Positions 1-64,000 of a stretch of DNA of 64,000 nt are shown piece by piece. The notes beneath the pieces were generated by a model that was not told the DNA's origin, made no database searches, and worked only from the letters and a program-made list of their open reading frames with translations. Positions within the stretch are counted from its first letter, which is position 1, and each line of letters opens with the position of its first letter. The stretch comes from Bradyrhizobium sp. NDS-1. Lineage in GTDB: Bacteria; Pseudomonadota; Alphaproteobacteria; Rhizobiales; Xanthobacteraceae. Both the position numbers and the translations under genes were made by a program. The stretch spans positions 2,031,501 to 2,095,500 of the forward strand of contig NZ_CP136628.1 of NCBI RefSeq assembly GCF_032918005.1, given 5' to 3'.

Positions 1-2028
<2,028 letters not shown>

Positions 2029-2050
2029 GAAGAACTGGAATGCTGGAATG

Positions 2051-2085
2051 AAAGAGGCGGGGCGAAAGCCCCGCCTCTTTCTATT
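2051..2085 (+). terminator. rho-independent terminator of ppdK
   Basis: A perfect 13-bp stem (2051-2063 with 2068-2080) closed by a GAAA tetraloop, whose descending arm ends in TTT and runs into CTATTT. It lies 22 bases after the ppdK stop. Confidence 0.93.
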
Positions 2086-2104
2086 TGTCCGATGCTCTCT
2101 CCAT

Positions 2105-2191
2105 CCGTCATTGCGATTAGCCCTTGCGACGAAGCAATCCAGGACGTCTCCGAAGGGATTTTGGATTGCTTCGCTACGCTCGCAATGACGG
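2105..2191. repeat. intergenic palindromic repeat (CGTCATTGCGA / GCAATGACGG type)
   Basis: The outer arms CCGTCATTGCGA and TCGCAATGACGG and the inner arms GAAGCAATCCA and TGGATTGCTTC pair as nested inverted repeats. It belongs with the other extragenic palindromes of this window. The remaining sequence up to the next gene shows no coding signal. Confidence 0.75.
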
Positions 2192-2484
2192 GGTTGTTGA
2201 AGCACCGCACCGACAACGGGAACACCGCGCGTCCCGTAATGACACGCGCCCGCAAGGGTTCCTTCACCATTTGCGTTGACCGGTTGTTTACCGCTTCACG
2301 TGAGGACGCGTTTACCACCGCGCGCGATCGCCCCGTGAAAACACCTGTGTTCGCTTGAGTGTGCCGCACGCGCAACGCGGATTAACGCCCCGGCAACCTA
2401 AATTAGATACTTACGATAAAGATCGAATTGCACGGATGTACTGCGGCTCGATTTTTCTGGCGTAAGCGTAGCGTGAGCGTAACG

Positions 2485-3939
2485 ATGTCAGTGTTGCGTA
2501 ACCATCCGAAGGGCGCGCGGTTCGCGTCCTTCGGCATCGGTCTCTGCATCTTCGCATTGATGCCGAGAGAGACCGGCTATCAGGACATTGCCTCCTTGCT
2601 GGCGCGCCAACCCGGCGTCGCCGAGCGTTGGCAGAAGCAGGTGTTCTCCGCGGCGTCCTCCATCCAGCTCGCCACCTACAGTTTCTCGCGCCCCATCGGC
2701 ACCTCCGTTCCGCAGAGCGCGATGGTTCGCCTCGCGAGCCTCGACGGCCGCGACTTTACCGGCGCGATCAGCCGCAATCCGGCGCTGCAGGCGCCGCCGC
2801 GCTACCAGGCTTCCGACTTTCCCAAGGTCGATCGCTCCATGAAGGGTGATCGCCTCGCAATCGTCACACCGGGCCAGGCTCCCGAAACGGCGGCGCCTGC
2901 TGCGGCACCGGCGCAGGAAGATCCCGCGACGTGGAACGGTTCGGTGTTCGGCACCAAGACCGCCGCGTTGCCACAGGCGATGTCGCCGGAGACTGCGGCT
3001 GCGCTCGACCCCGAGCTCCAGGAAGCGCTGCGTGCGCCGCCGCTGCCGCAATATGCCAATCCACCGCAGGCCAGCGACGCGGCGCGTGCGTTCGCGGTCC
3101 AGCCGCTCGAAGCGCTGAAGCAGGCGACTGTTCCGCCGGCACCGGCGCGCGATCCCTTCCGCGTCAAGACCTCGAACCTGTTCTTCGGCAGCGCCTCGCT
3201 CGGCGGCAATCTGGAGAGCATCGAGAGTTGGCAGCCCGGCGCCGAGCCGCTGATCGTGATGCCCGATCCGGACATGAAGGTGACGGCCTCGCTATCGCCG
3301 CCGACCGTGGATATTGCCAAGGACATCGAGAGCGGCGAGAGTGTCGCGCCAAAGGGCGAGGTCAACGCCGACAACCAGCGCACCAGATCGCCGGCGGAAC
3401 GGCTCGCGCTCGACGACAAGTCGCGCGCGAAGTCCGAGAAGTGTCTTGCGGAAGCGATCTATTTCGAATCCCGCGGCGAGGCCGTCCGGGGCCAGATGGC
3501 GGTGGCGCAGGTCGTGATGAACCGTGTGTTCTCCGGCAAATATCCCGACACCGTGTGCGGCGCGGTCTATCAGAACAAGCACCGTCATCTCGCTTGCCAG
3601 TTCACCTTCGCCTGCGACAACAACACCGACGTGATCCGCGAGCCCGAGATGTGGGAGCGCGCCAAGAAGATCGCCAAGGCCATGCTCGACGGCCAGATCT
3701 GGTTGCCCGAGGTCGGCAAGTCCACGCACTATCACGCCTACTGGGTGCGCCCGTCCTGGGTCGCCGAGATGAAGAAGATGTACAAGACCGGCGTGCACAC
3801 CTTCTACCGCCCACGCAAATGGGGCGACGGCAGCGAGGCGCCGGCCTGGGGCACGCCGGCACAGACCGCCGCGCTCTCCGCCGAGCTCGCGCAGGAAGCC
3901 AAGAGCTCCGCGGAAATGGGCATGAGCGAGCGGCGGTAG
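2485..3939 (+). CDS. cell wall hydrolase, SleB-like
   Basis: Predicted peptidoglycan hydrolase of the Hydrolase_2/SleB family. The ATG at 2485 is chosen because it opens on a short basic stretch and a hydrophobic segment (FASFGIGLCIFALM), likely a signal anchor; the frame stays open to a TTG at 2428. A long Pro/Ala-rich linker of about 290 residues has no recognisable domain. The C-terminal 150 residues carry the family signature: CLAEAIYFESRGE, GQMAVAQVVMNRVFSGKYP, TVCGAVYQN, CQFTFACD and THYHAYWVRPSW. The first conserved Glu after CLAEAIYFE is the expected catalytic acid by family knowledge. It stands alone on the plus strand between two repeats. Confidence 0.88.
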   Translation: MSVLRNHPKGARFASFGIGLCIFALMPRETGYQDIASLLARQPGVAERWQKQVFSAASSIQLATYSFSRPIGTSVPQSAMVRLASLDGRDFTGAISRNPALQAPPRYQASDFPKVDRSMKGDRLAIVTPGQAPETAAPAAAPAQEDPATWNGSVFGTKTAALPQAMSPETAAALDPELQEALRAPPLPQYANPPQASDAARAFAVQPLEALKQATVPPAPARDPFRVKTSNLFFGSASLGGNLESIESWQPGAEPLIVMPDPDMKVTASLSPPTVDIAKDIESGESVAPKGEVNADNQRTRSPAERLALDDKSRAKSEKCLAEAIYFESRGEAVRGQMAVAQVVMNRVFSGKYPDTVCGAVYQNKHRHLACQFTFACDNNTDVIREPEMWERAKKIAKAMLDGQIWLPEVGKSTHYHAYWVRPSWVAEMKKMYKTGVHTFYRPRKWGDGSEAPAWGTPAQTAALSAELAQEAKSSAEMGMSERR

Positions 3940-3961
3940 CTGAGCGCCAAGGTCTCCATCG

Positions 3962-4049
3962 CGTCATCGCCGGGTTTGTCCCGGCCATCCACGTTCTTAG
4001 GTCCGCGCGGCAAGGCCGTGGATGCCCGGGACAAGCCCGGGCATGACGA
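3962..4049. repeat. intergenic palindromic repeat (CCGGG/GGACAAGCCCGG type)
   Basis: CGTCATCGCCGGGTTTGTCC and GGACAAGCCCGGGCATGACG form the outer arms; GGCCATCCACG and CGTGGATGCC form inner arms. It sits between the convergent hydrolase gene and nadC and could serve as a bidirectional terminator. The same family recurs at 17588-17713. Confidence 0.8.
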
Positions 4050-4070
4050 CCTCGTGCAGGCTGCGTGCCC

Positions 4071-4949
4071 TCACGCCTCGATATCCAGCGCGCAGTCGAA
4101 GTTCGGCGCCGAATGGGTCAGCGCGCCGGCCGACGCGTAGTCGACGCCGGTGGCTGCGATCGCCGCGATCGAATCCAGCGTGACGCCGCCGGACGCCTCG
4201 AGCTTGAGGCGGTCCTCGTTGATCCGCACCGCCTCACGCAGCGTCGCAAGATCCATGTTGTCGAGCAGCACGGCGTCGGCCATTCCCGTCGCCAGCACTT
4301 CGCGCAGTTGCGCCAGCGTGTCGACCTCGATCTCGATCTTGACGAGATGGCCGGCGTGGCTGCGGGCGCGCTCCAGCACGGCACCGACGCCGCCGGCAAC
4401 CGCGATGTGGTTGTCCTTGATCAGGACCGCATCGTCGAGGCCGAAGCGGTGGTTGAAGCCGCCGCCGCACCGCACGGCGTATTTCTCCAGCGCCCGCAAG
4501 CCCGGCGTGGTCTTGCGCGTGCAGCAGATGCGCATCCGGGTGCCTTCGGTGCGCGCGACGTATTCGGCCGTCAACGTTGCGACGCCCGAGAGGCGGCCCA
4601 CGAAGTTCAGCGCGGTCCGCTCCGCGGTGAGAATGGCCCGCGCGGGGCCGGAGATCGTCAGCACCTGCTGTTCGCGGGCTACGCGTGCGGCGTCGCGGAC
4701 ATGCGCGCGCACCTCGATGTCGGGCGAGAGCTTTTGCAACGTCGCCAGCGCCAGCGGCAAGCCGGCGATCACGCCGGACTGGCGCGCGACCAGGACTGCC
4801 TCTGCCCGGGTCGCTTCCGGGATCGTCGCAAGCGAGGTGATGTCGCCCGCACGGCCGAGGTCCTCGTCGAGCGCGCGCTGCGCGGCGTCGTCGATGACGA
4901 GCGGGGAAAGGAAGGCGTCGGGGTTGAGCAACGAGGTCGGATTGATCAT
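4071..4949 (-). CDS. nadC: nicotinate-nucleotide diphosphorylase (carboxylating), quinolinate phosphoribosyltransferase
   Basis: Last step of de novo nicotinate mononucleotide synthesis: quinolinate + PRPP to NaMN, CO2 and PPi. The start at 4949 ([14 protein letters not shown]) has GGAG six bases upstream; an ATG at 4961, which overlaps the nadB stop, lacks a Shine-Dalgarno sequence. That gives 292 aa, normal for NadC. Diagnostic segments are [67 protein letters not shown] and [20 protein letters not shown], which contain the PRPP- and quinolinate-binding residues known for the family. It is the last gene of nadA-nadB-nadC. Confidence 0.95.
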
Positions 4950-4960
4950 GGGGAACTCCA

Positions 4961-6562
4961 TCAGGCGATCATGGGGTGGGCCGTGCGCGGCAACGGGCGC
5001 AGGCCTTCTGCGATCTCGCGCGCCGCGGCGAGTGTGGTCATCGTTCTCTGCGCCAGCGCAGGGATTTCGGCCGGATGGTCGGAGCGGAAATGCGCGCCCC
5101 GGCTCTCGCGTCGGCTCCAGGCTGACGCCGCGACGAGCAGGGCCGAAATCGCCATGTTGCGGAGCGCGAGGCTCGTTGCCTCGCGTTCGAGCCTGGCGAA
5201 GTGGTGCACGGCATCGGTCAGACCGTCGCCGTCGCGGACCACGCCGACATGCGCGCTCATCGTCGCCCGCAGCCGCTGCACGACCGCGGCATCCGGCGTG
5301 CCGCCGCGCGATGCGACCGGTGCGTCGGGGAGGCGGGCGGGTGAGGGGAGCGCGCGGCCGGCAATGTCGTCGGCAATTCGTGCGGCGTAGACCACGGCCT
5401 CGAGCAGCGAATTCGAGGCCAGCCGATTGGCGCCGTGTGCGCCGGTCGACGACACCTCACCGCCGGCCCAGAGCCCGTCGATCGAGCTTCGGCCACGTTC
5501 GTCCACCGCGACGCCGCCCATATGATAATGCGCGGCGGGCGCGATCGGGATGAGTTGCGTGGCAGGGTCGATTCCAGCGGCGATGCAGCTCGCATGCACG
5601 GTCGGAAATTTGTCGGCGAAGCGCACGCCCAGCGCCTGCCGCGCATCGAGGAAGGCGCCCCGCCCGCCCGCGATCTCGGCGAACACGCCGCGGGCTACGA
5701 TGTCGCGCGGCGCGAGCTCCGCGAGCGGGTGGCGCGCTGCCATGAAGCGTTCGCCGTTGCCGTTGACCAGCGTTGCGCCTTCGCCGCGTAGCGCTTCGGT
5801 GGCGAGCGGCGCCGGATCGCGCCCGACCATGATGGCGGTGGGATGGAACTGCACGAATTCGGGATCGGCGATCACGGCATCGGCGCGCGCTGCGATGGCG
5901 AGGCCGGATCCGCTGGCCTCGACCGGATTGGTGGTGACGGCATAGAGATGCCCGATGCCGCCAGTTGCAAGCACGACCGCGCGCGAGGCGAGCAGGACCG
6001 GCCGTGCCGCCGCGTCGCCGGCCTCGCGCAGTTGAAGGCCGGCGACGGCGCCATCCTCCGTCAGGAGCGCTTCAGCGACGAGACCTTCGATGACACGGAT
6101 CGACGGCGTGCGGCGCACTGCTGCGCTCAAGGCCGCGATGATCGCCGCTCCCGCCCCGTCGCCCCGCACGTGCACGATGCGCCGGGCGGAGTGTGCGGCT
6201 TCGCGTCCCACGGCGAGCCTGCCTTCGAGATCACGGTCGAAAGGGACGCCATAGGCCAGGAGATCGTGAATGCGCGGCGCGGCCTCGCGGGCGATCCCGA
6301 ATGCGACGGCCTCATCGACGAGACCGCCACCGACCGCAACGGTATCGGCGGCGTGCGCTTCCGGCGTATCGCCTTCGGCGACCGCCGCGGCGATGCCGCC
6401 TTGCGCCCATGCGGATGATGCGCCCTGTCCGAGCGGCGCCGCGGAGATCAAGGTCACCGGCCGCGGCGCGAGCTTGAGCGCGCAGAACAGTCCGGCAAGG
6501 CCGCCGCCGACGATGACGACGTCGTCGGTGCGGCGGGTGAGGTTGTGGATGTTGTTGGTCAT
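4961..6562 (-). CDS. nadB: L-aspartate oxidase
   Basis: FAD-dependent oxidation of L-aspartate to iminoaspartate, the substrate handed to NadA. 533 aa, normal length. The N-terminal dinucleotide fold is [19 protein letters not shown]; other family motifs are [34 protein letters not shown] and [18 protein letters not shown]. The C-terminal helical domain is present. The stop codon lies 12 bases before the chosen nadC start. It is separated from the upstream nadA by a palindromic repeat of about 145 bp, so it may have its own promoter or be read through from nadA. Confidence 0.95.
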
Positions 6563-6583
6563 GATGCTTCCTCTTGCTCATCT

Positions 6584-6728
6584 GTCGTCCCTGCGAACGC
6601 AGGGACCCATACGCCGCGGCGGAGGTTGTCGTGCGAAGCTGTTCAACGTCGTTCTTCGCAACCACATCTTCCTGTGGTTATGGGTCCCGGACTGCGCTCC
6701 GCCTTGCTGCGCTTGTCCGGGACGACGG
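6584..6728. repeat. intergenic palindromic repeat inside the nad cluster
   Basis: GTCGTCCCTGCGAACGCAGG on the left and CCGGGACGACGGC on the right, with internal GGGACCCATA / TATGGGTCCC arms. The same family occurs at 18303-18448 and 26018-26173. It lies between the nadA stop and the nadB start and could attenuate read-through. Confidence 0.8.
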
Positions 6729-6740
6729 CTATGTGCGACG

Positions 6741-7853
6741 CTAGTTCTTCAGATTGATCATCCGCTCGACCGAACGCCGCGCGCGCGCCGCAAGCGCGGG
6801 GTCGATCGTGACCTCCTCGCGGAGCGTCAGCAGGCTGTCCAGAATGTTGGCGAGCGTGATGCGCTTCATGTGCGGGCAGAGATTGCAGGGGCGCAGCATC
6901 TCCACGTCGGGCAGCTCGGCGTGGACATTGTCGGCCATCGAGCACTCCGTGATCATCACCAGCCGTCGCGGCCGCTTGTCGCGCACCCAGTTGATCATAT
7001 GCGCGGTCGAGCCGGTGAAGTCGGCTTCCGCCAGCACGTCGGGCGGGCACTCCGGATGCGCGATGATCTGCACCGAGGGATCGGCCTCGCGAAACGCGCG
7101 CAGTTCCTGGCCGGTGAAGCGTTCGTGCACCTCGCAGGCGCCCTTCCAGGCGATGATCTTCACATCGGTCTTCGAGGCGACGTAAGTTGCGAGATAGCGG
7201 TCGGGCAGGAAGATCACGCTTCGAGCGCCCAGGCTCTCGACCACCTGGACCGCGTTCGACGAGGTGCAGCAGATGTCGACCTCGGCCTTCACCTCGGCGG
7301 AGGTGTTGACATAGGCCACGACCGGCACGCCGGGAAATCTTTCGCGGAGCAGGCGGACGTCGGCGCCGGTGATGCTGGCGGCGAGCGAGCAGCCGGCGCG
7401 TGAATCCGGGATCAGCACCGTCTTGTCCGGATTGAGCAGTTTCGACGTCTCCGCCATGAAGTGCACGCCGCATTGCACGATGACGTCGGCCTTCACCTTG
7501 CTGGCTTCGATGGCGAGCTGAAGCGAATCGCCGCCGATATCGGCGACGCAGTGGAATATCTCCGGGGACTGATAATTGTGCGCGAGGATCACCGCGCCTC
7601 GCGCGCGCTTCAGCTCGTTGATCGCCTGGATCGTCGGCGCCATCAGCGGCCACTCGATCGGCGGGATCACATGCTTCACACGCTCATAGACCGGGGCGGT
7701 GGCGCGCGCGACCTCCGGCGTCCATGCCAGCGAGGGCGCCGGCAGCGCGGGCCCCGTTGGCGCCGCGGCACGGGAGGCGGCGACCTGGTTCTCGGGGTGG
7801 CCCTGGGGCCGGTTGGCAAAGTCGTCGGGGCCGTAAATTCCAGCGATCGGCAT
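6741..7853 (-). CDS. nadA: quinolinate synthase A
   Basis: [4Fe-4S] enzyme that condenses iminoaspartate with dihydroxyacetone phosphate to quinolinate. 370 aa. The three cluster cysteines lie in the expected contexts [30 protein letters not shown] and [30 protein letters not shown] and [12 protein letters not shown] are further signatures. First gene of the minus-strand nadA-nadB-nadC cluster; two 19-bp palindromes stand directly before it, so expression is probably repressed when NAD is plentiful. Confidence 0.96.
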
Positions 7854-7876
7854 CGAAGCCTCCCTTGCATGTCAGT

Positions 7877-7895
7877 TATACTCATAATGAGTATA
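7877..7895. promoter_or_regulatory. palindromic operator upstream of nadA (candidate NadQ site 1)
   Basis: A perfect 19-bp dyad, TATACTCAT-A-ATGAGTATA, centred on 7886 and starting 24 bases upstream of the nadA ATG. A NadQ-type regulator is encoded at 16588-17556 in this window. Assigning the site to NadQ is inference. Confidence 0.75.
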
Positions 7896-7949
7896 TGTTA
7901 GGCCCAGATAATCCGCCCACGGGGGCGGCAAGAACTCATCGCGGTCTAA

Positions 7950-7968
7950 TATACTCACTCTGAGCAAA
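7950..7968. promoter_or_regulatory. second, imperfect operator upstream of nadA (candidate NadQ site 2)
   Basis: The core TACTCA-N3-TGAGCA matches site 1 (TACTCA-N3-TGAGTA) with one change in the half-sites and the same spacing. Its centre is 73 bp from that of site 1, close to seven helical turns, which suits two dimers on one DNA face. Confidence 0.55.
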
Positions 7969-8184
7969 TCGAAGATAACATGCTCGGGCTGAGACCGCCA
8001 GATCCGGCTTCACACATTTCCGTCAAACAGGTCCGACGGGTCGAGGCCGCCTCGAAATGCAATGCTCCCGCGGTAGCCCCCCGTGGAATGCAACCGTTTT
8101 TAACTTGGGATTTTCATGCAAGTGCATTAAGTCGCATGTTCGCAGCCGCCGCTTTGCGAGACCACCAAGAAGACGAGGAACACC

Positions 8185-9435
8185 ATGACATCAGCGGGCG
8201 AACTTGCTCCGGCCTCACGTTCCTCCAATTGGCGCACTCCGGCCGTCATCATTCTCTGCGGTTGCGCGATCGGCATGCTCGGCTTCGGTCCGCGCTCGGC
8301 GCTCGGCTTCTTCGTGCAGCCGATGAGCCACGAATTCTCCTGGGGCCGTGACGTGTTTGGCCTCGCGATCGCCGTGCAGAATCTGTTGTGGGGCCTGGGC
8401 CAGCCGCTCGCCGGCGCGGTCGCGGATCGCTTCGGCGTGTTCCGGGTGATGTGCGTGGGCGCTCTGCTCTATGCCGGCGGACTGTTGTTGATGCGCTATT
8501 CCTCGACGCCGTTGTCGCTCAACATCGGTGCTGGCGTCATGGTCGGTTTCGGTCTTGCCGGCTGTTCGTTCAATCTGGTGCTGTCCGCGTTCACCAAGCT
8601 GCTGCCGGCCGAGAAGCGCGGCCTTGCGCTTGGTGCCGGCACGGCGGCGGGCTCATTCGGGCAATTCCTGTTCGCGCCGATCGGCGTCGCCTTGATCGAC
8701 AATTTCGGCTGGCAGCAGGCGATTTCCGTGTTCGGCTTCCTGATGTTGCTGATCATCCCGCTGTCGCTGGCGCTCTCGACGCCGCCGGTCGCACGTGCGG
8801 CGAACGCGACGCCGGCGGATGATCAGACCTTCACCAAGGCGCTTGCCGAAGCCTTCGGCCACCGCTCCTACGTGCTGCTGGTGCTCGGCTTCTTCACCTG
8901 CGGATTCCAGCTCGCTTTCGTCACCGTGCATCTGCCGGCCTTCTTGGTCGATAGCGGCATCTCCGCGCAAACCGGCGGCTGGGTGATCGCGGCGATCGGC
9001 CTGTTCAACATCGTGGGATCGCTGAGCGTCGGCTATCTCCAGAACTCATTGCCCAAGCGCTACATCCTCTCGACCATCTACTTCACGCGCGCGCTGGCGA
9101 CCCTTGCCTTCATCTCGTTTCCGATCACGCCGTTCTCGGCGATCGCATTCGGTGCGGTCTCCGGCCTGACCTGGCTGTCGACGGTGCCGCCGACCTCGGC
9201 GCTGGTGGCGCTGATGTTCGGCACGCGCTGGTTTGCGACGCTCTACGGCTTCGCCTTCGTCAGCCATCAAGTCGGCGGCTTCCTCGGCGTCTGGCTGGGC
9301 GGCATCGTCTTCGAGCGGTTCGGTTCCTATACGCCGATCTGGTGGCTCTCGATCCTGTTCGGTGTGCTCTCGGCGCTCATCAATCTTCCGATCGTGGAGA
9401 AACCGGTTCATCGGGCAGTTGCGCAGCCTGCCTGA
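8185..9435 (+). CDS. MFS transporter
   Basis: 416 aa with about 12 predicted membrane segments and a short hydrophilic N terminus. The loop between segments 2 and 3 has the MFS signature, here [18 protein letters not shown]; a matching stretch, [14 protein letters not shown], follows in the second half. The general shape resembles monocarboxylate/oxalate-formate type carriers, but the substrate cannot be read from the sequence. AGGAA precedes the ATG. The AcuI-like gene follows in the same direction after 43 bases, so the two may be co-transcribed. Confidence 0.88.
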
Positions 9436-9478
9436 TCGGCTAAACATCCCCGACAAACATAAGTCAGGGAGTTCAGTC

Positions 9479-10465
9479 GTGGCCACATTCAAGGCGATCC
9501 GGGTCGACAAGGCGGACAAGGGCACCACTGCCGCGCTGACGCAGTTCGACGAAGCCGAGCTGATGGACGGCGACGTCACCGTCCGCGTCGAATGGTCGAC
9601 GCTGAACTACAAGGACGGCCTGGCGCTCACCGGCAAGGCGCCGGTGGTGCGCCGCTTCCCGATGATTGCCGGCATCGACTTCGCAGGCACGGTCGAGCAA
9701 TCCTCGCATCCGCAGTGGAAGGCCGGCGACAAGGTCGTCTGCACCGGTTGGGGCATGGGCGAGACCCATCTCGGTGCCTATGCCGAGAAGGCGCGGGTGA
9801 AGGGCGACTGGCTGGTTGCCTTGCCGCAAGGCCTATCGACGCGCGATGCCATGGCGATCGGCACCGCCGGCTTCACCGCGATGCTCTCGGTGCTGGCACT
9901 GGAGAAGCACGGTCTGTCGCCGAAGAGCGGTCCCGTGGTGGTGACGGGTGCTGCCGGCGGCGTCGGCTCGGTGGCCACCGCCGTGCTTTCGAAGCTCGGC
10001 TACCACGTCATCGCGTCGACCGGCCGCGCCTCGGAGGCCGACTATTTGAAAGAGATCGGCGCAGCCGAAATCATCGACCGCAACGAATTGTCGGCACCGG
10101 CCAAGCCGATTGCCAAGGAGCGTTGGGCGGGCGGTGTCGACAGCGTCGGCTCGACCACCCTGGCGAATCTGCTGTCGATGACGAAATACGGCGGGGCAAT
10201 TGCGGCTTGCGGCCTGGCCGCCGGCATGGACCTGCCGTCGTCTGTGGCACCTTTCATTTTGCGCGGAGTGTGCCTTCTCGGCATCGATTCCGTGATGTGT
10301 CCGATCGAGCCGCGGAAGGCCGCCTGGCAGCGTCTGGCGTCCGATCTGGATCGGACAAAACTATCTGAAATCACTCAAGAAATCGCGCTCGACGCAGTTC
10401 CGGAATGGGGCGCGAAAATTCTGGCGGGGCAGGTCCGCGGCCGCATGGTGGTAAAAATTGTCTAA
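9479..10465 (+). CDS. MDR-family NADPH-dependent reductase, AcuI/YhdH-like (acrylyl-CoA reductase family)
   Basis: Medium-chain dehydrogenase/reductase of the zinc-free quinone-oxidoreductase type. The GTG at 9479 ([13 protein letters not shown]) has AGGGAG eight bases upstream; the frame is open further 5' but that part overlaps the MFS gene. 328 aa, as in AcuI/YhdH. Features: [32 protein letters not shown], the Rossmann motif [20 protein letters not shown] and GRMVVKIV at the end. AcuI reduces acryloyl-CoA to propionyl-CoA; applying that to this protein is family inference. Confidence 0.9.
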
Positions 10466-10578
10466 CGGCGTTCAGACTTTACCAACCAAGCTGCTTCAAT
10501 GTCGCCATGGTTAGTATGGTAAGCAGCGGGTAAAGAGATAAGGCATCGCCCGCTGCGGGGGTCGGTTCGGAGTTGAGC

Positions 10579-11166
10579 ATGCTTGCGCGTATTGTGTTGG
10601 GGGCTGTCACGGCGGCAGCAACGTTTGCGCCGGCCATTGCCGGAAGCATGAATGCCGATGAGGCGCGTCGCTTCGTGGCCGGCAAGGTGTTTGCCTTTAC
10701 CTGTTTCGACGGCACCCGCGGTGCAGGCCGCATCCTCGACGACCTCGGCGCCGCCGGTGCGGTGCAGTTCTCGGGCTCAGGCCCGGTGAAACATCTTCGC
10801 CTGCCCGGCAACACGCTCCAGATCCGCGGCCAGAACGTCTGCGCCGCGATCAAGGGCATTCCGTTCGAGCCCTGTTTCAACCTTGAAAAGACCGATGATC
10901 GCAGCTTTCGCGGCTCGGTGTCGGGCATGGGCTTCGCCTATTGCGACTTCCGTCACCAAGGCGGCAACCAGATGCTGATGGCGCGCGCCGCCGCGCGTCC
11001 GCGTTCGCTGCGCTCTTCGGAGCATACCGGTTCGGTCGCCGCATCTCACACCGAAGTCGCCGCGCGCGTCGAGACGCCGCGTGTCGAGAGCGGCCGCCTC
11101 GAGCCGGTGAAGTCGGAGCCTGCCAAGAACGAGGGCCCGCTGGAGCTGCGTCGCTCGACGCAGTGA
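10579..11166 (+). CDS. secreted hypothetical protein
   Basis: 195 aa. The ATG at 10579 has GGAG six bases upstream; an in-frame TTG lies two codons earlier. A signal peptide is evident (MLARIVLGAVTAAATFAPAI, likely cleaved at AIA-G), so export to the periplasm is expected. The mature part has several cysteines (FTCFDGTRGAGRILDDLG, QNVCAAIKGIPFEPCFNLEK, GFAYCDFRHQGG) that could form disulfides, then a low-complexity Arg/Ser/Glu tail. I do not recognise the family. Confidence 0.72.
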   Translation: MLARIVLGAVTAAATFAPAIAGSMNADEARRFVAGKVFAFTCFDGTRGAGRILDDLGAAGAVQFSGSGPVKHLRLPGNTLQIRGQNVCAAIKGIPFEPCFNLEKTDDRSFRGSVSGMGFAYCDFRHQGGNQMLMARAAARPRSLRSSEHTGSVAASHTEVAARVETPRVESGRLEPVKSEPAKNEGPLELRRSTQ

Positions 11167-11331
11167 GACGGTCGCGCGGGACGGTCCGCGCAGTTTTCAG
11201 TTGAAGACGTCCATCGAACGCGAAGCCGCTGCGCCGTAGTCATACGGACGGCGGTTTTCATGCCTTGGTAGCTGTTCGCGCGCCAGTTTGCGTACGGCCG
11301 GAGGGGCGCGGCGCGATAAAAGGGTTCAACG

Positions 11332-11571
11332 ATGTCGCTGTACTTCTTCCGCATCAGCACCGGTCGCTATTCCGGCGCCGCCGACCAGCCCTACGAGTTC
11401 GAGGATCGCACGGCCGCCTGGACAGAAATGACCGAGGTCTGCGCCAATTTGCTCGGCAGCATCGCCCGCGGGCTGAAGCCGAACGCCGAGTGGTGCATGG
11501 AACTGCTCGACGAAAACAAGCAGCCGGTGTTTCGCATCAGCCTTCTCGGCGAAAGCGTCGGAGCACCCTAG
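11332..11571 (+). CDS. DUF6894-like small protein
   Basis: 79 aa. MSLYFFRISTGRYSGAADQP, a conserved acidic/aromatic stretch (YEFEDRTAAWTEMTEVCANL) and a C-terminal strand (WCMELLDENKQPVFRISLLG) fit the short rhizobial proteins usually placed in DUF6894. Function unknown. It stands directly upstream of a degraded chemoreceptor tail and is 160 bases from the preceding gene. Confidence 0.7.
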   Translation: MSLYFFRISTGRYSGAADQPYEFEDRTAAWTEMTEVCANLLGSIARGLKPNAEWCMELLDENKQPVFRISLLGESVGAP

Positions 11572-11584
11572 ACCCGACCTCAGG

Positions 11585-11776
11585 GTGCAATTTTACAACG
11601 TGCAGCAGGCGGCGGAAGGCACTCACCAGGTGTCGTCCAACGTCACAGACGTGCAGCGCGGCGCGAGCGAGACGGGTTCGGCATCCTCGCAGGTCCGCCG
11701 CGCAGATGCTGTCCGGCGACAGCAACCCCTCAAGCTCGAGGCCGGCACGTTCCTCGGCACCGTGCGCGCCGCCTGA
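11585..11776 (+). pseudogene. remnant of a methyl-accepting chemotaxis protein 3' end
   Basis: NVQQAAEGTHQVSSNVTDVQ followed by RGASETGSASSQV matches the C terminus of the intact chemoreceptor at 12134-13822 (NVQQASVGTQEVSANITDVQ, RGAIETGEASVEV). The frame is then lost over about 33 bases; an alternative frame there reads AAQMLSGDSNP. It returns at LKLEAGTFLGTVRAA, the counterpart of LKVEVAQFLESVRAA. Two small deletions explain this. Nothing upstream of the tail remains, so it is a leftover of a deleted or recombined mcp copy. Confidence 0.8.
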
Positions 11777-12133
11777 CGGCCGCCTCCTTCGATAGAGCTG
11801 ATCTTCAACCGTCGCGCGTGAAGGCGCGGCGGTTGCGCGCGTTCGTATTCGTCGCGACCCGCACGCACAGGTTTTGTTTTCGAACGCGACGCTCTCCCGC
11901 CACGGCAGCCGCTCGCCGCATGCAGCAACAGATGCGTGCACGGAAAATAGCGCGGACCGGGCTCGGCCGTAGTTTTACGTAGGATCATGTTAACGCCTGC
12001 TTGCGATTATGGCAGGCAATCTTACGGGATAAGAACCAGCCAGCACTGTTGAGCTAACCGCCGCACGGTCGTCCGTCGTGACGCCTGGCGCAGGTGGCGT
12101 GCGCGTTGCTAGGCATCGTCGGGATTTGTCGTG
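11777..12133. other. intergenic stretch before the chemoreceptor
   Basis: No convincing coding frame on either strand; minus-strand frames here are Arg-rich shadows. It presumably holds the promoter of the chemoreceptor gene, but I see no clear -35/-10 pair. Confidence 0.5.
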
Positions 12134-13822
12134 ATGTCGAAGTTGTCCATCGTCTTCAAGCTTCTGACCGTGTTGTCAGTTCTCGTCCTCTCGCTCGCCG
12201 GTGTCGGCGTGACGGCGATCGGCACCATGCAGAACATCAACGCTCACACGGTCGAGATTGCGGAGAGTTGGCTGCCGAGCGTGCGTGCACTCGGCTCGAT
12301 GCGCGCCGACATCAATGAGCTGCGCGTCGCCCTCCGCCTGCATCTGATGCAGGACACCGCCGAAGGCAAGGAGGCCGCCGAAAAGCGTCTCGCCAATCTG
12401 CGCGAGCGCATCGAGAAGACCCGAAAGGTCTACGAGCCGCTGATCAACGCGGCCGAGGAGCGCGCGCTCTACGGGCAATGGACCAAGGCGTGGGCCGAGT
12501 ACCTGAACGGCGTGCAGGACGTCATGGCGCTGTCGCGCAAGAGCGTCGGGCGTTTTCCGGCCGACGCCAATGAAATGCTGCAGACCAAGGTCGCGAAGAT
12601 GGCCCAGGCGGCCGATCCGCTGCTGCAGAAGGCCATCGAACTCAACAACAGCGGCGCCGAGCTGGAGACGAAGCAGGCGGCCGACAGCTATGCGTTGATC
12701 TTCCGCGTGCTGGTCGGCATCATCGTACTCTCCGTCGTGATCGCGATCGGCGCGGCCTATTATCTCGTGCGCGATGTCTCTCGCGGCATTGCCTCGATCA
12801 TCCGTCCGATGCAGTCGCTCGGCGAGGGCGACCTCTCGGCCGAGGTGCCGCATCGCGGCGAGAGGACCGAGATCGGCTCGATGGCGGATGCGCTCCAGAT
12901 CTTCAAGGAGGCGCTGATCGCCAAGAAGGCCGCCGACGAAGCGGCCGCTCGCGATGCCGAGGCCAAGATCGAGCGCGGTCGCCGCGTCGATGCCATCACG
13001 CGCAATTTCGAGGCCATGATCGGCGAGGTGGTCGGCACGGTCTCCTCCGCCTCGACCGAACTCGAGGCCTCGGCCTCGACGCTGACCGGCACCGCGCAGC
13101 GCGGCCAGCAACTCGCGACCGTCGTCGCGGCCGCGTCCGAGGAAGCCTCCACGAACGTGCAAGCGGTCGCCTCCGCATCCGAAGAACTATCGTCCTCCAT
13201 CACCGAGATCAGCCGCCGCGTGCAGGATTCGGCGCGGATGGCGGCGGAAGCCGTCGAGCAGGCGGCGCGGACCAACGAGCGCGTCAACGCGCTGTCGCAG
13301 GCCGCGTCCCGCATCGGTGACGTGGTCGAGCTCATCAACACCATCGCAGGCCAGACCAATTTGCTGGCACTGAACGCCACCATCGAGGCGGCACGCGCCG
13401 GCGAAGCCGGCCGCGGCTTTGCGGTCGTCGCGTCGGAAGTCAAGGCGTTGGCCGAGCAGACCGCGAAGGCGACCGGCGAGATCGGGGCACAAGTATCGGG
13501 CATCCAGGCCGCGACTCAGGAATCCGTCAGCGCCATCCAGGAGATCGGCGGCACCATCGAGCGGCTTTCCGAAGTGTCCGCAGCGATCGCCGCCGCCGTC
13601 GAGGAGCAGGGCGCCGCGACGCAGGAGATCTCGCGAAACGTCCAGCAGGCTTCGGTCGGCACGCAGGAGGTCTCGGCGAACATCACCGACGTGCAGCGTG
13701 GTGCGATCGAGACCGGCGAAGCCTCGGTCGAGGTGCTCTCGGCTGCGAAATCGCTGGCGAGCGACAGCACCCGTCTCAAGGTCGAGGTCGCGCAGTTCCT
13801 GGAGTCGGTCCGCGCGGCCTGA
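12134..13822 (+). CDS. methyl-accepting chemotaxis protein
   Basis: Transmembrane chemoreceptor, 562 aa. Order: TM1 at about 9-30 (LLTVLSVLVLSLAGVGVTAI), a periplasmic four-helix-bundle ligand domain to about 190, TM2 (ALIFRVLVGIIVLSVVIAIG), a HAMP domain with PMQSLGEGDLSAEVPHRGER, then the long cytoplasmic signalling helix pair. The kinase-contact hairpin tip is recognisable as TIAGQTNLLALNATIEAARA followed by GEAGRGFAVVASEVKALAEQ. The Ala/Glu/Gln-rich flanks are typical methylation helices. No C-terminal NWETF-type pentapeptide is present. ATG at 12134 follows an in-frame GTG. Ligand unknown. Confidence 0.95.
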   Translation: MSKLSIVFKLLTVLSVLVLSLAGVGVTAIGTMQNINAHTVEIAESWLPSVRALGSMRADINELRVALRLHLMQDTAEGKEAAEKRLANLRERIEKTRKVYEPLINAAEERALYGQWTKAWAEYLNGVQDVMALSRKSVGRFPADANEMLQTKVAKMAQAADPLLQKAIELNNSGAELETKQAADSYALIFRVLVGIIVLSVVIAIGAAYYLVRDVSRGIASIIRPMQSLGEGDLSAEVPHRGERTEIGSMADALQIFKEALIAKKAADEAAARDAEAKIERGRRVDAITRNFEAMIGEVVGTVSSASTELEASASTLTGTAQRGQQLATVVAAASEEASTNVQAVASASEELSSSITEISRRVQDSARMAAEAVEQAARTNERVNALSQAASRIGDVVELINTIAGQTNLLALNATIEAARAGEAGRGFAVVASEVKALAEQTAKATGEIGAQVSGIQAATQESVSAIQEIGGTIERLSEVSAAIAAAVEEQGAATQEISRNVQQASVGTQEVSANITDVQRGAIETGEASVEVLSAAKSLASDSTRLKVEVAQFLESVRAA

Positions 13823-13825
13823 TAA

Positions 13826-16540
13826 TCAACTGCCCGTCTGCGCGGCCGGCGGCGGCGCGACCTGCCGCCGGAACAGGATGCGCTGGTAGAGCCAGCCGAT
13901 CGCGACCAGCACGATGCCGAGGCACATGAACGACAGCGCCCGGTAGACGCCGGTCAGCGTCCATACGTCGACGGCGAAGGCTTTCAGGATCGTGAGCGCG
14001 ATGACGGCGGCCGAGGCCAGCCGCGCCCGCTCGGAGTTGACGAGGATGCCGACGCCGAGCAGGACAACGCCGAAGCCGAGCCAGCCGATCGAATAGGTGT
14101 ATTGCTCGGCGCTCGTGGTGGCGCCGTAGAGCAGCACCGGGCCGTGATAGAAGCGGCGGATCTCCAGCGTCACATAGCTGAGCGCGAACACCAGGGCTCC
14201 GCCTGCGATCGTGTTGGCGTAGACGACGGAGCGATGGCCCGCCACCGCATAGGACAGCAGCAGCATCAGCACTGCCGGCAGAGCGTAGCCGAGCAGCAGC
14301 AGGTTGAAGACGAGGCCGCCGACATTGACGCCGGAGAACAGCAACGGGTTCTCCAGGATCAGGAGGCCGAACACGCTGATGATCCCTGCAATTGCCGTGA
14401 GCACGACCGCACCGGCGTTGTGCACGATGCTGTGACTGCGCAGCCGCAGCCGCTCAAGTCCGATCGCCATCGCGAGCGTGATGCAGACCTGCAGCGCGAA
14501 TTCGAGCAGCGAGGGGGCCGCTGTCATGCGGCCGCCGGTCGCGAAGTGCCGGATCTCCATGAAGGCGAGCAGCGCGGTGAACAGGATCGCGGCGGTCTCG
14601 ACCATGCGCAGCGGCGCGTCGTCGGCGCGGCGGCGCAGGAAGATGCTCGCGCCCCAGAACGATGCCGCCGGCAGACCGTAGCCCCAGAGCAGCCAGTTGA
14701 AGATCGGCGTGGTGCCGACGGCATCGCCGACGATCAGTGGGTCATAGGCGATGCGCGCGGTGACGAGGCCCGCGAAGATGGCGGCGAGCCAGCGCAGGAA
14801 CGGGATCGGCCGCTGCAGCGAGATCCAGGCGGTGCCGAGCGACATCAGCGCGAGCGCGATGGTAAGCCAGCCCTTCTCCAGCGCAAAGGTCAGCGCCAAG
14901 GCCAGCGCGCCGAGCGTGCCGGTGGCGAACAGGGCGATGGAGGTAGCAAGCCCCGGTCGATCTTCGCGGCGTGAGAGGGCTTCGGTCGCAGCACCGAAAG
15001 CAGCGGCGAGCAGCACTGCGAGGATCGCAAACGGGATCGAGCGGTCGAGGTGAGCGATGCGCGCATAGAGCGCCACCAGGATGGCGATCGGTGTCGCGAC
15101 ACCTGCCGCCGACCATACCACCGGGATGACGGCCGAGTTCGACCGGCCCTGGGCGAGGAAGCCTGCGACGCCGAAGCCTGCGGCGAAGATCGCGGCCATG
15201 ACCAGATGCAGCGTCACGGAGCTGTCGATTGCCGTCGGGCCGACGCCGGACATCGGGCCGCCCGGCAGCACCAGCATGTCCGGATTGGCACGCACCGCCC
15301 ATTCGGCGAACACGATGAAGACGGTCGCTGCGGCGGCGCCCAGCGCGCCCGTTGCCGCCGGCGCGCGCCAGGCCACGAACAGCGTGCCTGCGACCAGCAG
15401 AGTGAAGGCGATCAGCGCGAGATCGGCGTGCGCGCTCGACACCACGATCACCACCGTGGCGAACAGGTAGGCACCGAGCGAACTCGACGAGACCGGCTCG
15501 ATCTCGCCGTCCTCGGCCGCCGGGCCGAACATGAAGCCACAGACGACGAGGAGGGCAGCGAGCACGAAGCCCGCAATGACGTGGAAGGCGTGCGGCGCGA
15601 CCTGCAGCTCCGGCTCGAGCCCGACGAGGGCCCAGAACACGGCGAACACGATCGTGGTGACCGCGAGCCAGCGCCACAGCCGGATGCGGGCGAGGCCGAA
15701 GCTCGCGGCGGTGACGATCGCGAGATAGATGTAGAGCGCCCAATAGTCGGGCTTGCCGCTGGAGACGAGAACCGGCGTCACGAAGGCGCCGACCACGCCG
15801 AGGCCGGCGAGTGCCGGTCCGTGCAGCAGCGCTGCGGCGAGCGTGCACATGGCGACGATGCCGAGCAGCACGAAGGCCGTGGCGGGCACGAGGAAGCCGT
15901 AGAGCGCATAGGCGGCATAGATCGTCGCGAACGCCACCGCCGTACCGGCGGCGGTGAGGATCGCGGGAATGTTGGCGATCGGCAGCGCCTGAATGGTCGA
16001 GATGCTCTCCTTGCGCCGCGTCCATTCGCCGGCCCCGAGCAGCGCGGCCGCGAACAGGCCGCCCAGGAACACGCGCACGCCGGGGCCGAGAAGGCCGGCC
16101 TCGATCGAATAGCGCACCATGAAGAAGCCGCCGAGCGCGAGCGCAAGCCCGCCGATCCACACCACCCAGCGCGTGCCGAGCCGCTCCTCGAAGCCAGGTT
16201 CTTGAATATCAGGCGCAGGCGCGGGCAAAGGAGGCGGCGCAGCGGCTTCAGGGCCCGCCTCGGGCGGCGGCGGCGAAACAGCTTCGGTCACGGGTGGCGA
16301 CGCCGGTTCGGTTTCCGGCGCAAGCGGCGGGAGCTCCGCGGCAGCCGTCGCGGCGGCCGGCGCCTGCTCCCAGACAGGTGTGAGCGGCGGCGGCTGCATC
16401 CGCCGCTGCGCGTCAAACGCCTCTTCGAGCGCATTCAGTCGCCGGCGCAGCTCGCCCGCCAGGTTGGCGGCCTTGATGGCAATGATGAACGCGGCGATCG
16501 CAATGATCCACGCAAAGACGTCGAACGTGCCGTCGAACAT
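13826..16540 (-). CDS. DUF2339 domain-containing large membrane protein
   Basis: 904 aa inner-membrane protein. Residues 1-20 form an N-terminal hydrophobic segment, 28-50 a short coiled-coil (ELRRRLNALEEAFDAQRR), 50-120 a Pro/Ala/Glu-rich linker, then more than twenty predicted membrane helices to the end. The conserved DUF2339 opening is FEERLGTRWVVWIGGLALAL followed by GGFFMVRYSIEAGLLGP. Function of the family is not established. It converges with the chemoreceptor gene, with three bases between the stops. Confidence 0.88.
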   Translation of the reverse strand: MFDGTFDVFAWIIAIAAFIIAIKAANLAGELRRRLNALEEAFDAQRRMQPPPLTPVWEQAPAAATAAAELPPLAPETEPASPPVTEAVSPPPPEAGPEAAAPPPLPAPAPDIQEPGFEERLGTRWVVWIGGLALALGGFFMVRYSIEAGLLGPGVRVFLGGLFAAALLGAGEWTRRKESISTIQALPIANIPAILTAAGTAVAFATIYAAYALYGFLVPATAFVLLGIVAMCTLAAALLHGPALAGLGVVGAFVTPVLVSSGKPDYWALYIYLAIVTAASFGLARIRLWRWLAVTTIVFAVFWALVGLEPELQVAPHAFHVIAGFVLAALLVVCGFMFGPAAEDGEIEPVSSSSLGAYLFATVVIVVSSAHADLALIAFTLLVAGTLFVAWRAPAATGALGAAAATVFIVFAEWAVRANPDMLVLPGGPMSGVGPTAIDSSVTLHLVMAAIFAAGFGVAGFLAQGRSNSAVIPVVWSAAGVATPIAILVALYARIAHLDRSIPFAILAVLLAAAFGAATEALSRREDRPGLATSIALFATGTLGALALALTFALEKGWLTIALALMSLGTAWISLQRPIPFLRWLAAIFAGLVTARIAYDPLIVGDAVGTTPIFNWLLWGYGLPAASFWGASIFLRRRADDAPLRMVETAAILFTALLAFMEIRHFATGGRMTAAPSLLEFALQVCITLAMAIGLERLRLRSHSIVHNAGAVVLTAIAGIISVFGLLILENPLLFSGVNVGGLVFNLLLLGYALPAVLMLLLSYAVAGHRSVVYANTIAGGALVFALSYVTLEIRRFYHGPVLLYGATTSAEQYTYSIGWLGFGVVLLGVGILVNSERARLASAAVIALTILKAFAVDVWTLTGVYRALSFMCLGIVLVAIGWLYQRILFRRQVAPPPAAQTGS

Positions 16541-16587
16541 GAAGCCTCCAGGCGATCGACGGATGGGGCCGATCGCGAAATCCTTGT

Positions 16588-17556
16588 CTAGCGCCGGGAG
16601 CGTACGCGCAAGCCCGGTGCGGGTCGCTCCTGAAGCACGTCGCGGCGGAAGCGGTAGAGCGCCGCCGGTCGTCCGCCGGTCTGTGTCGACATGACCCCGG
16701 TCGGTTCGACCAGGGCTTCCATTTCGACCAGGCGGCGGAAATTCTGCTTGTGCAGGTGTCGGCCGGAAATCGCCTCCACCGTGTGCTGCAGTTCGGTAAG
16801 TGTGAATTCAGGCGGCAAAAGTTCAAAGACCACAGGACGATACTTCAGTTTTGCGCGTAGCCGCGCGATCGCCGTGGCGAGAATCCGGCGGTGGTCGAAC
16901 CGCATCGAGGTCCCGAGCGGTGGAAGCGTCTTGCGCGCTAATGCCGCAGGCCGGCCGTCGCGCCGCGCTTCCTCGACCAACCCGGCCTCGTACAGGAGCT
17001 CGTAGCGATCGAGCACGCGCTCCTCGTCCCAGGCCGCTCCGTCGAGGCCAAAGTAGAATCGCACGCGATCCTTTCGCGGCAATGCGCGCGTGGTCTCCGG
17101 CGTCTCCTCCGCGGCCCACTCGGTCAGCGCAGGGATGATGTCGCGGGCAATGATCGCGGGCGGCTCCTCGCGCCGGTCTTCCCACGGAAGGAAACGGTAC
17201 CATGGCGAAAAGCTCGCCGCGTTTGCTGCAAGCTCGCCGTCCACCGCGCGCGTCAGTGCGAGATAACCGATCGACACCATATGCGCCCCGGTGTCGCCGG
17301 CCTCGGCATGGCGGCCGCGATCGCCAAAGGTGTAGAGCTGCTCGACATAGCCGAGCCGCAAGCCCGCCTGTTCCTCGACCCAGGCGCGCAGGCCGATCTC
17401 GAAAGTGCGGTGCGCGACCGCGTCGAACGGGCCGAACGGCAGGCCGGCAAGCCCGTCACTGTCGCGCGCGGTCAGGATCAGCGGCTCATGGCCCGCGATC
17501 GCGACGATGGCCGCGGTGAGGCCAATCTCGATCGGCGTCAGGAGCGTCTCGCTCAT
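16588..17556 (-). CDS. nadQ: NAD biosynthesis regulator, NadQ-type (Nudix-like + winged helix)
   Basis: 322 aa, starting at MSETLLTPIEIGLTAAIVAI (17556). The N-terminal two thirds has a degenerate Nudix-like fold without a canonical Nudix box (FGPFDAVAHRTFEIGLRAWV, QLYTFGDRGRH, MVSIGYLALT), as in transcription factors that sense nicotinamide nucleotides. The C terminus is a winged helix (FTLTELQHTVEAISGRHLHK, QNFRRLVEMEALVEPTG, GRPAALYRFRRDVL). This organisation fits the alphaproteobacterial NadQ group (COG4111) known to repress nad genes. The palindromes upstream of nadA are the obvious targets. An NrtR-like relative is the alternative. Confidence 0.82.
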   Translation of the reverse strand: MSETLLTPIEIGLTAAIVAIAGHEPLILTARDSDGLAGLPFGPFDAVAHRTFEIGLRAWVEEQAGLRLGYVEQLYTFGDRGRHAEAGDTGAHMVSIGYLALTRAVDGELAANAASFSPWYRFLPWEDRREEPPAIIARDIIPALTEWAAEETPETTRALPRKDRVRFYFGLDGAAWDEERVLDRYELLYEAGLVEEARRDGRPAALARKTLPPLGTSMRFDHRRILATAIARLRAKLKYRPVVFELLPPEFTLTELQHTVEAISGRHLHKQNFRRLVEMEALVEPTGVMSTQTGGRPAALYRFRRDVLQERPAPGLRVRSRR

Positions 17557-17587
17557 GCGATGTGGCGCGCAGCTGTTGCCGCAAACA

Positions 17588-17713
17588 CGTCGTGCCCGGG
17601 CTCGTCCCGCCTGCGCGGCCGAAGCCGCTTCGGCGAGGCGAAGGCCCGGGCATCCACGTTCTCCGTACCGCGTGAAAGCTCGTGGATGGCCGGGACAAGC
17701 CCGGCGATGACGC
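17588..17713. repeat. intergenic palindromic repeat
   Basis: CACGTCGTGCCCGGGCTCGT and GGACAAGCCCGGCGATGACG form the outer arms, GGCATCCACG and CGTGGATGGCC the inner ones. Same family as 3962-4049. It lies between the NadQ start and the phosphatase stop. Confidence 0.78.
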
Positions 17714-17737
17714 ACCTTCTGCGATGTGGCCTAACTC

Positions 17738-18244
17738 TCATTCCAGCTCGATCACGAAGGGGCGGCCCTCGACCATCATCGCGCCCGGGCCGATCTCGTC
17801 GAGCGCGCGCAGCATGCGGCCGTTGCGTCCCAATGCACGATCGGCGAGGCCGACGATGCGCCGGTTCGGCGAGGCAATCGGCGAGGCCGCGCGGATCTTC
17901 CTGGCGATATCGAGCTCGTCGCGGTTCGGATTGAGCGCGCAGACCGCCGCGAACGCGCTCGCGGTGGAGCGGCTGATGCCGGCATAGCAATGAACCACCA
18001 GCGGTGCGCTGCGGTCCCAGCCGCGCACGAAGTTCAGCACCTGTTCGATATGCGTCTCGGACGGTGCGACGAAACCATCCATCTCCTGGGTGATGTCGTC
18101 CATCGACACCTTGAGATGGTTGGCCGGCAGCACGGACACCGGCCGCGCCACCTGCTCGACATTGGCCATTACGGTCAGCACGTGGCTGGCCCCGGTGAGG
18201 CGGACGGTTTCGGGAAGCGCGGCGAGGGAACAGACGTGGATCAT
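17738..18244 (-). CDS. tyrosine/dual-specificity phosphatase-like protein
   Basis: 168 aa cytosolic protein. The P-loop signature CX5R is clear in VVHCYAGISRSTASAFAA, with the nucleophilic Cys at about residue 85, and a general-acid Asp candidate lies upstream in VSMDDITQEMDGF. It belongs with small bacterial DSP-like phosphatases seen in rhizobia; substrate unknown. No partner kinase is adjacent. Confidence 0.85.
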   Translation of the reverse strand: MIHVCSLAALPETVRLTGASHVLTVMANVEQVARPVSVLPANHLKVSMDDITQEMDGFVAPSETHIEQVLNFVRGWDRSAPLVVHCYAGISRSTASAFAAVCALNPNRDELDIARKIRAASPIASPNRRIVGLADRALGRNGRMLRALDEIGPGAMMVEGRPFVIELE

Positions 18245-18302
18245 GGCGGACCTTTTTGCCGGCGATTATAGCCGGTGCCGTAGGGTGGGCAAAGCTACCA
18301 CT

Positions 18303-18448
18303 TCGTCGTCCCGGACAAGCGCGCTACAGGCGCGCGCCGATCCGGGACCCATAACCACAGGGTTGAGTTTTACGAAGGCTCGTGATGACCGGTTTTGCGC
18401 TGCAACCACTCCCTGTGGGTATGGGTCCCTGCTTTCGCAGGGACGACG
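18303..18448. repeat. intergenic palindromic repeat
   Basis: TCGTCGTCCCGGACAAGCGC at left, CAGGGACGACGGC at right, with internal GGGACCCATAACCACAGG and CCCTGTGGGTATGGGTCCC arms. Same family as 6584-6728 and 26018-26173. Confidence 0.8.
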
Positions 18449-18482
18449 GCGGAGTGTGAGGCATCACTCTCCCACGACAATG

Positions 18483-19097
18483 CTACGCGAACACCGCCCC
18501 GAACCGCTCCAAAAACTGCTTCTCGGCCCGTGCCGCGGTCCAGGGCGTCAGGTAGTCGCGCCGGACGCTGTCGGAGAGGCCGGGATCCTTGCCGAACAGG
18601 CGCCTCGCCTCGGGCTCCTCGAAGCCGGCGAGCGCGGTCGCCTCCAGATAGGCTGCACCGCGATCGGCGGCCTTGATGGCCTGCGTGATCTCTTCGGGCA
18701 ATTCCGGTGGCAGGCCGAAGCGGATGTGGATGGCGCCGAGCAGGCGCTTCTCGACCGCTTTGTAGTGGCCGTCGAGCACGGCCTTGAACGGCGAGATCAT
18801 GTCGCCGATCACATATTCGGGGGCATCGTGCAGCAGCGCGGCGAGCCGCATGCGCTGATCGACCCGCGGCATCTCGTGCCGCAGCACGGTTTCCACCAGC
18901 AGCGTATGCTGCGCGACCGAAAAGATATGCGCGCCGATGGTCTGGCCGTTCCAGCGTGCAACGCGCGCCAGCCCGTGCGCGATGTCGGCGATCTCGACGT
19001 CGAGCGGGGAGGGATCGAGCAGGTCGAGCCGTCGGCCCGACAGCATGCGCTGCCAGGCGCGGGACTGCGCAACGCCCGCCGTTTTCTTCGCGGTCAT
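18483..19097 (-). CDS. HD-domain hydrolase (YfbR/5'-nucleotidase-like)
   Basis: 204 aa from the ATG at 19097, which overlaps the tag stop by four bases (ATGA). HD-fold metal ligands are visible as IFSVAQHTLLVETVL, LAALLHDAPEYVIGDM and a later Asp in IKAADRGAAYLEATA. Relatives are nucleotidases or phosphohydrolases acting on small nucleotides; the precise substrate is not readable. Third gene of the translationally coupled ygfZ-tag-HD operon. Confidence 0.85.
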   Translation of the reverse strand: MTAKKTAGVAQSRAWQRMLSGRRLDLLDPSPLDVEIADIAHGLARVARWNGQTIGAHIFSVAQHTLLVETVLRHEMPRVDQRMRLAALLHDAPEYVIGDMISPFKAVLDGHYKAVEKRLLGAIHIRFGLPPELPEEITQAIKAADRGAAYLEATALAGFEEPEARRLFGKDPGLSDSVRRDYLTPWTAARAEKQFLERFGAVFA

Positions 19098-19720
19098 TTT
19101 GCCTTGAGGCGCGGCTTGCGCTGCGTCTTGCCGCAGGTCGCGTGACAATGGCAGTCGACGAGGTGGTCGTTGACCATGCCGGTCGCCTGCATGAAGGCAT
19201 AGACGATGGTCGGGCCGACGAATTTGAAGCCGCGCGAGGACAGCTCCTTCGAGATCTGCACCGACAATGGTGTCGAGGCCGGCACGCTCGCCGTGGTCTT
19301 GAACTGGTTGACCTTGGGTCGTCCGTCCATGAAGTCCCACAGCAGCTTCGAGAAGCCCGGGCCCTTCTCCATGATGTCCAGATACGACTTCGCGCTCAGG
19401 ATCGTGCCGTCGATCTTGGCCTTGTTGCGCACGATGCCGGCATCGTTCATCAGCGCATGAACTTTCTTGTCGTTGTAGCGCGCGATCTTCTCGGGCTGGA
19501 AATCGTCGAAGGCTTTGCGGAAGTTGTCGCGCTTGCGCAAGATCGTGATCCAGGAGAGACCGGCCTGAAAGCCGTCGAGGATCAGCTTTTCGTACAGCGC
19601 GCGGTCGTCATACTCCGGCACGCCCCATTCGGTGTCGTGATAGGCGACATAGAGCGGATCTTCACCAGGCCAGGGGCAGCGGGTCTTTCCGTCGGGATGC
19701 AGGCGGGGGGCGCGGCTCAT
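19094..19720 (-). CDS. tag: DNA-3-methyladenine glycosylase I
   Basis: Excises N3-methyladenine from alkylated DNA, first step of base-excision repair. 208 aa. Family hallmarks: TRCPWPGEDPLYVAYHDTEW with GVPEYDDRALYEKL, DGFQAGLSWITILRKRDNFR, and a Zn site built from the N-terminal Cys/His and the C-terminal VDCHCHATC. The start overlaps the ygfZ stop and the end overlaps the next start, each by ATGA. Confidence 0.95.
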   Translation of the reverse strand: MSRAPRLHPDGKTRCPWPGEDPLYVAYHDTEWGVPEYDDRALYEKLILDGFQAGLSWITILRKRDNFRKAFDDFQPEKIARYNDKKVHALMNDAGIVRNKAKIDGTILSAKSYLDIMEKGPGFSKLLWDFMDGRPKVNQFKTTASVPASTPLSVQISKELSSRGFKFVGPTIVYAFMQATGMVNDHLVDCHCHATCGKTQRKPRLKAK

Positions 19721-20598
19721 GCGATGGGCTGCTTGGCTGGAATGCGAACGACGTCCGGTTCAGCGAGCGTCAAAGCCAGCCCTCCGGCAGTAAGCGGCTG
19801 GCCGGCATCGAGCGCGTCCGCGACACGGTCGATGCGCACCAGAGCTATGCCCTTGCCGCCGGAGGTCGAGCCGATGGTGCCGACCGGCTTGTCGCCGGCA
19901 AGAATGGTCGCGCCGGCCTCCGGCGAGGGGCCGTCGAGCAGCACCTTCACACTGCGGGTGCGTGCGGTGCCGCGATGCTGCATGCGCGAGACGACCTCCT
20001 GGCCGACATAGCAACCTTTGTCGAAATCGACGCCGGCAAGGCGGTCCATGTTGGTCTCGTGCGGAAACGCGTCGCTGTACATGAAATCGAGCCCGCCGCG
20101 CGGCACGCCGAGCGCGATGCGGTGCGCCTCGTATTCGGTCGCATCGACCATTTCGGCCCCGATGAGGTCGGACAGCTTCTGTTTGATATCTTCGGGGATC
20201 AGGATGCGAACACCGAGGCCTTCATGGCGGGGGTCGGCGAAGGCGAGGTCGGGCTGGGCCGCGGGCTGGCCGTCCCATGCGGCAAGCACGCCGAGACCGC
20301 CGGAGAGGTTTTCCACCGTGACCTTGGCGCGCAGCTTGTAGAATTTCAGCTTGGTGGCGAGGCTATCCGCCAGCGCTTTCGGGCAGTCGATCAGGAACCC
20401 GCCGCCATGACCCGCGGGCACTTCCGTGATCAGGAAATCCACGATGATCTTGCCCTGCGGCGTCAGCAACGCGCCGAATCGGCCCAGCCCGGGTTTCAGC
20501 CTGTCGACGTCGGTCGTGACCAGGCCGTTGAGGAAGTTGCGCGCATCCTCGCCCGCGACCTTGACCACGCCCCGGTCGGGAAGAAACGCTGATTTCAT
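19717..20598 (-). CDS. ygfZ: folate-binding protein YgfZ (GcvT-like)
   Basis: 293 aa. The diagnostic heptapeptide KGCYVGQE is present in FDKGCYVGQEVVSRMQHRGT, and the N-terminal NFLNGLVTTDVDRLKPG and GALLTPQGKIIVDFLI match the family. YgfZ supports iron-sulfur enzymes, including tRNA-modifying MiaB, in a folate-dependent way. First gene of the ygfZ-tag-HD operon. Divergent from dihydroorotase, with a gap of about 100 bases that must hold both promoters. Confidence 0.92.
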   Translation of the reverse strand: MKSAFLPDRGVVKVAGEDARNFLNGLVTTDVDRLKPGLGRFGALLTPQGKIIVDFLITEVPAGHGGGFLIDCPKALADSLATKLKFYKLRAKVTVENLSGGLGVLAAWDGQPAAQPDLAFADPRHEGLGVRILIPEDIKQKLSDLIGAEMVDATEYEAHRIALGVPRGGLDFMYSDAFPHETNMDRLAGVDFDKGCYVGQEVVSRMQHRGTARTRSVKVLLDGPSPEAGATILAGDKPVGTIGSTSGGKGIALVRIDRVADALDAGQPLTAGGLALTLAEPDVVRIPAKQPIA

Positions 20599-20699
20599 GC
20601 GAAAATCTCTTGCGACATGTTGCTCCGGAACGTAAGCCCGCGAGGCATAAACGACAAGACCTCGAGCCCTGCGCTTGGGGACGAGAGAGGCCCTCAGCC

Positions 20700-22034
20700 A
20701 TGACCCAGCGCTTCGATGTGATCCTCAAGAACGGCACCGTCGTCAACCAGGACGGCGAGGGTGTTCGCGATATCGGCATCACGGACGGTCGCATCGCCGA
20801 GCTGGGCCCGCTGTCGCAGGCCTCAGCCGCGGAAGTGATCGACTGCAAGGGCCTGCACATCCTGCCCGGTGTCATGGACACGCAGGTGCATTTCCGCGAG
20901 CCCGGACTGGAGCAGAAGGAAGATCTCGAGACCGGCTCGCGCAGCGCCGTGATGGGCGGCGTCACCGCCGTGTTCGAGATGCCGAACACCTCGCCGCTCA
21001 CCGTGACCGAGGCGACCTTCTCCGACAAGATCAAGCGCGCCCATCACCGCATGCATTGCGATTTCGCCTTCTTCATCGGCGGCACCCGCGAGAACGTGCA
21101 GGACCTGCCGGTGCTCGAGCGCGCGCCGGGCTGCGCCGGCGTCAAGGTGTTCATCGGCTCCTCGACCGGCGCGCTGCTGGTGGAGGACGACGAAAGCCTG
21201 CGCCGCATCTTCCAGGTGATCCGCCGCCGCGCCGCCTTCCACGCCGAGGACGAGTACCGCCTCAACGACCGCAAATCGCTGCGCATCGAGGGCGATCCGC
21301 GCTCGCATCCGGTGTGGCGCGACGAGACTGCGGCGCTGATGGCGACCCAGCGCCTCGTCAAGCTTGCGCACGAGACCGGCAAGCGCATCCATGTGCTGCA
21401 CATCTCGACCAAGGAAGAGATCGAATTCCTGCGCGACCACAAGGACGTCGCATCGTGCGAGGCGACGCCGCATCATCTCACGCTGGTCGCGCCCGAATGC
21501 TACGAGCGGCTGGGCACGCTGGCGCAGATGAACCCGCCTGTGCGCGGGGCAGATCATCGCGCCGGGATCTGGCGCGGTATCGAGCAAGGCATCATCGACG
21601 TGCTCGGCTCCGACCATGCTCCGCATACGCTGGAGGAGAAGCAGAAGACCTATCCGGCCTCGCCCTCCGGCATGACCGGCGTGCAGACGCTGGTGCCGTT
21701 GATGCTCGATCACGTCAACGCGGGCCGGCTCTCGCTCGCCCGCTTCGTCGATCTCACCAGCGCCGGTCCCGCGCGCCTCTACAACATGGCCTGCAAGGGC
21801 CGCATCGCCGCCGGCTACGACGCCGACTTCACGGTCGTCGACCTCAAGCGCAGCGAGACCATCACCAACAAATGGGTGGCGTCCAAGGCCGGCTGGACTC
21901 CCTATGACGGGGTGCGCGTCACGGGCTGGCCCGTCGGCACCTTCGTCCGCGGCCGCCGCGTGATGTGGCAAGGCGAGCTGGTGACGCCTTCGCAGGGTGA
22001 GCCGGTGCGGTTTCTGGAGACGCTGAAGCAGTAG
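20700..22034 (+). CDS. pyrC: dihydroorotase
   Basis: Cyclises carbamoyl-aspartate to dihydroorotate in pyrimidine synthesis. 444 aa from ATG 20700. Metal-site motifs: DTQVHFREPGLEQKEDLETG (the DxHxH site appears here as QVHFREPG), the His-containing KRIHVLHISTKEE and CEATPHHLTL, and the Asp of VLGSDHAPHTLEEK. The Lys normally carboxylated lies in the region GVKVFIGSSTGALLV. Length and motifs fit the class I (AllB/PyrC) amidohydrolase group; an allantoinase is the alternative but less likely. Confidence 0.88.
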   Translation: MTQRFDVILKNGTVVNQDGEGVRDIGITDGRIAELGPLSQASAAEVIDCKGLHILPGVMDTQVHFREPGLEQKEDLETGSRSAVMGGVTAVFEMPNTSPLTVTEATFSDKIKRAHHRMHCDFAFFIGGTRENVQDLPVLERAPGCAGVKVFIGSSTGALLVEDDESLRRIFQVIRRRAAFHAEDEYRLNDRKSLRIEGDPRSHPVWRDETAALMATQRLVKLAHETGKRIHVLHISTKEEIEFLRDHKDVASCEATPHHLTLVAPECYERLGTLAQMNPPVRGADHRAGIWRGIEQGIIDVLGSDHAPHTLEEKQKTYPASPSGMTGVQTLVPLMLDHVNAGRLSLARFVDLTSAGPARLYNMACKGRIAAGYDADFTVVDLKRSETITNKWVASKAGWTPYDGVRVTGWPVGTFVRGRRVMWQGELVTPSQGEPVRFLETLKQ

Positions 22035-22060
22035 AAGCAGGTCAAGCCTCTGCCTCCGCT

Positions 22061-22166
22061 GTCATGCCCCGGCTTGACCGGGGCATCCAGTACGCCGCGA
22101 CGAGAGTTGATTGATGCGACTGCAGCCTCTGGAATCCTGGATTGCCCGCTTTCGCGGGCAATGACA
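22061..22166. repeat. intergenic palindromic repeat
   Basis: GTCATGCCCCGGCTTGACCG and GCCCGCTTTCGCGGGCAATGACA form the arms, with internal GGGCATCCAG / CTGGATTGCCC. Each end also forms its own small hairpin. Confidence 0.75.
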
Positions 22167-22203
22167 GTGTGCCGCGAAGCGAAACCGCAAATTGGGAGGC
22201 CGC

Positions 22204-23076
22204 ATGATGTCCCAGCGAAACGCCCTCATCACCACCGAACAGCTCGCCGCCATCCTTGGCGATCCCAACCTGCGCCTCTACGACTGCACGACGTATAACG
22301 AGCCTGTTCCGCCCGGCAGCGACGTGCCGTATCGCGCGGTGCCCGGGGACAAGACGTTCGAAGCCGGCCACATTCCCGGCGCCGATTTCCTCGACCTGCA
22401 GGGCGAGTTCTCCGACACCTCGTCGCAACAGTTCTTCATGATGCCCGGCGTCACCCAACTCGAGGCCGCCTTCGGCCGCCACGGCCTCGACGCGGGCAAG
22501 ACCGTCGTGCTCTACAGCATCGGCACGATGATGTGGTCGACCCGGTTCTGGTGGATGCTGCGTTCGCTCGGCGTCGATGCGCAGGTGCTCGACGGCGGTT
22601 TCGACAAATGGAAGGACGAGGGGCGGCCGGTCGCAACAGGCGCACCGAGGGGATATGAGGCCACGACCTTCAAAGCCACGCCGCGCGCGGGGTTCTTCGT
22701 CGACAAGAATACGGTGATATCGCGGATCGGCGATCCCAAGACAGTCATCGTCAATGCGCTCGGGCCGCAATTTCACCGCGGCCTCGAGCCGAGCCGTTAC
22801 GGCCGGCCGGGCCGCGTTCCCGGCAGCGTCAACGTGTCAGCGGCAACGCTCGTGAACGCCGACAAGACGCTGACAACGCTCGCGGATGCGGAAGCGAAAT
22901 TCGCGGCACAGGGCATCACGCGCGACAAGAATGTGATCTGCTATTGCGGCGGCGGCATTTCGGCGACGATCGATCTGCTGCTGCTGACGCAGCTCGGCTA
23001 CGACAAGCTGACGCTGTATGACGGCTCGATGGGCGAGTGGGCGAGGGATGCGGCCCTGCCGATCGAGACCGATTGA
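22204..23076 (+). CDS. sulfurtransferase (two rhodanese domains)
   Basis: 290 aa. Start set by GGAGG at 22195-22199 in front of two adjacent ATGs (22204, 22207). N-terminal inactive rhodanese domain: YDCTTYNEPV, AGHIPGADFLDLQGEFSD, KTVVLYSIGTMMWSTRFWWM (Ser where a catalytic Cys would be). C-terminal active domain: GRVPGSVNVSAATLV and the catalytic loop VICYCGGGISATIDLLLL, with Cys in CGGGIS. It would move sulfur from thiosulfate or 3-mercaptopyruvate to a thiophilic acceptor. Likely cytosolic, as no signal peptide is seen. Confidence 0.88.
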   Translation: MMSQRNALITTEQLAAILGDPNLRLYDCTTYNEPVPPGSDVPYRAVPGDKTFEAGHIPGADFLDLQGEFSDTSSQQFFMMPGVTQLEAAFGRHGLDAGKTVVLYSIGTMMWSTRFWWMLRSLGVDAQVLDGGFDKWKDEGRPVATGAPRGYEATTFKATPRAGFFVDKNTVISRIGDPKTVIVNALGPQFHRGLEPSRYGRPGRVPGSVNVSAATLVNADKTLTTLADAEAKFAAQGITRDKNVICYCGGGISATIDLLLLTQLGYDKLTLYDGSMGEWARDAALPIETD

Positions 23077-23212
23077 GGCGCGCGTTCCCGGTGGCATCGG
23101 GAACATCTCCCGGGCATCGCGAGACTAATGCTTGTCTGCGCGCAACCGCTTCCGTGCGATAAACACGGCAGACTTCGCGACGCTTTTCGCTGAGTCATTC
23201 ATCCGTCAACTG

Positions 23213-23240
23213 GCCCCGCCCGTGTGGCGGGGTCATTTTC
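23213..23240 (+). terminator. terminator downstream of the sulfurtransferase gene
   Basis: Stem GGCCCCGCC (23213-23221), 5-base loop, GGCGGGGTC (23227-23235), then ATTTT. It is placed between convergent genes; a T-run is present only on the plus strand. Confidence 0.75.
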
Positions 23241-23248
23241 GGCAGTTC

Positions 23249-23515
23249 CTACTGCCTGCAGATGTCGACCGAGAATTCGCCGTTGCGGATGCGGCCGGGA
23301 AAGCCCTCGACGAACTTGGCGACCGCGTCCTCGCCGTAGGTGCCGACGAGCTCGGCAAAGGCCGCGAACAAGCTCGCCTGCGCCAGGCAGTCGCCGTCGA
23401 CGCCATCATGGCGCGCTTCGGCCCAGGCCTCGTTGAGATAGCTCAGTGCGGCCTGCTTTTGCTCGTGATCGGGCAGCGGCGCGCGGGCGGGGGCGTAGGA
23501 AATCGGCTGGCTCAT
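23249..23515 (-). CDS. conserved hypothetical protein
   Basis: 88 aa, mostly helical and acidic: ALSYLNEAWAEARHDGVDGD, CLAQASLFAAFAELVGTYGE, VAKFVEGFPGRIRNGEFSVD. Good codon use for the host and a clean start. I do not recognise the family; no catalytic motif is visible. Confidence 0.65.
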   Translation of the reverse strand: MSQPISYAPARAPLPDHEQKQAALSYLNEAWAEARHDGVDGDCLAQASLFAAFAELVGTYGEDAVAKFVEGFPGRIRNGEFSVDICRQ

Positions 23516-23656
23516 GAAACTCGATCAGGGCTGGGGCGCGATCCACGGCGATGCGCTGTGCGAGAGGTTTAGCACGGGCGTTAATGACCGCTAGGCTACA
23601 TCTTTAAGAACGGTTAACGGCTGTGAACAAACTCGATGACAGAGTTCCCACTGCTT

Positions 23657-23762
23657 GTCATTCCGAGTCGCGCCGACAGGTGCGAACCCGGAATCCATCA
23701 CGCTACGGAGCCGGTGGATGAATGGATTCCGGGCTCGCACTTTGCGCGCCCTGGAATGACGG
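23657..23762. repeat. intergenic palindromic repeat (TCATTCCG...CGGAATGA type)
   Basis: GTCATTCCGAGTCGCG pairs loosely with CGCGCCCTGGAATGAC, and GAACCCGGAATCCAT pairs with ATGGATTCCGGGCTC. Confidence 0.72.
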
Positions 23763-23772
23763 GAGGGAGAGT

Positions 23773-24150
23773 TCAGTTCGCGTAACGCGCCGTCAGATCC
23801 CGCGAGATCTTCGAGCCTTCCTCGATATAGCGGCGGATCGCCACCGTCGCCGCCGGCGTGCAGCTCCGGTAGGTCTGCTGAAATCCGTTATAGCCGCGGT
23901 TGAAGCCCGCGATCATGCGGGTGCGGCGCTCGCCGGAGGGGGTTTCGGCATCGATCAGCGCCTGCATCTCGTTGCGCCATTTGTTGCCCTCGTTGGCCCC
24001 GCAGATGCCGCGCAGATAGTGCAGCCCGCCAAGGATCTCCGCCAGCCTCTGCAGATCGCCGTCAAACGGCGCCGCCACGTCCTGGGCCCGAGCAGGCACG
24101 CAGGCGCAGGCGAGAACCAGGGCAAAAATGGCGAGAAATCGCGTGGACAT
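23773..24150 (-). CDS. TIGR02301-like secreted protein
   Basis: 125 aa with a signal peptide (MSTRFLAIFALVLACACVPA, cleavage near ARA-Q). The mature part has three helices with two conserved cysteines (LHYLRGICGANEGNKWRNEM, GFQQTYRSCTPAATVAIRRY). This matches the small alphaproteobacterial periplasmic family TIGR02301 of unknown function. It lies 46 bases downstream of the Nudix gene on the same strand, a probable two-gene operon. Confidence 0.8.
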   Translation of the reverse strand: MSTRFLAIFALVLACACVPARAQDVAAPFDGDLQRLAEILGGLHYLRGICGANEGNKWRNEMQALIDAETPSGERRTRMIAGFNRGYNGFQQTYRSCTPAATVAIRRYIEEGSKISRDLTARYAN

Positions 24151-24196
24151 CGGCCGGCTGTATGCCCCCTTGGGCCCGTGGACGCAAGGCGGGCGG

Positions 24197-24631
24197 TCAG
24201 GGGCCGATCAGGCGCGCGGCGGACTGGATGACCTCTTCCAACCCCCCGGTCAGCTTGAGGTCTCCGAGGCTGGCCAGGGCGTCGGGCGCGATCCAGCGGT
24301 AGTCGTCGAGCTCGTCGTTCAGAACCGGCTCACGGGCCACCCAGCGGGCGGCAAACGACATGATCAGATAATGGCCGGCCCCGGTCGCCGCCGGCAGCAC
24401 CTCGCGCCACCCGGCGAGGCCGACGATCGCAATGTCGAGCCCGGTTTCCTCGTCGACCTCGCGGCTCAGGGCCTGGTGCAGCGATTCGCCGAATTCGACC
24501 CGGCCGCCCGGGAGCGAAAAGAAGCCCTTGGCGGGCGAGCGGGCGCGGCGGGTCAGCAGCACCTTGCCGTCGCGGAAGACGGCGGCACTGACCGCGATCT
24601 GGGGATGGGTTGGCTGGACGGCTGAAACCAT
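24197..24631 (-). CDS. Nudix hydrolase
   Basis: 144 aa. The Nudix box is intact: GGRVEFGESLHQALSREVDE followed by ETGLDI, preceded by KVLLTRRARSPAKGFFSLPG. Of the MutT/ADP-ribose pyrophosphatase size class; substrate not determinable. Followed by the TIGR02301-like gene. Confidence 0.9.
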   Translation of the reverse strand: MVSAVQPTHPQIAVSAAVFRDGKVLLTRRARSPAKGFFSLPGGRVEFGESLHQALSREVDEETGLDIAIVGLAGWREVLPAATGAGHYLIMSFAARWVAREPVLNDELDDYRWIAPDALASLGDLKLTGGLEEVIQSAARLIGP

Positions 24632-24664
24632 CTTCTTGAAGGACCTGTTCTGAAAGGACCCGGC

Positions 24665-25165
24665 TCAGTTCGCCATGATGGTATCGACGTCAGCTTCGGC
24701 CCCGCCATGGATGATGCCGCCGCAGGCCGCGATCAGCGGCTTGACCCAGAGCGCGGCCTGCTCGGCGAGACGAATGCGCGTCGTGTCCTTTTCGACGTCG
24801 CGCATCGCCGAGCCGACCGCAGTCAGGATCGAGGTCATGGTGTCGGTGAGGTGGTCGAATTGGGCGCGCACGTTGGGATCGGCCTTCTCATAGGCCTCGA
24901 TGGCGAGGTCGCGCGCCTTGAAGTTGGAGGCCGTGAAATGCTCGGCATAGGACAGCGGCGACCAGGTCAAAAAGTCTTCCGCGCATTCGGGCATGTCGGG
25001 GACCATTTCCAGCAGCATCACGGCTTCATTGAAATGGTTGAGATAGTCGGTGGCAAGCCCGGTCCGCGGGTTGATGTTGGCCACGCGCAGCCGCTCGGCC
25101 CAGGCGGAAGCCTCGGGGCCCGTCTGTACGTGCGTCCGCGCGGGTTGGGAGGCCATTGAGCTCAT
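24665..25165 (-). CDS. conserved hypothetical protein
   Basis: 166 aa soluble, largely helical protein. Distinct stretches: RTGLATDYLNHFNEAVMLLE, CAEDFLTWSPLSYAEHFTAS, FDHLTDTMTSILTAVGSAMR. I cannot place it in a functional family; the composition and start look native to the host. It is divergent from the SRAP gene. Confidence 0.7.
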   Translation of the reverse strand: MSSMASQPARTHVQTGPEASAWAERLRVANINPRTGLATDYLNHFNEAVMLLEMVPDMPECAEDFLTWSPLSYAEHFTASNFKARDLAIEAYEKADPNVRAQFDHLTDTMTSILTAVGSAMRDVEKDTTRIRLAEQAALWVKPLIAACGGIIHGGAEADVDTIMAN

Positions 25166-25228
25166 CAGCCGCAGTGTTAACGTTCGGGGTTAAAAGGACC
25201 TGAACGGACCCTATATAGACGCCCTGGG

Positions 25229-25993
25229 ATGTGTGGACGCTTCGTCATAACTTCGGCCCCCGCGGCCTTGCGGCAACTGTTCGGCTATGTCGAGCAGCCG
25301 AATTTCCCGCCTCGGTACAACGTGGCGCCGACACAACCGATTCCGGTCGTGTTGGTCGAGAACGGCGCGCGGCATTTCCGCCTGATGCGCTGGGGCCTCT
25401 TGCCGGGCTGGGTCAAGGATCCTCGCGGATTCACGCTCCTGATCAACGCCCGTTCGGAAACGATCCTCGAGAAGCCCGCCTTCAAGAGAGCGATACGCCG
25501 GCGGCGCGGACTGATCCCGGCCGACGGCTATTACGAATGGAAGGTGGAGGACGGCCGCAAGCAGCCCTTCTTCATCCACCGCGCCGACGGTGCGCCGCTC
25601 GGTTTCGCCGCTGTGTTCGAGACCTGGGCCGGACCGAACGGCGAGGAACTCGACACGGTCGCGATCGTCACGGCCGCCGCAGGCGAGGATCTCGCCGCGC
25701 TGCATGACCGCGTGCCCGTCACCATCAGCGAGCGCGATTTCGAGCGCTGGCTCGATATTCGCGGCGACGAGGTCGACGCGATCCTGCCGCTGCTGGCCAC
25801 CCCGCGCCTCGGCGAATTTGCCTGGCACCCGGTCTCCACCCGCGTCAACCGCGTCGCCAATGACGACGAGCAGCTGCTCTTGCCGATCAGCGCGGAGGAG
25901 ATGGCGGCGGAAGCAGAGGCGGCCAAGCCGAAGAGGGCGGTGCGGAAGGTTGTGGCTAGCTCATCGGATGACGGGCAGGGGTCGTTGTTCTAG
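25229..25993 (+). CDS. SOS response-associated peptidase family protein (SRAP/HMCES-like)
   Basis: 254 aa. The mature N-terminal cysteine is Cys2 (MCGRFVI), which in this family crosslinks to abasic sites in single-stranded DNA. Further signatures: PRYNVAPTQPIPVVL, LINARSETILEKPAF, GLIPADGYYEWKV and the His in ALHDRVPVTISERDFERWL. Cytosolic; protects ssDNA during replication. No LexA box is visible upstream. Confidence 0.93.
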   Translation: MCGRFVITSAPAALRQLFGYVEQPNFPPRYNVAPTQPIPVVLVENGARHFRLMRWGLLPGWVKDPRGFTLLINARSETILEKPAFKRAIRRRRGLIPADGYYEWKVEDGRKQPFFIHRADGAPLGFAAVFETWAGPNGEELDTVAIVTAAAGEDLAALHDRVPVTISERDFERWLDIRGDEVDAILPLLATPRLGEFAWHPVSTRVNRVANDDEQLLLPISAEEMAAEAEAAKPKRAVRKVVASSSDDGQGSLF

Positions 25994-26017
25994 CTGCAGT
26001 GTCGCCACCCACTCCGC

Positions 26018-26173
26018 CGTCGTCCCGGACAAGCGCGCCCCAAGCGCGCGCAGATCCGGGACCCATAGCCACAGGGAGCAGTTGTGGCGCGAGCCGGTCA
26101 CCACGAGTCTTCGTCAAACGCGACCCTGTGGTTATGGGTCCCGGGTTCGCGCTACGCGCGCCCCGGGACGACG
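26018..26173. repeat. intergenic palindromic repeat
   Basis: CGTCGTCCCGGACAAGCGCG at left and CGCGCCCCGGGACGACG at right, with GGGACCCATAGCCACAGGG / CCCTGTGGTTATGGGTCCC inside. Same family as 6584-6728 and 18303-18448; it lies between convergent genes. Confidence 0.82.
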
Positions 26174-26195
26174 AGGAGAGTATGTGGCGCTATCG

Positions 26196-27389
26196 TCACA
26201 CGATCTCCCTTGCCCTCAACCCTGCAATCTCCGCCGCATCGAATCCCAGCTCGCCGAGCACCGCCTCCGTATCAGCGCCCAGCTCCGGCGCCATCCGGTC
26301 CAGCCTGCCGCCGCCATGGGCAAGCTTGAAGCCGCTGCCGGCAAAGCGCAGGCGGCCGTAGGGCGTGTCCAGCTCCTGGATCGCGGCGCGCGCCTTGATT
26401 TGCGGATGGTCGATGACTTCCTCCACCTTCCAGATGCTGGCGCAGGGCGCGCCGGCGTCTTCCAGTAAGGTCTCCCATTCGCGCGCCGGCCGTGCCGCCA
26501 GCACCTCCTCGATGATGGCGCGGAGCGCCGGCTCGTTCTCGTTGCGCGCGAACCAGTCGGCAAAGCGCGGATCGCTGAGCGTATCCTCGCGGCCGAGCGC
26601 GCTCATCAGCGCGCGGTACTGCTTCTCGTTGTTGACGGCGAGCAGGATATGGCCGTCGCCGCACTTGAACAAGTTCGCCGTGGTCCTGCGGCTGACCGCC
26701 TGGTTGCCCGAGAGCTGCTGGCGATGGCCGGCGACCGACCAGTCCGCGATCTGCCCGGACAGATAGGCCAGCGTCGCCTCCAGCATGGAGACGTCGATGA
26801 GCTGGCCCTTGCCGGTGCGGTCGCGTTGGTAGAGCGCGCTCGACACGCCGAATGCGGCGGTCGCGCCCGACAGCACGTCGCAGACCGCAAAGCCCGCCCG
26901 CGTCGGTCCGGTCTCCGGATGGCCCGTGATCGCCATGATGCCGGAGAGCGCCTGCATCTTGCCGTCATAGCCGGGCCGCAAGCGGTCCGGCCCGGTCTGG
27001 CCAAAACCCGAGACCGCGCAATAGATCAGTTTAGGATTGATCGCCGACAGCGCCTCGTAGCCGATGCCGAGCTTGTCCATCACGCCGGGGCGGAAATTCT
27101 CCATGACGACGTCGACGGTCTCTGCAAGCTTCTTCACGATCGCGATCGCCTCGGGCTTCTGCAGATCGAGCGTGAGGCTGCGCTTGTTGCCGTTGACGGC
27201 CTGGAACGCGGGGGCCAGCCCGCGCTCGGCCCATTCGCGTGACAGCGGCGTGCGGCGCATGTCCTCGCCCTCACGCCGCTCGATCTTGATGACGTCCGCT
27301 CCCAGCAGCGCAAGCTGGTAGCTGGCATAGGGGCCGGCCAGCACCTGGGTGAAGTCCAGTATCTTCACGCCCTCGAACGGTCGCGTCAC
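26196..27389 (-). CDS. CoA-transferase, CaiB/BaiF (family III)
   Basis: 397 aa. Opens with the class signature GVKILDFTQVLAGPYASYQL followed by LGADVIKIERREGED. The catalytic Asp of the family is in GKGQLIDVSMLEATLAYL; NFRPGVMDKLGIGYEAL and CAVSGFGQTGPDRLRPGYDG also match. Transfers CoA between carboxylic acids; acids unknown. The GrdB-like gene lies immediately upstream on the same strand. Confidence 0.92.
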   Translation of the reverse strand: MTRPFEGVKILDFTQVLAGPYASYQLALLGADVIKIERREGEDMRRTPLSREWAERGLAPAFQAVNGNKRSLTLDLQKPEAIAIVKKLAETVDVVMENFRPGVMDKLGIGYEALSAINPKLIYCAVSGFGQTGPDRLRPGYDGKMQALSGIMAITGHPETGPTRAGFAVCDVLSGATAAFGVSSALYQRDRTGKGQLIDVSMLEATLAYLSGQIADWSVAGHRQQLSGNQAVSRRTTANLFKCGDGHILLAVNNEKQYRALMSALGREDTLSDPRFADWFARNENEPALRAIIEEVLAARPAREWETLLEDAGAPCASIWKVEEVIDHPQIKARAAIQELDTPYGRLRFAGSGFKLAHGGGRLDRMAPELGADTEAVLGELGFDAAEIAGLRAREIV

Positions 27390-27426
27390 GTCGCTCTCCC
27401 CATTTTGTTGTCGTTATCGGAGGACG

Positions 27427-28356
27427 TCAGGCGGCGCGGTTGCCCCGCGCGATTTCCTTCTGCTTGTCGAATTCGGCGCGGCGGCGCGCCAGCTCTTCGG
27501 CTGAGAGCTGCGCGACGTTGTTGTAGTCGAGCTTCCAGGAGGCGTCCTCGCTCCAGCGCAGCGGCGACTGCATCGTGGTCTGCGCACCGCTCGCGGTCTC
27601 CAGCAGCTTGAGCGCCAGCTCGAGCGTCTGCGCCTGCGAGGCGACATCATGCGGCTTGCCGGCGGAATTGCCGAGCGGGAAGTCGCTGAACAGGAAGCGC
27701 GGGACGGCGGCGTGCTCGATGATGTCCTTGGCGCAGCCCATGATCACGGTCGGAATGCCGTTCGCTTCGAGATGCCGCGCCACTAGCGCCGTGGTCTGGT
27801 GGCAGACCGGGCAGTTCGGCACCAGCACCGCGACATCGACCTTGTCGGCGAGACAGCGCGCCAGAATCTCCGGCGCGTCGGTGTCGAGCGTGACGCGGTG
27901 GCTGCGGTTGGTCGGCGCGCCGAAGAAGCGCGGGGCGACCTCGCCGATGCGCCCGGCGGCGGACGCCTTCAGGAGCTGCGGCAGCGGAAACCAGGTGCCG
28001 TTGTCGGTCGCCGAGGTGTGCTTGCGGTCGTAGCCGATATGCGAGATGCGAAGGTCGTGCTCCCTGGAGGTGTCGCCGTCGTAGACCTCGTAGAATTTCG
28101 CACTGCCGTTATACGCCGCCCCTGGCCCCTGGTCGCCCTTGGCTGGATCGTACGGCGCAGCGGTCGTGATGATGGTCACGCGCGACTTTGCCAGCGGCTT
28201 CGTCAGCGGCTGGAACGGCGCCGAGGTGTAGTGCGCCCAGCGATACGGCGTGGTGTAGCCGATCGCCGCGTAATAATCCCGCGTGCGCTGCATGTAGGGG
28301 ACGGGGGCATCATAGTCGGGCGCAAAGCCGAATTCGTCGTCGCGCGGCGCGGTCAT
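27427..28356 (-). CDS. glycine/betaine reductase subunit B-like protein
   Basis: 309 aa. Two parallel Rossmann-like halves. The motif region VLVPNCPVCHQTTALVARHL, then NGIPTVIMGCAKDIIEH, resembles the C-terminal part of glycine/sarcosine/betaine reductase component B, whose clostridial members carry selenocysteine. Here only cysteines (CPVC) are present and no grdA or thioredoxin gene is adjacent, so true amino-acid reductase activity is doubtful. It lies 37 bases upstream of the CoA-transferase on the same strand. Confidence 0.7.
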   Translation of the reverse strand: MTAPRDDEFGFAPDYDAPVPYMQRTRDYYAAIGYTTPYRWAHYTSAPFQPLTKPLAKSRVTIITTAAPYDPAKGDQGPGAAYNGSAKFYEVYDGDTSREHDLRISHIGYDRKHTSATDNGTWFPLPQLLKASAAGRIGEVAPRFFGAPTNRSHRVTLDTDAPEILARCLADKVDVAVLVPNCPVCHQTTALVARHLEANGIPTVIMGCAKDIIEHAAVPRFLFSDFPLGNSAGKPHDVASQAQTLELALKLLETASGAQTTMQSPLRWSEDASWKLDYNNVAQLSAEELARRRAEFDKQKEIARGNRAA

Positions 28357-28510
28357 GGGCGCGTCTCCTGGTTCTTGGTTGGGGCCAGACTAGAGATAGT
28401 TTTCGCGTCGCTCAACGGGGGGCGCGGCGGCGCAGGGCTGAATTGCAGGCGAGGATGGTGGGCACGGCGCCCCTCAGCCTCCCCTGGCCCCCAGGGGAGG
28501 GTAAGCTAGC

Positions 28511-29092
28511 TCACCTGAACACATGCAGCGCCACATATTGCAGCAGCATGATCGCCTTGGCGTCGATGATGCGGCCGTCGGCGATCATCGCCAGGGCCTC
28601 GTCGATCGAAAGCTCCAGCACCTCGATGTCCTCGCCCTCGTGCTCCAGGCCGCCGCCGTCGCTCACCCGCATCTCGGGCTCGTACTCGGCGACGAAGAAA
28701 TGCAGCTTCTCGGTGATGGCGCCCGGGCTCATGAAGGCCTCGAACACCTTGTGGACGTGGTGCAGGCGATAGCCGGTCTCCTCCTCGGCCTCGGCGCGGA
28801 TGCGCGCCTCGGGCTCGGCATTGTCGAGCACGCCCGCGGCGGCCTCGATCAGCAGGTCGTCATGGCCGCGGATGAAGGCCGGCAGGCGGAATTGCTTCAC
28901 CAGGATCACGGTCCGCCGCGCGCGGTTGTACGGCAGCACCGCGGCGGCGTTGTCGCGCTCGTAGGTCTCGCGGTGCTGCGTCTGCCACTCGCCATTGGCG
29001 CGCCGGTATTCGAACGTCGTGGTCTTCAGCGTGGTCCAGCCGTCGGAGAGCACGCGGACGTCCTTGATGCGGACGCGGTCGGAAATGGTCAT
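28511..29092 (-). CDS. Nudix hydrolase, NudK-like (GDP-mannose pyrophosphatase type)
   Basis: 193 aa. Nudix box: AAGVLDNAEPEARIRAEAEE followed by ETGYRL, with Ala where the first Arg of REUXEE is usual. RRTVILVKQFRLPAFIRGHD, YMSPG-like FEAFMSPGAITEKLHFFVAE and the conserved C terminus DAKAIMLLQYVALHVFR fit NudK/ADP-ribose pyrophosphatase relatives. First base of the start is 10 before the end of the GNAT gene cluster on the same strand. Confidence 0.88.
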   Translation of the reverse strand: MTISDRVRIKDVRVLSDGWTTLKTTTFEYRRANGEWQTQHRETYERDNAAAVLPYNRARRTVILVKQFRLPAFIRGHDDLLIEAAAGVLDNAEPEARIRAEAEEETGYRLHHVHKVFEAFMSPGAITEKLHFFVAEYEPEMRVSDGGGLEHEGEDIEVLELSIDEALAMIADGRIIDAKAIMLLQYVALHVFR

Positions 29093-29101
29093 GGCGGGAT
29101 C

Positions 29102-29545
29102 TCAATTATTCGGCGTGGTCGCGCGGCCGTCGAGCCACTTCTGGAACATCACGGAGGTCGAGAGCTCGAAGCCCAGCGAGCCGTAGAACGCATTGGCCGC
29201 TTCATTCTCGCGGCGGACCAGCAGCTGCAGCTTCGAAATTCCGGCCGCGCGCAGCCAGTCCTCGGCCGCGGCCATGATGACACGGCCATAGCCGCGCTTC
29301 CGGCAGTCTGGATCGACCGCGACGTAATAGACCCAGCCGCGGTGGCCGTCATGGCCGACCATGATCGTGGCGACGATCGCGCCGCCCTCGCGGCCGATCA
29401 GCACCGTGGAATTGTCGCGCCGCCGTGCCAGCGCGATATCGGCATGCGGATCGTTCCAGGGCCGCGTCAGGCCGCAGCGCTGCCAGAGTGCGACGACCAT
29501 CTCGACATCGGCATCCTTGATTGGCTCGATCGCGAGCGCGCTCAC
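29102..29545 (-). CDS. GNAT-family N-acetyltransferase
   Basis: 147 aa, YpeA/RimI-like. The acetyl-CoA binding motif A is VAVDPDCRKRGYGRVIMAAA, followed by LQLLVRRENEAANAFYGSLG. Substrate unknown. The start overlaps the stop of the FAD oxidase by four bases (ATGA), so the FAD oxidase, GNAT and Nudix genes are probably one unit. Confidence 0.88.
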   Translation of the reverse strand: MSALAIEPIKDADVEMVVALWQRCGLTRPWNDPHADIALARRRDNSTVLIGREGGAIVATIMVGHDGHRGWVYYVAVDPDCRKRGYGRVIMAAAEDWLRAAGISKLQLLVRRENEAANAFYGSLGFELSTSVMFQKWLDGRATTPNN

Positions 29546-30969
29546 AGCACCTTCCCCGGATTCATGATGCCGAGCGGATCCAGCATCGCCTTGATCGCGC
29601 GCATCAGCTCGATCGCGGTCTTGTCCTTGACGTCGGGCAGCTCGTCGCGCTTGAGCACGCCGATGCCGTGCTCGGCCGAGATAGAGCCGCCCATGCGCAG
29701 CACGATCGCGAACACCACCGCGTTCATCTCGTGCCAGCGCGCCAGGTAGTCGGCCGTGTCGGCGCCGACCGGCTGGCTGACATTGTAGTGCAGATTGCCG
29801 TCGCCGAGATGGCCGAACGGCACCGGCCGCGCGCCGGGGATCAGCTTCACCACGGCCGCATCAGCCTCCGCGATGAATTCGGGCACGGCCGCGACCGGCA
29901 CGGAGATGTCGTGCTTGATCGAGCCTCCCTCGGGCTTCTGCGCCGAAGACATCTCGTCGCGCAGCTTCCAGAAGCCGGCGCGCTGGGCGAGGCTCGCCGC
30001 GATCACGGCGTCGTCCACGATCTCCTCCTCCATGGCGCGGGTCAGGATCGTCTCCAGCGGCGTGCGGGCATCCTCGGCGGGGGAGGACAGTTCCATCAGC
30101 ACGTACCAGGGATGCTTCGCCTCAAGCGGATCGCGCACGTCGATGCCGTGCCGCACCGAGAAGTCCACCGCCATCTCCGACAGCAGCTCGAAGCTCGTCA
30201 GCGCATTGGCGGCTTCGCCCTGCGCGATCGTGAGCAGCTTCAGCGCCGCCGCCGGCGATCTCAGCCCGACGAAGGCGGTCTCGACCGCCCGCGGCTTCGG
30301 AAACAGTTTTAGGGTCGCCGCCGTGATGATGCCGAGCGTGCCCTCCGCGCCGATGAAGAGGTTGTGCAGATTGTAGCCGGTGTTGTCCTTCTTCAGTTTC
30401 GACAGCGTGTTCAGCACGCGTCCGTCGGCCAGCACCACTTCAAGCCCCAGCGCCATCTCGCGCGCGACGCCATAGGCGAGCGCGGCCGTGCCGCCGGCAT
30501 TGGTGGAGAGATTTCCGCCGATGGTACAGCTTCCCTCCGCGCCCAGCGAGAGCGGAAACAGCCGGTCCACCTCGGACGCTTTTTGCTGCGCGATCTGCAG
30601 CACCACGCCCGCTTCGACCGTCATGGTGTTGGAGGCAGTGTCGATCTCGCGGATCTTGTCGAGGCGCCGCAGCGACACGACGACCTCGCCATTGTGCGGC
30701 GTCTGGCCGCCGACGAGCCCGGTGTTGCCGCCCTGCGGCACCAGCGCGATGTTGTGCGCGGAAGCGAGCTTGCAGATCTCCGAGACCTCCGCCGTCGAGC
30801 CCGGGCGCAGCACCAGCGGTGAGCGGCCGTGGAAGAGATTGCGCTCCTCGGTGAGGTAGGGCGCGATGTCATTCGCATCGGTGATGGCATGGCGTTCGCC
30901 AACGATCTTGCGGAATTGTTCGATCAACTCGGGCGCAAGCGGCGGGGGGGCGGATGGATTGACGTTCAT
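29542..30969 (-). CDS. FAD-binding oxidase (GlcD/D-lactate or 2-hydroxyglutarate dehydrogenase type)
   Basis: 475 aa from the ATG at 30969 (MNVNPSAPPPLAPELIEQF); an in-frame TTG lies six codons further out. The PCMH-type FAD domain is clear: LVPQGGNTGLVGGQTPHNGE, FPLSLGAEGSCTIGGNLSTN with AGGTAALAYGVAREM. The C-terminal FAD-oxidase domain ends in the metal/substrate motif HGIGVLKRDELPD. It oxidises a D-2-hydroxy acid to the 2-oxo acid; exact substrate open. Confidence 0.9.
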   Translation of the reverse strand: MNVNPSAPPPLAPELIEQFRKIVGERHAITDANDIAPYLTEERNLFHGRSPLVLRPGSTAEVSEICKLASAHNIALVPQGGNTGLVGGQTPHNGEVVVSLRRLDKIREIDTASNTMTVEAGVVLQIAQQKASEVDRLFPLSLGAEGSCTIGGNLSTNAGGTAALAYGVAREMALGLEVVLADGRVLNTLSKLKKDNTGYNLHNLFIGAEGTLGIITAATLKLFPKPRAVETAFVGLRSPAAALKLLTIAQGEAANALTSFELLSEMAVDFSVRHGIDVRDPLEAKHPWYVLMELSSPAEDARTPLETILTRAMEEEIVDDAVIAASLAQRAGFWKLRDEMSSAQKPEGGSIKHDISVPVAAVPEFIAEADAAVVKLIPGARPVPFGHLGDGNLHYNVSQPVGADTADYLARWHEMNAVVFAIVLRMGGSISAEHGIGVLKRDELPDVKDKTAIELMRAIKAMLDPLGIMNPGKVL

Positions 30970-30992
30970 TCTCGTGTCTCTTCTCAAGCTTC

Positions 30993-32000
30993 TTATCGCG
31001 CAACCGCGGCCCGGCGCAGCCGGTCGTTGATCGCTTCGCCAAGTCCCTCTTCGGGCACCGTCATCACCGCGATCGCCCGCGGGCCCTTCGCGTCGAGGCT
31101 CCGAAGATAGCCGAACAGATTGGCGGCGGCTTCATCGAGATCAGCGGTGGGCGACAAATTCATGACGGCGCTGGCGGCGTCCATGCCGGGCAGCCGCGCG
31201 GGACCGAATGCCAGCAGCGCCTCGCCCGGCGCCACCTCACGCGCATCGAGCCGCACAGGAGCGCGCGGCGCGTAATGCGAGGCCAGCATGCCCGGCGCCA
31301 GCGGCTGGCTGTCGTCGCTTCCGGCTTCCATCGGCGGCCGCGCCAGGGGCGCGCCGAGCACCGCCTCGATCCGTTCGCGTGAGAGCCCGCCGGGCCGCAG
31401 CAGCATCGGCGCCTCGAAGCAGCCGACAATGGTCGATTCAACGCCGACCTCGACCGGCCCGCCGTCAATGATGAGGTCGATCCGTCCCGATAAGTCGCTC
31501 TCGACATGGGCGGCCAGCGTCGGCGAGACGTGGCCGGAGATGTTCGCGGACGGCGCCACCACGGCCCCGCCGAAGGCGCGCAGAATGGTCTGCGCGACGG
31601 GGTGGGCGGGAATACGGATCGCGACGGTGTCGAGGCCGGCCGTGGCGAGATCCGCCACGGGACAGCCGTCGCTCTTCGGCACCACCAGCGTCAGCGGCCC
31701 CGGCCAGAACGCCTCGGCGAGCTTCAATGCGCGCGCGTCGAACCGTCCGATCCGCCGCGCGGCTTTGAGGTCAGCGACATGCGCAATCAGCGGATTGAAC
31801 GCCGGCCGCCCCTTGGCGGCGTAGAGATGGGCGATCGCCGTGGCATTGGCGGCGTCCGCCCCGAGCCCGTAGACCGTCTCGGTCGGAAACGCGACCAGCC
31901 CGCCGGCGGCCAGGGCCCTGGCGGCAGCCTCCGCGCCGGCCGCGCCAGCCGGCAAGATCAGTGTTTCAAGGCCCGTTTTCACAGGGACAAAATTCCTCAT
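30993..32000 (-). CDS. L-threonylcarbamoyladenylate synthase (Sua5/YwlC type)
   Basis: Makes threonylcarbamoyl-AMP from threonine, bicarbonate and ATP for t6A37 of tRNAs. 335 aa from ATG 32000, the long Sua5 form. YrdC core: GLVAFPTETVYGLGADAANA, KGRPAFNPLIAHV, FWPGPLTLVVPKSDGCP, AIRIPAHPVA, SANISGHVSPT and STIVGCFEAPMLLRPGGLSR. The C-terminal Sua5 domain follows (APGMLASHYAPRAPVRLDAR). The promoter would sit in the 50 bases before it, divergent from tRNA-Pro. Confidence 0.93.
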   Translation of the reverse strand: MRNFVPVKTGLETLILPAGAAGAEAAARALAAGGLVAFPTETVYGLGADAANATAIAHLYAAKGRPAFNPLIAHVADLKAARRIGRFDARALKLAEAFWPGPLTLVVPKSDGCPVADLATAGLDTVAIRIPAHPVAQTILRAFGGAVVAPSANISGHVSPTLAAHVESDLSGRIDLIIDGGPVEVGVESTIVGCFEAPMLLRPGGLSRERIEAVLGAPLARPPMEAGSDDSQPLAPGMLASHYAPRAPVRLDAREVAPGEALLAFGPARLPGMDAASAVMNLSPTADLDEAAANLFGYLRSLDAKGPRAIAVMTVPEEGLGEAINDRLRRAAVAR

Positions 32001-32050
32001 CTCGGCCGCTTGCGGTGCGCCAAACCCGACGCTATAAGCCGGCCTCTTGT

Positions 32051-32127
32051 CGGAGTGTGGCTCAGCCCGGTAGAGCACTGCGTTCGGGACGCAGGGGTCG
32101 CAGGTTCGAATCCTGCCACTCCGACCA
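32051..32127 (+). tRNA. tRNA-Pro (anticodon CGG)
   Basis: Seven-bp acceptor stem CGGAGTG / CACTCCG, D arm GCTCAGCCCGGTAGAGC, anticodon arm CTGCG-TTCGGGA-CGCAG, T arm GCAGG-TTCGAAT-CCTGC, discriminator A and encoded CCA: 77 nt. The anticodon loop TTCGGGA gives CGG, reading CCG. It is the probable attachment site of the integrase 270 bases downstream. Confidence 0.97.
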
Positions 32128-32162
32128 TTCTTTCAAATACTTATACTTTCGATGATTTTTGC

Positions 32163-32186
32163 GCGCAACGAAATGCGCAACGAAAT
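32163..32186. repeat. 12-bp tandem repeat next to the tRNA
   Basis: GCGCAACGAAAT occurs twice head to tail, 36 bases beyond the tRNA CCA end. Its position beside the presumed att core is what is expected of integrase arm-binding sites; that role is inference. Confidence 0.6.
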
Positions 32187-32203
32187 GGCTCGATCGGAGC
32201 AAT

Positions 32204-32404
32204 GTGGTGGCTGTAGAGCTCGATTCTGCATACGAGCGTTGGAGTAAGGCCGTGCACGCGCTTGTCACAGCCAACGATCGGTTTCTGCAGATTTCGCCGA
32301 GGGATCCTGAGAAGTCCGGGGCTTGGGCGAAGGTGCGGGCCGCTCAATCTGAGCTCGACGCTGCAGCGAACGAAATCGATCCCAAGTTCCCCGCGCGGGA
32401 CTAG
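32204..32404 (+). CDS. small hypothetical protein
   Basis: About 66 aa from a GTG pair at 32204/32207 with GGAG just upstream. VAVELDSAYERWSKAVHALV, DRFLQISPRDPEKSGAWAKV and ELDAAANEIDPKFPARD look like a compact helical protein. It meets the integrase stop tail to tail with a four-base overlap. Function unknown; likely island-specific. Confidence 0.5.
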   Translation: MVAVELDSAYERWSKAVHALVTANDRFLQISPRDPEKSGAWAKVRAAQSELDAAANEIDPKFPARD

Positions 32405-33669
32405 CGTTGGCCGCCAAACGCCTCAGCGGCTTCTTCCTGGAATTCAGGATGGTGATGACCGTAGTTTGCCTCAAGCTGCTCTACCGTCATTCCAAGCCAG
32501 CCAGCAGCCTCCCACATATCGACGCCGGCCTGCATCAGCCACGTCGCTGCTGTATGGCGTAGCGAATGCCGGACAACATCCTCGCCAAGCCCCGCGTCCT
32601 GCAGAATACCTTCCCAAGCTGACCTGATCTTGCCGGCAAGCGGCTGGCCATCGTGAATGCGGTTCACGACGAATCTGATTTGTTCGCCGTTCTCCAGAAT
32701 GCCGGCCGCGCGCAGTTCGCTCGATCGCATTTGGTCGATCTTGCGCCAGCGGACCAAGTGAGGGCGCAGGCGGCTAGCGATCTTTGCCGGAGGGCGCCGT
32801 TTCTTAGTTGACCGTTCCAGGGCGCCTTTGCCCTGATAGACCATGCCGTCGAGGTTCATCCATGGATGCGTGGTGGTGGCGAGCCATTGTGTGCGCCGAA
32901 TCGTTTCCTCGCGCCGCGCGCTGTAAACGCCAATCAGACAAAAGCGGGCGGCCGGATAGCGTCGCCGGATGATCCACCGCTCCCGGCGCAACAGCTTGCC
33001 ATCTTCCTTTCGTTTCCAGGATTTTCGCTCGTTATCCCACACGTAGCCGATCGCGGCACCGAGCAGGCGCGCGGCTTCGTTGCGCGTCAGCCAGCGGTGG
33101 CGGCCTTCCGCCTTGGGAGGTAGGGTAATCTTCGGAACGACGCTCAGCGTGTGCTCCGCATGGTACGCGTTGATGGCAGCACGTAAATCCTCAAGCCGGC
33201 GCCTAGCGGTTTGCTCGGAAACTTTGTCTTGACGTGGCTTAATCCCGGCCTGCCTGTTGTTTTCATTCGGCGTGTTCGTGGACCAGTCCACGAAGTCGCG
33301 GCACAGCTGGGCCTTGAGCTTGCTCACTGTCTTGTCACCGAAGAAGCCATTCAGATCGAGGAGCCGGATGAGCAGTAGATCATGCTGCGCCCAGGCTCGC
33401 TCGTCACTCTTATCCTTTGGCCGTTTGGATATCTCGTAGGCAGTAAGGACGTCGGCTATGGCGAGGACCCCAGGGTCACTTGCCCCGATTGTGGTTGGGT
33501 GCCGTCCGCCGATGTAGGTTTCGAGCGCTTTCGCAGCGCCGTCAATGTCGTCGCGGCTGCAACCTGTGCGGATCTGCCGTCGCTTTCCCTCCGATCGATC
33601 GAGGATGACCCAGCATCCGTCGTCTTCTCGGAACCAGAGTCGCGGCGGCTTGGCTTTGCGGCCCGGCAT
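32401..33669 (-). CDS. tyrosine-family site-specific integrase
   Basis: 422 aa. Catalytic residues of the tyrosine recombinase fold: first Arg in IGVYSARREETIRRTQW, the His-x-x-Arg box VVRHSLRHTAATWLMQAGVD, a second conserved His near EQLEANYGHHHPEF and the nucleophilic Tyr in that same stretch. The N-terminal SAM-like core-binding domain is at roughly 70-180. It points towards tRNA-Pro, as in tRNA-integrated islands, and would insert and excise island 1 together with the small gene upstream. Confidence 0.93.
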   Translation of the reverse strand: MPGRKAKPPRLWFREDDGCWVILDRSEGKRRQIRTGCSRDDIDGAAKALETYIGGRHPTTIGASDPGVLAIADVLTAYEISKRPKDKSDERAWAQHDLLLIRLLDLNGFFGDKTVSKLKAQLCRDFVDWSTNTPNENNRQAGIKPRQDKVSEQTARRRLEDLRAAINAYHAEHTLSVVPKITLPPKAEGRHRWLTRNEAARLLGAAIGYVWDNERKSWKRKEDGKLLRRERWIIRRRYPAARFCLIGVYSARREETIRRTQWLATTTHPWMNLDGMVYQGKGALERSTKKRRPPAKIASRLRPHLVRWRKIDQMRSSELRAAGILENGEQIRFVVNRIHDGQPLAGKIRSAWEGILQDAGLGEDVVRHSLRHTAATWLMQAGVDMWEAAGWLGMTVEQLEANYGHHHPEFQEEAAEAFGGQR

Positions 33670-33905
33670 GATGGCTTTACCAATTTGCGGATAGCACGAG
33701 GCGTCGTCAAATCTTTACCTGCCACTTTGGCGATTTCAAGAGTCCCAACTGCCGCTGCCCTGCGCAGTGATGATAATGTCAGTGGACCTTGCGGAAAAAA
33801 CACGGCGACAGCCTCGACAAAGGTCATCGCTTCATCCTCGTTCCATTGGGAGGGATCCGGTCGTGCTTTCGCGCGCGCAAGCTTGTCGGCATTTCGCTTG
33901 GGCAT
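33456..33905 (-). CDS. excisionase-like small basic protein
   Basis: 149 aa, MPKRNADKLARAKARPDPSQ with a helix-turn-helix-like middle (PLTLSSLRRAAAVGTLEIAK, LTTPRAIRKLVKPSCRAAKP). Its 3' third overlaps the first 214 bases of the integrase gene in another frame, an arrangement common for excisionase/integrase pairs. The low-complexity C terminus suggests the functional part is the N-terminal 90 residues. Directionality-factor role is inference from position. Confidence 0.55.
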   Translation of the reverse strand: MPKRNADKLARAKARPDPSQWNEDEAMTFVEAVAVFFPQGPLTLSSLRRAAAVGTLEIAKVAGKDLTTPRAIRKLVKPSCRAAKPSRRDSGSEKTTDAGSSSIDRRESDGRSAQVAAATTLTALRKRSKPTSADGTQPQSGQVTLGSSP

Positions 33906-33908
33906 ATG

Positions 33909-34323
33909 TTGGACCCGGGACCTTTGCTTCCGCTGTTCTGATCAACGTGTAAGCAAAATCTGCCCTTCGTGAAGCTTGATGCCTTGGCCGGTGCGGCAAT
34001 CGGCGACTTCCGAGTACAAATTGGACGATCGAGGACTCTGAATCATCGCATTCCCAAATGGCGTGATGTTCGGCTTCAACGAAAATTCGTGGCCATTCCC
34101 AAATCGTCCATCCGTAAAGCAGTGTCCCTCCGTCTCTCGCAACCTTTGCGGCAACGTTGCTGAAGCACTCGCTGGCAACGGCGCCGGGCTCAGGCAAGAC
34201 TGAGATCCAGACAGGCTGTCGGTCTGGGCTGAGTTCGCGGCAAAGGGCCAGGATGGGCTCGGAGATCTCCCGCGGGGAGGGGGTAAAGGTTCTCTGGAAG
34301 ATCTCAGTTCGTATCGCCGGCAT
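33909..34323 (-). pseudogene. degenerate hypothetical gene
   Basis: A minus-strand frame beginning MPAIRTEIFQRTFTPSPREI and continuing QPVWISVLPEPGAVASECFS, GGTLLYGWTIWEWPRIFVEA, EHHAIWECDD is protein-like with an aromatic-rich core, and resembles small zinc/GIW-type hypothetical proteins of rhizobia. After ECDD this frame turns into an unnatural Arg/His-rich string while a neighbouring frame becomes plausible (VADCRTGQGIKLHEGQILLT), suggesting a frameshift near 34050. I regard it as decayed. Function unknown. Confidence 0.4.
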
Positions 34324-34627
34324 GGCCTCCATTCCCGTTTTGGGCTTGAAAGGAGGATTATCGCTCTTGAGGCGATAGATCGAGCTAAGATATTGATTTG
34401 TCTTATCAATACCCCCATATTTAGTTGAGTAAGACGCTTGCTGGTCGGAGGTCAGGTTCCTTAGACCTTGGCGATTTTCCGGGTTTTTGCCCCGTTGCCC
34501 GAGCTTATCGGAACTGCTAGTTTGAACGGACAGGGAACATCCGCCGTCCAAGAGGATTGGTGGGTAGCTGGATTTTTAAGGGTCGATGCCCTATTTTGCA
34601 CCCTGAGATAGGCACTGGTCGAGAGCC

Positions 34628-35014
34628 ATGAGCGTCCGGATCAACCGGGAATACGTGAACGACACCGCGAAGCTGATCATGCATCGGCTTATTGCGCGGC
34701 AGATCGGTCGCGACCCGTCGCTGGTCGAAAGGGCTAAGGATTCTTTGGCCCATAACTACCAGCGTTTCGAAGGCTACGCTTTCGTTCGCGAGTGGTCGGA
34801 CATGCTTGGCTTTCCTCCTTCTACGGTCCGCCGCCGTCTGACGAGCCGCGACGAAGAGATGACGCGTCTGCGTCTGTCCTCACCTTTCGTTTTGGCGGAA
34901 GGCATCAATTTCGAGGACGACACTCTGCGCCGTCGTATCTGGAAGGCGGCGAAGCGGATTGCCGAGAGATCTGCGATCCATCAGACCGCGGGACTTCCGC
35001 GGATGGCTGCGTGA
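34628..35014 (+). CDS. hypothetical protein, first gene of a coupled pair
   Basis: 128 aa basic, helical protein: MSVRINREYVNDTAKLIMHR, FVREWSDMLGFPPSTVRRRL, RRRIWKAAKRIAERSAIHQT. The middle part could form a helix-turn-helix (PPSTVRRRLTSRDEEM), so a DNA-binding antitoxin is possible. Its stop overlaps the GTG start of the nucleotidyltransferase-like gene (GTGA), which indicates coupled translation. Confidence 0.7.
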   Translation: MSVRINREYVNDTAKLIMHRLIARQIGRDPSLVERAKDSLAHNYQRFEGYAFVREWSDMLGFPPSTVRRRLTSRDEEMTRLRLSSPFVLAEGINFEDDTLRRRIWKAAKRIAERSAIHQTAGLPRMAA

Positions 35015-35646
35015 CACAAAACTCGTTTGTTCGCACTATTGAAGACCTTGTCGAGACAGTCAGGGTGATCGCCCGGCTATTTAAAACCGACAAGGTCTTC
35101 ATCATCGGCAGCCAAAGCATCTTGCTTTCATGGCCAGACGCACCAATCGTCCTACGCACCTCTGGCGAAATCGACGCTTATCCGGAAAACGCGAAGATTT
35201 GGGAGATCCAGCAGAAGGAACTGGATCCCGAAGACGATCCAGAGGCTTCAGAAGAGATCAATGCCCTCTATGGCGAGGGCTCTAAATTCCATCGCGAGCA
35301 CGGCTTCTATATCGACGGTGTCGACGAGAACACCGCGCGGCTTCCTGAAGATTGGAACAAGCGGGCGATCACCAAGACGGTCGACGTCGACGATCGAAAG
35401 GTCCTAGCCGTTGCCCCATGTCCTGAGGACATCATCGTATCCAAACTCGCTCGCTTGTCCGACAAGGACAAGGAGTTCGTGGAAGGCTACCACCAGGCGC
35501 GACCGTTCGATCGCGAGCTCGTTGTCGAGCGCATCAAGGCGACGAAGCTTGAGGCCGAACTTCAGGAGCGAGCCATAAACTTCGTGCGCGGCCTTGCGGA
35601 TGCGCCGAAAGCAGATGCTGCGGCAGGCAAGACGGTCGGATCATAG
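35011..35646 (+). CDS. DUF6036-like nucleotidyltransferase-fold protein
   Basis: 211 aa from the overlapping GTG. VFIIGSQSILLSWPDAPIVL, RTSGEIDAYPENAK carries the GS and DxD-like elements of a minimal nucleotidyltransferase fold (G-S near residue 29-30, E-I-D about 50-52); APCPEDIIVSKLARLSDKDK and EFVEGYHQARPFDRELVVER are the conserved C-terminal helices seen in DUF6036 and AbiEii-like families. With the gene before it this looks like a toxin-antitoxin pair, the present gene being the toxin by analogy. Nucleotidyl transfer itself is inference. Confidence 0.65.
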   Translation: MTQNSFVRTIEDLVETVRVIARLFKTDKVFIIGSQSILLSWPDAPIVLRTSGEIDAYPENAKIWEIQQKELDPEDDPEASEEINALYGEGSKFHREHGFYIDGVDENTARLPEDWNKRAITKTVDVDDRKVLAVAPCPEDIIVSKLARLSDKDKEFVEGYHQARPFDRELVVERIKATKLEAELQERAINFVRGLADAPKADAAAGKTVGS

Positions 35647-35713
35647 CCGTTGCCGGCTGTGCAACCTATCGCGCCTTGATTCAGCGTCGCGCGTCGGCGG
35701 GGGGCGTTGCGCT

Positions 35714-38500
35714 TCAGCGCTTCTCATTCAGGTCCTCCAATTCGATCGAAGCAAACACTCTCACCGCCAAGCTTGCGATGTCCGCACGCAATTCTGGTTC
35801 GATTTCAGTAGCAGCGAGCGCGCTTAGCTCCGTGACCCACCTCTTTTTTTCCGCAACAGGGCGATCACGCAGGTACTCCTGCACAATCAAGACCTCGGAT
35901 CTGCGACGGCGCGCATCACCTCGGAGGCTCGACACCAATCTTAACAAGCCTTCCGGGGTGGGCGGATCTTGCCGATATCTAATTTCCGCTCGCGCAGCCA
36001 ACATCCAATCGACGTATGCGCGCGGTGCGAGAAATCCGCGCCAGTCAGAGAGGTTTATTCCTGGAATTGGATTAGGCAGATCGAAAAGCTCTTCCTTCAT
36101 TCGGGGGTCTTGATAGCCGCGAGACGCCATGCGTGCGAGCATCCCGAGCTTGAGGTCGACAAGTGATTTGATTTGGTCGCGTCCTTCAGTCGTTTCACCG
36201 TGAAAAATATAGTCCGATATGTCTTTTCTAAGCGGACCGAGCCACGATAGACCTTCCGCATAGGCATCGAGCCCGGGGGCAATAGGTTCCATGCCATTTG
36301 TCTTAGCTATTCTCTCGATTGGTTCATCCAGACGCAGGAAGCGCTGCTTTGACTCGGAGGACATCTTTGCAACGCCAACACTCAGAGTCTGCAGGGCGCG
36401 ATCGGGACGCGACAGCGCCTCTGAGAACAGTTGCGCCCACATAGGCGGCACTTTGTCTGCGGCAATTCTATTCGGCCATCTTTCGACTGTTTGAAAAAGG
36501 GCGTCTTCCAACTCTCCCGGAAACCCGCGATCCGCCGCCAAGCGCACAGCCATTCGGAGCCTGTCCTTGGCGCTCACCGATTGTGGCACCTGCGATAACA
36601 AAGACCACCCTTTAGACGTCTCTTTGATCGCCTCACGGTGGCAAATTTCCTCGAAAGCTCCGAGAAGCAGTTTGACCACGGTATCGCTACGTTTTCCGTA
36701 CTTGACCGGGGGCGTCGTGAGATCAGTGAGGATCCTCGCTGGCAGCTCTGGATCAGCTTTCTCCTCCTCCAGCCAGGCAAGGAGAATATCCGCCATCGTG
36801 CCGCATCCCGACGTTTTCAGTTCGGAAACTTTGTCGGCATCTCCTTTCGCTAACGCCGTCTCATTTCTCAATCGTCGTCCAAGTGCGTAGGATCTAATCA
36901 GGTGGCGAAGTTTGGCGGCGCTAAACACTATGTAGTCAAGTGGATCGGATTCAGGAGATTCCGGTCGTGGCGGCTCCGCTCGTAGGATGAGATCCAGAAC
37001 TCGGGCTTGGAAGATCAGAAAGTCAAAAAACTCGGGTGCGTCGGCTCTGGCCGCCGAGAGAGACAACGATTGCCAAAAATCGCCCTTATCCCACTCGAGG
37101 TACTCGTAGCTTATTGTTGTCGCACATGCGTTGGAATTAAATGTAGCCAAATCCTTGTGCTGAACGACCGGTCTAATCAAGCCGTCCATGTCAGTAGGAT
37201 GATCGAGGACAGCCGACGCGCCAATGGCGATTAAATGATCTATGTCCATCGGCCGGGGGCCAAACAGCATGCTTGAGTATCCGGATACGCCAGCTCCGCG
37301 CCTCTTGAAATCGAAGCTTTCCGGATTGATAAGGTTCAAGTCTGGAGCTGCTTCCTGGGGCATGCCATTGAGTGCCCTAGTGTAAGCGCGGATGCCAGGT
37401 CGCAGAGCGCCTTCGATGACCTGTAGCCAGCGGCGCTGGCCGAAACGATCGGTCTGCCACCACACACCCTCGATCTTCCGGCTCAACGCCGCTGCCCTAA
37501 GGGACGGCTCTTCGGTGATGTCAGCTACTGTAAATGGAAGCTCGCTTCGTAGCAGGAGATCTCCCGGCAGTGACGGTAACCAGGATGGACCTGCAAACAG
37601 TGCCAAATAGCCCTTGGAGCTGAATTCAAGATGCCAGGTCGCGGCATAGATGGTCACGATCGAGAACGCGGCAATTACACAGATAGTGGTGACTACTGAA
37701 CGCCACCGCGCCAATAGCGCGGTGAACGTTCCAGGCGGTGGGCGAGTTGAGGGGGCGATCGGCAGGTAGATATTATCGCGTGACAGTCCGCCGGAAACCG
37801 GCTCCTGCGGGGCTCTCCCTTTGAGATTGAACGCGAGCGCAGGTACTCTTCTCTTTAGGTAGGGAAACAAGGCCTCATCCAGGCTAACGTGCTCCGAGCG
37901 AAGCCGCGCCGCTTCGTCGATTTTCTCGAACAACGCCAGCGCAAGCAAACTTGACCCACTGGCGTCAGTTGCAGATTTTAGGAGATCGTCTTCGTAGGCT
38001 AGTTGATCCGCTTGACACGAAGCGACGAACAACCTGCAACGAGAGCCTTCCAATCGGCTGAAGAACTCGCTGCCCCAGAATACCGCCTCCGCGTGGCAGC
38101 AATCCACAAAGATCAGGACGTTCTTTGCTTGCATTCTACGGAGCGCATCGTCGATAAATTGGGCATCGACGCCTTGGCCAACCTGCGGATGGTCGTACGC
38201 GCAGAAGTTGGCGCCGTTTGCCGTACGACGACCGTGACCGGCAAGATAGATCAGCACGAAATCAAGGTTTTGCAGGGTCGCGAGTGTCTCGAGCGAGGAT
38301 TTAATTGTAAGGTGAGTCGCCTGCGCGTTGAAAAATGCGAAATGTCTCGACTGCTCGCGCGGGAAGGTGTCGGAAACCCACGCGTGGACACGGCGGGCGT
38401 CTGCGCTAGCACATTTCAGGGGCAATTCATCCCCTTGGTAGAACCCTTGGGGGTACTCGTCGATTCCAATCGCGAGGGAGGCAAAACGGGCTTGGGCCAT
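35714..38500 (-). CDS. membrane-anchored caspase-like protease with large C-terminal domain
   Basis: 928 aa. Residues 1-240 form a peptidase C14 (metacaspase-type) domain: SLAIGIDEYPQG, the catalytic His89 in LIYLAGHGRRTANGANFCAY and the Cys135 dyad partner in NVLIFVDCCHAEAVF. A single membrane segment at about 268-290 (VVTTICVIAAFSIVTIYAAT) follows, then some 630 residues of helical repeat-like sequence with no family I recognise. Thus the protease would be on one side of the inner membrane (cytosolic by the basic flank before the TM) and the large domain on the other, or held at the membrane. It is three bases downstream of a small membrane protein gene. Lower GC than the core. Protease/sensor role in defence or cell death is inference. 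Confidence 0.82.
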   Translation of the reverse strand: MAQARFASLAIGIDEYPQGFYQGDELPLKCASADARRVHAWVSDTFPREQSRHFAFFNAQATHLTIKSSLETLATLQNLDFVLIYLAGHGRRTANGANFCAYDHPQVGQGVDAQFIDDALRRMQAKNVLIFVDCCHAEAVFWGSEFFSRLEGSRCRLFVASCQADQLAYEDDLLKSATDASGSSLLALALFEKIDEAARLRSEHVSLDEALFPYLKRRVPALAFNLKGRAPQEPVSGGLSRDNIYLPIAPSTRPPPGTFTALLARWRSVVTTICVIAAFSIVTIYAATWHLEFSSKGYLALFAGPSWLPSLPGDLLLRSELPFTVADITEEPSLRAAALSRKIEGVWWQTDRFGQRRWLQVIEGALRPGIRAYTRALNGMPQEAAPDLNLINPESFDFKRRGAGVSGYSSMLFGPRPMDIDHLIAIGASAVLDHPTDMDGLIRPVVQHKDLATFNSNACATTISYEYLEWDKGDFWQSLSLSAARADAPEFFDFLIFQARVLDLILRAEPPRPESPESDPLDYIVFSAAKLRHLIRSYALGRRLRNETALAKGDADKVSELKTSGCGTMADILLAWLEEEKADPELPARILTDLTTPPVKYGKRSDTVVKLLLGAFEEICHREAIKETSKGWSLLSQVPQSVSAKDRLRMAVRLAADRGFPGELEDALFQTVERWPNRIAADKVPPMWAQLFSEALSRPDRALQTLSVGVAKMSSESKQRFLRLDEPIERIAKTNGMEPIAPGLDAYAEGLSWLGPLRKDISDYIFHGETTEGRDQIKSLVDLKLGMLARMASRGYQDPRMKEELFDLPNPIPGINLSDWRGFLAPRAYVDWMLAARAEIRYRQDPPTPEGLLRLVSSLRGDARRRRSEVLIVQEYLRDRPVAEKKRWVTELSALAATEIEPELRADIASLAVRVFASIELEDLNEKR

Positions 38501-38503
38501 CGG

Positions 38504-38839
38504 CTACCAAACGAAAAAATCTCGGATGCCGGCCGATGAGCCTCTCGATCCCTTAACGCCTGCGGGAGCGTGGGCAATCAGCTTCTGCAGTATTATTGGT
38601 GCGGCCAGACCAACGAAGTAGACGTCAAATGGAACTCCGTCAGAGCCGAATCGAACCCACGCGAGAAACGCGCCCACCAAGACCATCGCAATCGTCACAA
38701 TCCAGTAAAAAACCGACTTTGCGTAGATCGGCACACGACCACCGCGTCGAAGTCCATACCAATGAAGAACCTCCGCCGAGATTCCGCCGGCCGCGCCAAC
38801 GGAAAAAACGGAAAAATCGCTGCTGAGAGTGGCAACCAT
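38504..38839 (-). CDS. small membrane protein, partner of the caspase-like gene
   Basis: 111 aa with a hydrophobic N-terminal stretch (FSVFSVGAAGGISAEVLHWY), a membrane segment VFYWIVTIAMVLVGAFLAWV and a second one VPFDVYFVGLAAPIILQKLI, then a Gly/Arg tail. The stop is three bases before the caspase-like start, so both are surely one transcript. I do not recognise the family; a membrane sensor or anchor for the protease is a reasonable guess only. Confidence 0.68.
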   Translation of the reverse strand: MVATLSSDFSVFSVGAAGGISAEVLHWYGLRRGGRVPIYAKSVFYWIVTIAMVLVGAFLAWVRFGSDGVPFDVYFVGLAAPIILQKLIAHAPAGVKGSRGSSAGIRDFFVW

Positions 38840-39363
38840 GGTGTCCCCGCCATTTGTACAATTTTTGGGTTACGAGGCGCAATTATATCGCGCAGCGAGA
38901 AGCCGTAAAGCGCGCGCGGACCTCTTCATACTGGCTATACTCGCTTGGCTCCCGAAGTGGACCGCGCTGTCGAACATACGTCGGCTCACCCAACGCCCGC
39001 CGGATCTGAAAGTAATCCAGCGATCGGCTCGCGATATCTAGGCGTGTTTTTGAAGGTGCCCGTATAATCAGTCACCGGAGAACCCAAACGGTACGCTTGA
39101 CGTCCTGAAGTCGTCGGGAAGGAGTTCGCGACCAATTGGAAGCGCTGACCGAGCCGCGCATCTCGGGCGGCGGCAGACGCGACATGCGACGCCGATCGGC
39201 GTTGCCTCCTCCGAGCGTGGTCCATGGCCGCCGCGCATATAGACCAATTGCCCGGCGTGCCCGGCTGCGCAGCCAATTGCGATTGCGCGCTCGACGCGGA
39301 TTGCACCGAACGAGCCTCCGCCGGCGGTGCCCATCGCGCGCATCTCGCCGAAGATGATTTTGA
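38840..39363. other. low-coding stretch in island 1
   Basis: About 520 bases. Several frames are open on both strands but are Arg/Ala/Ser-rich without natural domains; none has a good start. The minus-strand frame with AIAIGCAAGHAGQLVYMRGG is the most protein-like and may be debris. Confidence 0.4.
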
Positions 39364-39480
39364 CGGGTATACGAACACAAGGTGCGCGAGCTACTTCCGC
39401 CGGAGGAGTTTTGGGAGCTGCGCCGTAAGTTCAAGGTGGAAAGCTCAGCAAACCTGATTTATTCTTTCGGAATTGCGTAG
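39364..39480 (+). pseudogene. 3' fragment of an unidentified gene
   Basis: After a TGA at 39361 the frame reads VYEHKVRELLPPEEFWELRR then [17 protein letters not shown] and stops at TAG 39478. The charged/aromatic pattern is natural, but no start or upstream part fits, so it is probably the tail of a lost gene. Confidence 0.35.
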
Positions 39481-39493
39481 CGAGGAGACTAAC

Positions 39494-39703
39494 GTGGCAA
39501 CTGGCGTGGTAAAATGGTTCAATGCGACCAAAGGTTTCGGCTTCATTCAACCCGATGATGGCGGCCAAGATGTTTTTGTGCACATAAGCGCCGTCGAGCG
39601 CGCTGGTCTCTCGGACCTGCGTGAGGGACAGAAGGTCTCTTACGAGGTCAAAGTCGATCAGAGGCGGGGCAAGAGCAGCGCGGAAAATCTGCGCGTATCT
39701 TGA
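39494..39703 (+). CDS. cold-shock protein (CspA family)
   Basis: 69 aa OB-fold RNA chaperone. GTG at 39494 with GAGGAGA upstream. RNP1 is [20 protein letters not shown] and RNP2 DVFVHIS; the [17 protein letters not shown] opening and [20 protein letters not shown] close are typical. Binds single-stranded RNA/DNA. It stands between low-coding stretches of island 1. Confidence 0.95.
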
Positions 39704-40009
39704 TCACTGCATTTGTCTCTCAAGATCTCTTAGGAGCGTGTGGAGAAAGTCGCTCGCGCAATCATATCGCGCGCCGCCGCCGGCGATATCATGCGCGCGC
39801 GGCTCTACTATACTGCCAACGGTTTCGCGGCCGAGTAAATCAGCTCTTTCAGACCACTGCTGCAATAGACGATCAGGAATGTCTTCCGCGGACCCGAACA
39901 GTTTCAGAAGGCATTCCTCACCTTCGGCTTTGTGGTCGTGATGAGCTTTCGCCGCATAGAAAGCGAATAGTCCACGAAAAGCATCACGGGAAACGGCCGG
40001 TTTTGCCAT
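39704..40009 (-). CDS. small hypothetical protein
   Basis: 101 aa: MAKPAVSRDAFRGLFAFYAA, KAHHDHKAEGEECLLKLFGS, RLLQQWSERADLLGRETVGS. Soluble, helical, with His-rich stretch; natural composition. Its stop abuts the cspA stop. No family recognised. Confidence 0.55.
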   Translation of the reverse strand: MAKPAVSRDAFRGLFAFYAAKAHHDHKAEGEECLLKLFGSAEDIPDRLLQQWSERADLLGRETVGSIVEPRAHDIAGGGARYDCASDFLHTLLRDLERQMQ

Positions 40010-40538
40010 TGCAATGTCCCCGGAAAAATTGACTGCTCAATGGGACGATCTTGATTGTCCAGTGCAGGAAAATCCAGCAAAACTTTCGTCGCACGTCACA
40101 AGAAAAGGCCGCCCTTCGGACGGCCTCAGGTTGTTCGCTATGCTGATCTAAAATCGTGCTGAAAGCACCGACGTAGCCTTGTTGCTACGTCAGACCCCGG
40201 GTGTAAATAGATGCGAGATGAACGTTCCAGCCCCGGCCCTAAGATTATGCCAAGGTGATTTGCTTCTGCCAATGTAAATCCGATGAATGCCGGGAAAGAA
40301 TGCGAATTCCCAACTTATGTTAGTTTTCGTTTGGAACTCGGCAGGTTGAAATCATGATGATCTATCAGAATTGCGTGCTCGACGAACTTGGTAATGCGCT
40401 GAGTTTAGACTTAGCGCGACTGCGCAACAGAGTAAGAAGCCAAGGTCAAGGCCGCCGCGATGGTCGACGGACATCGGGTGGCGATCGACGCGTCGCTCTA
40501 GTTGGCGCGACGTGGAGCACCTCGTGGGCTTTCAGACA
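40010..40538. other. intergenic stretch with a hairpin
   Basis: About 530 bases without a convincing gene. A hairpin AGGCCGCCCTTCGGACGGCCT at 40108-40128 lacks a T-run and is at most a weak terminator. An ATG frame at 40354 (MIYQNCVLDELGNALSLDLA) starts well but decays into Arg/Gly-rich sequence. Confidence 0.4.
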
Positions 40539-40889
40539 TTAGCGTAGCGGCAGTACCAACTGCAGCCTTGTTTCGCTCGCATTGGCGGCGATGAAGGCAT
40601 CCAGCGCAGGTGTGATCTCCAAGGCCTCATCGATTGCGAGTTGCGCAAGCGCCGTGGCAACCTCAGACGTCGCGTCCCTCGACCAGCCCTCAATAGCGTT
40701 AAAGGCCACGATCCGCACGGGATAGGTGTATTGTCCAGAGATCAGATCGCGGACGATGGTCTCCAAGTCCGTATCTTCCTCGTCGGTCTCCCGCCAAGCG
40801 CAGCCGGCGCGCGCTCCAAAGTCCTCCAACACCAAATAGACGTCACGATCGAGGCGATCAGCCGGTACAATCGAGGGCGAGGACCGCAT
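40539..40889 (-). CDS. conserved hypothetical protein
   Basis: 116 aa: DRDVYLVLEDFGARAGCAWR, ETDEEDTDLETIVRDLISGQ, RIVAFNAIEGWSRDATSEVA, ALDAFIAANASETRLQLVLP. Soluble and acidic; looks like short proteins common in Bradyrhizobium genomes, function unknown. A 137-bp element repeated 320 bp away lies directly upstream. Confidence 0.72.
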   Translation of the reverse strand: MRSSPSIVPADRLDRDVYLVLEDFGARAGCAWRETDEEDTDLETIVRDLISGQYTYPVRIVAFNAIEGWSRDATSEVATALAQLAIDEALEITPALDAFIAANASETRLQLVLPLR

Positions 40890-40913
40890 GAGCTATTCCG
40901 AACACAAAGGCTG

Positions 40914-41050
40914 AGAGAGACGGCCCCGGCTTCAGGGGGCTGGGGGGCATGGCCGGGGCCGCTCTGCCAGCTCTCCACGGGCTGGCATCACTCTCAAGCC
41001 GATCTGCTGGCCTGCGTTCCTCGCCGGTCCAGCTGGGAAATTTACGGGTG
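40914..41050. repeat. direct repeat, copy 1 (upstream of 40539-40889)
   Basis: Copy 1 of an element present again at 41232-41370. Shared blocks include GAGAGACGGCC, GGCCGGGGCCGCTC, CTCTCAAGCCGATCTG, TGGCCT and CGTTCCTCGCC. On the minus strand it is the 5' region of the gene ending at 40539. Inverted GGCCCCGGC / GCCGGGGCC arms could make an RNA hairpin. Confidence 0.75.
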
Positions 41051-41051
41051 G

Positions 41052-41207
41052 TCAGACTGGCGGGCCTATCACGTCGTACTCGAACGCCACGCCCTCAGGA
41101 TCGTTCTCCTCGAAACACGTTTCCGCGGCATCGATCGTGGAGAAGACCTTAATGTGGTCGACGTCGCCGACCTGTTTGGCGGTGTTCACGTAGACGAAGA
41201 CGGTCAT
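41052..41207 (-). CDS. small hypothetical protein (51 aa)
   Basis: MTVFVYVNTAKQVGDVDHIK, VFSTIDAAETCFEENDPEGV, AFEYDVIGPPV. GAGG lies six bases before the ATG at 41207; another ATG two codons earlier (41213) has no spacing from it. This type of short acidic protein, with the FEENDPEGVAFEY stretch, is familiar from rhizobia and of unknown function. It is preceded by copy 2 of the direct repeat. Confidence 0.68.
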   Translation of the reverse strand: MTVFVYVNTAKQVGDVDHIKVFSTIDAAETCFEENDPEGVAFEYDVIGPPV

Positions 41208-41231
41208 AGTCATCCTCAGACCACGGATGGC

Positions 41232-41370
41232 GGAGAGACGGCCGCGGCTTCAGAAGACTTTTGGGCCAGGGCCGGGGCCGCTCCGCCAGCTCGGCAGCGC
41301 GCTGGCAAGACTCTCAAGCCGATCTGTTGGCCTTCGTTCCTCGCCGCTCCAGTTGGGCAGACTACGGGTA
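41232..41370. repeat. direct repeat, copy 2 (upstream of 41052-41207)
   Basis: Second copy of the element at 40914-41050, same orientation, about 75-80 percent identical by eye. It precedes the 51-aa gene on the minus strand at the same distance (about 25 bases) as copy 1 precedes its gene. Confidence 0.75.
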
Positions 41371-41498
41371 GAGGCGGTTCATCGTTGTGGGGGCATCGTT
41401 CTGGTTTCACGAAACGTTCACATGCGCGGTCAGTCTCAGTGGCTTACTTTGAAAATCACGGTAGCCTAGTTTGATGCCGGATGGCCCTGCCTATGATT

Positions 41499-42640
41499 TT
41501 AGACCCTTCCGATGGCTTCAAGGTTGTCACCCACCAGAAACCGCCGGCGTTCAACGGCACTGACCGGCAACGGCAAATCGTTCTCCGCGATCTGCCCCAA
41601 TGCGTACGAAGCCAAAACACTGCCAAACACTGTGCCTGGTGCGATTCCGCGGCCGTTATAGCCACTGAAACCGATGACGTTGCGATCCAGCTTGTGAAGC
41701 CGGGGCAAGTTGTCCGACGTCATTCCAATCATGCCGAACCAGCCGGCTTCAAACTGGACGCCCCGAAGTCCTGGAAAAAGCTTGCGCAGCGATCTTTGGG
41801 CCCAGGCCCGGTGAATAGATTGCCCCATTCCCTCAAGCGCACCAACACTGCCAAACACGAGTCGCCCGGAGCGATCGAGGCGAAATGAAGAGAGAACCTC
41901 TCGAGTGTCCCACACACCCTGCCGCTCAGGCAGGATCGACTTTCTCAGATCGTCGGGCAGAGAAGGCGTGGCAAAGTTGAAATAGGGCAGTTGAATCTGT
42001 TCCTGCCGTATCTCAGACCAAAGTCCTTTGCCATAAGCATCCGTCGCGACGACCACCCAGTCGGCCTCTACAGATCCGCTTTCGGTGCCGACTCTCCAGC
42101 GCAAACCGTTGTGTTGCGCCACGATGGCCTCGCTTTGCGTAAATATCCTGGCTCCCATCGCAAGCGCGGCCCGCGCTAACCCTCGCGCATAGGCCAATGG
42201 CTGTATGGTGCCGGCGCGGTTATCGAGCAGCGCGCCGGTGTAGTCGCCACCGCCTACTTTCCTGTGTGTTGCCTCCGCATTTAGCACCAAGACGGGCGCT
42301 CCACGCTTCTGCCACTGTTCGGCACGGGCCTCAATCTCCTCCAAGCCCTTACGTCCGAGCCACAATGTAAAGTGCCGGCACGTTCCACTTCACATTCGAT
42401 GTCGTGCTTTTCGATGAGTTCGAACACCGTCTGCGGTCCGCGCCCGAGTTGTTCAAGCAACCGTTCTCCAAACGGCGCGCGGAGCGCGTCCGGAAGCGCG
42501 TCAGGCATGAGCCACATACCCGCATTCACGAGCCCGACGTTCCGCCCGGAGCCGCCGAATCCTATTTCAGACGCCTCCAAAAGCGCGACACGCGCCCCAC
42601 CTTCAGCAAGATAGTATGCAAAACTGACGCCGGCCAGGTG
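41499..42640 (-). pseudogene. FAD-dependent amino-acid/amine oxidoreductase (DadA/PuuB-like), truncated and frameshifted
   Basis: Two minus-strand frames make one protein. The 5' part reads AYYLAEGGARVALLEASEIG, FGGSGRNVGLVNAGMWLMPD, FELIEKHDIECEVERAGTLH; near 42370 it shifts to GLEEIEARAEQWQKRGAPVL, GGDYTGALLDNRAGTIQPLA, WVVVATDAYGKGLW and a C terminus with VIGFSGYNGRGIAPGTVFGS. The N-terminal GxGxxG nucleotide-binding motif and start are missing (a stop precedes LAGVSFAYYL). Relatives oxidise D-amino acids or gamma-glutamylputrescine. Not functional as read. Confidence 0.82.
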
Positions 42641-42730
42641 CTAGTTTCTCACTACATCATGCTCGGGGCGCAATGAATAGCCGCCATCGGGCCAAGTCGC
42701 GGAGGAGAAACATCGGCCAGGTGAAAGCGA

Positions 42731-43429
42731 TCAGGCGTCGAGATTGTGCAGGTGCTGGCGGTTGCGCAGCACGATCTGGCGAGCGCCCGAGAAGCCGAGT
42801 ATGCCCTTTGCGTGAAGCTGCGAGAGCGCGCGCGACACGGTCTCGAGCGTGAGGCCCAGATAGTCGCCGATATCGAGCCGACACATCGGCAGCGCCATCA
42901 TGTTGGCGACGGCGAGGCGGCGATCCATTTCGAGCAGGAAGGTTGCAACACGCTCCATCGCCGTCTTGCGCCCCAGCAGCAACATGTGATCTTCGGCGTG
43001 ACGCAGCTCGCCCGCCGTCATGGCCCAGAGCTTGCGCGCGACCTGTACGTCGGTGCCGGCGACCCTTTCGAGGCTGGCCCGCTCCACGAGGCGCACGCTT
43101 GTGGCGACAATCGCTTCGGCCGCAAGGCGATGCGTCTGGCCCGGTTCGAGGCCGAACACGTCACCGGGAAGGTGAAATGCGCCGATCTGACGGCGGCCGT
43201 CGGAGAGCAGCTTGTAGCTGCGCACCGCGCCGGAGACCACCTGATAGACATATTCGGCGGGCTCGTCTTCGCCGTAGATCTCCTCTTCCTTGCGATAGGA
43301 GAACTCGGTGGCAACGAGGCCGGCATGTCCCGCGATCGCGCCGAACTGGTCGGAAACGGGACGCGCGGGAGCGATCTTACCGCCGATTTGGGTGTTAATC
43401 GCCTCGGTCTTGAGCGTCTGGGTCAGCAT
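42731..43429 (-). CDS. fixK: transcriptional activator FixK2 (CRP/FNR family)
   Basis: 232 aa from ATG 43429, which has GGAG nine bases upstream; an ATG three codons earlier has none. This start places the single Cys of MMALPMCRLDIGDY at residue 183, the position known to make B. diazoefficiens FixK2 redox-sensitive. Cyclic-nucleotide-like fold with GRRQIGAFHLPGDVFGLEPG, no iron-sulfur cysteines, and the helix-turn-helix LGLTLETVSRALSQLHAKGI. Activates TTGA-N6-TCAA promoters; targets in this window are fixN and fixG. Last of the fixLJ-receiver-fixK2 run. Confidence 0.95.
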   Translation of the reverse strand: MLTQTLKTEAINTQIGGKIAPARPVSDQFGAIAGHAGLVATEFSYRKEEEIYGEDEPAEYVYQVVSGAVRSYKLLSDGRRQIGAFHLPGDVFGLEPGQTHRLAAEAIVATSVRLVERASLERVAGTDVQVARKLWAMTAGELRHAEDHMLLLGRKTAMERVATFLLEMDRRLAVANMMALPMCRLDIGDYLGLTLETVSRALSQLHAKGILGFSGARQIVLRNRQHLHNLDA

Positions 43430-43509
43430 CTGCGCCATCTCCGTTGTGATGGTGCATTGGTATGCCGGATCGTACGGTCCGGAAATTTCGAGCGATATCT
43501 TAAGGAGGT

Positions 43510-43517
43510 TTACCTAC
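43510..43517 (-). promoter_or_regulatory. candidate FixJ-binding element upstream of fixK2
   Basis: The minus strand reads GTAGGTAA, matching six of eight positions of the FixJ class I motif GTAMGTAG known from Sinorhizobium. It is about 80 bases upstream of the fixK2 start, in the 104-base gap after the receiver gene. Weak by sequence alone. Confidence 0.4.
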
Positions 43518-43532
43518 GGAGAATCCCGGAGG

Positions 43533-43919
43533 TCAGTGGCCGCGCCTGTCCTGGATGGCGTGGCAGATGCATTTCGCGAGGCTTTCATCGAGGAGCGGCT
43601 TCAAAATCACGTCCTTGATCCCTGCCGCCGCCGCCCGTGCTGAGATATGTCCGTCCGGATAACCCGTGATCAGGATCACGGGCGTGTCGACGTCGGATTG
43701 GCGCAGCCGCCTGGCCAGCTCGATGCCATTGATGTCAGGCATCTTGTAGTCGATGACATAACAATCTGCGCGGGGCGGGTTCGTCGCATTGAGCAGCGCC
43801 GTGGCATTCCTGAAGGTCCGTACGGCAAAACCGTCGGTTTCCAACAGGAACCGCAGGGAGCCCAGCACGGCGGCATCGTCATCGACAACATAGACGGTGA
43901 GCTTCGCCGATGACGCCAT
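43533..43919 (-). CDS. single-domain response regulator (CheY-like)
   Basis: 128 aa receiver only, with no output domain. Acidic pocket DDD in VYVVDDDAAVLGSLRFLLET, phospho-acceptor Asp57 in ADCYVIDYKMPDINGIELAR, Thr in VILITGYPDGHISARAAAAG and Lys in VILKPLL. Start taken at MASSAKLTVYVVDD (43919); an upstream ATG at 43955 is in frame. Position between fixJ and fixK2 is as in B. diazoefficiens, where the receiver at this site is itself part of the FixLJ-FixK2 circuit. Confidence 0.9.
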   Translation of the reverse strand: MASSAKLTVYVVDDDAAVLGSLRFLLETDGFAVRTFRNATALLNATNPPRADCYVIDYKMPDINGIELARRLRQSDVDTPVILITGYPDGHISARAAAAGIKDVILKPLLDESLAKCICHAIQDRRGH

Positions 43920-43999
43920 TGGGAGCCGCTGATGGTGCGAGCCGATCTCGATCATGCTGCTTGGCTAGCACAGGGCCAGCGCAAGGGCTTTGACCTGAC

Positions 44000-44617
44000 T
44001 CAATCCTTGATCAGGCCGGCGCGCATCGCCAGCCGCACCAGCTCCGAGAGGCTGTTGGCCTGCATCTTGGTCATCACATTGGCCCGGTACACCTCGATCG
44101 TGCGCGGGCTGATATCGTATTCGCGGGCGATCAACTTGTTGGAGAGGCCTGCGATCAGCGCCTCCATGACCTGCCGTTCGCGCGGGCTCAAGGAGGTGAC
44201 GCGGGCGGCGATGTCATGGGCGACGGCCTCGTTCTTGGCGACCGGTTCGGCCTGGCGGATAGCGGCTTCGATCATGGTGACGAGGCGGTCGTCCTCGAAT
44301 GGCTTCTCGAGAAAGTCGACCGCACCAAGCTTCATCGCCTCGACCGCGAGCGGCACGTCGCCGTGACCAGTCATGATCAGGATCGGAAACGGACTGTTCT
44401 GCGCCTTCGTGCGCTTGAGAAGCTCGATTCCGTCAAGGCCCGGCATGCGGATGTCCGAGACGACGCAGCCGAAGGCGAGGCCGGGCAGGGCGTCGAGGAA
44501 ACTTAGCGCGTTGTCGAACATCGTGACGCCAAAGCCCGAGGAGTCCAGCAGGAAGTTCAGCGAGTCCCGCATCGCCTCGTCGTCGTCGATGACGTAGACA
44601 TGTCCCTTGGTCGTCAT
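44000..44617 (-). CDS. fixJ: response regulator FixJ
   Basis: 205 aa. Receiver (DDDEAMRDSLNFLLDSSGFG, Asp55 in CVVSDIRMPGLDGIELLKRT, LIMTGHGDVPLAVEAMKLGA, FLEKPFED) followed by a LuxR-type helix-turn-helix (LSPRERQVMEALIAGLSNKL, RTIEVYRANVMTKM). Phosphorylated by FixL at low oxygen; activates fixK2. The fixL stop is three bases upstream, indicating coupling. Confidence 0.97.
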   Translation of the reverse strand: MTTKGHVYVIDDDEAMRDSLNFLLDSSGFGVTMFDNALSFLDALPGLAFGCVVSDIRMPGLDGIELLKRTKAQNSPFPILIMTGHGDVPLAVEAMKLGAVDFLEKPFEDDRLVTMIEAAIRQAEPVAKNEAVAHDIAARVTSLSPRERQVMEALIAGLSNKLIAREYDISPRTIEVYRANVMTKMQANSLSELVRLAMRAGLIKD

Positions 44618-44620
44618 GAA

Positions 44621-46138
44621 TCAGGTCTCATCGGCTGCTGGGAGGGTGAAGCGGAATGTCGCGCCCCCCGATGCGTTGCTTTCGGCCACCATGAGGCCGC
44701 CGTGAGCCTCGATGATCGAGCGGCTGATCGACAGTCCGACGCCCATGCCGGTCTCTTTGGTGGTGAAGAAGGTCTGGAACAGATTTGGAATGACGTCGTC
44801 CTGAAAGCCGGAACCGGTGTCGGACACCTCCACCTCGATCATATCGTCGCTGACGCGGGCGTTGGTGACGGCGAGCTCACGCCGTGGCGACTGCGCCATC
44901 GCTTCCAGCGCGTTGCGGAACAGATTGACCAGCACCTGCTGGATCTGCACGCGGTCGGCAAGGACGAGATCGGCGTCCGGATCGAGGCTGAAACGGAGCT
45001 GCACGTTCTGCTCGCGTGCGCCGGCTAGTCCCAGCGCGCCGGCTTCCTCGATCAGTTTGGACAGGGTTTCGACCCGCTTTTCGGACTCGCCGCGGGAAAC
45101 GAAGTCGCGCAAGCGCCGGATGATCTGGCCTGCACGCACGGCCTGCTCCGAGGCGCGATCCAGCGCGCTCTCGATCTTCGGCGTGTTCGGATCGGTACTG
45201 CCGGCGAGCAGTCGCCGCGAGCCCTTCATGTAATTGCTGATCGCCGCCAGCGGTTGGTTCAGCTCATGCGCGAGCGCGGACGCCATCTCGCCCATCGCGC
45301 TCAGCCGCGAGACATGGACGAGCTCCGACTGCAATTCCTGGAGCCGCGCCTGGGTCTGCTGATGCTCGGTGAGGTCGCGGACGAACCCGGTGAAATAAGG
45401 CTCGCCGCCCGACTGCATCTCGCCGATCGACAGGTGCATCGGGAAGGTGGTCCCGTCGCGGCGTCTGCCGGTGACGATGCGACCGATGCCGATGATGTGC
45501 GGATCGTGGCTGGAGCGATAGCGGGCGATGTAGCTGTCATGGCGGGCGCGGTCGGGCTCCGGCATCAAAATGCTGACGTTCTGTCCGATCGCCTCGTGCT
45601 CGGACCAGCCGAACAGCCGCTCCGCGGCCGTGCTGAACAGCTGGATGATGCTGTTGCCGCCGATGACGATCATCGCATCGGGAATGGTGTGTAGGATCGA
45701 GCGGAGGTGAGTCTCGCGGGTGCGCAGCGCCTCCTCGACCTGCTTCTCCTCGTCGATGTCCAGAAAGATACCGCTGAGATGACGGGCGGCGCCGGCTTCA
45801 TCGCGAATGACTCCCGCCCGGGCGCGGATCCATTGCCCACTCTCTGATTCGCCTACGACCCGGAAAGACAGGTCGAACCCGCCGCCCCGCTCGGAGACGC
45901 GCTTGATCGCCGTCTCGACCCGCTCGCGGTCCCCGGGCTCGAGGCGGGACATAAACAGGTCGTAGCTCCGCGGCTGGCCCCGCGCGACGCCGAGCAAGAT
46001 ACCGGCGGTTTCCGACCAGTCCAGCTCCCGCGTGTTGAGGTCGAGATCCCAGGTGCCAACGCCGAATCCTTCGATTCGGACGCGAAAATATTCGCCGCGA
46101 GCGTCGTCTTGTGGATGCGTGACGCGGCTCGGCGACAA
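44621..46138 (-). CDS. fixL: oxygen-sensing histidine kinase FixL
   Basis: 505 aa from a TTG at 46138 (SPSRVTHPQDDARGEYFRVR) with GGGAG about eight bases upstream; this matches the known length of B. diazoefficiens FixL (505 aa), whose N terminus aligns here. The frame remains open to another TTG at 46201. Two PAS domains, the second binding haem through the His in RARHDSYIARYRSSHDPHII (about residue 200) with the nearby Arg-Ile-Val FG loop (GIGRIVTGRRRDGT), then HisKA with SALAHELNQPLAAISNYMKG (His about 291) and the ATPase NALEAMAQS, DTGSGFQDDV, GMGVGLSISRSI. Inactive with oxygen bound; phosphorylates FixJ when oxygen falls. Confidence 0.94.
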   Translation of the reverse strand: MSPSRVTHPQDDARGEYFRVRIEGFGVGTWDLDLNTRELDWSETAGILLGVARGQPRSYDLFMSRLEPGDRERVETAIKRVSERGGGFDLSFRVVGESESGQWIRARAGVIRDEAGAARHLSGIFLDIDEEKQVEEALRTRETHLRSILHTIPDAMIVIGGNSIIQLFSTAAERLFGWSEHEAIGQNVSILMPEPDRARHDSYIARYRSSHDPHIIGIGRIVTGRRRDGTTFPMHLSIGEMQSGGEPYFTGFVRDLTEHQQTQARLQELQSELVHVSRLSAMGEMASALAHELNQPLAAISNYMKGSRRLLAGSTDPNTPKIESALDRASEQAVRAGQIIRRLRDFVSRGESEKRVETLSKLIEEAGALGLAGAREQNVQLRFSLDPDADLVLADRVQIQQVLVNLFRNALEAMAQSPRRELAVTNARVSDDMIEVEVSDTGSGFQDDVIPNLFQTFFTTKETGMGVGLSISRSIIEAHGGLMVAESNASGGATFRFTLPAADET

Positions 46139-46270
46139 GCTATTGCTCCCATTCTCCTGCGGCGGGTTCCGTGCCGTGAAGATGGCTGCAATTTCGCCCA
46201 AGGCCGGGCCGGAGGCAAGTTCGGATGTCTGATTTTATTGGCGGATTTCTTCCAGCTGGCGCGACGAAAT

Positions 46271-46284
46271 TTGATCTACCTCAT
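46271..46284 (+). promoter_or_regulatory. imperfect FixK box upstream of usp remnant/CBS gene
   Basis: TTGATCTACCTCAT matches TTGA-N6-TCAA with one mismatch in the second half-site. It lies 71 bases before the decayed usp gene and on the same strand as the CBS gene. Confidence 0.5.
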
Positions 46285-46341
46285 CCCGCCTTGCGTCGGC
46301 GCGGCTAGATTCCACCGCATCTCGCTGCCCGGAGGCTCCCG

Positions 46342-46621
46342 ATGACATATGCGACAGTGATGGTCAGCCTGGCGCTCGATCAGCCCAAAAACGGCCGTCT
46401 TCTGGCTCGCCCGCCACGGCGTCGCTGCTAGCACGCGCATCGCGGAAGTCGGGAGAAACGAAACCGCCGCCGTGCAATTGGAGAAGATCGCCCATGACGT
46501 CGGTGCCGGCCTGATCGTCGCCGGCGCCTACGGTCATTCGCGCTTCCGCGAGCTGATCCTCAGCGGCGTTACGCAGTATCTTGTGATGCAATCCGCCCGC
46601 TGCGTGTTGCTGTCGCACTGA
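46342..46621 (+). pseudogene. universal stress protein (UspA-type), internally deleted
   Basis: The 5' end is intact in style: GGAGG, then ATG and TYATVMVSLALDQPKNGRLL, soon followed by a stop. The 3' end, in another frame, reads EKIAHDVGAGLIVAGAYGHS, RFRELILSGVTQYLVMQSAR with the usual Usp signature GAYGHSRFRELILG. The central 60 percent of a two-domain Usp is missing. It sits at the usual place of a usp gene in the fix cluster, between fixL and the CBS gene. Confidence 0.82.
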
Positions 46622-46657
46622 CGGCCGGCGAACCCAGATGAACGAGGAGGACGCGCC

Positions 46658-47083
46658 GTGTACAAGTTTCTTGAGCAGACCGTCGACGGCTACATGACGC
46701 GCGACGTCCGGATGGTGAAGCGCGATCTCGACCTGCTCGAACTCAGCGAGATGTTCGAGCGCGACGATTTCAACTCCTATCCAGTCGAGGACGACGGGCA
46801 GGTCGTCGGCATCGTCACCAAATTCGACATCCTGAAGGGCTTCGCCCTCACGCCGAGCCAGATGCTGCCGCGCTATCACGATCTGACGAGCCGCAAAGTC
46901 GGTGACGTCATGGCGCCTGAATTCATTTATGTCAGTTCCGACACCAAGTTGACGCGCGTGCTCCAGATCATGGTCGAGCACCGCATCAGGAGCGTCATCG
47001 TGCTCAACAGCCGCCAGAAGCTGGTCGGAATCATCGCCCGTGAGGACGTCATCGCCGCACTCAAGGCGACCGCGCGCGACTGA
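46658..47083 (+). CDS. CBS-domain protein
   Basis: 141 aa with two CBS repeats: VDGYMTRDVRMVKRDLDLLE, PVEDDGQVVGIVTKFDILKG, then VGDVMAPEFIYVSSDTKLTR, IVLNSRQKLVGIIAREDVIA. GTG start at 46658 with AGGAGG. CBS pairs bind adenine nucleotides; a regulatory role beside the cbb3 oxidase is presumed from position. Confidence 0.92.
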   Translation: MYKFLEQTVDGYMTRDVRMVKRDLDLLELSEMFERDDFNSYPVEDDGQVVGIVTKFDILKGFALTPSQMLPRYHDLTSRKVGDVMAPEFIYVSSDTKLTRVLQIMVEHRIRSVIVLNSRQKLVGIIAREDVIAALKATARD

Positions 47084-47220
47084 CAGGCCGTCCGCAAATC
47101 GCTCGACTTGAGCTCCATGATTTCACGCAAGCGGTGGTTACCGCGCGCTGCGAGGAGCGCGAGCGGTTGATATCGCTCTCCGACCAGCGGCTGCTTCACA
47201 TTAACAGAAATTCACTGACC

Positions 47221-47234
47221 TTGATTTCAATCAA
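47221..47234 (+). promoter_or_regulatory. FixK box of fixNOQP
   Basis: Perfect TTGA-TTTCAA-TCAA. Centred at about 47227.5, so with the usual -41.5 spacing transcription would start near 47269. This supports the fixN start at 47293 over the ATG at 47251. Confidence 0.93.
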
Positions 47235-47292
47235 GTCCCCGCGAGGTTGAATGTGGTTTCTGGCGCTGTGTTTCTTTCGAAAGAGAATCCGC

Positions 47293-48942
47293 ATGAGCCA
47301 GCCATCTATCTCAAAATCCATGACAACAGGTGAAAGCGGCCTGGCGCTCGTGTTTGCGGTCACCGCCTTCCTCTGCTTGATCGCCTCAGCCAAGGCGCTC
47401 GATGCGCCGTTCGCGTTCCATGCCGCGCTCAGCGCGGCGGCGAGCCTGGCCGCCGTGTTCTGCATCGTCAACCGCTACTTCGATCGGCCGGCAGAGCTGC
47501 CGCCGGCGGAGATCAACGGGCGCCCCAACTACAATATGGGGCCGATCAAGTTCTCGTCCTTCATGGCGATGTTCTGGGGCATTGCGGGCTTCCTTGTCGG
47601 CCTCATCATCGCCTCGCAACTGGCCTGGCCCGCGCTGAACTTCGATCTGCCCTGGACCAGTTTTGGCCGCTTGCGGCCGCTGCACACCTCGGCCGTGATC
47701 TTCGCCTTCGGCGGCAATGTGCTGATCGCAACATCGTTCTACGTGGTGCAGAAGACCTGCCGCGTACGCCTCGCGGGCGACCTCGCACCCTGGTTCGTCG
47801 TGGTGGGCTACAACTTCTTCATCCTGATCGCCGGCACCGGCTATCTGCTCGGCGTCACCCAGTCCAAGGAATATGCGGAGCCGGAATGGTACGCCGATCT
47901 CTGGCTGACCATTGTCTGGGTCACTTATCTCCTCGTCTTCCTCGGCACGATCATCAAGCGCAAGGAACCGCACATCTTCGTCGCGAACTGGTTCTATCTC
48001 GCCTTCATCGTGACGATCGCGGTGCTGCATCTCGGCAATAATCCAGCACTTCCCGTCTCGGTGTTCGGCTCGAAATCCTACGTCGCCTGGGGCGGCATCC
48101 AGGACGCCATGTTCCAGTGGTGGTACGGCCACAACGCGGTCGGCTTCTTCCTGACCGCCGGCTTCCTCGCCATCATGTACTACTTCATCCCCAAGCGCGC
48201 CGAGCGGCCGATCTATTCCTACCGTCTCTCGATCATCCATTTCTGGGCGCTGATCTTCCTCTATATCTGGGCAGGTCCCCATCATCTGCACTACACGGCG
48301 CTGCCGGACTGGACGCAGACGCTCGGCATGACCTTCTCGATCATGCTGTGGATGCCGTCCTGGGGCGGCATGATCAACGGCCTGATGACGCTGTCGGGGG
48401 CCTGGGACAAGCTGCGCACCGACCCCGTGCTGCGCATGCTCGTGGTCTCCGTCGCCTTCTACGGCATGTCGACCTTCGAAGGCCCGATGATGTCGATCAA
48501 GGTGGTCAATTCGCTCAGCCACTACACCGACTGGACCATCGGCCACGTGCATTCCGGCGCGCTCGGCTGGGTCGGCTTCGTCTCCTTCGGCGCGCTCTAC
48601 TGCCTGGTGCCGTGGGCCTGGAATCGCAAGGAGCTCTACAGCGTGAAGCTCGTCAACTGGCACTTTTGGATCGCGACGCTCGGCATCGTCCTCTACATCT
48701 CGGCGATGTGGGTGTCCGGCATCCTCCAGGGCCTGATGTGGCGCGCCTACACCTCGCTCGGCTTCCTCGAATACTCCTTCATCGAGACCGTCGAGGCGAT
48801 GCATCCCTTCTACATCATCCGTGCCGCCGGCGGCGCGCTGTTCCTGATCGGCGCGCTGATCATGGCCTACAATCTCTGGATGACGGTTCGCACAGGCGAA
48901 CAGGAAGTCCAGATGCCCGTCGCTCTTCAGCCGGCGGAGTGA
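47293..48942 (+). CDS. fixN: cbb3-type cytochrome c oxidase subunit I
   Basis: 549 aa, the known FixN length, with about 12 membrane helices. ATG 47293 has AAGAGA six bases upstream; an ATG at 47251 is in frame but lies before the predicted transcription start. Haem and CuB ligands: [55 protein letters not shown] and [20 protein letters not shown]. Catalytic subunit of the high-affinity oxidase for microaerobic respiration, first gene of fixNOQP. Confidence 0.97.
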
Positions 48943-48952
48943 GGAGCTTCCC

Positions 48953-49687
48953 ATGTCGTTCTGGACACGCCACCAAGTCTTCGAAAAGAGCTCGATCATC
49001 CTGGTCGTCGGCATTCTGCTAGTGATCGCGATCGGCGGTCTCGTCGAGATCACGCCGCTGTTCTACCTCAAAAGCACGATCGAGGTAGTCGACGGCATCA
49101 GGCCGTACACGCCGCTGGAGCTGGCGGGCCGCAATGTCTACGTCCGCGAAGGCTGCTATCTCTGTCATTCGCAGATGATCCGGCCGCTGCGTGACGAGGT
49201 CGAGCGCTACGGCCACTTCTCGCTGGCCGCCGAGAGCATGTTCGACCATCCGTTCCAATGGGGCTCGAAGCGCACCGGTCCTGACCTTGCCCGCGTCGGC
49301 GCCAAATATTCCGACGACTGGCACGTCGCCCATCTGACCAATCCGCGCGCGATCGTGCCGCAATCGGTGATGCCGGGCTATCCGTTCTTGGCCCAGACCG
49401 AGGTCGATCCGGACACGATCGCCGACCACATGCGCACCTTAAGGACGGTCGGCGTGCCCTATACCGACGACCAGATCGCCAACGCCGGCGCCGACATGAA
49501 GGCCCAGGCCGATCCGGACAATGCCGGCACCGATGCCTTCAGCAAGCGCTACGCCAAGGCGGTGGTGCGCAATTTCGACGGCAAGACCGGCACGCCGACC
49601 GAGATGGACGCGCTGATCGCATATCTGCAGATGCTCGGCACGCTGGTCGACTTCAAGATCTACAACGAGAAAGCCAATCTTCGCTGA
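48953..49687 (+). CDS. fixO: cbb3-type cytochrome c oxidase subunit II (mono-haem)
   Basis: 244 aa. N-terminal membrane anchor ([20 protein letters not shown]), then a periplasmic domain with one haem c site [20 protein letters not shown] and the axial Met in the [11 protein letters not shown] region. Transfers electrons to FixN. It starts 10 bases after the fixN stop. Confidence 0.97.
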
Positions 49688-49700
49688 GAAGGCATCACCG

Positions 49701-49865
49701 ATGAAAGCCATCCTGACACTCGACAATCTCGCCTCCAGTCTCGTCACCACGATCTGGACGCCGGTCTTCGTCGCGATCTTTCTCGCGATCATCACCTACG
49801 CATTCTGGCCCCGCAACAAGGCTGCGTTCGACGAAGCGGCACGCCTGCCGTTGCGGGAGGAGTAA
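49701..49865 (+). CDS. fixQ: cbb3-type oxidase subunit FixQ (CcoQ)
   Basis: 54 aa single-span membrane protein: MKAILTLDNLASSLVTTIWT, PVFVAIFLAIITYAFWPRNK. Stabilises the oxidase complex. Typical FixQ ending of charged residues (DEAARLPLREE). Between fixO and fixP with 13- and 6-base gaps. Confidence 0.96.
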   Translation: MKAILTLDNLASSLVTTIWTPVFVAIFLAIITYAFWPRNKAAFDEAARLPLREE

Positions 49866-49871
49866 GAGATC

Positions 49872-50747
49872 ATGACCGATCATCATGGCGACATCGATTC
49901 CGTCTCCGGCAGGTCCACGACCGGGCACGAGTGGGACGGCATCAAGGAGCTCAACACGCCGCTGCCGCGCTGGTGGGTGATTACGTTCTACCTCACCATC
50001 GTCTGGGCGATCGGCTACTGGATCGTCTATCCGGCCTGGCCGCTGATCTCCAGCAATACCACAGGACTGTTCGGCTACTCGACACGCGCCGACGTCGCGG
50101 TCGAGCTCGCCAATCTCGAGAAGATCCGCGGAGCCAAGATGGTGGCGCTGGGCGCGGCCTCGCTCGCCGACATCGAGAAGGATCCCGCCTTGCTGGCGCT
50201 CGCCCGGGCCAAGGGCAAGACCGTGTTCGGCGACAATTGCGCGCCGTGTCACGGCAGCGGCGGCGCCGGCGCCAAGGGCTATCCGAACCTGAACGACGAC
50301 GACTGGCTGTGGGGCGGTACGCTCGACCAGATCATGCAGACCATCCAGTTCGGCGCGCGCTCCGGCCACGCCAAGGCGCATGAAGGCCAGATGCTCGCTT
50401 TCGGCAAGGACGGCGTGCTGAAGTCGGACGAGGTCGTCACGGTTGCCAACTACGTGCGGTCCTTGTCGGACCTCCCGACCCGGAAGGGCTATGACGCCGC
50501 CAAGGGCGAGAAGATCTTCGCAGACAATTGCGTCGCCTGTCACGGCGACGGCGGCAAGGGCAACCCGGAGATGGGCGCGCCCAACCTGACCGATAAGATC
50601 TGGCTCTACGGTTCCGACGAGGCAACCCTGATCGAGACCATCAGCCAGGGCCGCGCCGGCGTCATGCCGGCCTGGGAAGGGCGGCTTGATCCTTCCACCA
50701 TCAAGGCCATGGCGGTCTACGTCCACTCGCTGGGCGGCGGAAAATAG
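49872..50747 (+). CDS. fixP: cbb3-type cytochrome c oxidase subunit III (di-haem)
   Basis: 291 aa. Membrane anchor WWVITFYLTIVWAIGYWIVY, then two cytochrome c domains with haem motifs CAPCHGSGG and CVACHGDGG and axial Met candidates in QMLAFGKDG and GRAGVMPAWEGRL. Accepts electrons for the oxidase. Last gene of fixNOQP, followed by a terminator hairpin. Confidence 0.97.
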   Translation: MTDHHGDIDSVSGRSTTGHEWDGIKELNTPLPRWWVITFYLTIVWAIGYWIVYPAWPLISSNTTGLFGYSTRADVAVELANLEKIRGAKMVALGAASLADIEKDPALLALARAKGKTVFGDNCAPCHGSGGAGAKGYPNLNDDDWLWGGTLDQIMQTIQFGARSGHAKAHEGQMLAFGKDGVLKSDEVVTVANYVRSLSDLPTRKGYDAAKGEKIFADNCVACHGDGGKGNPEMGAPNLTDKIWLYGSDEATLIETISQGRAGVMPAWEGRLDPSTIKAMAVYVHSLGGGK

Positions 50748-50761
50748 TGGATCAGCGAACG

Positions 50762-50790
50762 ACGGGGGCAAACAAAAGTGCCCCCGTTTG
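50762..50790 (+). terminator. terminator after fixP, overlapping the fixG promoter
   Basis: ACGGGGGCA (50762-50770) pairs with TGCCCCCGT (50779-50787) over an 8-base loop, followed by only a short T-run (TTTG). The downstream arm runs directly into the FixK box of fixG. Confidence 0.65.
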
Positions 50791-50801
50791 AGCAGGATCA
50801 A
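50788..50801 (+). promoter_or_regulatory. FixK box of fixGHIS
   Basis: Perfect TTGA-GCAGGA-TCAA, starting one base after the terminator stem of fixP and 70 bases before the fixG ATG. Confidence 0.92.
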
Positions 50802-50857
50802 CTGACGCGGCGGCGCCGGGTCTAGGTTTAATCGCACCTCTCGAGACAAATTTCGCG

Positions 50858-52324
50858 ATGAACAAGCCCGTGAACCCGAACGACCTCACATCGGACGACG
50901 ACTACGGGCCGCTCTACGCAACCCACAAGAAGGTGTATCCCCAGAGCATCTCCGGCACCTTCCGCCGGATCAAATGGGGCCTGATGGCGCTCTGCCTCGG
51001 TGTCTACTACGTCCTGCCTTTCGTGCGCTGGAACCGCGGCCTCGGTGCTCCCAGCCAGGCGGTGCTGATCGACCTTCCCAACAGCCGCTTCTATTTCTTC
51101 TTCATCGAGCTGTGGCCGCAGGAGGTCTATTACTTCACCGGCCTCTTGATCGTCGCCGCGGTGGCGCTGTTCCTGATGAACTCGGTTGGCGGCCGCATCT
51201 GGTGCGGCTATCTCTGCCCGCAGACGGTGTGGACCGACCTGTTCTATGCTGTCGAGCGGCTGATCGAAGGCGACCGGCGCGAGCGGATGAAGAAGGACAA
51301 GTCGTCCGATCCGATGAAGCTCGAGCGCATCTCCGAGATCGTGCTCAAGCATTCGATCTGGCTCCTGATCGCCTGGTGGACCGGCGGCGCCTGGGTGCTC
51401 TACTTCAACGACGCGCCGACGCTGGTGAAGGAGCTCGTCACCTTCCAGGCGCCGATGATCGCCTATATCTGGATCGGCATCCTGACTGCTACGACCTATG
51501 TGCTCGCCGGCTCCATGCGCGAGCAGGTCTGCACCTATATGTGCCCGTGGCCGCGGATCCAGGCCGCGCTCACCGACGAATGGGCGCTCAACGTCACCTA
51601 CCGCTACGACCGCGGCGAGAAGCGCACTTCGGTCAAGAAGGCTATCGAGCTGCGCGCGCTGGGCGAGCACGCCGGCGACTGCGTCGACTGCTACCAGTGC
51701 GTCGCGGTCTGCCCCACCGGCATCGATATCCGCAACGGGCCGCAGCTCGAATGCATCCAGTGCGGCCTCTGCATCGACGCCTGCGACAACGTGATGACCA
51801 AGATCGGCCGGCCGAAGCGCCTGATCGGCTACGACAACGACATCAACATCCATCGCCGCCAGGAAGGCAAGGCGCCGCTATATCGTGTCGTCCGTCCCCG
51901 CACCGTCGTCTACAGCGCGATTATCGCGGCCGTCGGCGGCTTCATGCTCTACACGTTGGCGACGCGCAGCCTGCTCGACGTCAACGTGCTGCACGACCGC
52001 AATCCGGTCGCGGTCAGGCTCAGCGATGGCTCGATCCGCAACGCCTATACAGTCCGACTCCTGAACAAGAGCGGCTACGAACGCGTCGTCGCGATCGACG
52101 CGGATGGTCCGGTCAACGTGACGATTCATGTCGTCGGCGTGGATTCGGTGACGCCGGACCGGCCGATGATCGTGATCGCCCGCGACTCCACCAGCGAGCT
52201 GCGGCTGCTCGTTACCGCGCCGGCGGACAGCAATCCGGAGAAGTCGACCCCCGTTCGCTTCCACGTCACCGATATCGGGCTCGGCGAGGTCGCCTCCGCC
52301 ACCGATAATTTTGTCGCTCCTTGA
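50858..52324 (+). CDS. fixG: cbb3 oxidase assembly protein FixG (ferredoxin-like, CcoG)
   Basis: 488 aa. Five or so membrane helices (ALFLMNSVGGRIWCGYLCPQ, SIWLLIAWWTGGAWVLYF), a 2x[4Fe-4S] ferredoxin domain with CVDCYQCVAVCPTGIDIRNG and CIQCGLCIDACDNVMTK, a further TM and a C-terminal periplasmic Ig-like domain. CcoG reduces Cu(II) for oxidase maturation. First gene of fixGHIS. Confidence 0.96.
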   Translation: MNKPVNPNDLTSDDDYGPLYATHKKVYPQSISGTFRRIKWGLMALCLGVYYVLPFVRWNRGLGAPSQAVLIDLPNSRFYFFFIELWPQEVYYFTGLLIVAAVALFLMNSVGGRIWCGYLCPQTVWTDLFYAVERLIEGDRRERMKKDKSSDPMKLERISEIVLKHSIWLLIAWWTGGAWVLYFNDAPTLVKELVTFQAPMIAYIWIGILTATTYVLAGSMREQVCTYMCPWPRIQAALTDEWALNVTYRYDRGEKRTSVKKAIELRALGEHAGDCVDCYQCVAVCPTGIDIRNGPQLECIQCGLCIDACDNVMTKIGRPKRLIGYDNDINIHRRQEGKAPLYRVVRPRTVVYSAIIAAVGGFMLYTLATRSLLDVNVLHDRNPVAVRLSDGSIRNAYTVRLLNKSGYERVVAIDADGPVNVTIHVVGVDSVTPDRPMIVIARDSTSELRLLVTAPADSNPEKSTPVRFHVTDIGLGEVASATDNFVAP

Positions 52325-52342
52325 GAAAGTCCGGAGTTCGCC

Positions 52343-52834
52343 ATGGCATCCGCACCGAAGCCGCTGACCGGAACGAAGGTGTTCCTGATGCTGGTCGCCT
52401 TTTTCGGCGTCGTGATCGGCGTCAACGTGACCATGGCGAAGCTCGCGATCGCGACGCTGCCCGGGACCGACGTCGACAGCCCTTACGCTGCGGGTCTCGC
52501 CTATGACCGCGAGATCTCGGCGGCGCAGGACCAGGCCGCGCGCAAATGGCGGGTCAACGCCCATATCGAGCGGCGCGCCGATGGCGGCGCCGTGCTTCAG
52601 GTCGAAGCGCGCGATGCGAGCGGCCAGCCGATCGCCGGACTGAAATTCGGCGGCCGCCTGGAGCGGCCGACCGACAAGCGCGCCGATCTCGCGGTCGAAC
52701 TCTCCCAGGCCGGCGTCGGCATCTATCGCGGCAGCGTTGCTTCCGTCGCGCCGGGCCAGTGGGATCTCGTGATCGAGGGCGACGCGCGGGGCGAGCGTGT
52801 GTTCATGTCGCGCAACCGCGCGATCCTGAATTGA
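52343..52834 (+). CDS. fixH: cbb3 oxidase maturation protein FixH
   Basis: 163 aa. One N-terminal membrane helix (FLMLVAFFGVVIGVNVTMAK) and a periplasmic FixH domain (SPYAAGLAYDREISAAQDQA, WDLVIEGDARGERVFMSRNR). Needed for assembly of the oxidase. It follows fixG by 18 bases. Confidence 0.95.
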   Translation: MASAPKPLTGTKVFLMLVAFFGVVIGVNVTMAKLAIATLPGTDVDSPYAAGLAYDREISAAQDQAARKWRVNAHIERRADGGAVLQVEARDASGQPIAGLKFGGRLERPTDKRADLAVELSQAGVGIYRGSVASVAPGQWDLVIEGDARGERVFMSRNRAILN

Positions 52835-52845
52835 GAGAACACGCC

Positions 52846-55035
52846 ATGCAGATGACGCGGGATTTTTCCCACTATGTCCGGGCTGCGGGCGAAGGCCTCC
52901 AGCACATCGATCTCGCCGTCGAAGGCGTGCATTGCGCCGGGTGCATGGCGAAGATCGAGCGCGGGCTGTCCGCCATTCCCGACGTCACGCTGGCGCGCGT
53001 GAATCTCACCGACCGGCGCGTCGCGCTGGAATGGAAGCAGGGCACGCTCGATCCGGCCCGCTTCATCGATCGGCTCGAAGAGCTCGGCTACAAGGCCTAC
53101 CCTTACGAGACCGAGAGCGCGGAGGCGACCGAGGTCGCCGAATCGCGCTTCCTGCTGCGCTGCCTCGGCGTCGCCGCGTTCGCCACCATGAACGTGATGA
53201 TGCTGTCGATCCCGGTGTGGTCCGGCAATGTCTCGGACATGCTGCCGGAGCAGCGCGATTTCTTCCACTGGTTGTCGGCGCTGATCGCGCTGCCGGCGGC
53301 GGTCTATGCCGGCCAGCCGTTCTTCCGCTCGGCCTGGCGCGCGCTGTCGGCCAAGACCACCAACATGGACGTGCCGATCTCGATCGGCGTGTGCCTTGCG
53401 CTGGGCATGTCCGTGGTCGAGACTATCAACCACGCCGAGCACGCCTATTTCGACGCGGCGATCATGCTGCTGACTTTCCTCCTGGTTGGGCGCTTCCTCG
53501 ACCAGAACATGCGGCGGCGGACCCGCGCGGTCGCCGGCAATCTCGCCGCGCTCAAGGCTGAGACCGCGGCCAAGTTCGTCGGCCCCGATGAAATCTCGCA
53601 GGTGCCGGTCGCCGCGATTCATCCCGGCGACATCGTGCTCTTGCGGCCCGGCGAGCGCTGCGCCGTCGACGGCACCGTAATCGAGGGGCATTCCGAGATC
53701 GATCAAAGCCTGATCACCGGCGAGACGCTCTATGTCACGGCCGAGCACGACACGCCGGTCTATGCCGGCTCCATGAACATCTCCGGCACGCTGCGGGTGC
53801 GGGTCTCGGCGGCCTCCGAAGCGACGCTGCTCGCCGAGATCACGCGGCTACTCGACAACGCGCTCCAGGCGCGCTCGCGCTACATGCGGCTCGCCGACCG
53901 CGCCTCGCGGCTCTATGCGCCGGTGGTGCATGCGACCGCGCTGATCACCATTTTGGGCTGGGTCATTGCGGGCGCAAGCTGGCATGATGCGATCGTTACC
54001 GGCGTTGCAGTGCTGATCATCACCTGTCCTTGCGCGCTCGGGCTTGCGATTCCGACGGTGCAGACGATCGCCTCGGGCGCGATGTTCAAGTCCGGCGTGT
54101 TGCTCAATTCGGGCGATGCCATCGAACGCCTCGCCGAAGTCGACCATGTCATCTTCGACAAGACCGGCACGCTGACGCTGCCGGATCTCGAAGTCACGAA
54201 CGCGGCCGATATTCCGGCAGATATCCTCGATCTCGCCGGCCGGCTCGCGTTGTCGAGCCATCATCCTGTCGCAGCTGCGGTGGCGCAGGCTGCGGGTGCC
54301 AAATCGCCCATCCTCAGTGCGGTCGAAGAGGCCGGGCAGGGCGTGCGTGCTGTGGTCGATGATGTCGAAATCCGACTCGGCCGTCCGTCTTTCTGCGGTG
54401 CCGAGGCATTGGTCAGTGGCACCGATCTCGATCCAGAGGCGTCCGTCGTGGTCTTCAGCAAGGGCGGCGAAAAGTTCATCCTCTCCGTGCGCCAGGGCCT
54501 GCGTCCGGATGCGCAAGCGGTGATCGCGGCGCTGAAGGCGCGCAACATCGGCATCGAGATCCTGTCCGGCGATCGCGAACCGGCGGTGAGGGCGGCGGCC
54601 GACGCCCTCGGCATTCCCGAGTGGTGCGCCGGCGTCACCCCTGCCGACAAGATCGCGCGGATCGAGGAGTTGAAGCAGCGGGGCGCAAAAGTGCTGATGG
54701 TTGGCGACGGCATGAACGATGCGCCCTCGCTTGCGGCAGCTCACGTCTCGATGTCGCCGATCTCGGGCGCGCATCTCAGCCAGGCGACCGCCGATCTGGT
54801 CTTCCTCGGCCGGCCGTTGGCTCCGGTCGTCGCGGCGATCGACTCTTCGTGCCAGGCGCTGCGCCTGATGCGGCAAAACCTTTGGCTTGCGATCGGCTAT
54901 AACGTCCTGGCGGTGCCGGTCGCGATCAGCGGCGTGGTGACGCCCCTGATTGCGGCGGCGGCCATGAGCGGATCGTCAGTCCTGGTCATGCTAAATTCGC
55001 TGCGCGCACGCAGCACTTCGCGGGGGATCGCGTGA
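52846..55035 (+). CDS. fixI: cation (copper) transporting P1B-type ATPase FixI
   Basis: 729 aa from ATG 52846; the open frame further 5' overlaps fixH. N-terminal HMA domain with LAVEGVHCAGCMAKIERGLS, six to eight membrane helices, the ion site AVLIITCPCALGLAIPTVQT, the phosphorylation motif VIFDKTGTLTLPDLEV, and the hinge VLMVGDGMNDAPSLAAA. Supplies copper for the binuclear centre of FixN (CcoI role). Stop TGA overlaps the fixS ATG by one base. Confidence 0.97.
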   Translation: MQMTRDFSHYVRAAGEGLQHIDLAVEGVHCAGCMAKIERGLSAIPDVTLARVNLTDRRVALEWKQGTLDPARFIDRLEELGYKAYPYETESAEATEVAESRFLLRCLGVAAFATMNVMMLSIPVWSGNVSDMLPEQRDFFHWLSALIALPAAVYAGQPFFRSAWRALSAKTTNMDVPISIGVCLALGMSVVETINHAEHAYFDAAIMLLTFLLVGRFLDQNMRRRTRAVAGNLAALKAETAAKFVGPDEISQVPVAAIHPGDIVLLRPGERCAVDGTVIEGHSEIDQSLITGETLYVTAEHDTPVYAGSMNISGTLRVRVSAASEATLLAEITRLLDNALQARSRYMRLADRASRLYAPVVHATALITILGWVIAGASWHDAIVTGVAVLIITCPCALGLAIPTVQTIASGAMFKSGVLLNSGDAIERLAEVDHVIFDKTGTLTLPDLEVTNAADIPADILDLAGRLALSSHHPVAAAVAQAAGAKSPILSAVEEAGQGVRAVVDDVEIRLGRPSFCGAEALVSGTDLDPEASVVVFSKGGEKFILSVRQGLRPDAQAVIAALKARNIGIEILSGDREPAVRAAADALGIPEWCAGVTPADKIARIEELKQRGAKVLMVGDGMNDAPSLAAAHVSMSPISGAHLSQATADLVFLGRPLAPVVAAIDSSCQALRLMRQNLWLAIGYNVLAVPVAISGVVTPLIAAAAMSGSSVLVMLNSLRARSTSRGIA

Positions 55036-55196
55036 TGGAAATTCTGCTGATCCTAGTTCCGCTGATGCTGGCACTCGGAGGTGCCGGTCTCATCGCCTTC
55101 CTCTGGTCGCTCCGGAGTGGCCAGTATGACGATCTCGAGGGCGCAGCGTGGCGGGCCGTCGGCGAGGACCGGCCGCCGAAGGAGGCGCAGGGTTAG
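55035..55196 (+). CDS. fixS: cbb3 oxidase assembly protein FixS
   Basis: 53 aa single-span protein: MEILLILVPLMLALGGAGLI, AFLWSLRSGQYDDLEGAAWR with the conserved FLWSLRSGQYDDLEG of CcoS. Required for cofactor insertion into the oxidase. Last gene of fixGHIS; an IS remnant begins ten bases later. Confidence 0.95.
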   Translation: MEILLILVPLMLALGGAGLIAFLWSLRSGQYDDLEGAAWRAVGEDRPPKEAQG

Positions 55197-55205
55197 GGCT
55201 AGGTG

Positions 55206-55365
55206 TGGTCTTTCCAGAGGTTGTCCATCTGGTATGAACCGAGCAAGCTGAGGTTGCGAAGCTTCAGTGTTCCAAGAGAGACCAGATGAAAGTCCAGAAG
55301 GCGCCTTTGACGCCCACCGAGAGGCGATGGTGCGGAGTGTCGTCCAGGGCGGGCTTACGGAAGCG
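55206..55365 (+). mobile_element. IS481-type remnant, left copy
   Basis: The stretch TTGTCCATCTGGT..GAACCGAG..AAGCTGAGGTTGCGAAG up to GAGACCAGATGAA, followed by the 5' transposase codons GCGCCTTTGACGCCCA and GAGAGGCGATGGTGCG, recurs at 63093-63262 in the same orientation. Only the IS end and about 30 codons of the transposase are left; the frame is already shifted. Confidence 0.8.
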
Positions 55366-55782
55366 CGCGATGAAATCCGATGCGAGATTGGCGGCCTTGC
55401 GCTGCGTCAAGTTGAAGATCATCGCCAAGTCGTCGTCGTCCGCGAGATTCCAGTACCAGATGTACTGCACGTAGTTCCGTAGCCGCCATAACTGAAGTTC
55501 TCGTGGGGTCACGAAAGGCTGCTGTCCATTTATCCAGGCGCGGTATTCGTAGTCGGCCAGACCGCCGAGCCGTTCCTCGACGTAGGCCTGCAGGATCGCC
55601 TGCCGATCTCCTTTGCCCGCGTTCGGAAATTTCTTCGACGTACAGTAAGCGTGGCATTCGGCAGGAATGGCGCGGGCGACAGTCACGAGCACGTTCGGCA
55701 TGTAGACCAGATCGGTCGGTATCTTCACTTCGAAGTACGCTTCGTAGTCGGTAGGAACGGTGACCGCCTTCGCCATCGACAA
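55264..55782 (-). CDS. hypothetical protein whose 3' end runs into the IS remnant
   Basis: 172 aa. Native-looking residues 1-140: MSMAKAVTVPTDYEAYFEVK, LVYMPNVLVTVARAIPAECH, RLGGLADYEYRAWINGQQPF, YVQYIWYWNLADDDDLAMIF, NLTQRKAANLASDFIARFRK. The last 30 residues (PALDDTPHHRLSVGVKGAFW and on) are the reverse strand of the IS481 transposase start, so the original C terminus was lost. LTQRKAANLASDFIARF may be a helix-turn-helix. No family recognised. Confidence 0.6.
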   Translation of the reverse strand: MSMAKAVTVPTDYEAYFEVKIPTDLVYMPNVLVTVARAIPAECHAYCTSKKFPNAGKGDRQAILQAYVEERLGGLADYEYRAWINGQQPFVTPRELQLWRLRNYVQYIWYWNLADDDDLAMIFNLTQRKAANLASDFIARFRKPALDDTPHHRLSVGVKGAFWTFIWSLLEH

Positions 55783-56656
55783 TTCTCGTGTCCCCTGAGC
55801 AACTCGGAGTCGCTACTACGCCCCTATAGGATACAACGAGAGAATGCAACGCCGCGAGAGATGTAGAAGCGTTTCTCGTTTGAAATGCGTCGATTAGTCC
55901 GCCCATCGAGCGTCACATCGATGCCGCAAAAGGCCCGTGTCCCGGATGACACGCTGGCGGCGGGGTCCACAGGGGCACGGCCGAGACGCTACTCAGATAG
56001 TGTTCAATGCTGGGAGTGTTGGCGCGCTGCGATTTCGTTGCGGCGTTCTCAGAGAAAAAACTGGCTCGCCGGTGAGCTTCTCGGCAGCCAAACGTGGGTT
56101 TATGCTGCGCTCGGATTCTTAGCGATTTCAGAGGCTTGCAAGGCCGAGCTGCACAGTAAAGCGCATTTCGGGACCGCCTGTGCTCTTCAGCTTGGCCAGG
56201 TTTCAAAACCATCAAGGGGAGCCCAGTTGCAGATGTGTTTGCAGACAGCCTGTGACCTTCAGGTTATGAGCCCCGTCACAAGGCGCAAAAAGCCCAATCT
56301 TTTCAATCTTCAAGCGGGCGCTTCGTGCCAGTTCTGTGCCGTGGAGAGAACAGCTACGGCTGGTAATTATTGTGAGTCCTTCCCGCGGGCTTGGGCCGCG
56401 AAGAGGTGGATACATAAGAGTGATCAAAGGCGGGGCCGATCCCTTGCCGTCGGAGTTGCCAACTGTCCTAGCTGACTCCTTCTGCGAAGCACCGATCTGG
56501 AAGAATTTTCTAATCGCATACGCCGTTATGTTGCCCCGCAGCCACGATCGCCTCCGCTGGAATACGGAGTGAAGCATACCCTTAGTTATCAACTGCGAAT
56601 TGTTTACTTCCAAGTTTCGCGTCCATAGTATCTGTGCGGGGTTTGGGGGACGACCA
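55783..56656. other. low-coding stretch upstream of the four-gene operon
   Basis: About 870 bases. Frames on both strands (a 196-codon plus frame from 55885 and a 133-codon minus frame to 56212) lack natural composition and starts. GC is lower than in the core. It should contain the promoter of the operon, but I see no clear elements. Confidence 0.45.
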
Positions 56657-57796
56657 GTGTCGCGGTTGAGTAAGCTTGCAGTTGAGAGAGAGATTATATC
56701 GGCGAGCCCTAAGGGGCAGACTCCGCCTTCGCTGACGCTGATAAAGTCCGTCAGCGAAACGATCGCGCAGCTTCCATCGACGAGATACTATGGGAGCAAG
56801 CGAAAATTGCTCCCGTGGATATACGATCACGTCCGAACCCTTGAGTTCGACACCGTCTTGGATGCACTCGGTGGTACGGCGTCTGTCTCGCTACTTTTCA
56901 AAGCAATGCGTAAGACAGTCACGTATCATGACGGGTTCCGATTCAACTTGGACATCGCAAGCACGTTGCTTTCCAATCAGACTGCGATGACCCGAGACGA
57001 TGTATTCCAATTCCTTGACAACGTTACTCCTGTTTCCGGCGTCGTATCGAGATCATTCCGCGGGATATATTACAAGAACAGAGAGAATAGCTGGATTGAC
57101 GGCTTTGTGGCTTCGCTTCAACGATCAGACCTGTCGCGAGCACAGACCGCGCTTCTCCGCTATCTTCTGTATCAAGCATGCCTAAAGAAGCGCCCATTTA
57201 ATCTCTTTCATCGGTCCAACTTACACCTCCGGACCAACAAAGGGGTAAGTCGATCTTTCGGCAATCACGTAACATGGGAGCGTAGCTTTCAGCATCACAT
57301 CATGCAGGCTTACGACGAACTGCCAAGCGGCCTCAGAACGCACGCACAATGCGTTGTCATGCAGTCTGGCAACGTCGAGCGCATCAAGCCGGGCTACGAC
57401 CTCGTTTACATCGATCCGCCCTACGTAAGCGAGATCTCGCGTTACAATCGAGACGATTATTGGCGTCGCTATCACTTCTTGGAAGGCTTAGCGAACTACA
57501 GCACTTGGGAGCAGCGGATCGATACGGCTTCGGACATTCGACTACTGCGTCGCCCCAAATGGATGCTCGACTGGGCGACGAAAGCCACTTTCGCGGAACG
57601 TCTATTTGCTTTCATCAGCACGCACAAACAGTCCCAGGTCGTCCTGTCGTATGTGACGAAAGCGTGTCCCGGCGAACGCGAAATTACGCGTTTCTTTGAA
57701 GACACATTCGCGAATGTCTCGATTCACTCACGGGAGCACAGCCACGCGCTTGGCGCTACTCCCAGACGAGAACTACTATTCATAGGACGACCATGA
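56657..57796 (+). CDS. DNA adenine methyltransferase, D12 class
   Basis: 379 aa from a GTG at 56657 with GGGGGA upstream; the frame stays open to a TTG at 56600. The SAM-binding region is LPSTRYYGSKRKLLPWIYDH followed by FDTVLDALGGTASVSLLFKA, and the catalytic motif IV is DLVYIDPPYVSEISRYNRDD, DPPY being diagnostic for N6-adenine methylation. The order motif I before IV and the 379-aa size fit the D12 (alpha) class such as M.DpnII-type enzymes; recognition sequence unknown. No restriction endonuclease is adjacent. First gene of a four-gene coupled operon; stop overlaps the next ATG by four bases. Confidence 0.9.
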   Translation: MSRLSKLAVEREIISASPKGQTPPSLTLIKSVSETIAQLPSTRYYGSKRKLLPWIYDHVRTLEFDTVLDALGGTASVSLLFKAMRKTVTYHDGFRFNLDIASTLLSNQTAMTRDDVFQFLDNVTPVSGVVSRSFRGIYYKNRENSWIDGFVASLQRSDLSRAQTALLRYLLYQACLKKRPFNLFHRSNLHLRTNKGVSRSFGNHVTWERSFQHHIMQAYDELPSGLRTHAQCVVMQSGNVERIKPGYDLVYIDPPYVSEISRYNRDDYWRRYHFLEGLANYSTWEQRIDTASDIRLLRRPKWMLDWATKATFAERLFAFISTHKQSQVVLSYVTKACPGEREITRFFEDTFANVSIHSREHSHALGATPRRELLFIGRP

Positions 57797-58512
57797 CCAT
57801 ATTTGAGGCCCGAAATACTTCAATACCGACATGGCTTTTGATTGTCCTGATGGTGGCGATCGTCACATCGGGTAGCGCAGTCTATTACTTCCTTTATCTA
57901 GATCCGAACGACGCTAAGTTGATTGGCCTCGTTGGCGGCGTCATTTCAGGCGGCCTCGTCTTTCTTCTTACTTACATTGTATCAGCTCAACCCCTTCGAG
58001 ATTTGGCTCGCTATGAGCAAATGGGAATTCGCGGTGTACTGGCCAGCCGCCATGACAAAGCCTATTATGCTGTGCTCGTGTCGAAGGCACGACGATCCGT
58101 CCAGGTGATGGGCGCCTCTTGCACAAGATTCGTCGAGGACTTCTTAGACTTACAGAGTGAAGACCACGCACTTGTAGATGCGCTTCGGCGCAATCAAACA
58201 CTGTATGTTCAGCTCCTCATCCCAGACGACGAACACATCGCCGAGAGCAGCACGCCTCGATTACCTGGATTGTTTCACAAGCTCGAGGCACTTAAACCGG
58301 AGTTCGGCGAACGGATCGAGCTGCGCCGCTTTCGTGCAAAGGCCCAGCACAGCTTCATGAGCGTCGACGACGACCTGGTTGCTGGGCCCATCTTTCAGGA
58401 CAACGAAAGCAAATACGCTCCTGCTGTGCACGTAGCGATGTCAACGCGGTTCGCTCAGAAGTACTATGATCACTTTGAAACGGTCTGGAATGCCTGTGAA
58501 CCAACTGGCTGA
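57793..58512 (+). CDS. two-TM membrane protein with PLD-like domain
   Basis: 239 aa. Hydrophobic helices at about 13-34 (TWLLIVLMVAIVTSGSAVYY) and 42-64 (IGLVGGVISGGLVFLLTYIV), then a cytosolic domain of some 170 residues: KARRSVQVMGASCTRFVEDF, LYVQLLIPDDEHIAESSTPR, AKAQHSFMSVDDDLVAGPIF. The layout (an opening strand GASC, a second-half H-x-F-x4-D) resembles phospholipase D-like folds, but only one half-motif is evident and it is not a canonical HKD. It starts inside the methyltransferase stop (ATGA). Confidence 0.68.
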   Translation: MTIFEARNTSIPTWLLIVLMVAIVTSGSAVYYFLYLDPNDAKLIGLVGGVISGGLVFLLTYIVSAQPLRDLARYEQMGIRGVLASRHDKAYYAVLVSKARRSVQVMGASCTRFVEDFLDLQSEDHALVDALRRNQTLYVQLLIPDDEHIAESSTPRLPGLFHKLEALKPEFGERIELRRFRAKAQHSFMSVDDDLVAGPIFQDNESKYAPAVHVAMSTRFAQKYYDHFETVWNACEPTG

Positions 58513-59485
58513 GGCAAGCATCGTCGCGTCCGCTCGTATCCATTTGGGCCTGATCTCGATGCATGCAGGAGGCCCCAGAATGAATGGCGGCATCGGATTC
58601 GCCATCGTGAATCCGATCGCGAACGTCAACGCTAAATTAAATTATCGCTTCACAATTAGAGACTCACGACCTATTCCACTCCTTGAGCACGAACTCGATG
58701 AGCTGATCCGTGATGTCGAGGTCGTTCGACTCGAAAATGGCCTTAGGCCAGCAACGATCACCATCTTCGGCCCCATTCGAAGTCACGTGGGTATGGGATC
58801 GGGCACAGCAATCAGGCTTGCCATCCTGGAAGCTCTATTTGCGCTGAACGGGCAGTCGCCCGCTGATAAAGCTCTTGTTGCAAATTCGAAGAGAGGGGGC
58901 ACTTCTGGCGTCGGAGTGACGTCTTACTTCAGCGGAGGGATGATCTTAGATTTGGGCCGCCCCACCGACGGCAGCCTTCCTACGCCGTCGTCGCAATCGA
59001 ATAGGCCGGTCTCCGCCGCAACTATCCTTCCTACTTTGAGAATGCCGGACTGGCCACTCTGCGTCTGTATTCCTGAGCGTATACGAGCAAAGACACAGCG
59101 AGAGGAGGTGGAGTTCTTCGAGCGCGTCCTTCCGCTGGCTATCCAGGATAGCTACCGCACCTGCTACGAGGCAGTCTTCGGAATCTACGCTGCGGTCAAA
59201 GACCACGACTATCAAGCGTTTTGCCGCGCTGTAACCTCAATCCAGACGACGACTTGGAAGGCGCTGGAGTGGAACGAATATGGCGGCGCTCTGCAGCGGC
59301 TGAAGGGGCAAGTGGAGCGCTTTGGCGTTGATTGTGTCGGAATGTCCAGCTTGGGACCATCCCTTTTCTGCTTTGCGACGCCCCAAACACTAGATCGCTT
59401 AGTCGAGGCCCAATTATCCTTGAATTGCGAGATCTACAAAACGCGCCCAAATAACAGCGGGCGCGTACTGCGGCTTTTGCCATGA
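58490..59485 (+). CDS. GHMP-superfamily protein, beta-RFAP synthase-like
   Basis: 331 aa from ATG 58490 (an ATG at 58466 is in frame); it overlaps the PLD-like gene by about 23 bases. Motifs: SARIHLGLISMHAGGPRMNG followed by GIGFAIVNP; the GHMP phosphate loop PIRSHVGMGSGTAIRLAILE (about 95-114); and SKRGGTSGVGVTSYFSGGMI (about 133-152), which closely follows the R-G-x-x-S-G-I-G pattern of beta-ribofuranosylaminobenzene 5'-phosphate synthase. That archaeal/methylotroph enzyme joins PRPP to 4-hydroxybenzoate (or 4-aminobenzoate) with loss of CO2, forming a C-riboside for methanopterin. No other methanopterin gene is visible here, so the substrate may differ. Very unusual in this setting. Confidence 0.75.
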   Translation: MPVNQLAEASIVASARIHLGLISMHAGGPRMNGGIGFAIVNPIANVNAKLNYRFTIRDSRPIPLLEHELDELIRDVEVVRLENGLRPATITIFGPIRSHVGMGSGTAIRLAILEALFALNGQSPADKALVANSKRGGTSGVGVTSYFSGGMILDLGRPTDGSLPTPSSQSNRPVSAATILPTLRMPDWPLCVCIPERIRAKTQREEVEFFERVLPLAIQDSYRTCYEAVFGIYAAVKDHDYQAFCRAVTSIQTTTWKALEWNEYGGALQRLKGQVERFGVDCVGMSSLGPSLFCFATPQTLDRLVEAQLSLNCEIYKTRPNNSGRVLRLLP

Positions 59486-61113
59486 AAGAACTGACTTTCT
59501 TTACATCGAACTCAACGAAATTGGCTCATGCACGTTACATCGCCGAGAGATACCCGGTACGCATTAAGGGCTTCCGGCAACGCACCTACCACGCAAATTA
59601 CGATGAACCCCGGTTAGCATCGAGAGCAGATCTATTGGAGGCAAGTTATCGCAGTGCACTCCGTCAGTGCACAAAAGCAGGCCTCTCGACCGACAACCAT
59701 CCATTCATTCTTGAAGATACATCCGTAAAGATCGATGCACTCAGCCGGGACGGAGGCGAGGTACCTGGCGTTGAGATCAAATACTGGATGGAAGGGCAGA
59801 CATTCTCCAATCTCGAAGCAATGCTACTTTCAGGCGGGAACAATAGATCGGCGACGGTGCGTTCAGATCTTCTTCTGCATATTCCGAAGCACTACAAAGC
59901 TATCTGGCAGATCAAGAGCGACTATTTGACGTTTGTGGGTACGCAACAGGGACATGTTGCGGGATCGGAGTTCATTTTTGAGACCAATCTAGTCTATCCT
60001 TGGCTAGACAATCGATCTTTCAACAAATGGTTCGTCCCAAGCGGTCACGCACTTCCCTTCGGAGCCCTACCGATTAGCGATGCCGATCGTGTTGACTTCA
60101 GACGCAAGGCTTTCGCACAACTCTTCGACTTCCTAATTGAGCGGCGCTATCTATCCTCCGAGCCGAAGCAACTTGAATTTGGCCTCGACCGTAAGCCCAA
60201 CTTGGTCATGTCAGGCTTCACCTGTGCTGGCAAAACCACCGCCAGCCAGCACCTCGCTCGAAAGTTTGGCTATCTACACGTTGAGGCGAGCGATTTCATG
60301 TATCTGAATTACTATTATCGACACGGCTATCGTGGTGACATTTCGATAGGCGATTTCGCCGAAGACGCTCTAGCTCAGAAACCCGAGATCGCCGCAGAGA
60401 GAGTCGCGGAATATATCGCAGACAAGGGAAGCGGGCCGGTAATCATATCCGGCTTTCGTTCCCCCGGAGAAATTGACTACCTCAGCGACGCCATGAACGT
60501 ACTGGGAAAGGCAATCCGCATAGTCTTCGTTGAATCCAACGAAGCCGCCCGATACAAACGCCTTGCTGCGCGTGGGCGACCTGGAGATGATATATCCCTA
60601 GATGCGTTTAGACGACGCGATGAACAACAACGCCGAATGGGCCTCGAAGAGATCGCCAAGTCCGCAGGTGCGATGACTCTTAGCAATGAGGCTAGCCTGC
60701 CCGAATATCTCGAAGCCATCGATGTTCTCGCCGGGCCGGATCTGCCGGACGATATTATCGTTGCGAGCGCGCTCGCCCGACTCGTCGACGTAAAAGAGGT
60801 CAAATTGGAGGACGCCATTTTAATCGCTCTTCTGGGCGCTTGGACCAGCGAGGAGAGTCGGCCTTTCTTTTCTACCACGCAGATTGCCCGGAGAATTCAG
60901 GCGACATTTTTGAATGCCCCGCCAAAGCATAAAGACAACGTTAGCCGTTACTTCAATCAGGATTTCTATGCGTATTACGAGATTGCCGGCGAACAATCCG
61001 ACGCCAAACGTCGTTACCGGCTTTCGAACACCGGTTACGGCATGGCTATTCGCTCGTTAAGGACTTTGTTGAGAGCCAGCCAAAACCTTTCGCGTCCTGC
61101 AGAGCCGCTTTAG
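59482..61113 (+). CDS. Ham1/ITPase-like + P-loop kinase + winged-helix fusion protein
   Basis: 543 aa. Residues 1-200 resemble non-canonical purine NTP pyrophosphatases (RdgB/Ham1): FFTSNSTKLAHARYIAERYP and FILEDTSVKIDALSRDGGEV with PGVEIKYWM, the counterparts of the T/S-x-N-x-x-K opening and the EDSGLxxDAL-PGxxxxR site. Residues 238-410 form a nucleotide-kinase-like P-loop domain with Walker A LVMSGFTCAGKTTASQHLAR (Lys251), a P-x-I-I-S-G-F-R strand and a basic helix; 440-535 look like a winged helix (LEDAILIALLGAWTSEESRP, STTQIARRIQATFLNAPPKH). The start overlaps the preceding stop (ATGA). Nucleotide cleansing or salvage plus regulation is inference. Confidence 0.72.
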   Translation: MKELTFFTSNSTKLAHARYIAERYPVRIKGFRQRTYHANYDEPRLASRADLLEASYRSALRQCTKAGLSTDNHPFILEDTSVKIDALSRDGGEVPGVEIKYWMEGQTFSNLEAMLLSGGNNRSATVRSDLLLHIPKHYKAIWQIKSDYLTFVGTQQGHVAGSEFIFETNLVYPWLDNRSFNKWFVPSGHALPFGALPISDADRVDFRRKAFAQLFDFLIERRYLSSEPKQLEFGLDRKPNLVMSGFTCAGKTTASQHLARKFGYLHVEASDFMYLNYYYRHGYRGDISIGDFAEDALAQKPEIAAERVAEYIADKGSGPVIISGFRSPGEIDYLSDAMNVLGKAIRIVFVESNEAARYKRLAARGRPGDDISLDAFRRRDEQQRRMGLEEIAKSAGAMTLSNEASLPEYLEAIDVLAGPDLPDDIIVASALARLVDVKEVKLEDAILIALLGAWTSEESRPFFSTTQIARRIQATFLNAPPKHKDNVSRYFNQDFYAYYEIAGEQSDAKRRYRLSNTGYGMAIRSLRTLLRASQNLSRPAEPL

Positions 61114-61383
61114 CTTCAGATTTCGGCCAGCAGATTTAACCGAGCATCTCGGCCGGGATTGCGTCCATGGCCTTCTGATCGTCCGACTTGAATAAGTGAT
61201 CGGTCGCGGCTCGTTTGCGGGCCACCTCTCGCTGGCTTCGGATTGACACGATTTGCGGGAATGAAAGCGCATAGGGCAATGAGTACCGTTGCCCACAGTG
61301 ACACGGTCCCCAATCGGGTGTATTCCGAACCCACCACCAGAAAGCCGCGCGATAGCTCGCCACTAGGCGTACTTTTTTTCTGC

Positions 61384-61539
61384 TCAGTCTGCCAAGGTGT
61401 TCTTCTGGTCAACCGCAACTGCGGCTGCCCAGCTGAAGTCATAATGAGTGCCCAACAACTTCATTGTGACAACAGCGACAAGAACGCAGATGATCTTCAA
61501 CAACGTTCTGCTCGAGAACACTCTATTGAAGCGCGTCAT
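61384..61539 (-). CDS. small predicted membrane/exported protein (51 aa)
   Basis: MTRFNRVFSSRTLLKIICVL, VAVVTMKLLGTHYDFSWAAA, VAVDQKNTLAD. One hydrophobic stretch after a basic N terminus, like a signal anchor. An AAGG stands about 11 bases upstream. No homologue recalled; support is composition and start only. Confidence 0.42.
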   Translation of the reverse strand: MTRFNRVFSSRTLLKIICVLVAVVTMKLLGTHYDFSWAAAVAVDQKNTLAD

Positions 61540-61550
61540 GATGCCGCCTT

Positions 61551-61751
61551 CTAGCGCTGATGACCGAGCCGGATTCCAAGCTTGAGCGCCTTTTGGCGGA
61601 GTGAGCCTTCGGAGCGCTTTGTGAGCTTCGCAATATTCGCAACCGGAGTCTTCGCTTTCGAATGAGCGCGCAGCTCCTTCACGTCAGCCTTCGTGTATTC
61701 ACGACGCACAGGTTTCTTTTTCGTAGCCGTCTTCTTTGCCTTTTTCGCCAC
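61551..61751 (-). CDS. small lysine-rich basic protein
   Basis: 66 aa: MAKKAKKTATKKKPVRREYT, KADVKELRAHSKAKTPVANI, AKLTKRSEGSLRQKALKLGI. An N-terminal Lys/Ala tail followed by a helix-turn-helix-like segment with RxEGxxRQKAxxLGI. This type is widespread in rhizobia; probably binds nucleic acid, function unknown. Confidence 0.75.
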   Translation of the reverse strand: MAKKAKKTATKKKPVRREYTKADVKELRAHSKAKTPVANIAKLTKRSEGSLRQKALKLGIRLGHQR

Positions 61752-61897
61752 TCTTAGCTCCTCGATTCGAGAGTGGGCGTACTAGCACAGCTACATTGAG
61801 GCGCAACTCTCCATCAGTTGACCTTATCCGCTGGTCCGATGCGTGAACTCGCTCATGATGTCAGTTTTGCCGGCGATTTGATGACGGAGAGATTCGG

Positions 61898-62791
61898 TCT
61901 GTGCCCGAAGTTCAAGCACGCATTAATGCGCTGCTGGCGGCGGGTATGTCCGAGATGCTTCGAAAGCGGATGTGGGATCTGCTCGTCGTCGACGAGGCGC
62001 ATGACTGCCGGAACGCGGACCGTCTTCGATTCCGCTTCGTCTACTCGCTGCGGGCCCGGCGTCGCGTATTCCTCACCGCCACGCCGATCCATAATAGCGG
62101 CTATGATATGTTCAATCTCGCTACGTTGCTGAAACCGGGTTATCTCGGCCAGCGTCGCTTCTTCGCCGAGAAGCACATGGCCGGCGACCGCATCATCAAG
62201 GACAACGACGTTCTTCAACGACGTTTGGCGCCCTTGATGGCTCGGAGCCTTCGTCGCGAGACCGATATCCTGTTCGCAAAGACAATTGACCAATGGATCA
62301 TTGCGAACGGCACCTCGGAAGAAGCCAAGCAGCAGATCTGGGGACCCAGGAAGAATTGCCAAAACCAACGAGTCTACGTTGGGGCTCGGGCGAACCATAA
62401 CGGAAAGGACGAAGATGTTCTTGCTCTCGAACCTCAATATCGGGCGCGCCCGCTGGATGGTGTTTGGGCGACAGCTCCGTATCTGCACAACGGGTCTGTG
62501 CCGACGCTAAGAGACATGTTGTTGCCGCAGAAGGAACGGCCGATGTCCTTCTGCGTTGGCAGTCGCGAATTCGATCCAGTCAATGTCGGGCTTGTCACGA
62601 AAACTCAAGCGAGCGACGCCTGTGCGGCCGGTCTGACGGAATTCAGTGTCTCGCTGCTTGGGAACGGCAATCGTGGACATTCGTTTGAAGGCAAGGAAAC
62701 CGACTTAACGAAGCTGCCGCCTGGTGTCATCGGGCCAGAATTGACCGACGCCGAGCGGCGCGCACTTGTCGAGTATCTCAAGACGCTGTGA
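61898..62791 (+). pseudogene. chimeric ORF: SNF2/DEAH helicase fragment fused to a cytochrome c fragment
   Basis: One open frame of about 296 codons. Its first 125 codons are part of a helicase: VPEVQARINALLAAGMSEML, MWDLLVVDEAHDCRNADRLR (DEAH box), RRVFLTATPIHNSGYDMFNL (motif III TATP). The later part, from about 62330, is the C terminus of a di-haem cytochrome c peroxidase-like protein: RARPLDGVWATAPYLHNGSV, REFDPVNVG, GPELTDAERRALVEYLKTL. No Walker A, no CxxCH. Two truncated genes joined at about 62,285; no start signals. Read as debris rather than a working protein. Confidence 0.75.
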
Positions 62792-63092
62792 GAGGTCCGT
62801 TGCCTGCACGTGGAAAGTCAATCGAGACCTTTCGAATTGTCGAAGCCGTTGGCCCATCTCGTCCATACGAGCAGCTCTTCCCTCGGTCGCTTCTCATGTA
62901 TTCCCCTGAGGTGGGTCAAGCGCCCTTGCATATCACAGATTGTCGCGAAGGAATGTGGAACCAGCTTTCGAAGCATCATTCTTCTTGCCGAACTGCCACG
63001 CGACTTGCACGCGACGCGATGTTCATAATTACAAGGTGGCGTTTCTGTCCGACCTGACCGGCCCGGATATGGGCTACGGAGCGCTCTAGCTT
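62792..63092. other. gene-free stretch before the right IS remnant
   Basis: About 300 bases, no convincing reading frame on either strand. Confidence 0.45.
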
Positions 63093-63660
63093 TGGTCTCT
63101 CAGGAGGTTGTCCATCTGGTCTGAACCGAGGAAGCTGAGGTTGCGAAGCTTCAGTATTCCATGGTGAGACCAGATGAACGTCCACAAGAATGCGCCTTTG
63201 ACGCCCAAAGGTCGAGAGGCGATGGTGCGAGACGAGGTCGAGGGCGGGCTGAGGCAGGCTGACGCGGCAAATTAGTTCAGCACGACACCGAAAACCTTGG
63301 CCACATGGGTCAAGCGGTTCCGAGCAGAAGGCGTGGATGGCTTTGCGCGACCGCTCGTCGCGACCTCATTCATCGCCGAGCCAAACCCCGCCGGCCACGT
63401 GCGCTGCCGTCGAGACGTTGCACCGACAGCGCCACTCCGGTAATCAGATTGATGCCGAGATCGAGGTGTCACCGGCCACCATCAGCCGTATCTTTCGCCG
63501 CTTGGGATTAGGCCGGATACGCGATCTGGAGCCCGCCGAGCCGGTGCGCCGCTACGAGCGCGAGCACCCCGGCGAGCTCATCCATATGGACATCAAGAAG
63601 CTCGGCAGTTTCGTAAGACCAGGCCACCGCATCACACACGAAGCAAATGGGCTGCTCACG
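63093..63660 (+). mobile_element. IS481-type remnant, right copy
   Basis: Begins with the same end sequence as 55206-55365 and continues through a transposase start at 63174 (MNVHKNAPLTPKGREAMVRD) that is soon stopped by a shift. Later frames show KFRAEGVD-like, SSRPHSSPSQTPPATCAAVE, SGNQIDAEIEVSPATISRIF, RRLGLGRIRDLEPAEPVRRY, HPGELIHMDIKKLGSFVRPG, typical of IS481 helix-turn-helix and the start of the DDE core. It breaks off near 63655. Confidence 0.85.
63174..63660 (+). pseudogene. IS481-family transposase, frameshifted and 3'-truncated
   Basis: Reading requires at least two frame changes (an early stop near 63272, resumption around 63337). The DDE catalytic core is present only to its first Asp (HMDIKK). 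Not functional. Confidence 0.82.
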
Positions 63661-63943
63661 ATCCAGAGACGAGGCCTCGGCAAGACGAACATCTATGAAC
63701 TGTATCTCACGGAGACTTCCCGGACAAAAATGTCCGGTCCAGAAAGGTACGTTAGGTCCGATATGGCGCAGACAAAAATGTCCGCTCCTCAATTAATGAG
63801 ACCTGATGAATGAGATCCATATTGAGAATAAGCAATAAGGGAAGGTACTTTCGCAATAAAGGGAAGGCTCCAACAGGCGGCGCGTATAGCTCAATGCTAG
63901 GTTTGATCGAGTCTCCCAAACTCCAAATTCGGGGAAAGCGCGC
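63661..63943. other. mosaic of short element ends
   Basis: ACAAAAATGTCCG occurs twice (63724-63736 and 63772-63784), which suggests ends of other insertion sequences. No gene seen. GC is low. Confidence 0.45.
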
Positions 63944-64000
63944 ATGACGCCGGAACAGTTCCAAACACTATACCCTCACTTAATCGGTTGGATTCATCAA
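63944..64000 (+). CDS. hypothetical protein, 5' part only
   Basis: Nineteen codons are visible at the window edge: MTPEQFQTLYPHLIGWIHQ, with GGGGAAA nine bases upstream of the ATG. The opening is protein-like; family cannot be fixed from this much sequence. Confidence 0.45.
   Translation, partial: MTPEQFQTLYPHLIGWIHQ

Follow-up and report, generated by a model that had tools for sequence, protein, structure and literature searches.

A mobile four-gene cassette of predicted nucleotide chemistry in Bradyrhizobium sp. NDS-1 and distant bacteria, possibly an undescribed anti-virus defence system

Results

Gene organization of the cassette

Four plus-strand open reading frames, coupled by overlap, were located in the 64-kb stretch of the Bradyrhizobium sp. 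NDS-1 chromosome that was analysed (the window), where they make up a cassette of about 4.5 kb (Table 1). The ORF coordinates confirmed the succession of overlaps given in the preliminary description (ATGA, about 23 bp, ATGA): 4 bp (ATGA) are common to the methylase and membrane-protein genes and again to the GHMP gene and the Ham1-kinase-winged-helix fusion gene (HAMK), and the membrane-protein and GHMP genes overlap by 23 bp counted from the ATG at 58490, or 47 bp from that at 58466. In 1-kb bins, the G+C content was 0.51-0.55 in the cassette versus 0.60-0.67 in positions 44000-55999.

Table 1 Genes and predicted domains of the cassette (positions in the window)
Feature	Position	Strand	Remarks
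D12-class adenine-N6 DNA methyltransferase	56657..57796	+	GTG start 56657, alternative TTG 56600
Membrane-anchored pseudo-PLD protein (core)	57793..58512	+	
GHMP-fold enzyme, beta-RFAP synthase/ForT family (core)	58490..59485	+	ATG 58490, upstream ATG 58466
HAMK, whole Ham1-kinase-winged-helix fusion gene	59482..61113	+	
Ham1/ITPase domain of HAMK, residues 1-224	59482..60153	+	
AdkA-like NMP-kinase domain of HAMK, residues 238-420 (core)	60193..60741	+	
Predicted winged helix and end of HAMK, residues about 427-537	60760..61113	+	

Conservation and co-inheritance

Sampling by HAMK gave 27 loci, of which 25 were usable after L032, whose contig begins inside HAMK, and L034, with 28% identity in the kinase only, had been dropped. 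The GHMP gene was adjacent in 25/25, the membrane-protein gene was there, whole or as a remnant, in 25/25, and the methylase gene in 20/25. L007 is represented by an 87-aa remnant. With starts set by a rule of our own, and with the duplicates L001 and L002 and the decayed L006 left out, GHMP and HAMK genes overlapped in 27 of 29 loci and had a 0-bp overlap in the remaining 2; for membrane-protein and GHMP genes the count was 26 of 29. Where methylase and membrane-protein genes were direct neighbours, they overlapped in 16 of 20 cases, 13 times by exactly 4 bp. The recurrence of these overlaps in distant bacteria supports the single translational unit that had been proposed; a survey of neighbours across genomes had also been suggested, with a conserved set in unrelated islands as the mark of a system, and gene order and overlaps did recur in this way.

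Among 398 Pseudomonadota genomes, strong matches to the membrane protein, the cassette-type GHMP enzyme and the kinase coincided in the same 3; in our genome surveys only a few first-look candidates were scored per genome, and absences hold at that sensitivity. Pairwise distances of the four proteins were correlated (Mantel r 0.58-0.90, with duplicates L001 and L002 and decayed L006, L020 and L021 left out), and for no pair did any of 1000 permutations reach as high a value. The four genes are thus a conserved cassette, one unit.

The methylase is an accessory part

The product of the first gene matched Pfam PF02086 (MethyltransfD12; E 3.1e-11) and PADLOC MTase_II PDLC03261 (E 6.2e-33). In the 10 genomes searched, methylase profile A4 matched cassette loci only. 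Six sets without the methylase keep the membrane protein, the GHMP enzyme and the kinase, five of them with a full-length Ham1-kinase gene, and a profile search found no member of the methylase family anywhere in genomes G015, G074 and G230 or in those carrying L019 and L033, all of which retain the other cassette genes. The methylase is an optional accessory gene; a gene for DNA modification, which the preliminary description had counted among the functions of the unit, is usually present but is accessory to it.

The match to MTase_II likens the protein to the methyltransferases of Type II restriction-modification, from which the cassette differs in that its methylase is optional and that no restriction endonuclease partner was found among the four proteins in Pfam and PADLOC. 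Two findings led us to reject restriction-modification as the core function: five genomes with the other cassette genes have no member of the methylase family, and the same two collections revealed no nuclease domain in the cassette proteins.

A membrane-anchored PLD fold that lacks the HKD motif

The second gene product had no Pfam match at E <= 1, and one relative among the best 120 of 168 carried PF13091. Its structure model contained two N-terminal hydrophobic helices (residues 13-35 and 41-76) followed by a domain (residues 79-239) in which fold search recognized the PLD fold, with the TrmB sugar-binding domain among the best matches; the two-helix membrane anchor sets the protein apart from TrmB and from other PLD folds. 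The HKD motif (HxK(x4)D) is the hallmark of catalytic phospholipase D and of PLD nucleases. It was found in 0 of 32 aligned members (decayed L006 and L020 included, duplicates L001 and L002 excluded), in which respect the protein differs from active PLD nucleases. The PLD-like character noted earlier therefore holds for the modelled fold but not for the catalytic motif, and such a fold without HKD makes a sensor or effector more likely than a phospholipase or nuclease.

As a weak observation that was not counted, 22 of 59 membrane-protein entries on contigs of at least 6 kb share their longest contig, as judged from its length, with a HAMK entry; the remaining 37 say little, because only the best 120 of 168 and the best 120 of 410 relatives, respectively, were compared.

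The GHMP enzyme is predicted to use PRPP

The third gene product matched GHMP_kinases_N (E 1.7e-5) and scored 131 bits with TIGR00144 (beta_RFAP_syn), above the family cutoff of 113.5; with NF040726, the RFAP synthase equivalog, it scored 152.5 bits, below the cutoff of 328. A profile of the family matched the ForT-PRPP complex 6yqq with E 3.7e-43. PRPP-contact residues of ForT described in PMC8183095 include R19, H99, T106, R135 and S139, which correspond to R15, H98, T105, R134 and S138 of the cassette enzyme. R15, R134 and S138 were conserved in 35/35 rows, and H98 and T105 each in 33/35 (2 Asn and 2 Ser, respectively); the sixth contact of ForT, Ser142, has no counterpart. The enzyme is therefore predicted, from its sequence, to use PRPP.

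In a tree rooted at midpoint only, a branch with 100/100 support separated all cassette rows from the other RFAPS. Within the cassette group, another supported branch set three divergent rows (L067 and both G015 rows) apart from the remaining 32; the 35 rows of alignment and tree include two duplicates and represent 33 distinct places. Lys256 was present in 35/35 cassette rows versus 0/17 other RFAPS rows. Thus the assignment as a beta-RFAP synthase-like enzyme stands as far as the common fold with ForT and beta-RFAP synthase (MptG), the TIGR00144 score and most PRPP contacts are concerned, but the cassette enzymes are separate from other RFAPS in the tree, in Lys256, in falling below the equivalog cutoff and in their neighbours, no formycin or methanopterin genes having been seen adjoining the GHMP gene. 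Mch (PF02289), an H4MPT enzyme, was matched in 0/4 cassette genomes and in 3/14 control genomes, and methanopterin synthesis was rejected on this ground.

The Ham1-kinase-winged-helix fusion

HAMK matched Ham1p_like (E 1.2e-11) and AAA_17/AAA_33 in Pfam, and 410 of 7996 candidates scored were relatives at E <= 1e-3, of which the best 120 were listed. The kinase residues G245, C248, G250, K251, R326, E330, R357, R360, R364 and R366 were conserved in 32/32 rows, and the Ham1 residues K13, E42, E78, D79 and R207 in 31/31 rows having that domain (decayed L021 kept, duplicates L001 and L002 omitted), so that, as judged from sequence, both active sites look intact. The first domain has the fold of the Ham1/ITPase family and reaches its Pfam gathering score, and the Ham1-fold chain of KomBC was among the best fold matches. 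Base recognition by RdgB involves a Ser-His-Arg motif. In its place the cassette Ham1 has Asp205-Phe206-Arg207 (31/31 rows with the domain), which suggests that a different base is recognized. A housekeeping role was rejected since each of 4 genomes tested has a separate Ham1 of higher score (188-225 bits, versus 48-62 bits for the three cassette copies). The C-terminal region, with predicted helices at 427-436, 442-451, 465-475, 484-493 and 516-537 and strands at 499-502 and 511-514, is a predicted winged helix. Fusion to Ham1 and to this region distinguishes the kinase from AdkA-like/UPF0200 kinases, except in G230, where it is bare.

Movement, neighbours and variants

Comparison of a Rhizobium with a Mesorhizobium revealed similar DNA that starts 64 bp before the methylase gene and stops 4 bp after HAMK. 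Similarity between L003 and L013 is a single block ending with the cassette, whereas L003 and L004 have common flanks around divergent, oppositely oriented cassettes. The horizontal transfer suspected earlier is supported by these junctions: the cassette moves as a unit between distant bacteria. Flanking families recurred in at most 5 of the loci compared, ABC-transporter ATPases (5 loci) being the most frequent, and a simple scan of 23 loci found no recurrent inverted repeat upstream of the methylase gene. Carriage as phage cargo was rejected, HAMK having no match in 50,697 phage records or in viral contigs; the GHMP profile matched one contig of a viral collection, carrying a divergent methylase-less set (L067) in an island with two methyltransferases.

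The minimal form, in G230, consists of pseudo-PLD, GHMP and bare kinase genes only, about 1.3 kb from a homologue of the anti-phage dCTP deaminase (E 6.4e-136); a housekeeping Ham1 is encoded elsewhere in that genome. Downstream of the L028 cassette lies a type I methyltransferase gene. The L029 cassette has a type I restriction gene in front of it and, behind it, a relative of that L028 methyltransferase. L008 (Bosea) was rejected as a variant, its copy being broken off inside the membrane-protein gene. The 1051-aa gene before the G015 set and the 913-aa gene before the G074 set were taken as neighbours because they match UvrB and Calx-beta/PKD domains, respectively.

Discussion

Comparison with known systems

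The nearest analogue is Kongming (KomABC), in which KomC is a SIR2 NADase effector and KomA a deaminase. The likeness lies in a Ham1-fold protein, but the cassette is not Kongming: Pfam and PADLOC revealed no SIR2 (at E <= 1) and no deaminase in its four proteins, its Ham1 is fused to a kinase, and a GHMP/RFAPS enzyme and a pseudo-PLD protein are encoded instead. PADLOC-DB 2.0.0 (2023) gave no system-specific match, the confident matches being to the generic MTase_II only and the weak ones to JetB (0.0064), VakA (0.021), oMTase (0.026) and Cas8f (0.046). No description of the four-gene set was found in the open-licence papers searched or in PADLOC-DB 2023, in agreement with the earlier remark that it matches no known system. 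It appears to be a system not described before, which may defend against viruses by means of an unusual nucleotide.

Proposed working and alternatives

We propose, with a probability of roughly 0.4, that this is a mobile, self-contained cassette of nucleotide chemistry, most likely anti-phage; its reactions, ligands, effector role and defence role are all ones that we infer. The GHMP enzyme would combine PRPP with an aromatic or heterocyclic carboxylate that is common in cells to give a C-ribonucleotide 5'-monophosphate, which the AdkA-like kinase domain would phosphorylate, and host kinases may complete the triphosphate. The anchored pseudo-PLD domain would bind the nucleotide, with the membrane helices as the effector that would injure or arrest an infected cell. 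Ham1 would either cleave the triphosphate as an off-switch or bind it as KomB binds dITP, and a link of the system to DNA may be provided by the winged helix and, where present, by the adenine methylase, perhaps distinguishing methylated self from unmethylated DNA. The sensor idea derives from the fold matches to TrmB and the KomBC Ham1-fold chain, and from the activation of KomC by dITP binding to KomB, as stated in PMC12948488. Defence of some kind is rather probable. The signalling route, in which a C-nucleotide is made, phosphorylated and read by the pseudo-PLD protein, is put forward tentatively, and it is somewhat doubtful that the cassette represents a new class of immunity, in which a ForT-like synthase and its partner kinase would turn PRPP into a C-nucleotide alarm that the pseudo-PLD protein reads and Ham1 switches off.

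Alternatively, after the model of prokaryotic viperins, GHMP enzyme and kinase might make a C-nucleotide analogue whose triphosphate blocks phage polymerases, and Ham1 would degrade it and so spare the host. Kinship with a C-nucleotide synthase with conserved PRPP residues, the intact kinase and Ham1 residues and the resistance to nucleotide analogues on overexpression of yeast HAM1, as given in PMC5940212, are consistent with such an antimetabolite; however, it leaves unexplained the membrane pseudo-PLD protein, present in every usable set, and the G230 set has no Ham1 of its own, though the housekeeping one may be noted. We regard it as unlikely. Equally improbable is a non-defence biosynthetic or regulatory island whose product is a small ribosyl compound serving as cofactor, signal or antibiotic nucleoside, as might be expected from the closest characterised GHMP relatives, which make methanopterin and formycin precursors, but contrary to the scattered and rare occurrence of a mobile cassette of which some copies have decayed, the flanks without a recurrent pathway gene and the absence of Mch from the 4 genomes tested.

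It is distinctly unlikely that the methylase marks self DNA and that its partners act against DNA without the mark or synthesize a hypermodified base: the frequency of the D12 methylase, the predicted winged helix and the type I genes adjoining L028 and L029 would suit this, whereas the genome-wide losses of the methylase family, the cassette without a nuclease domain and the HKD motif absent from all pseudo-PLD proteins aligned argue against it. Chance neighbours in one island, for which nothing speaks beyond the rarity of the set, have a negligible probability because gene order and overlaps are conserved even between distant bacteria, and the co-occurrence in the same 3 genomes, the Mantel correlation and the transfer as a block reject a chance operon as well.

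If the proposed C-nucleotide chemistry is true, the use of C-nucleotide synthases by bacteria extends beyond cofactors and antibiotics, immune or stress signalling would include a chemically new kind of nucleotide, and the cassette would provide further C-nucleotide enzymes. The accessory parts are present in some natural variants and missing from others, among them the three-gene form with a bare kinase. Should the alarm reading hold, its nucleotide would be the first in immune signalling to have a carbon-carbon glycosidic bond.

The four genes and their local setting

The four plus-strand genes that the preliminary description had placed in this part of the window were found at the positions it gave (see table), with successive overlaps of 4, 23 and 4 bp. 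The G+C content of the cassette was 0.51-0.55, versus 0.60-0.67 in the 12 kb before it.

Genes of the cassette in the window
Gene	Position	Strand
D12 adenine methylase gene	56657-57796	+
Membrane protein gene	57793-58512	+
GHMP enzyme gene	58490-59485	+
HAMK (Ham1-kinase-winged-helix fusion)	59482-61113	+

The genome has a further fix region at 5.88 Mb, 87% identical to the one at 52500-55191 of the window; the conspecific genome G215 carried a single fix region, likewise 87% identical to that of the window. No comparable counterpart of window positions 55192-56600 and 61000-64000 was found in G215, where the longest matches spanned about 170 bp at 69% identity; the GHMP, HAMK and membrane-protein profiles had no match in it, and no clean empty cassette site was found in a comparison that included this genome. 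The cassette region is flanked by direct repeats of some 160 bp (55199-55355 and 63086-63250; 83% identity), possibly a remnant of an island or insertion element. Part of the repeat, roughly 70 bp, is matched a third time near 2.27 Mb of the genome. Beside the cassette, a single ORF (61901-62791) fusing fragments of an SNF2 helicase and of a RoxA-like cytochrome c appears to be debris left by gene rearrangement.

Conservation and core of the gene set

The four-gene cassette is a conserved unit. An alignment scan of a species-genome collection with HAMK gave 27 loci, 25 of which were used after L032 (contig starting inside HAMK) and L034 (weak match, kinase only) had been dropped; they span alpha-, beta- and gammaproteobacteria, Bacteroidota, and single Stygiobacter and Chlorobiaceae bins, the labels of which may be wrong. 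In all 25, the GHMP gene adjoined HAMK on the same strand and the membrane gene was present, as a truncated remnant in L008 (Bosea) and split in L021. The methylase gene was present in 20 loci, being fragmented in L020 and L030 and downstream of HAMK in L023, and was missing from L008, L019, L021, L026 and L033; the L026 contig has only about 500 bp upstream of the membrane gene. Four of the five plasmid records had all four genes (broken in one), and the fifth had an 87-residue remnant. The distance matrices of the four proteins were correlated (r 0.58-0.90).

Sets with the membrane protein, GHMP enzyme and kinase and without the methylase occurred at L019, L033 and L067 and in genomes G015, G074 and G230; the methylase family was absent genome-wide from these three genomes and those of L019 and L033. 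The last gene of the G230 set encodes a bare kinase of 182 aa. These methylase-less sets and the bare kinase reveal the common denominator to be the membrane protein (a pseudo-PLD), the GHMP enzyme and the kinase; Ham1, the winged helix and the methylase are additions to this core. The L067 set, divergent and located on a 35-kb contig of a viral collection (IMG/VR), has genes for two unrelated DNA methyltransferases and for a NUDIX protein in its flanks.

Across 398 genomes drawn phylum-wide, apparently the same sample for all three profile searches, the membrane protein was matched in three genomes (G000, G074 and G230), the only ones with GHMP matches above 300 bits and HAMK matches above 90 bits (99 bits in G230, kinase part alone). 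Lower GHMP scores were obtained for 17 further genomes (106-146 bits) and nine others (18-21 bits), and partial HAMK matches of 18-33 bits for 13 further genomes. Excluding the window's own genome, strong matches occurred in 2 of 397, a small number on which the three profiles agree completely. Among 60 near relatives, HAMK was found only in the window's genome and G015, and among 296 genomes from the phylum to which L017 belongs the membrane protein was found only in L017's own genome. Given so few matches in these surveys, the cassette family is rare and patchy.

Movement and flanking genes

The cassette moves as a unit. Megablast of L003 (Rhizobium plasmid) against L013 (Mesorhizobium) gave a single similar block (84%), from 64 bp upstream of the methylase gene to 4 bp downstream of HAMK. 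The Rhizobium plasmids of L003 and L004 share flanks, relative to which their cassettes are oppositely oriented; these two cassettes had no megablast match, and their HAMK proteins were 60% identical. The HAMK of the Bosea cassette, a truncated copy of the set, was 94% identical to that of a Methylobacterium cassette. Among 10 loci scanned, a tRNA-Met gene was located about 150 bp upstream of the set in G074.

The flanks share little: ABC-transporter ATPases recurred in five loci and six families in three loci, one including the Fic gene of L011 and another being a fifth gene of L017, L023 and L029, while other families were shared by locus pairs. This fifth gene (164-182 aa; L017:6800-7294, L023:6770-7318, L029:6775-7299) had no convincing Pfam match and lies directly before the membrane gene. 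It separates the methylase and membrane genes in L017 and L029; the methylase gene of L023 follows HAMK.

Some neighbours bear on a possible defence role. A homologue of anti-phage-type dCTP deaminases (PADLOC dCTPase, E 6.4e-136; L065:5197-7023) lies about 1.3 kb from the minimal three-gene set of G230, and type I restriction-modification genes adjoin the cassettes of L028 and L029. In L029 (2885-11745), a type I restriction gene ends 6 bp before the methylase gene, and on the other side is a gene related to the L028 type I methyltransferase. The two methyltransferases and a PDC-S07 match at L067, and weaker matches at L004, L013, L021 and L022, were also noted; these amount to 10 matches among 30 hand-picked proteins, a count without a control set. 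Other neighbours were ordinary (ABC transporters, alkyl sulfatase, ribonucleotide reductase, type VI secretion).

Proposed function

The gene set is undescribed in the open-licence literature searched and in PADLOC-DB 2.0.0; since both are incomplete, the set may have been described more recently or in a closed-access paper. The cassette enzymes are predicted to convert PRPP to a C-nucleotide monophosphate and then to a phosphorylated nucleotide, one of them may cleave or bind triphosphates, and the membrane protein would contribute a non-catalytic domain of a fold known to bind ligands elsewhere. In Kongming, dITP binding to KomB activates KomC (PMC12948488, PMC12774641), so that a non-canonical nucleotide can serve as an immune signal. 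On the basis of this predicted chemistry and the Kongming precedent, we favour a model in which a nucleotide signals to a membrane effector, probably against phage. The case for a defence role draws on the cassette's mobility, its patchy distribution, its decayed copies and some of its neighbours.
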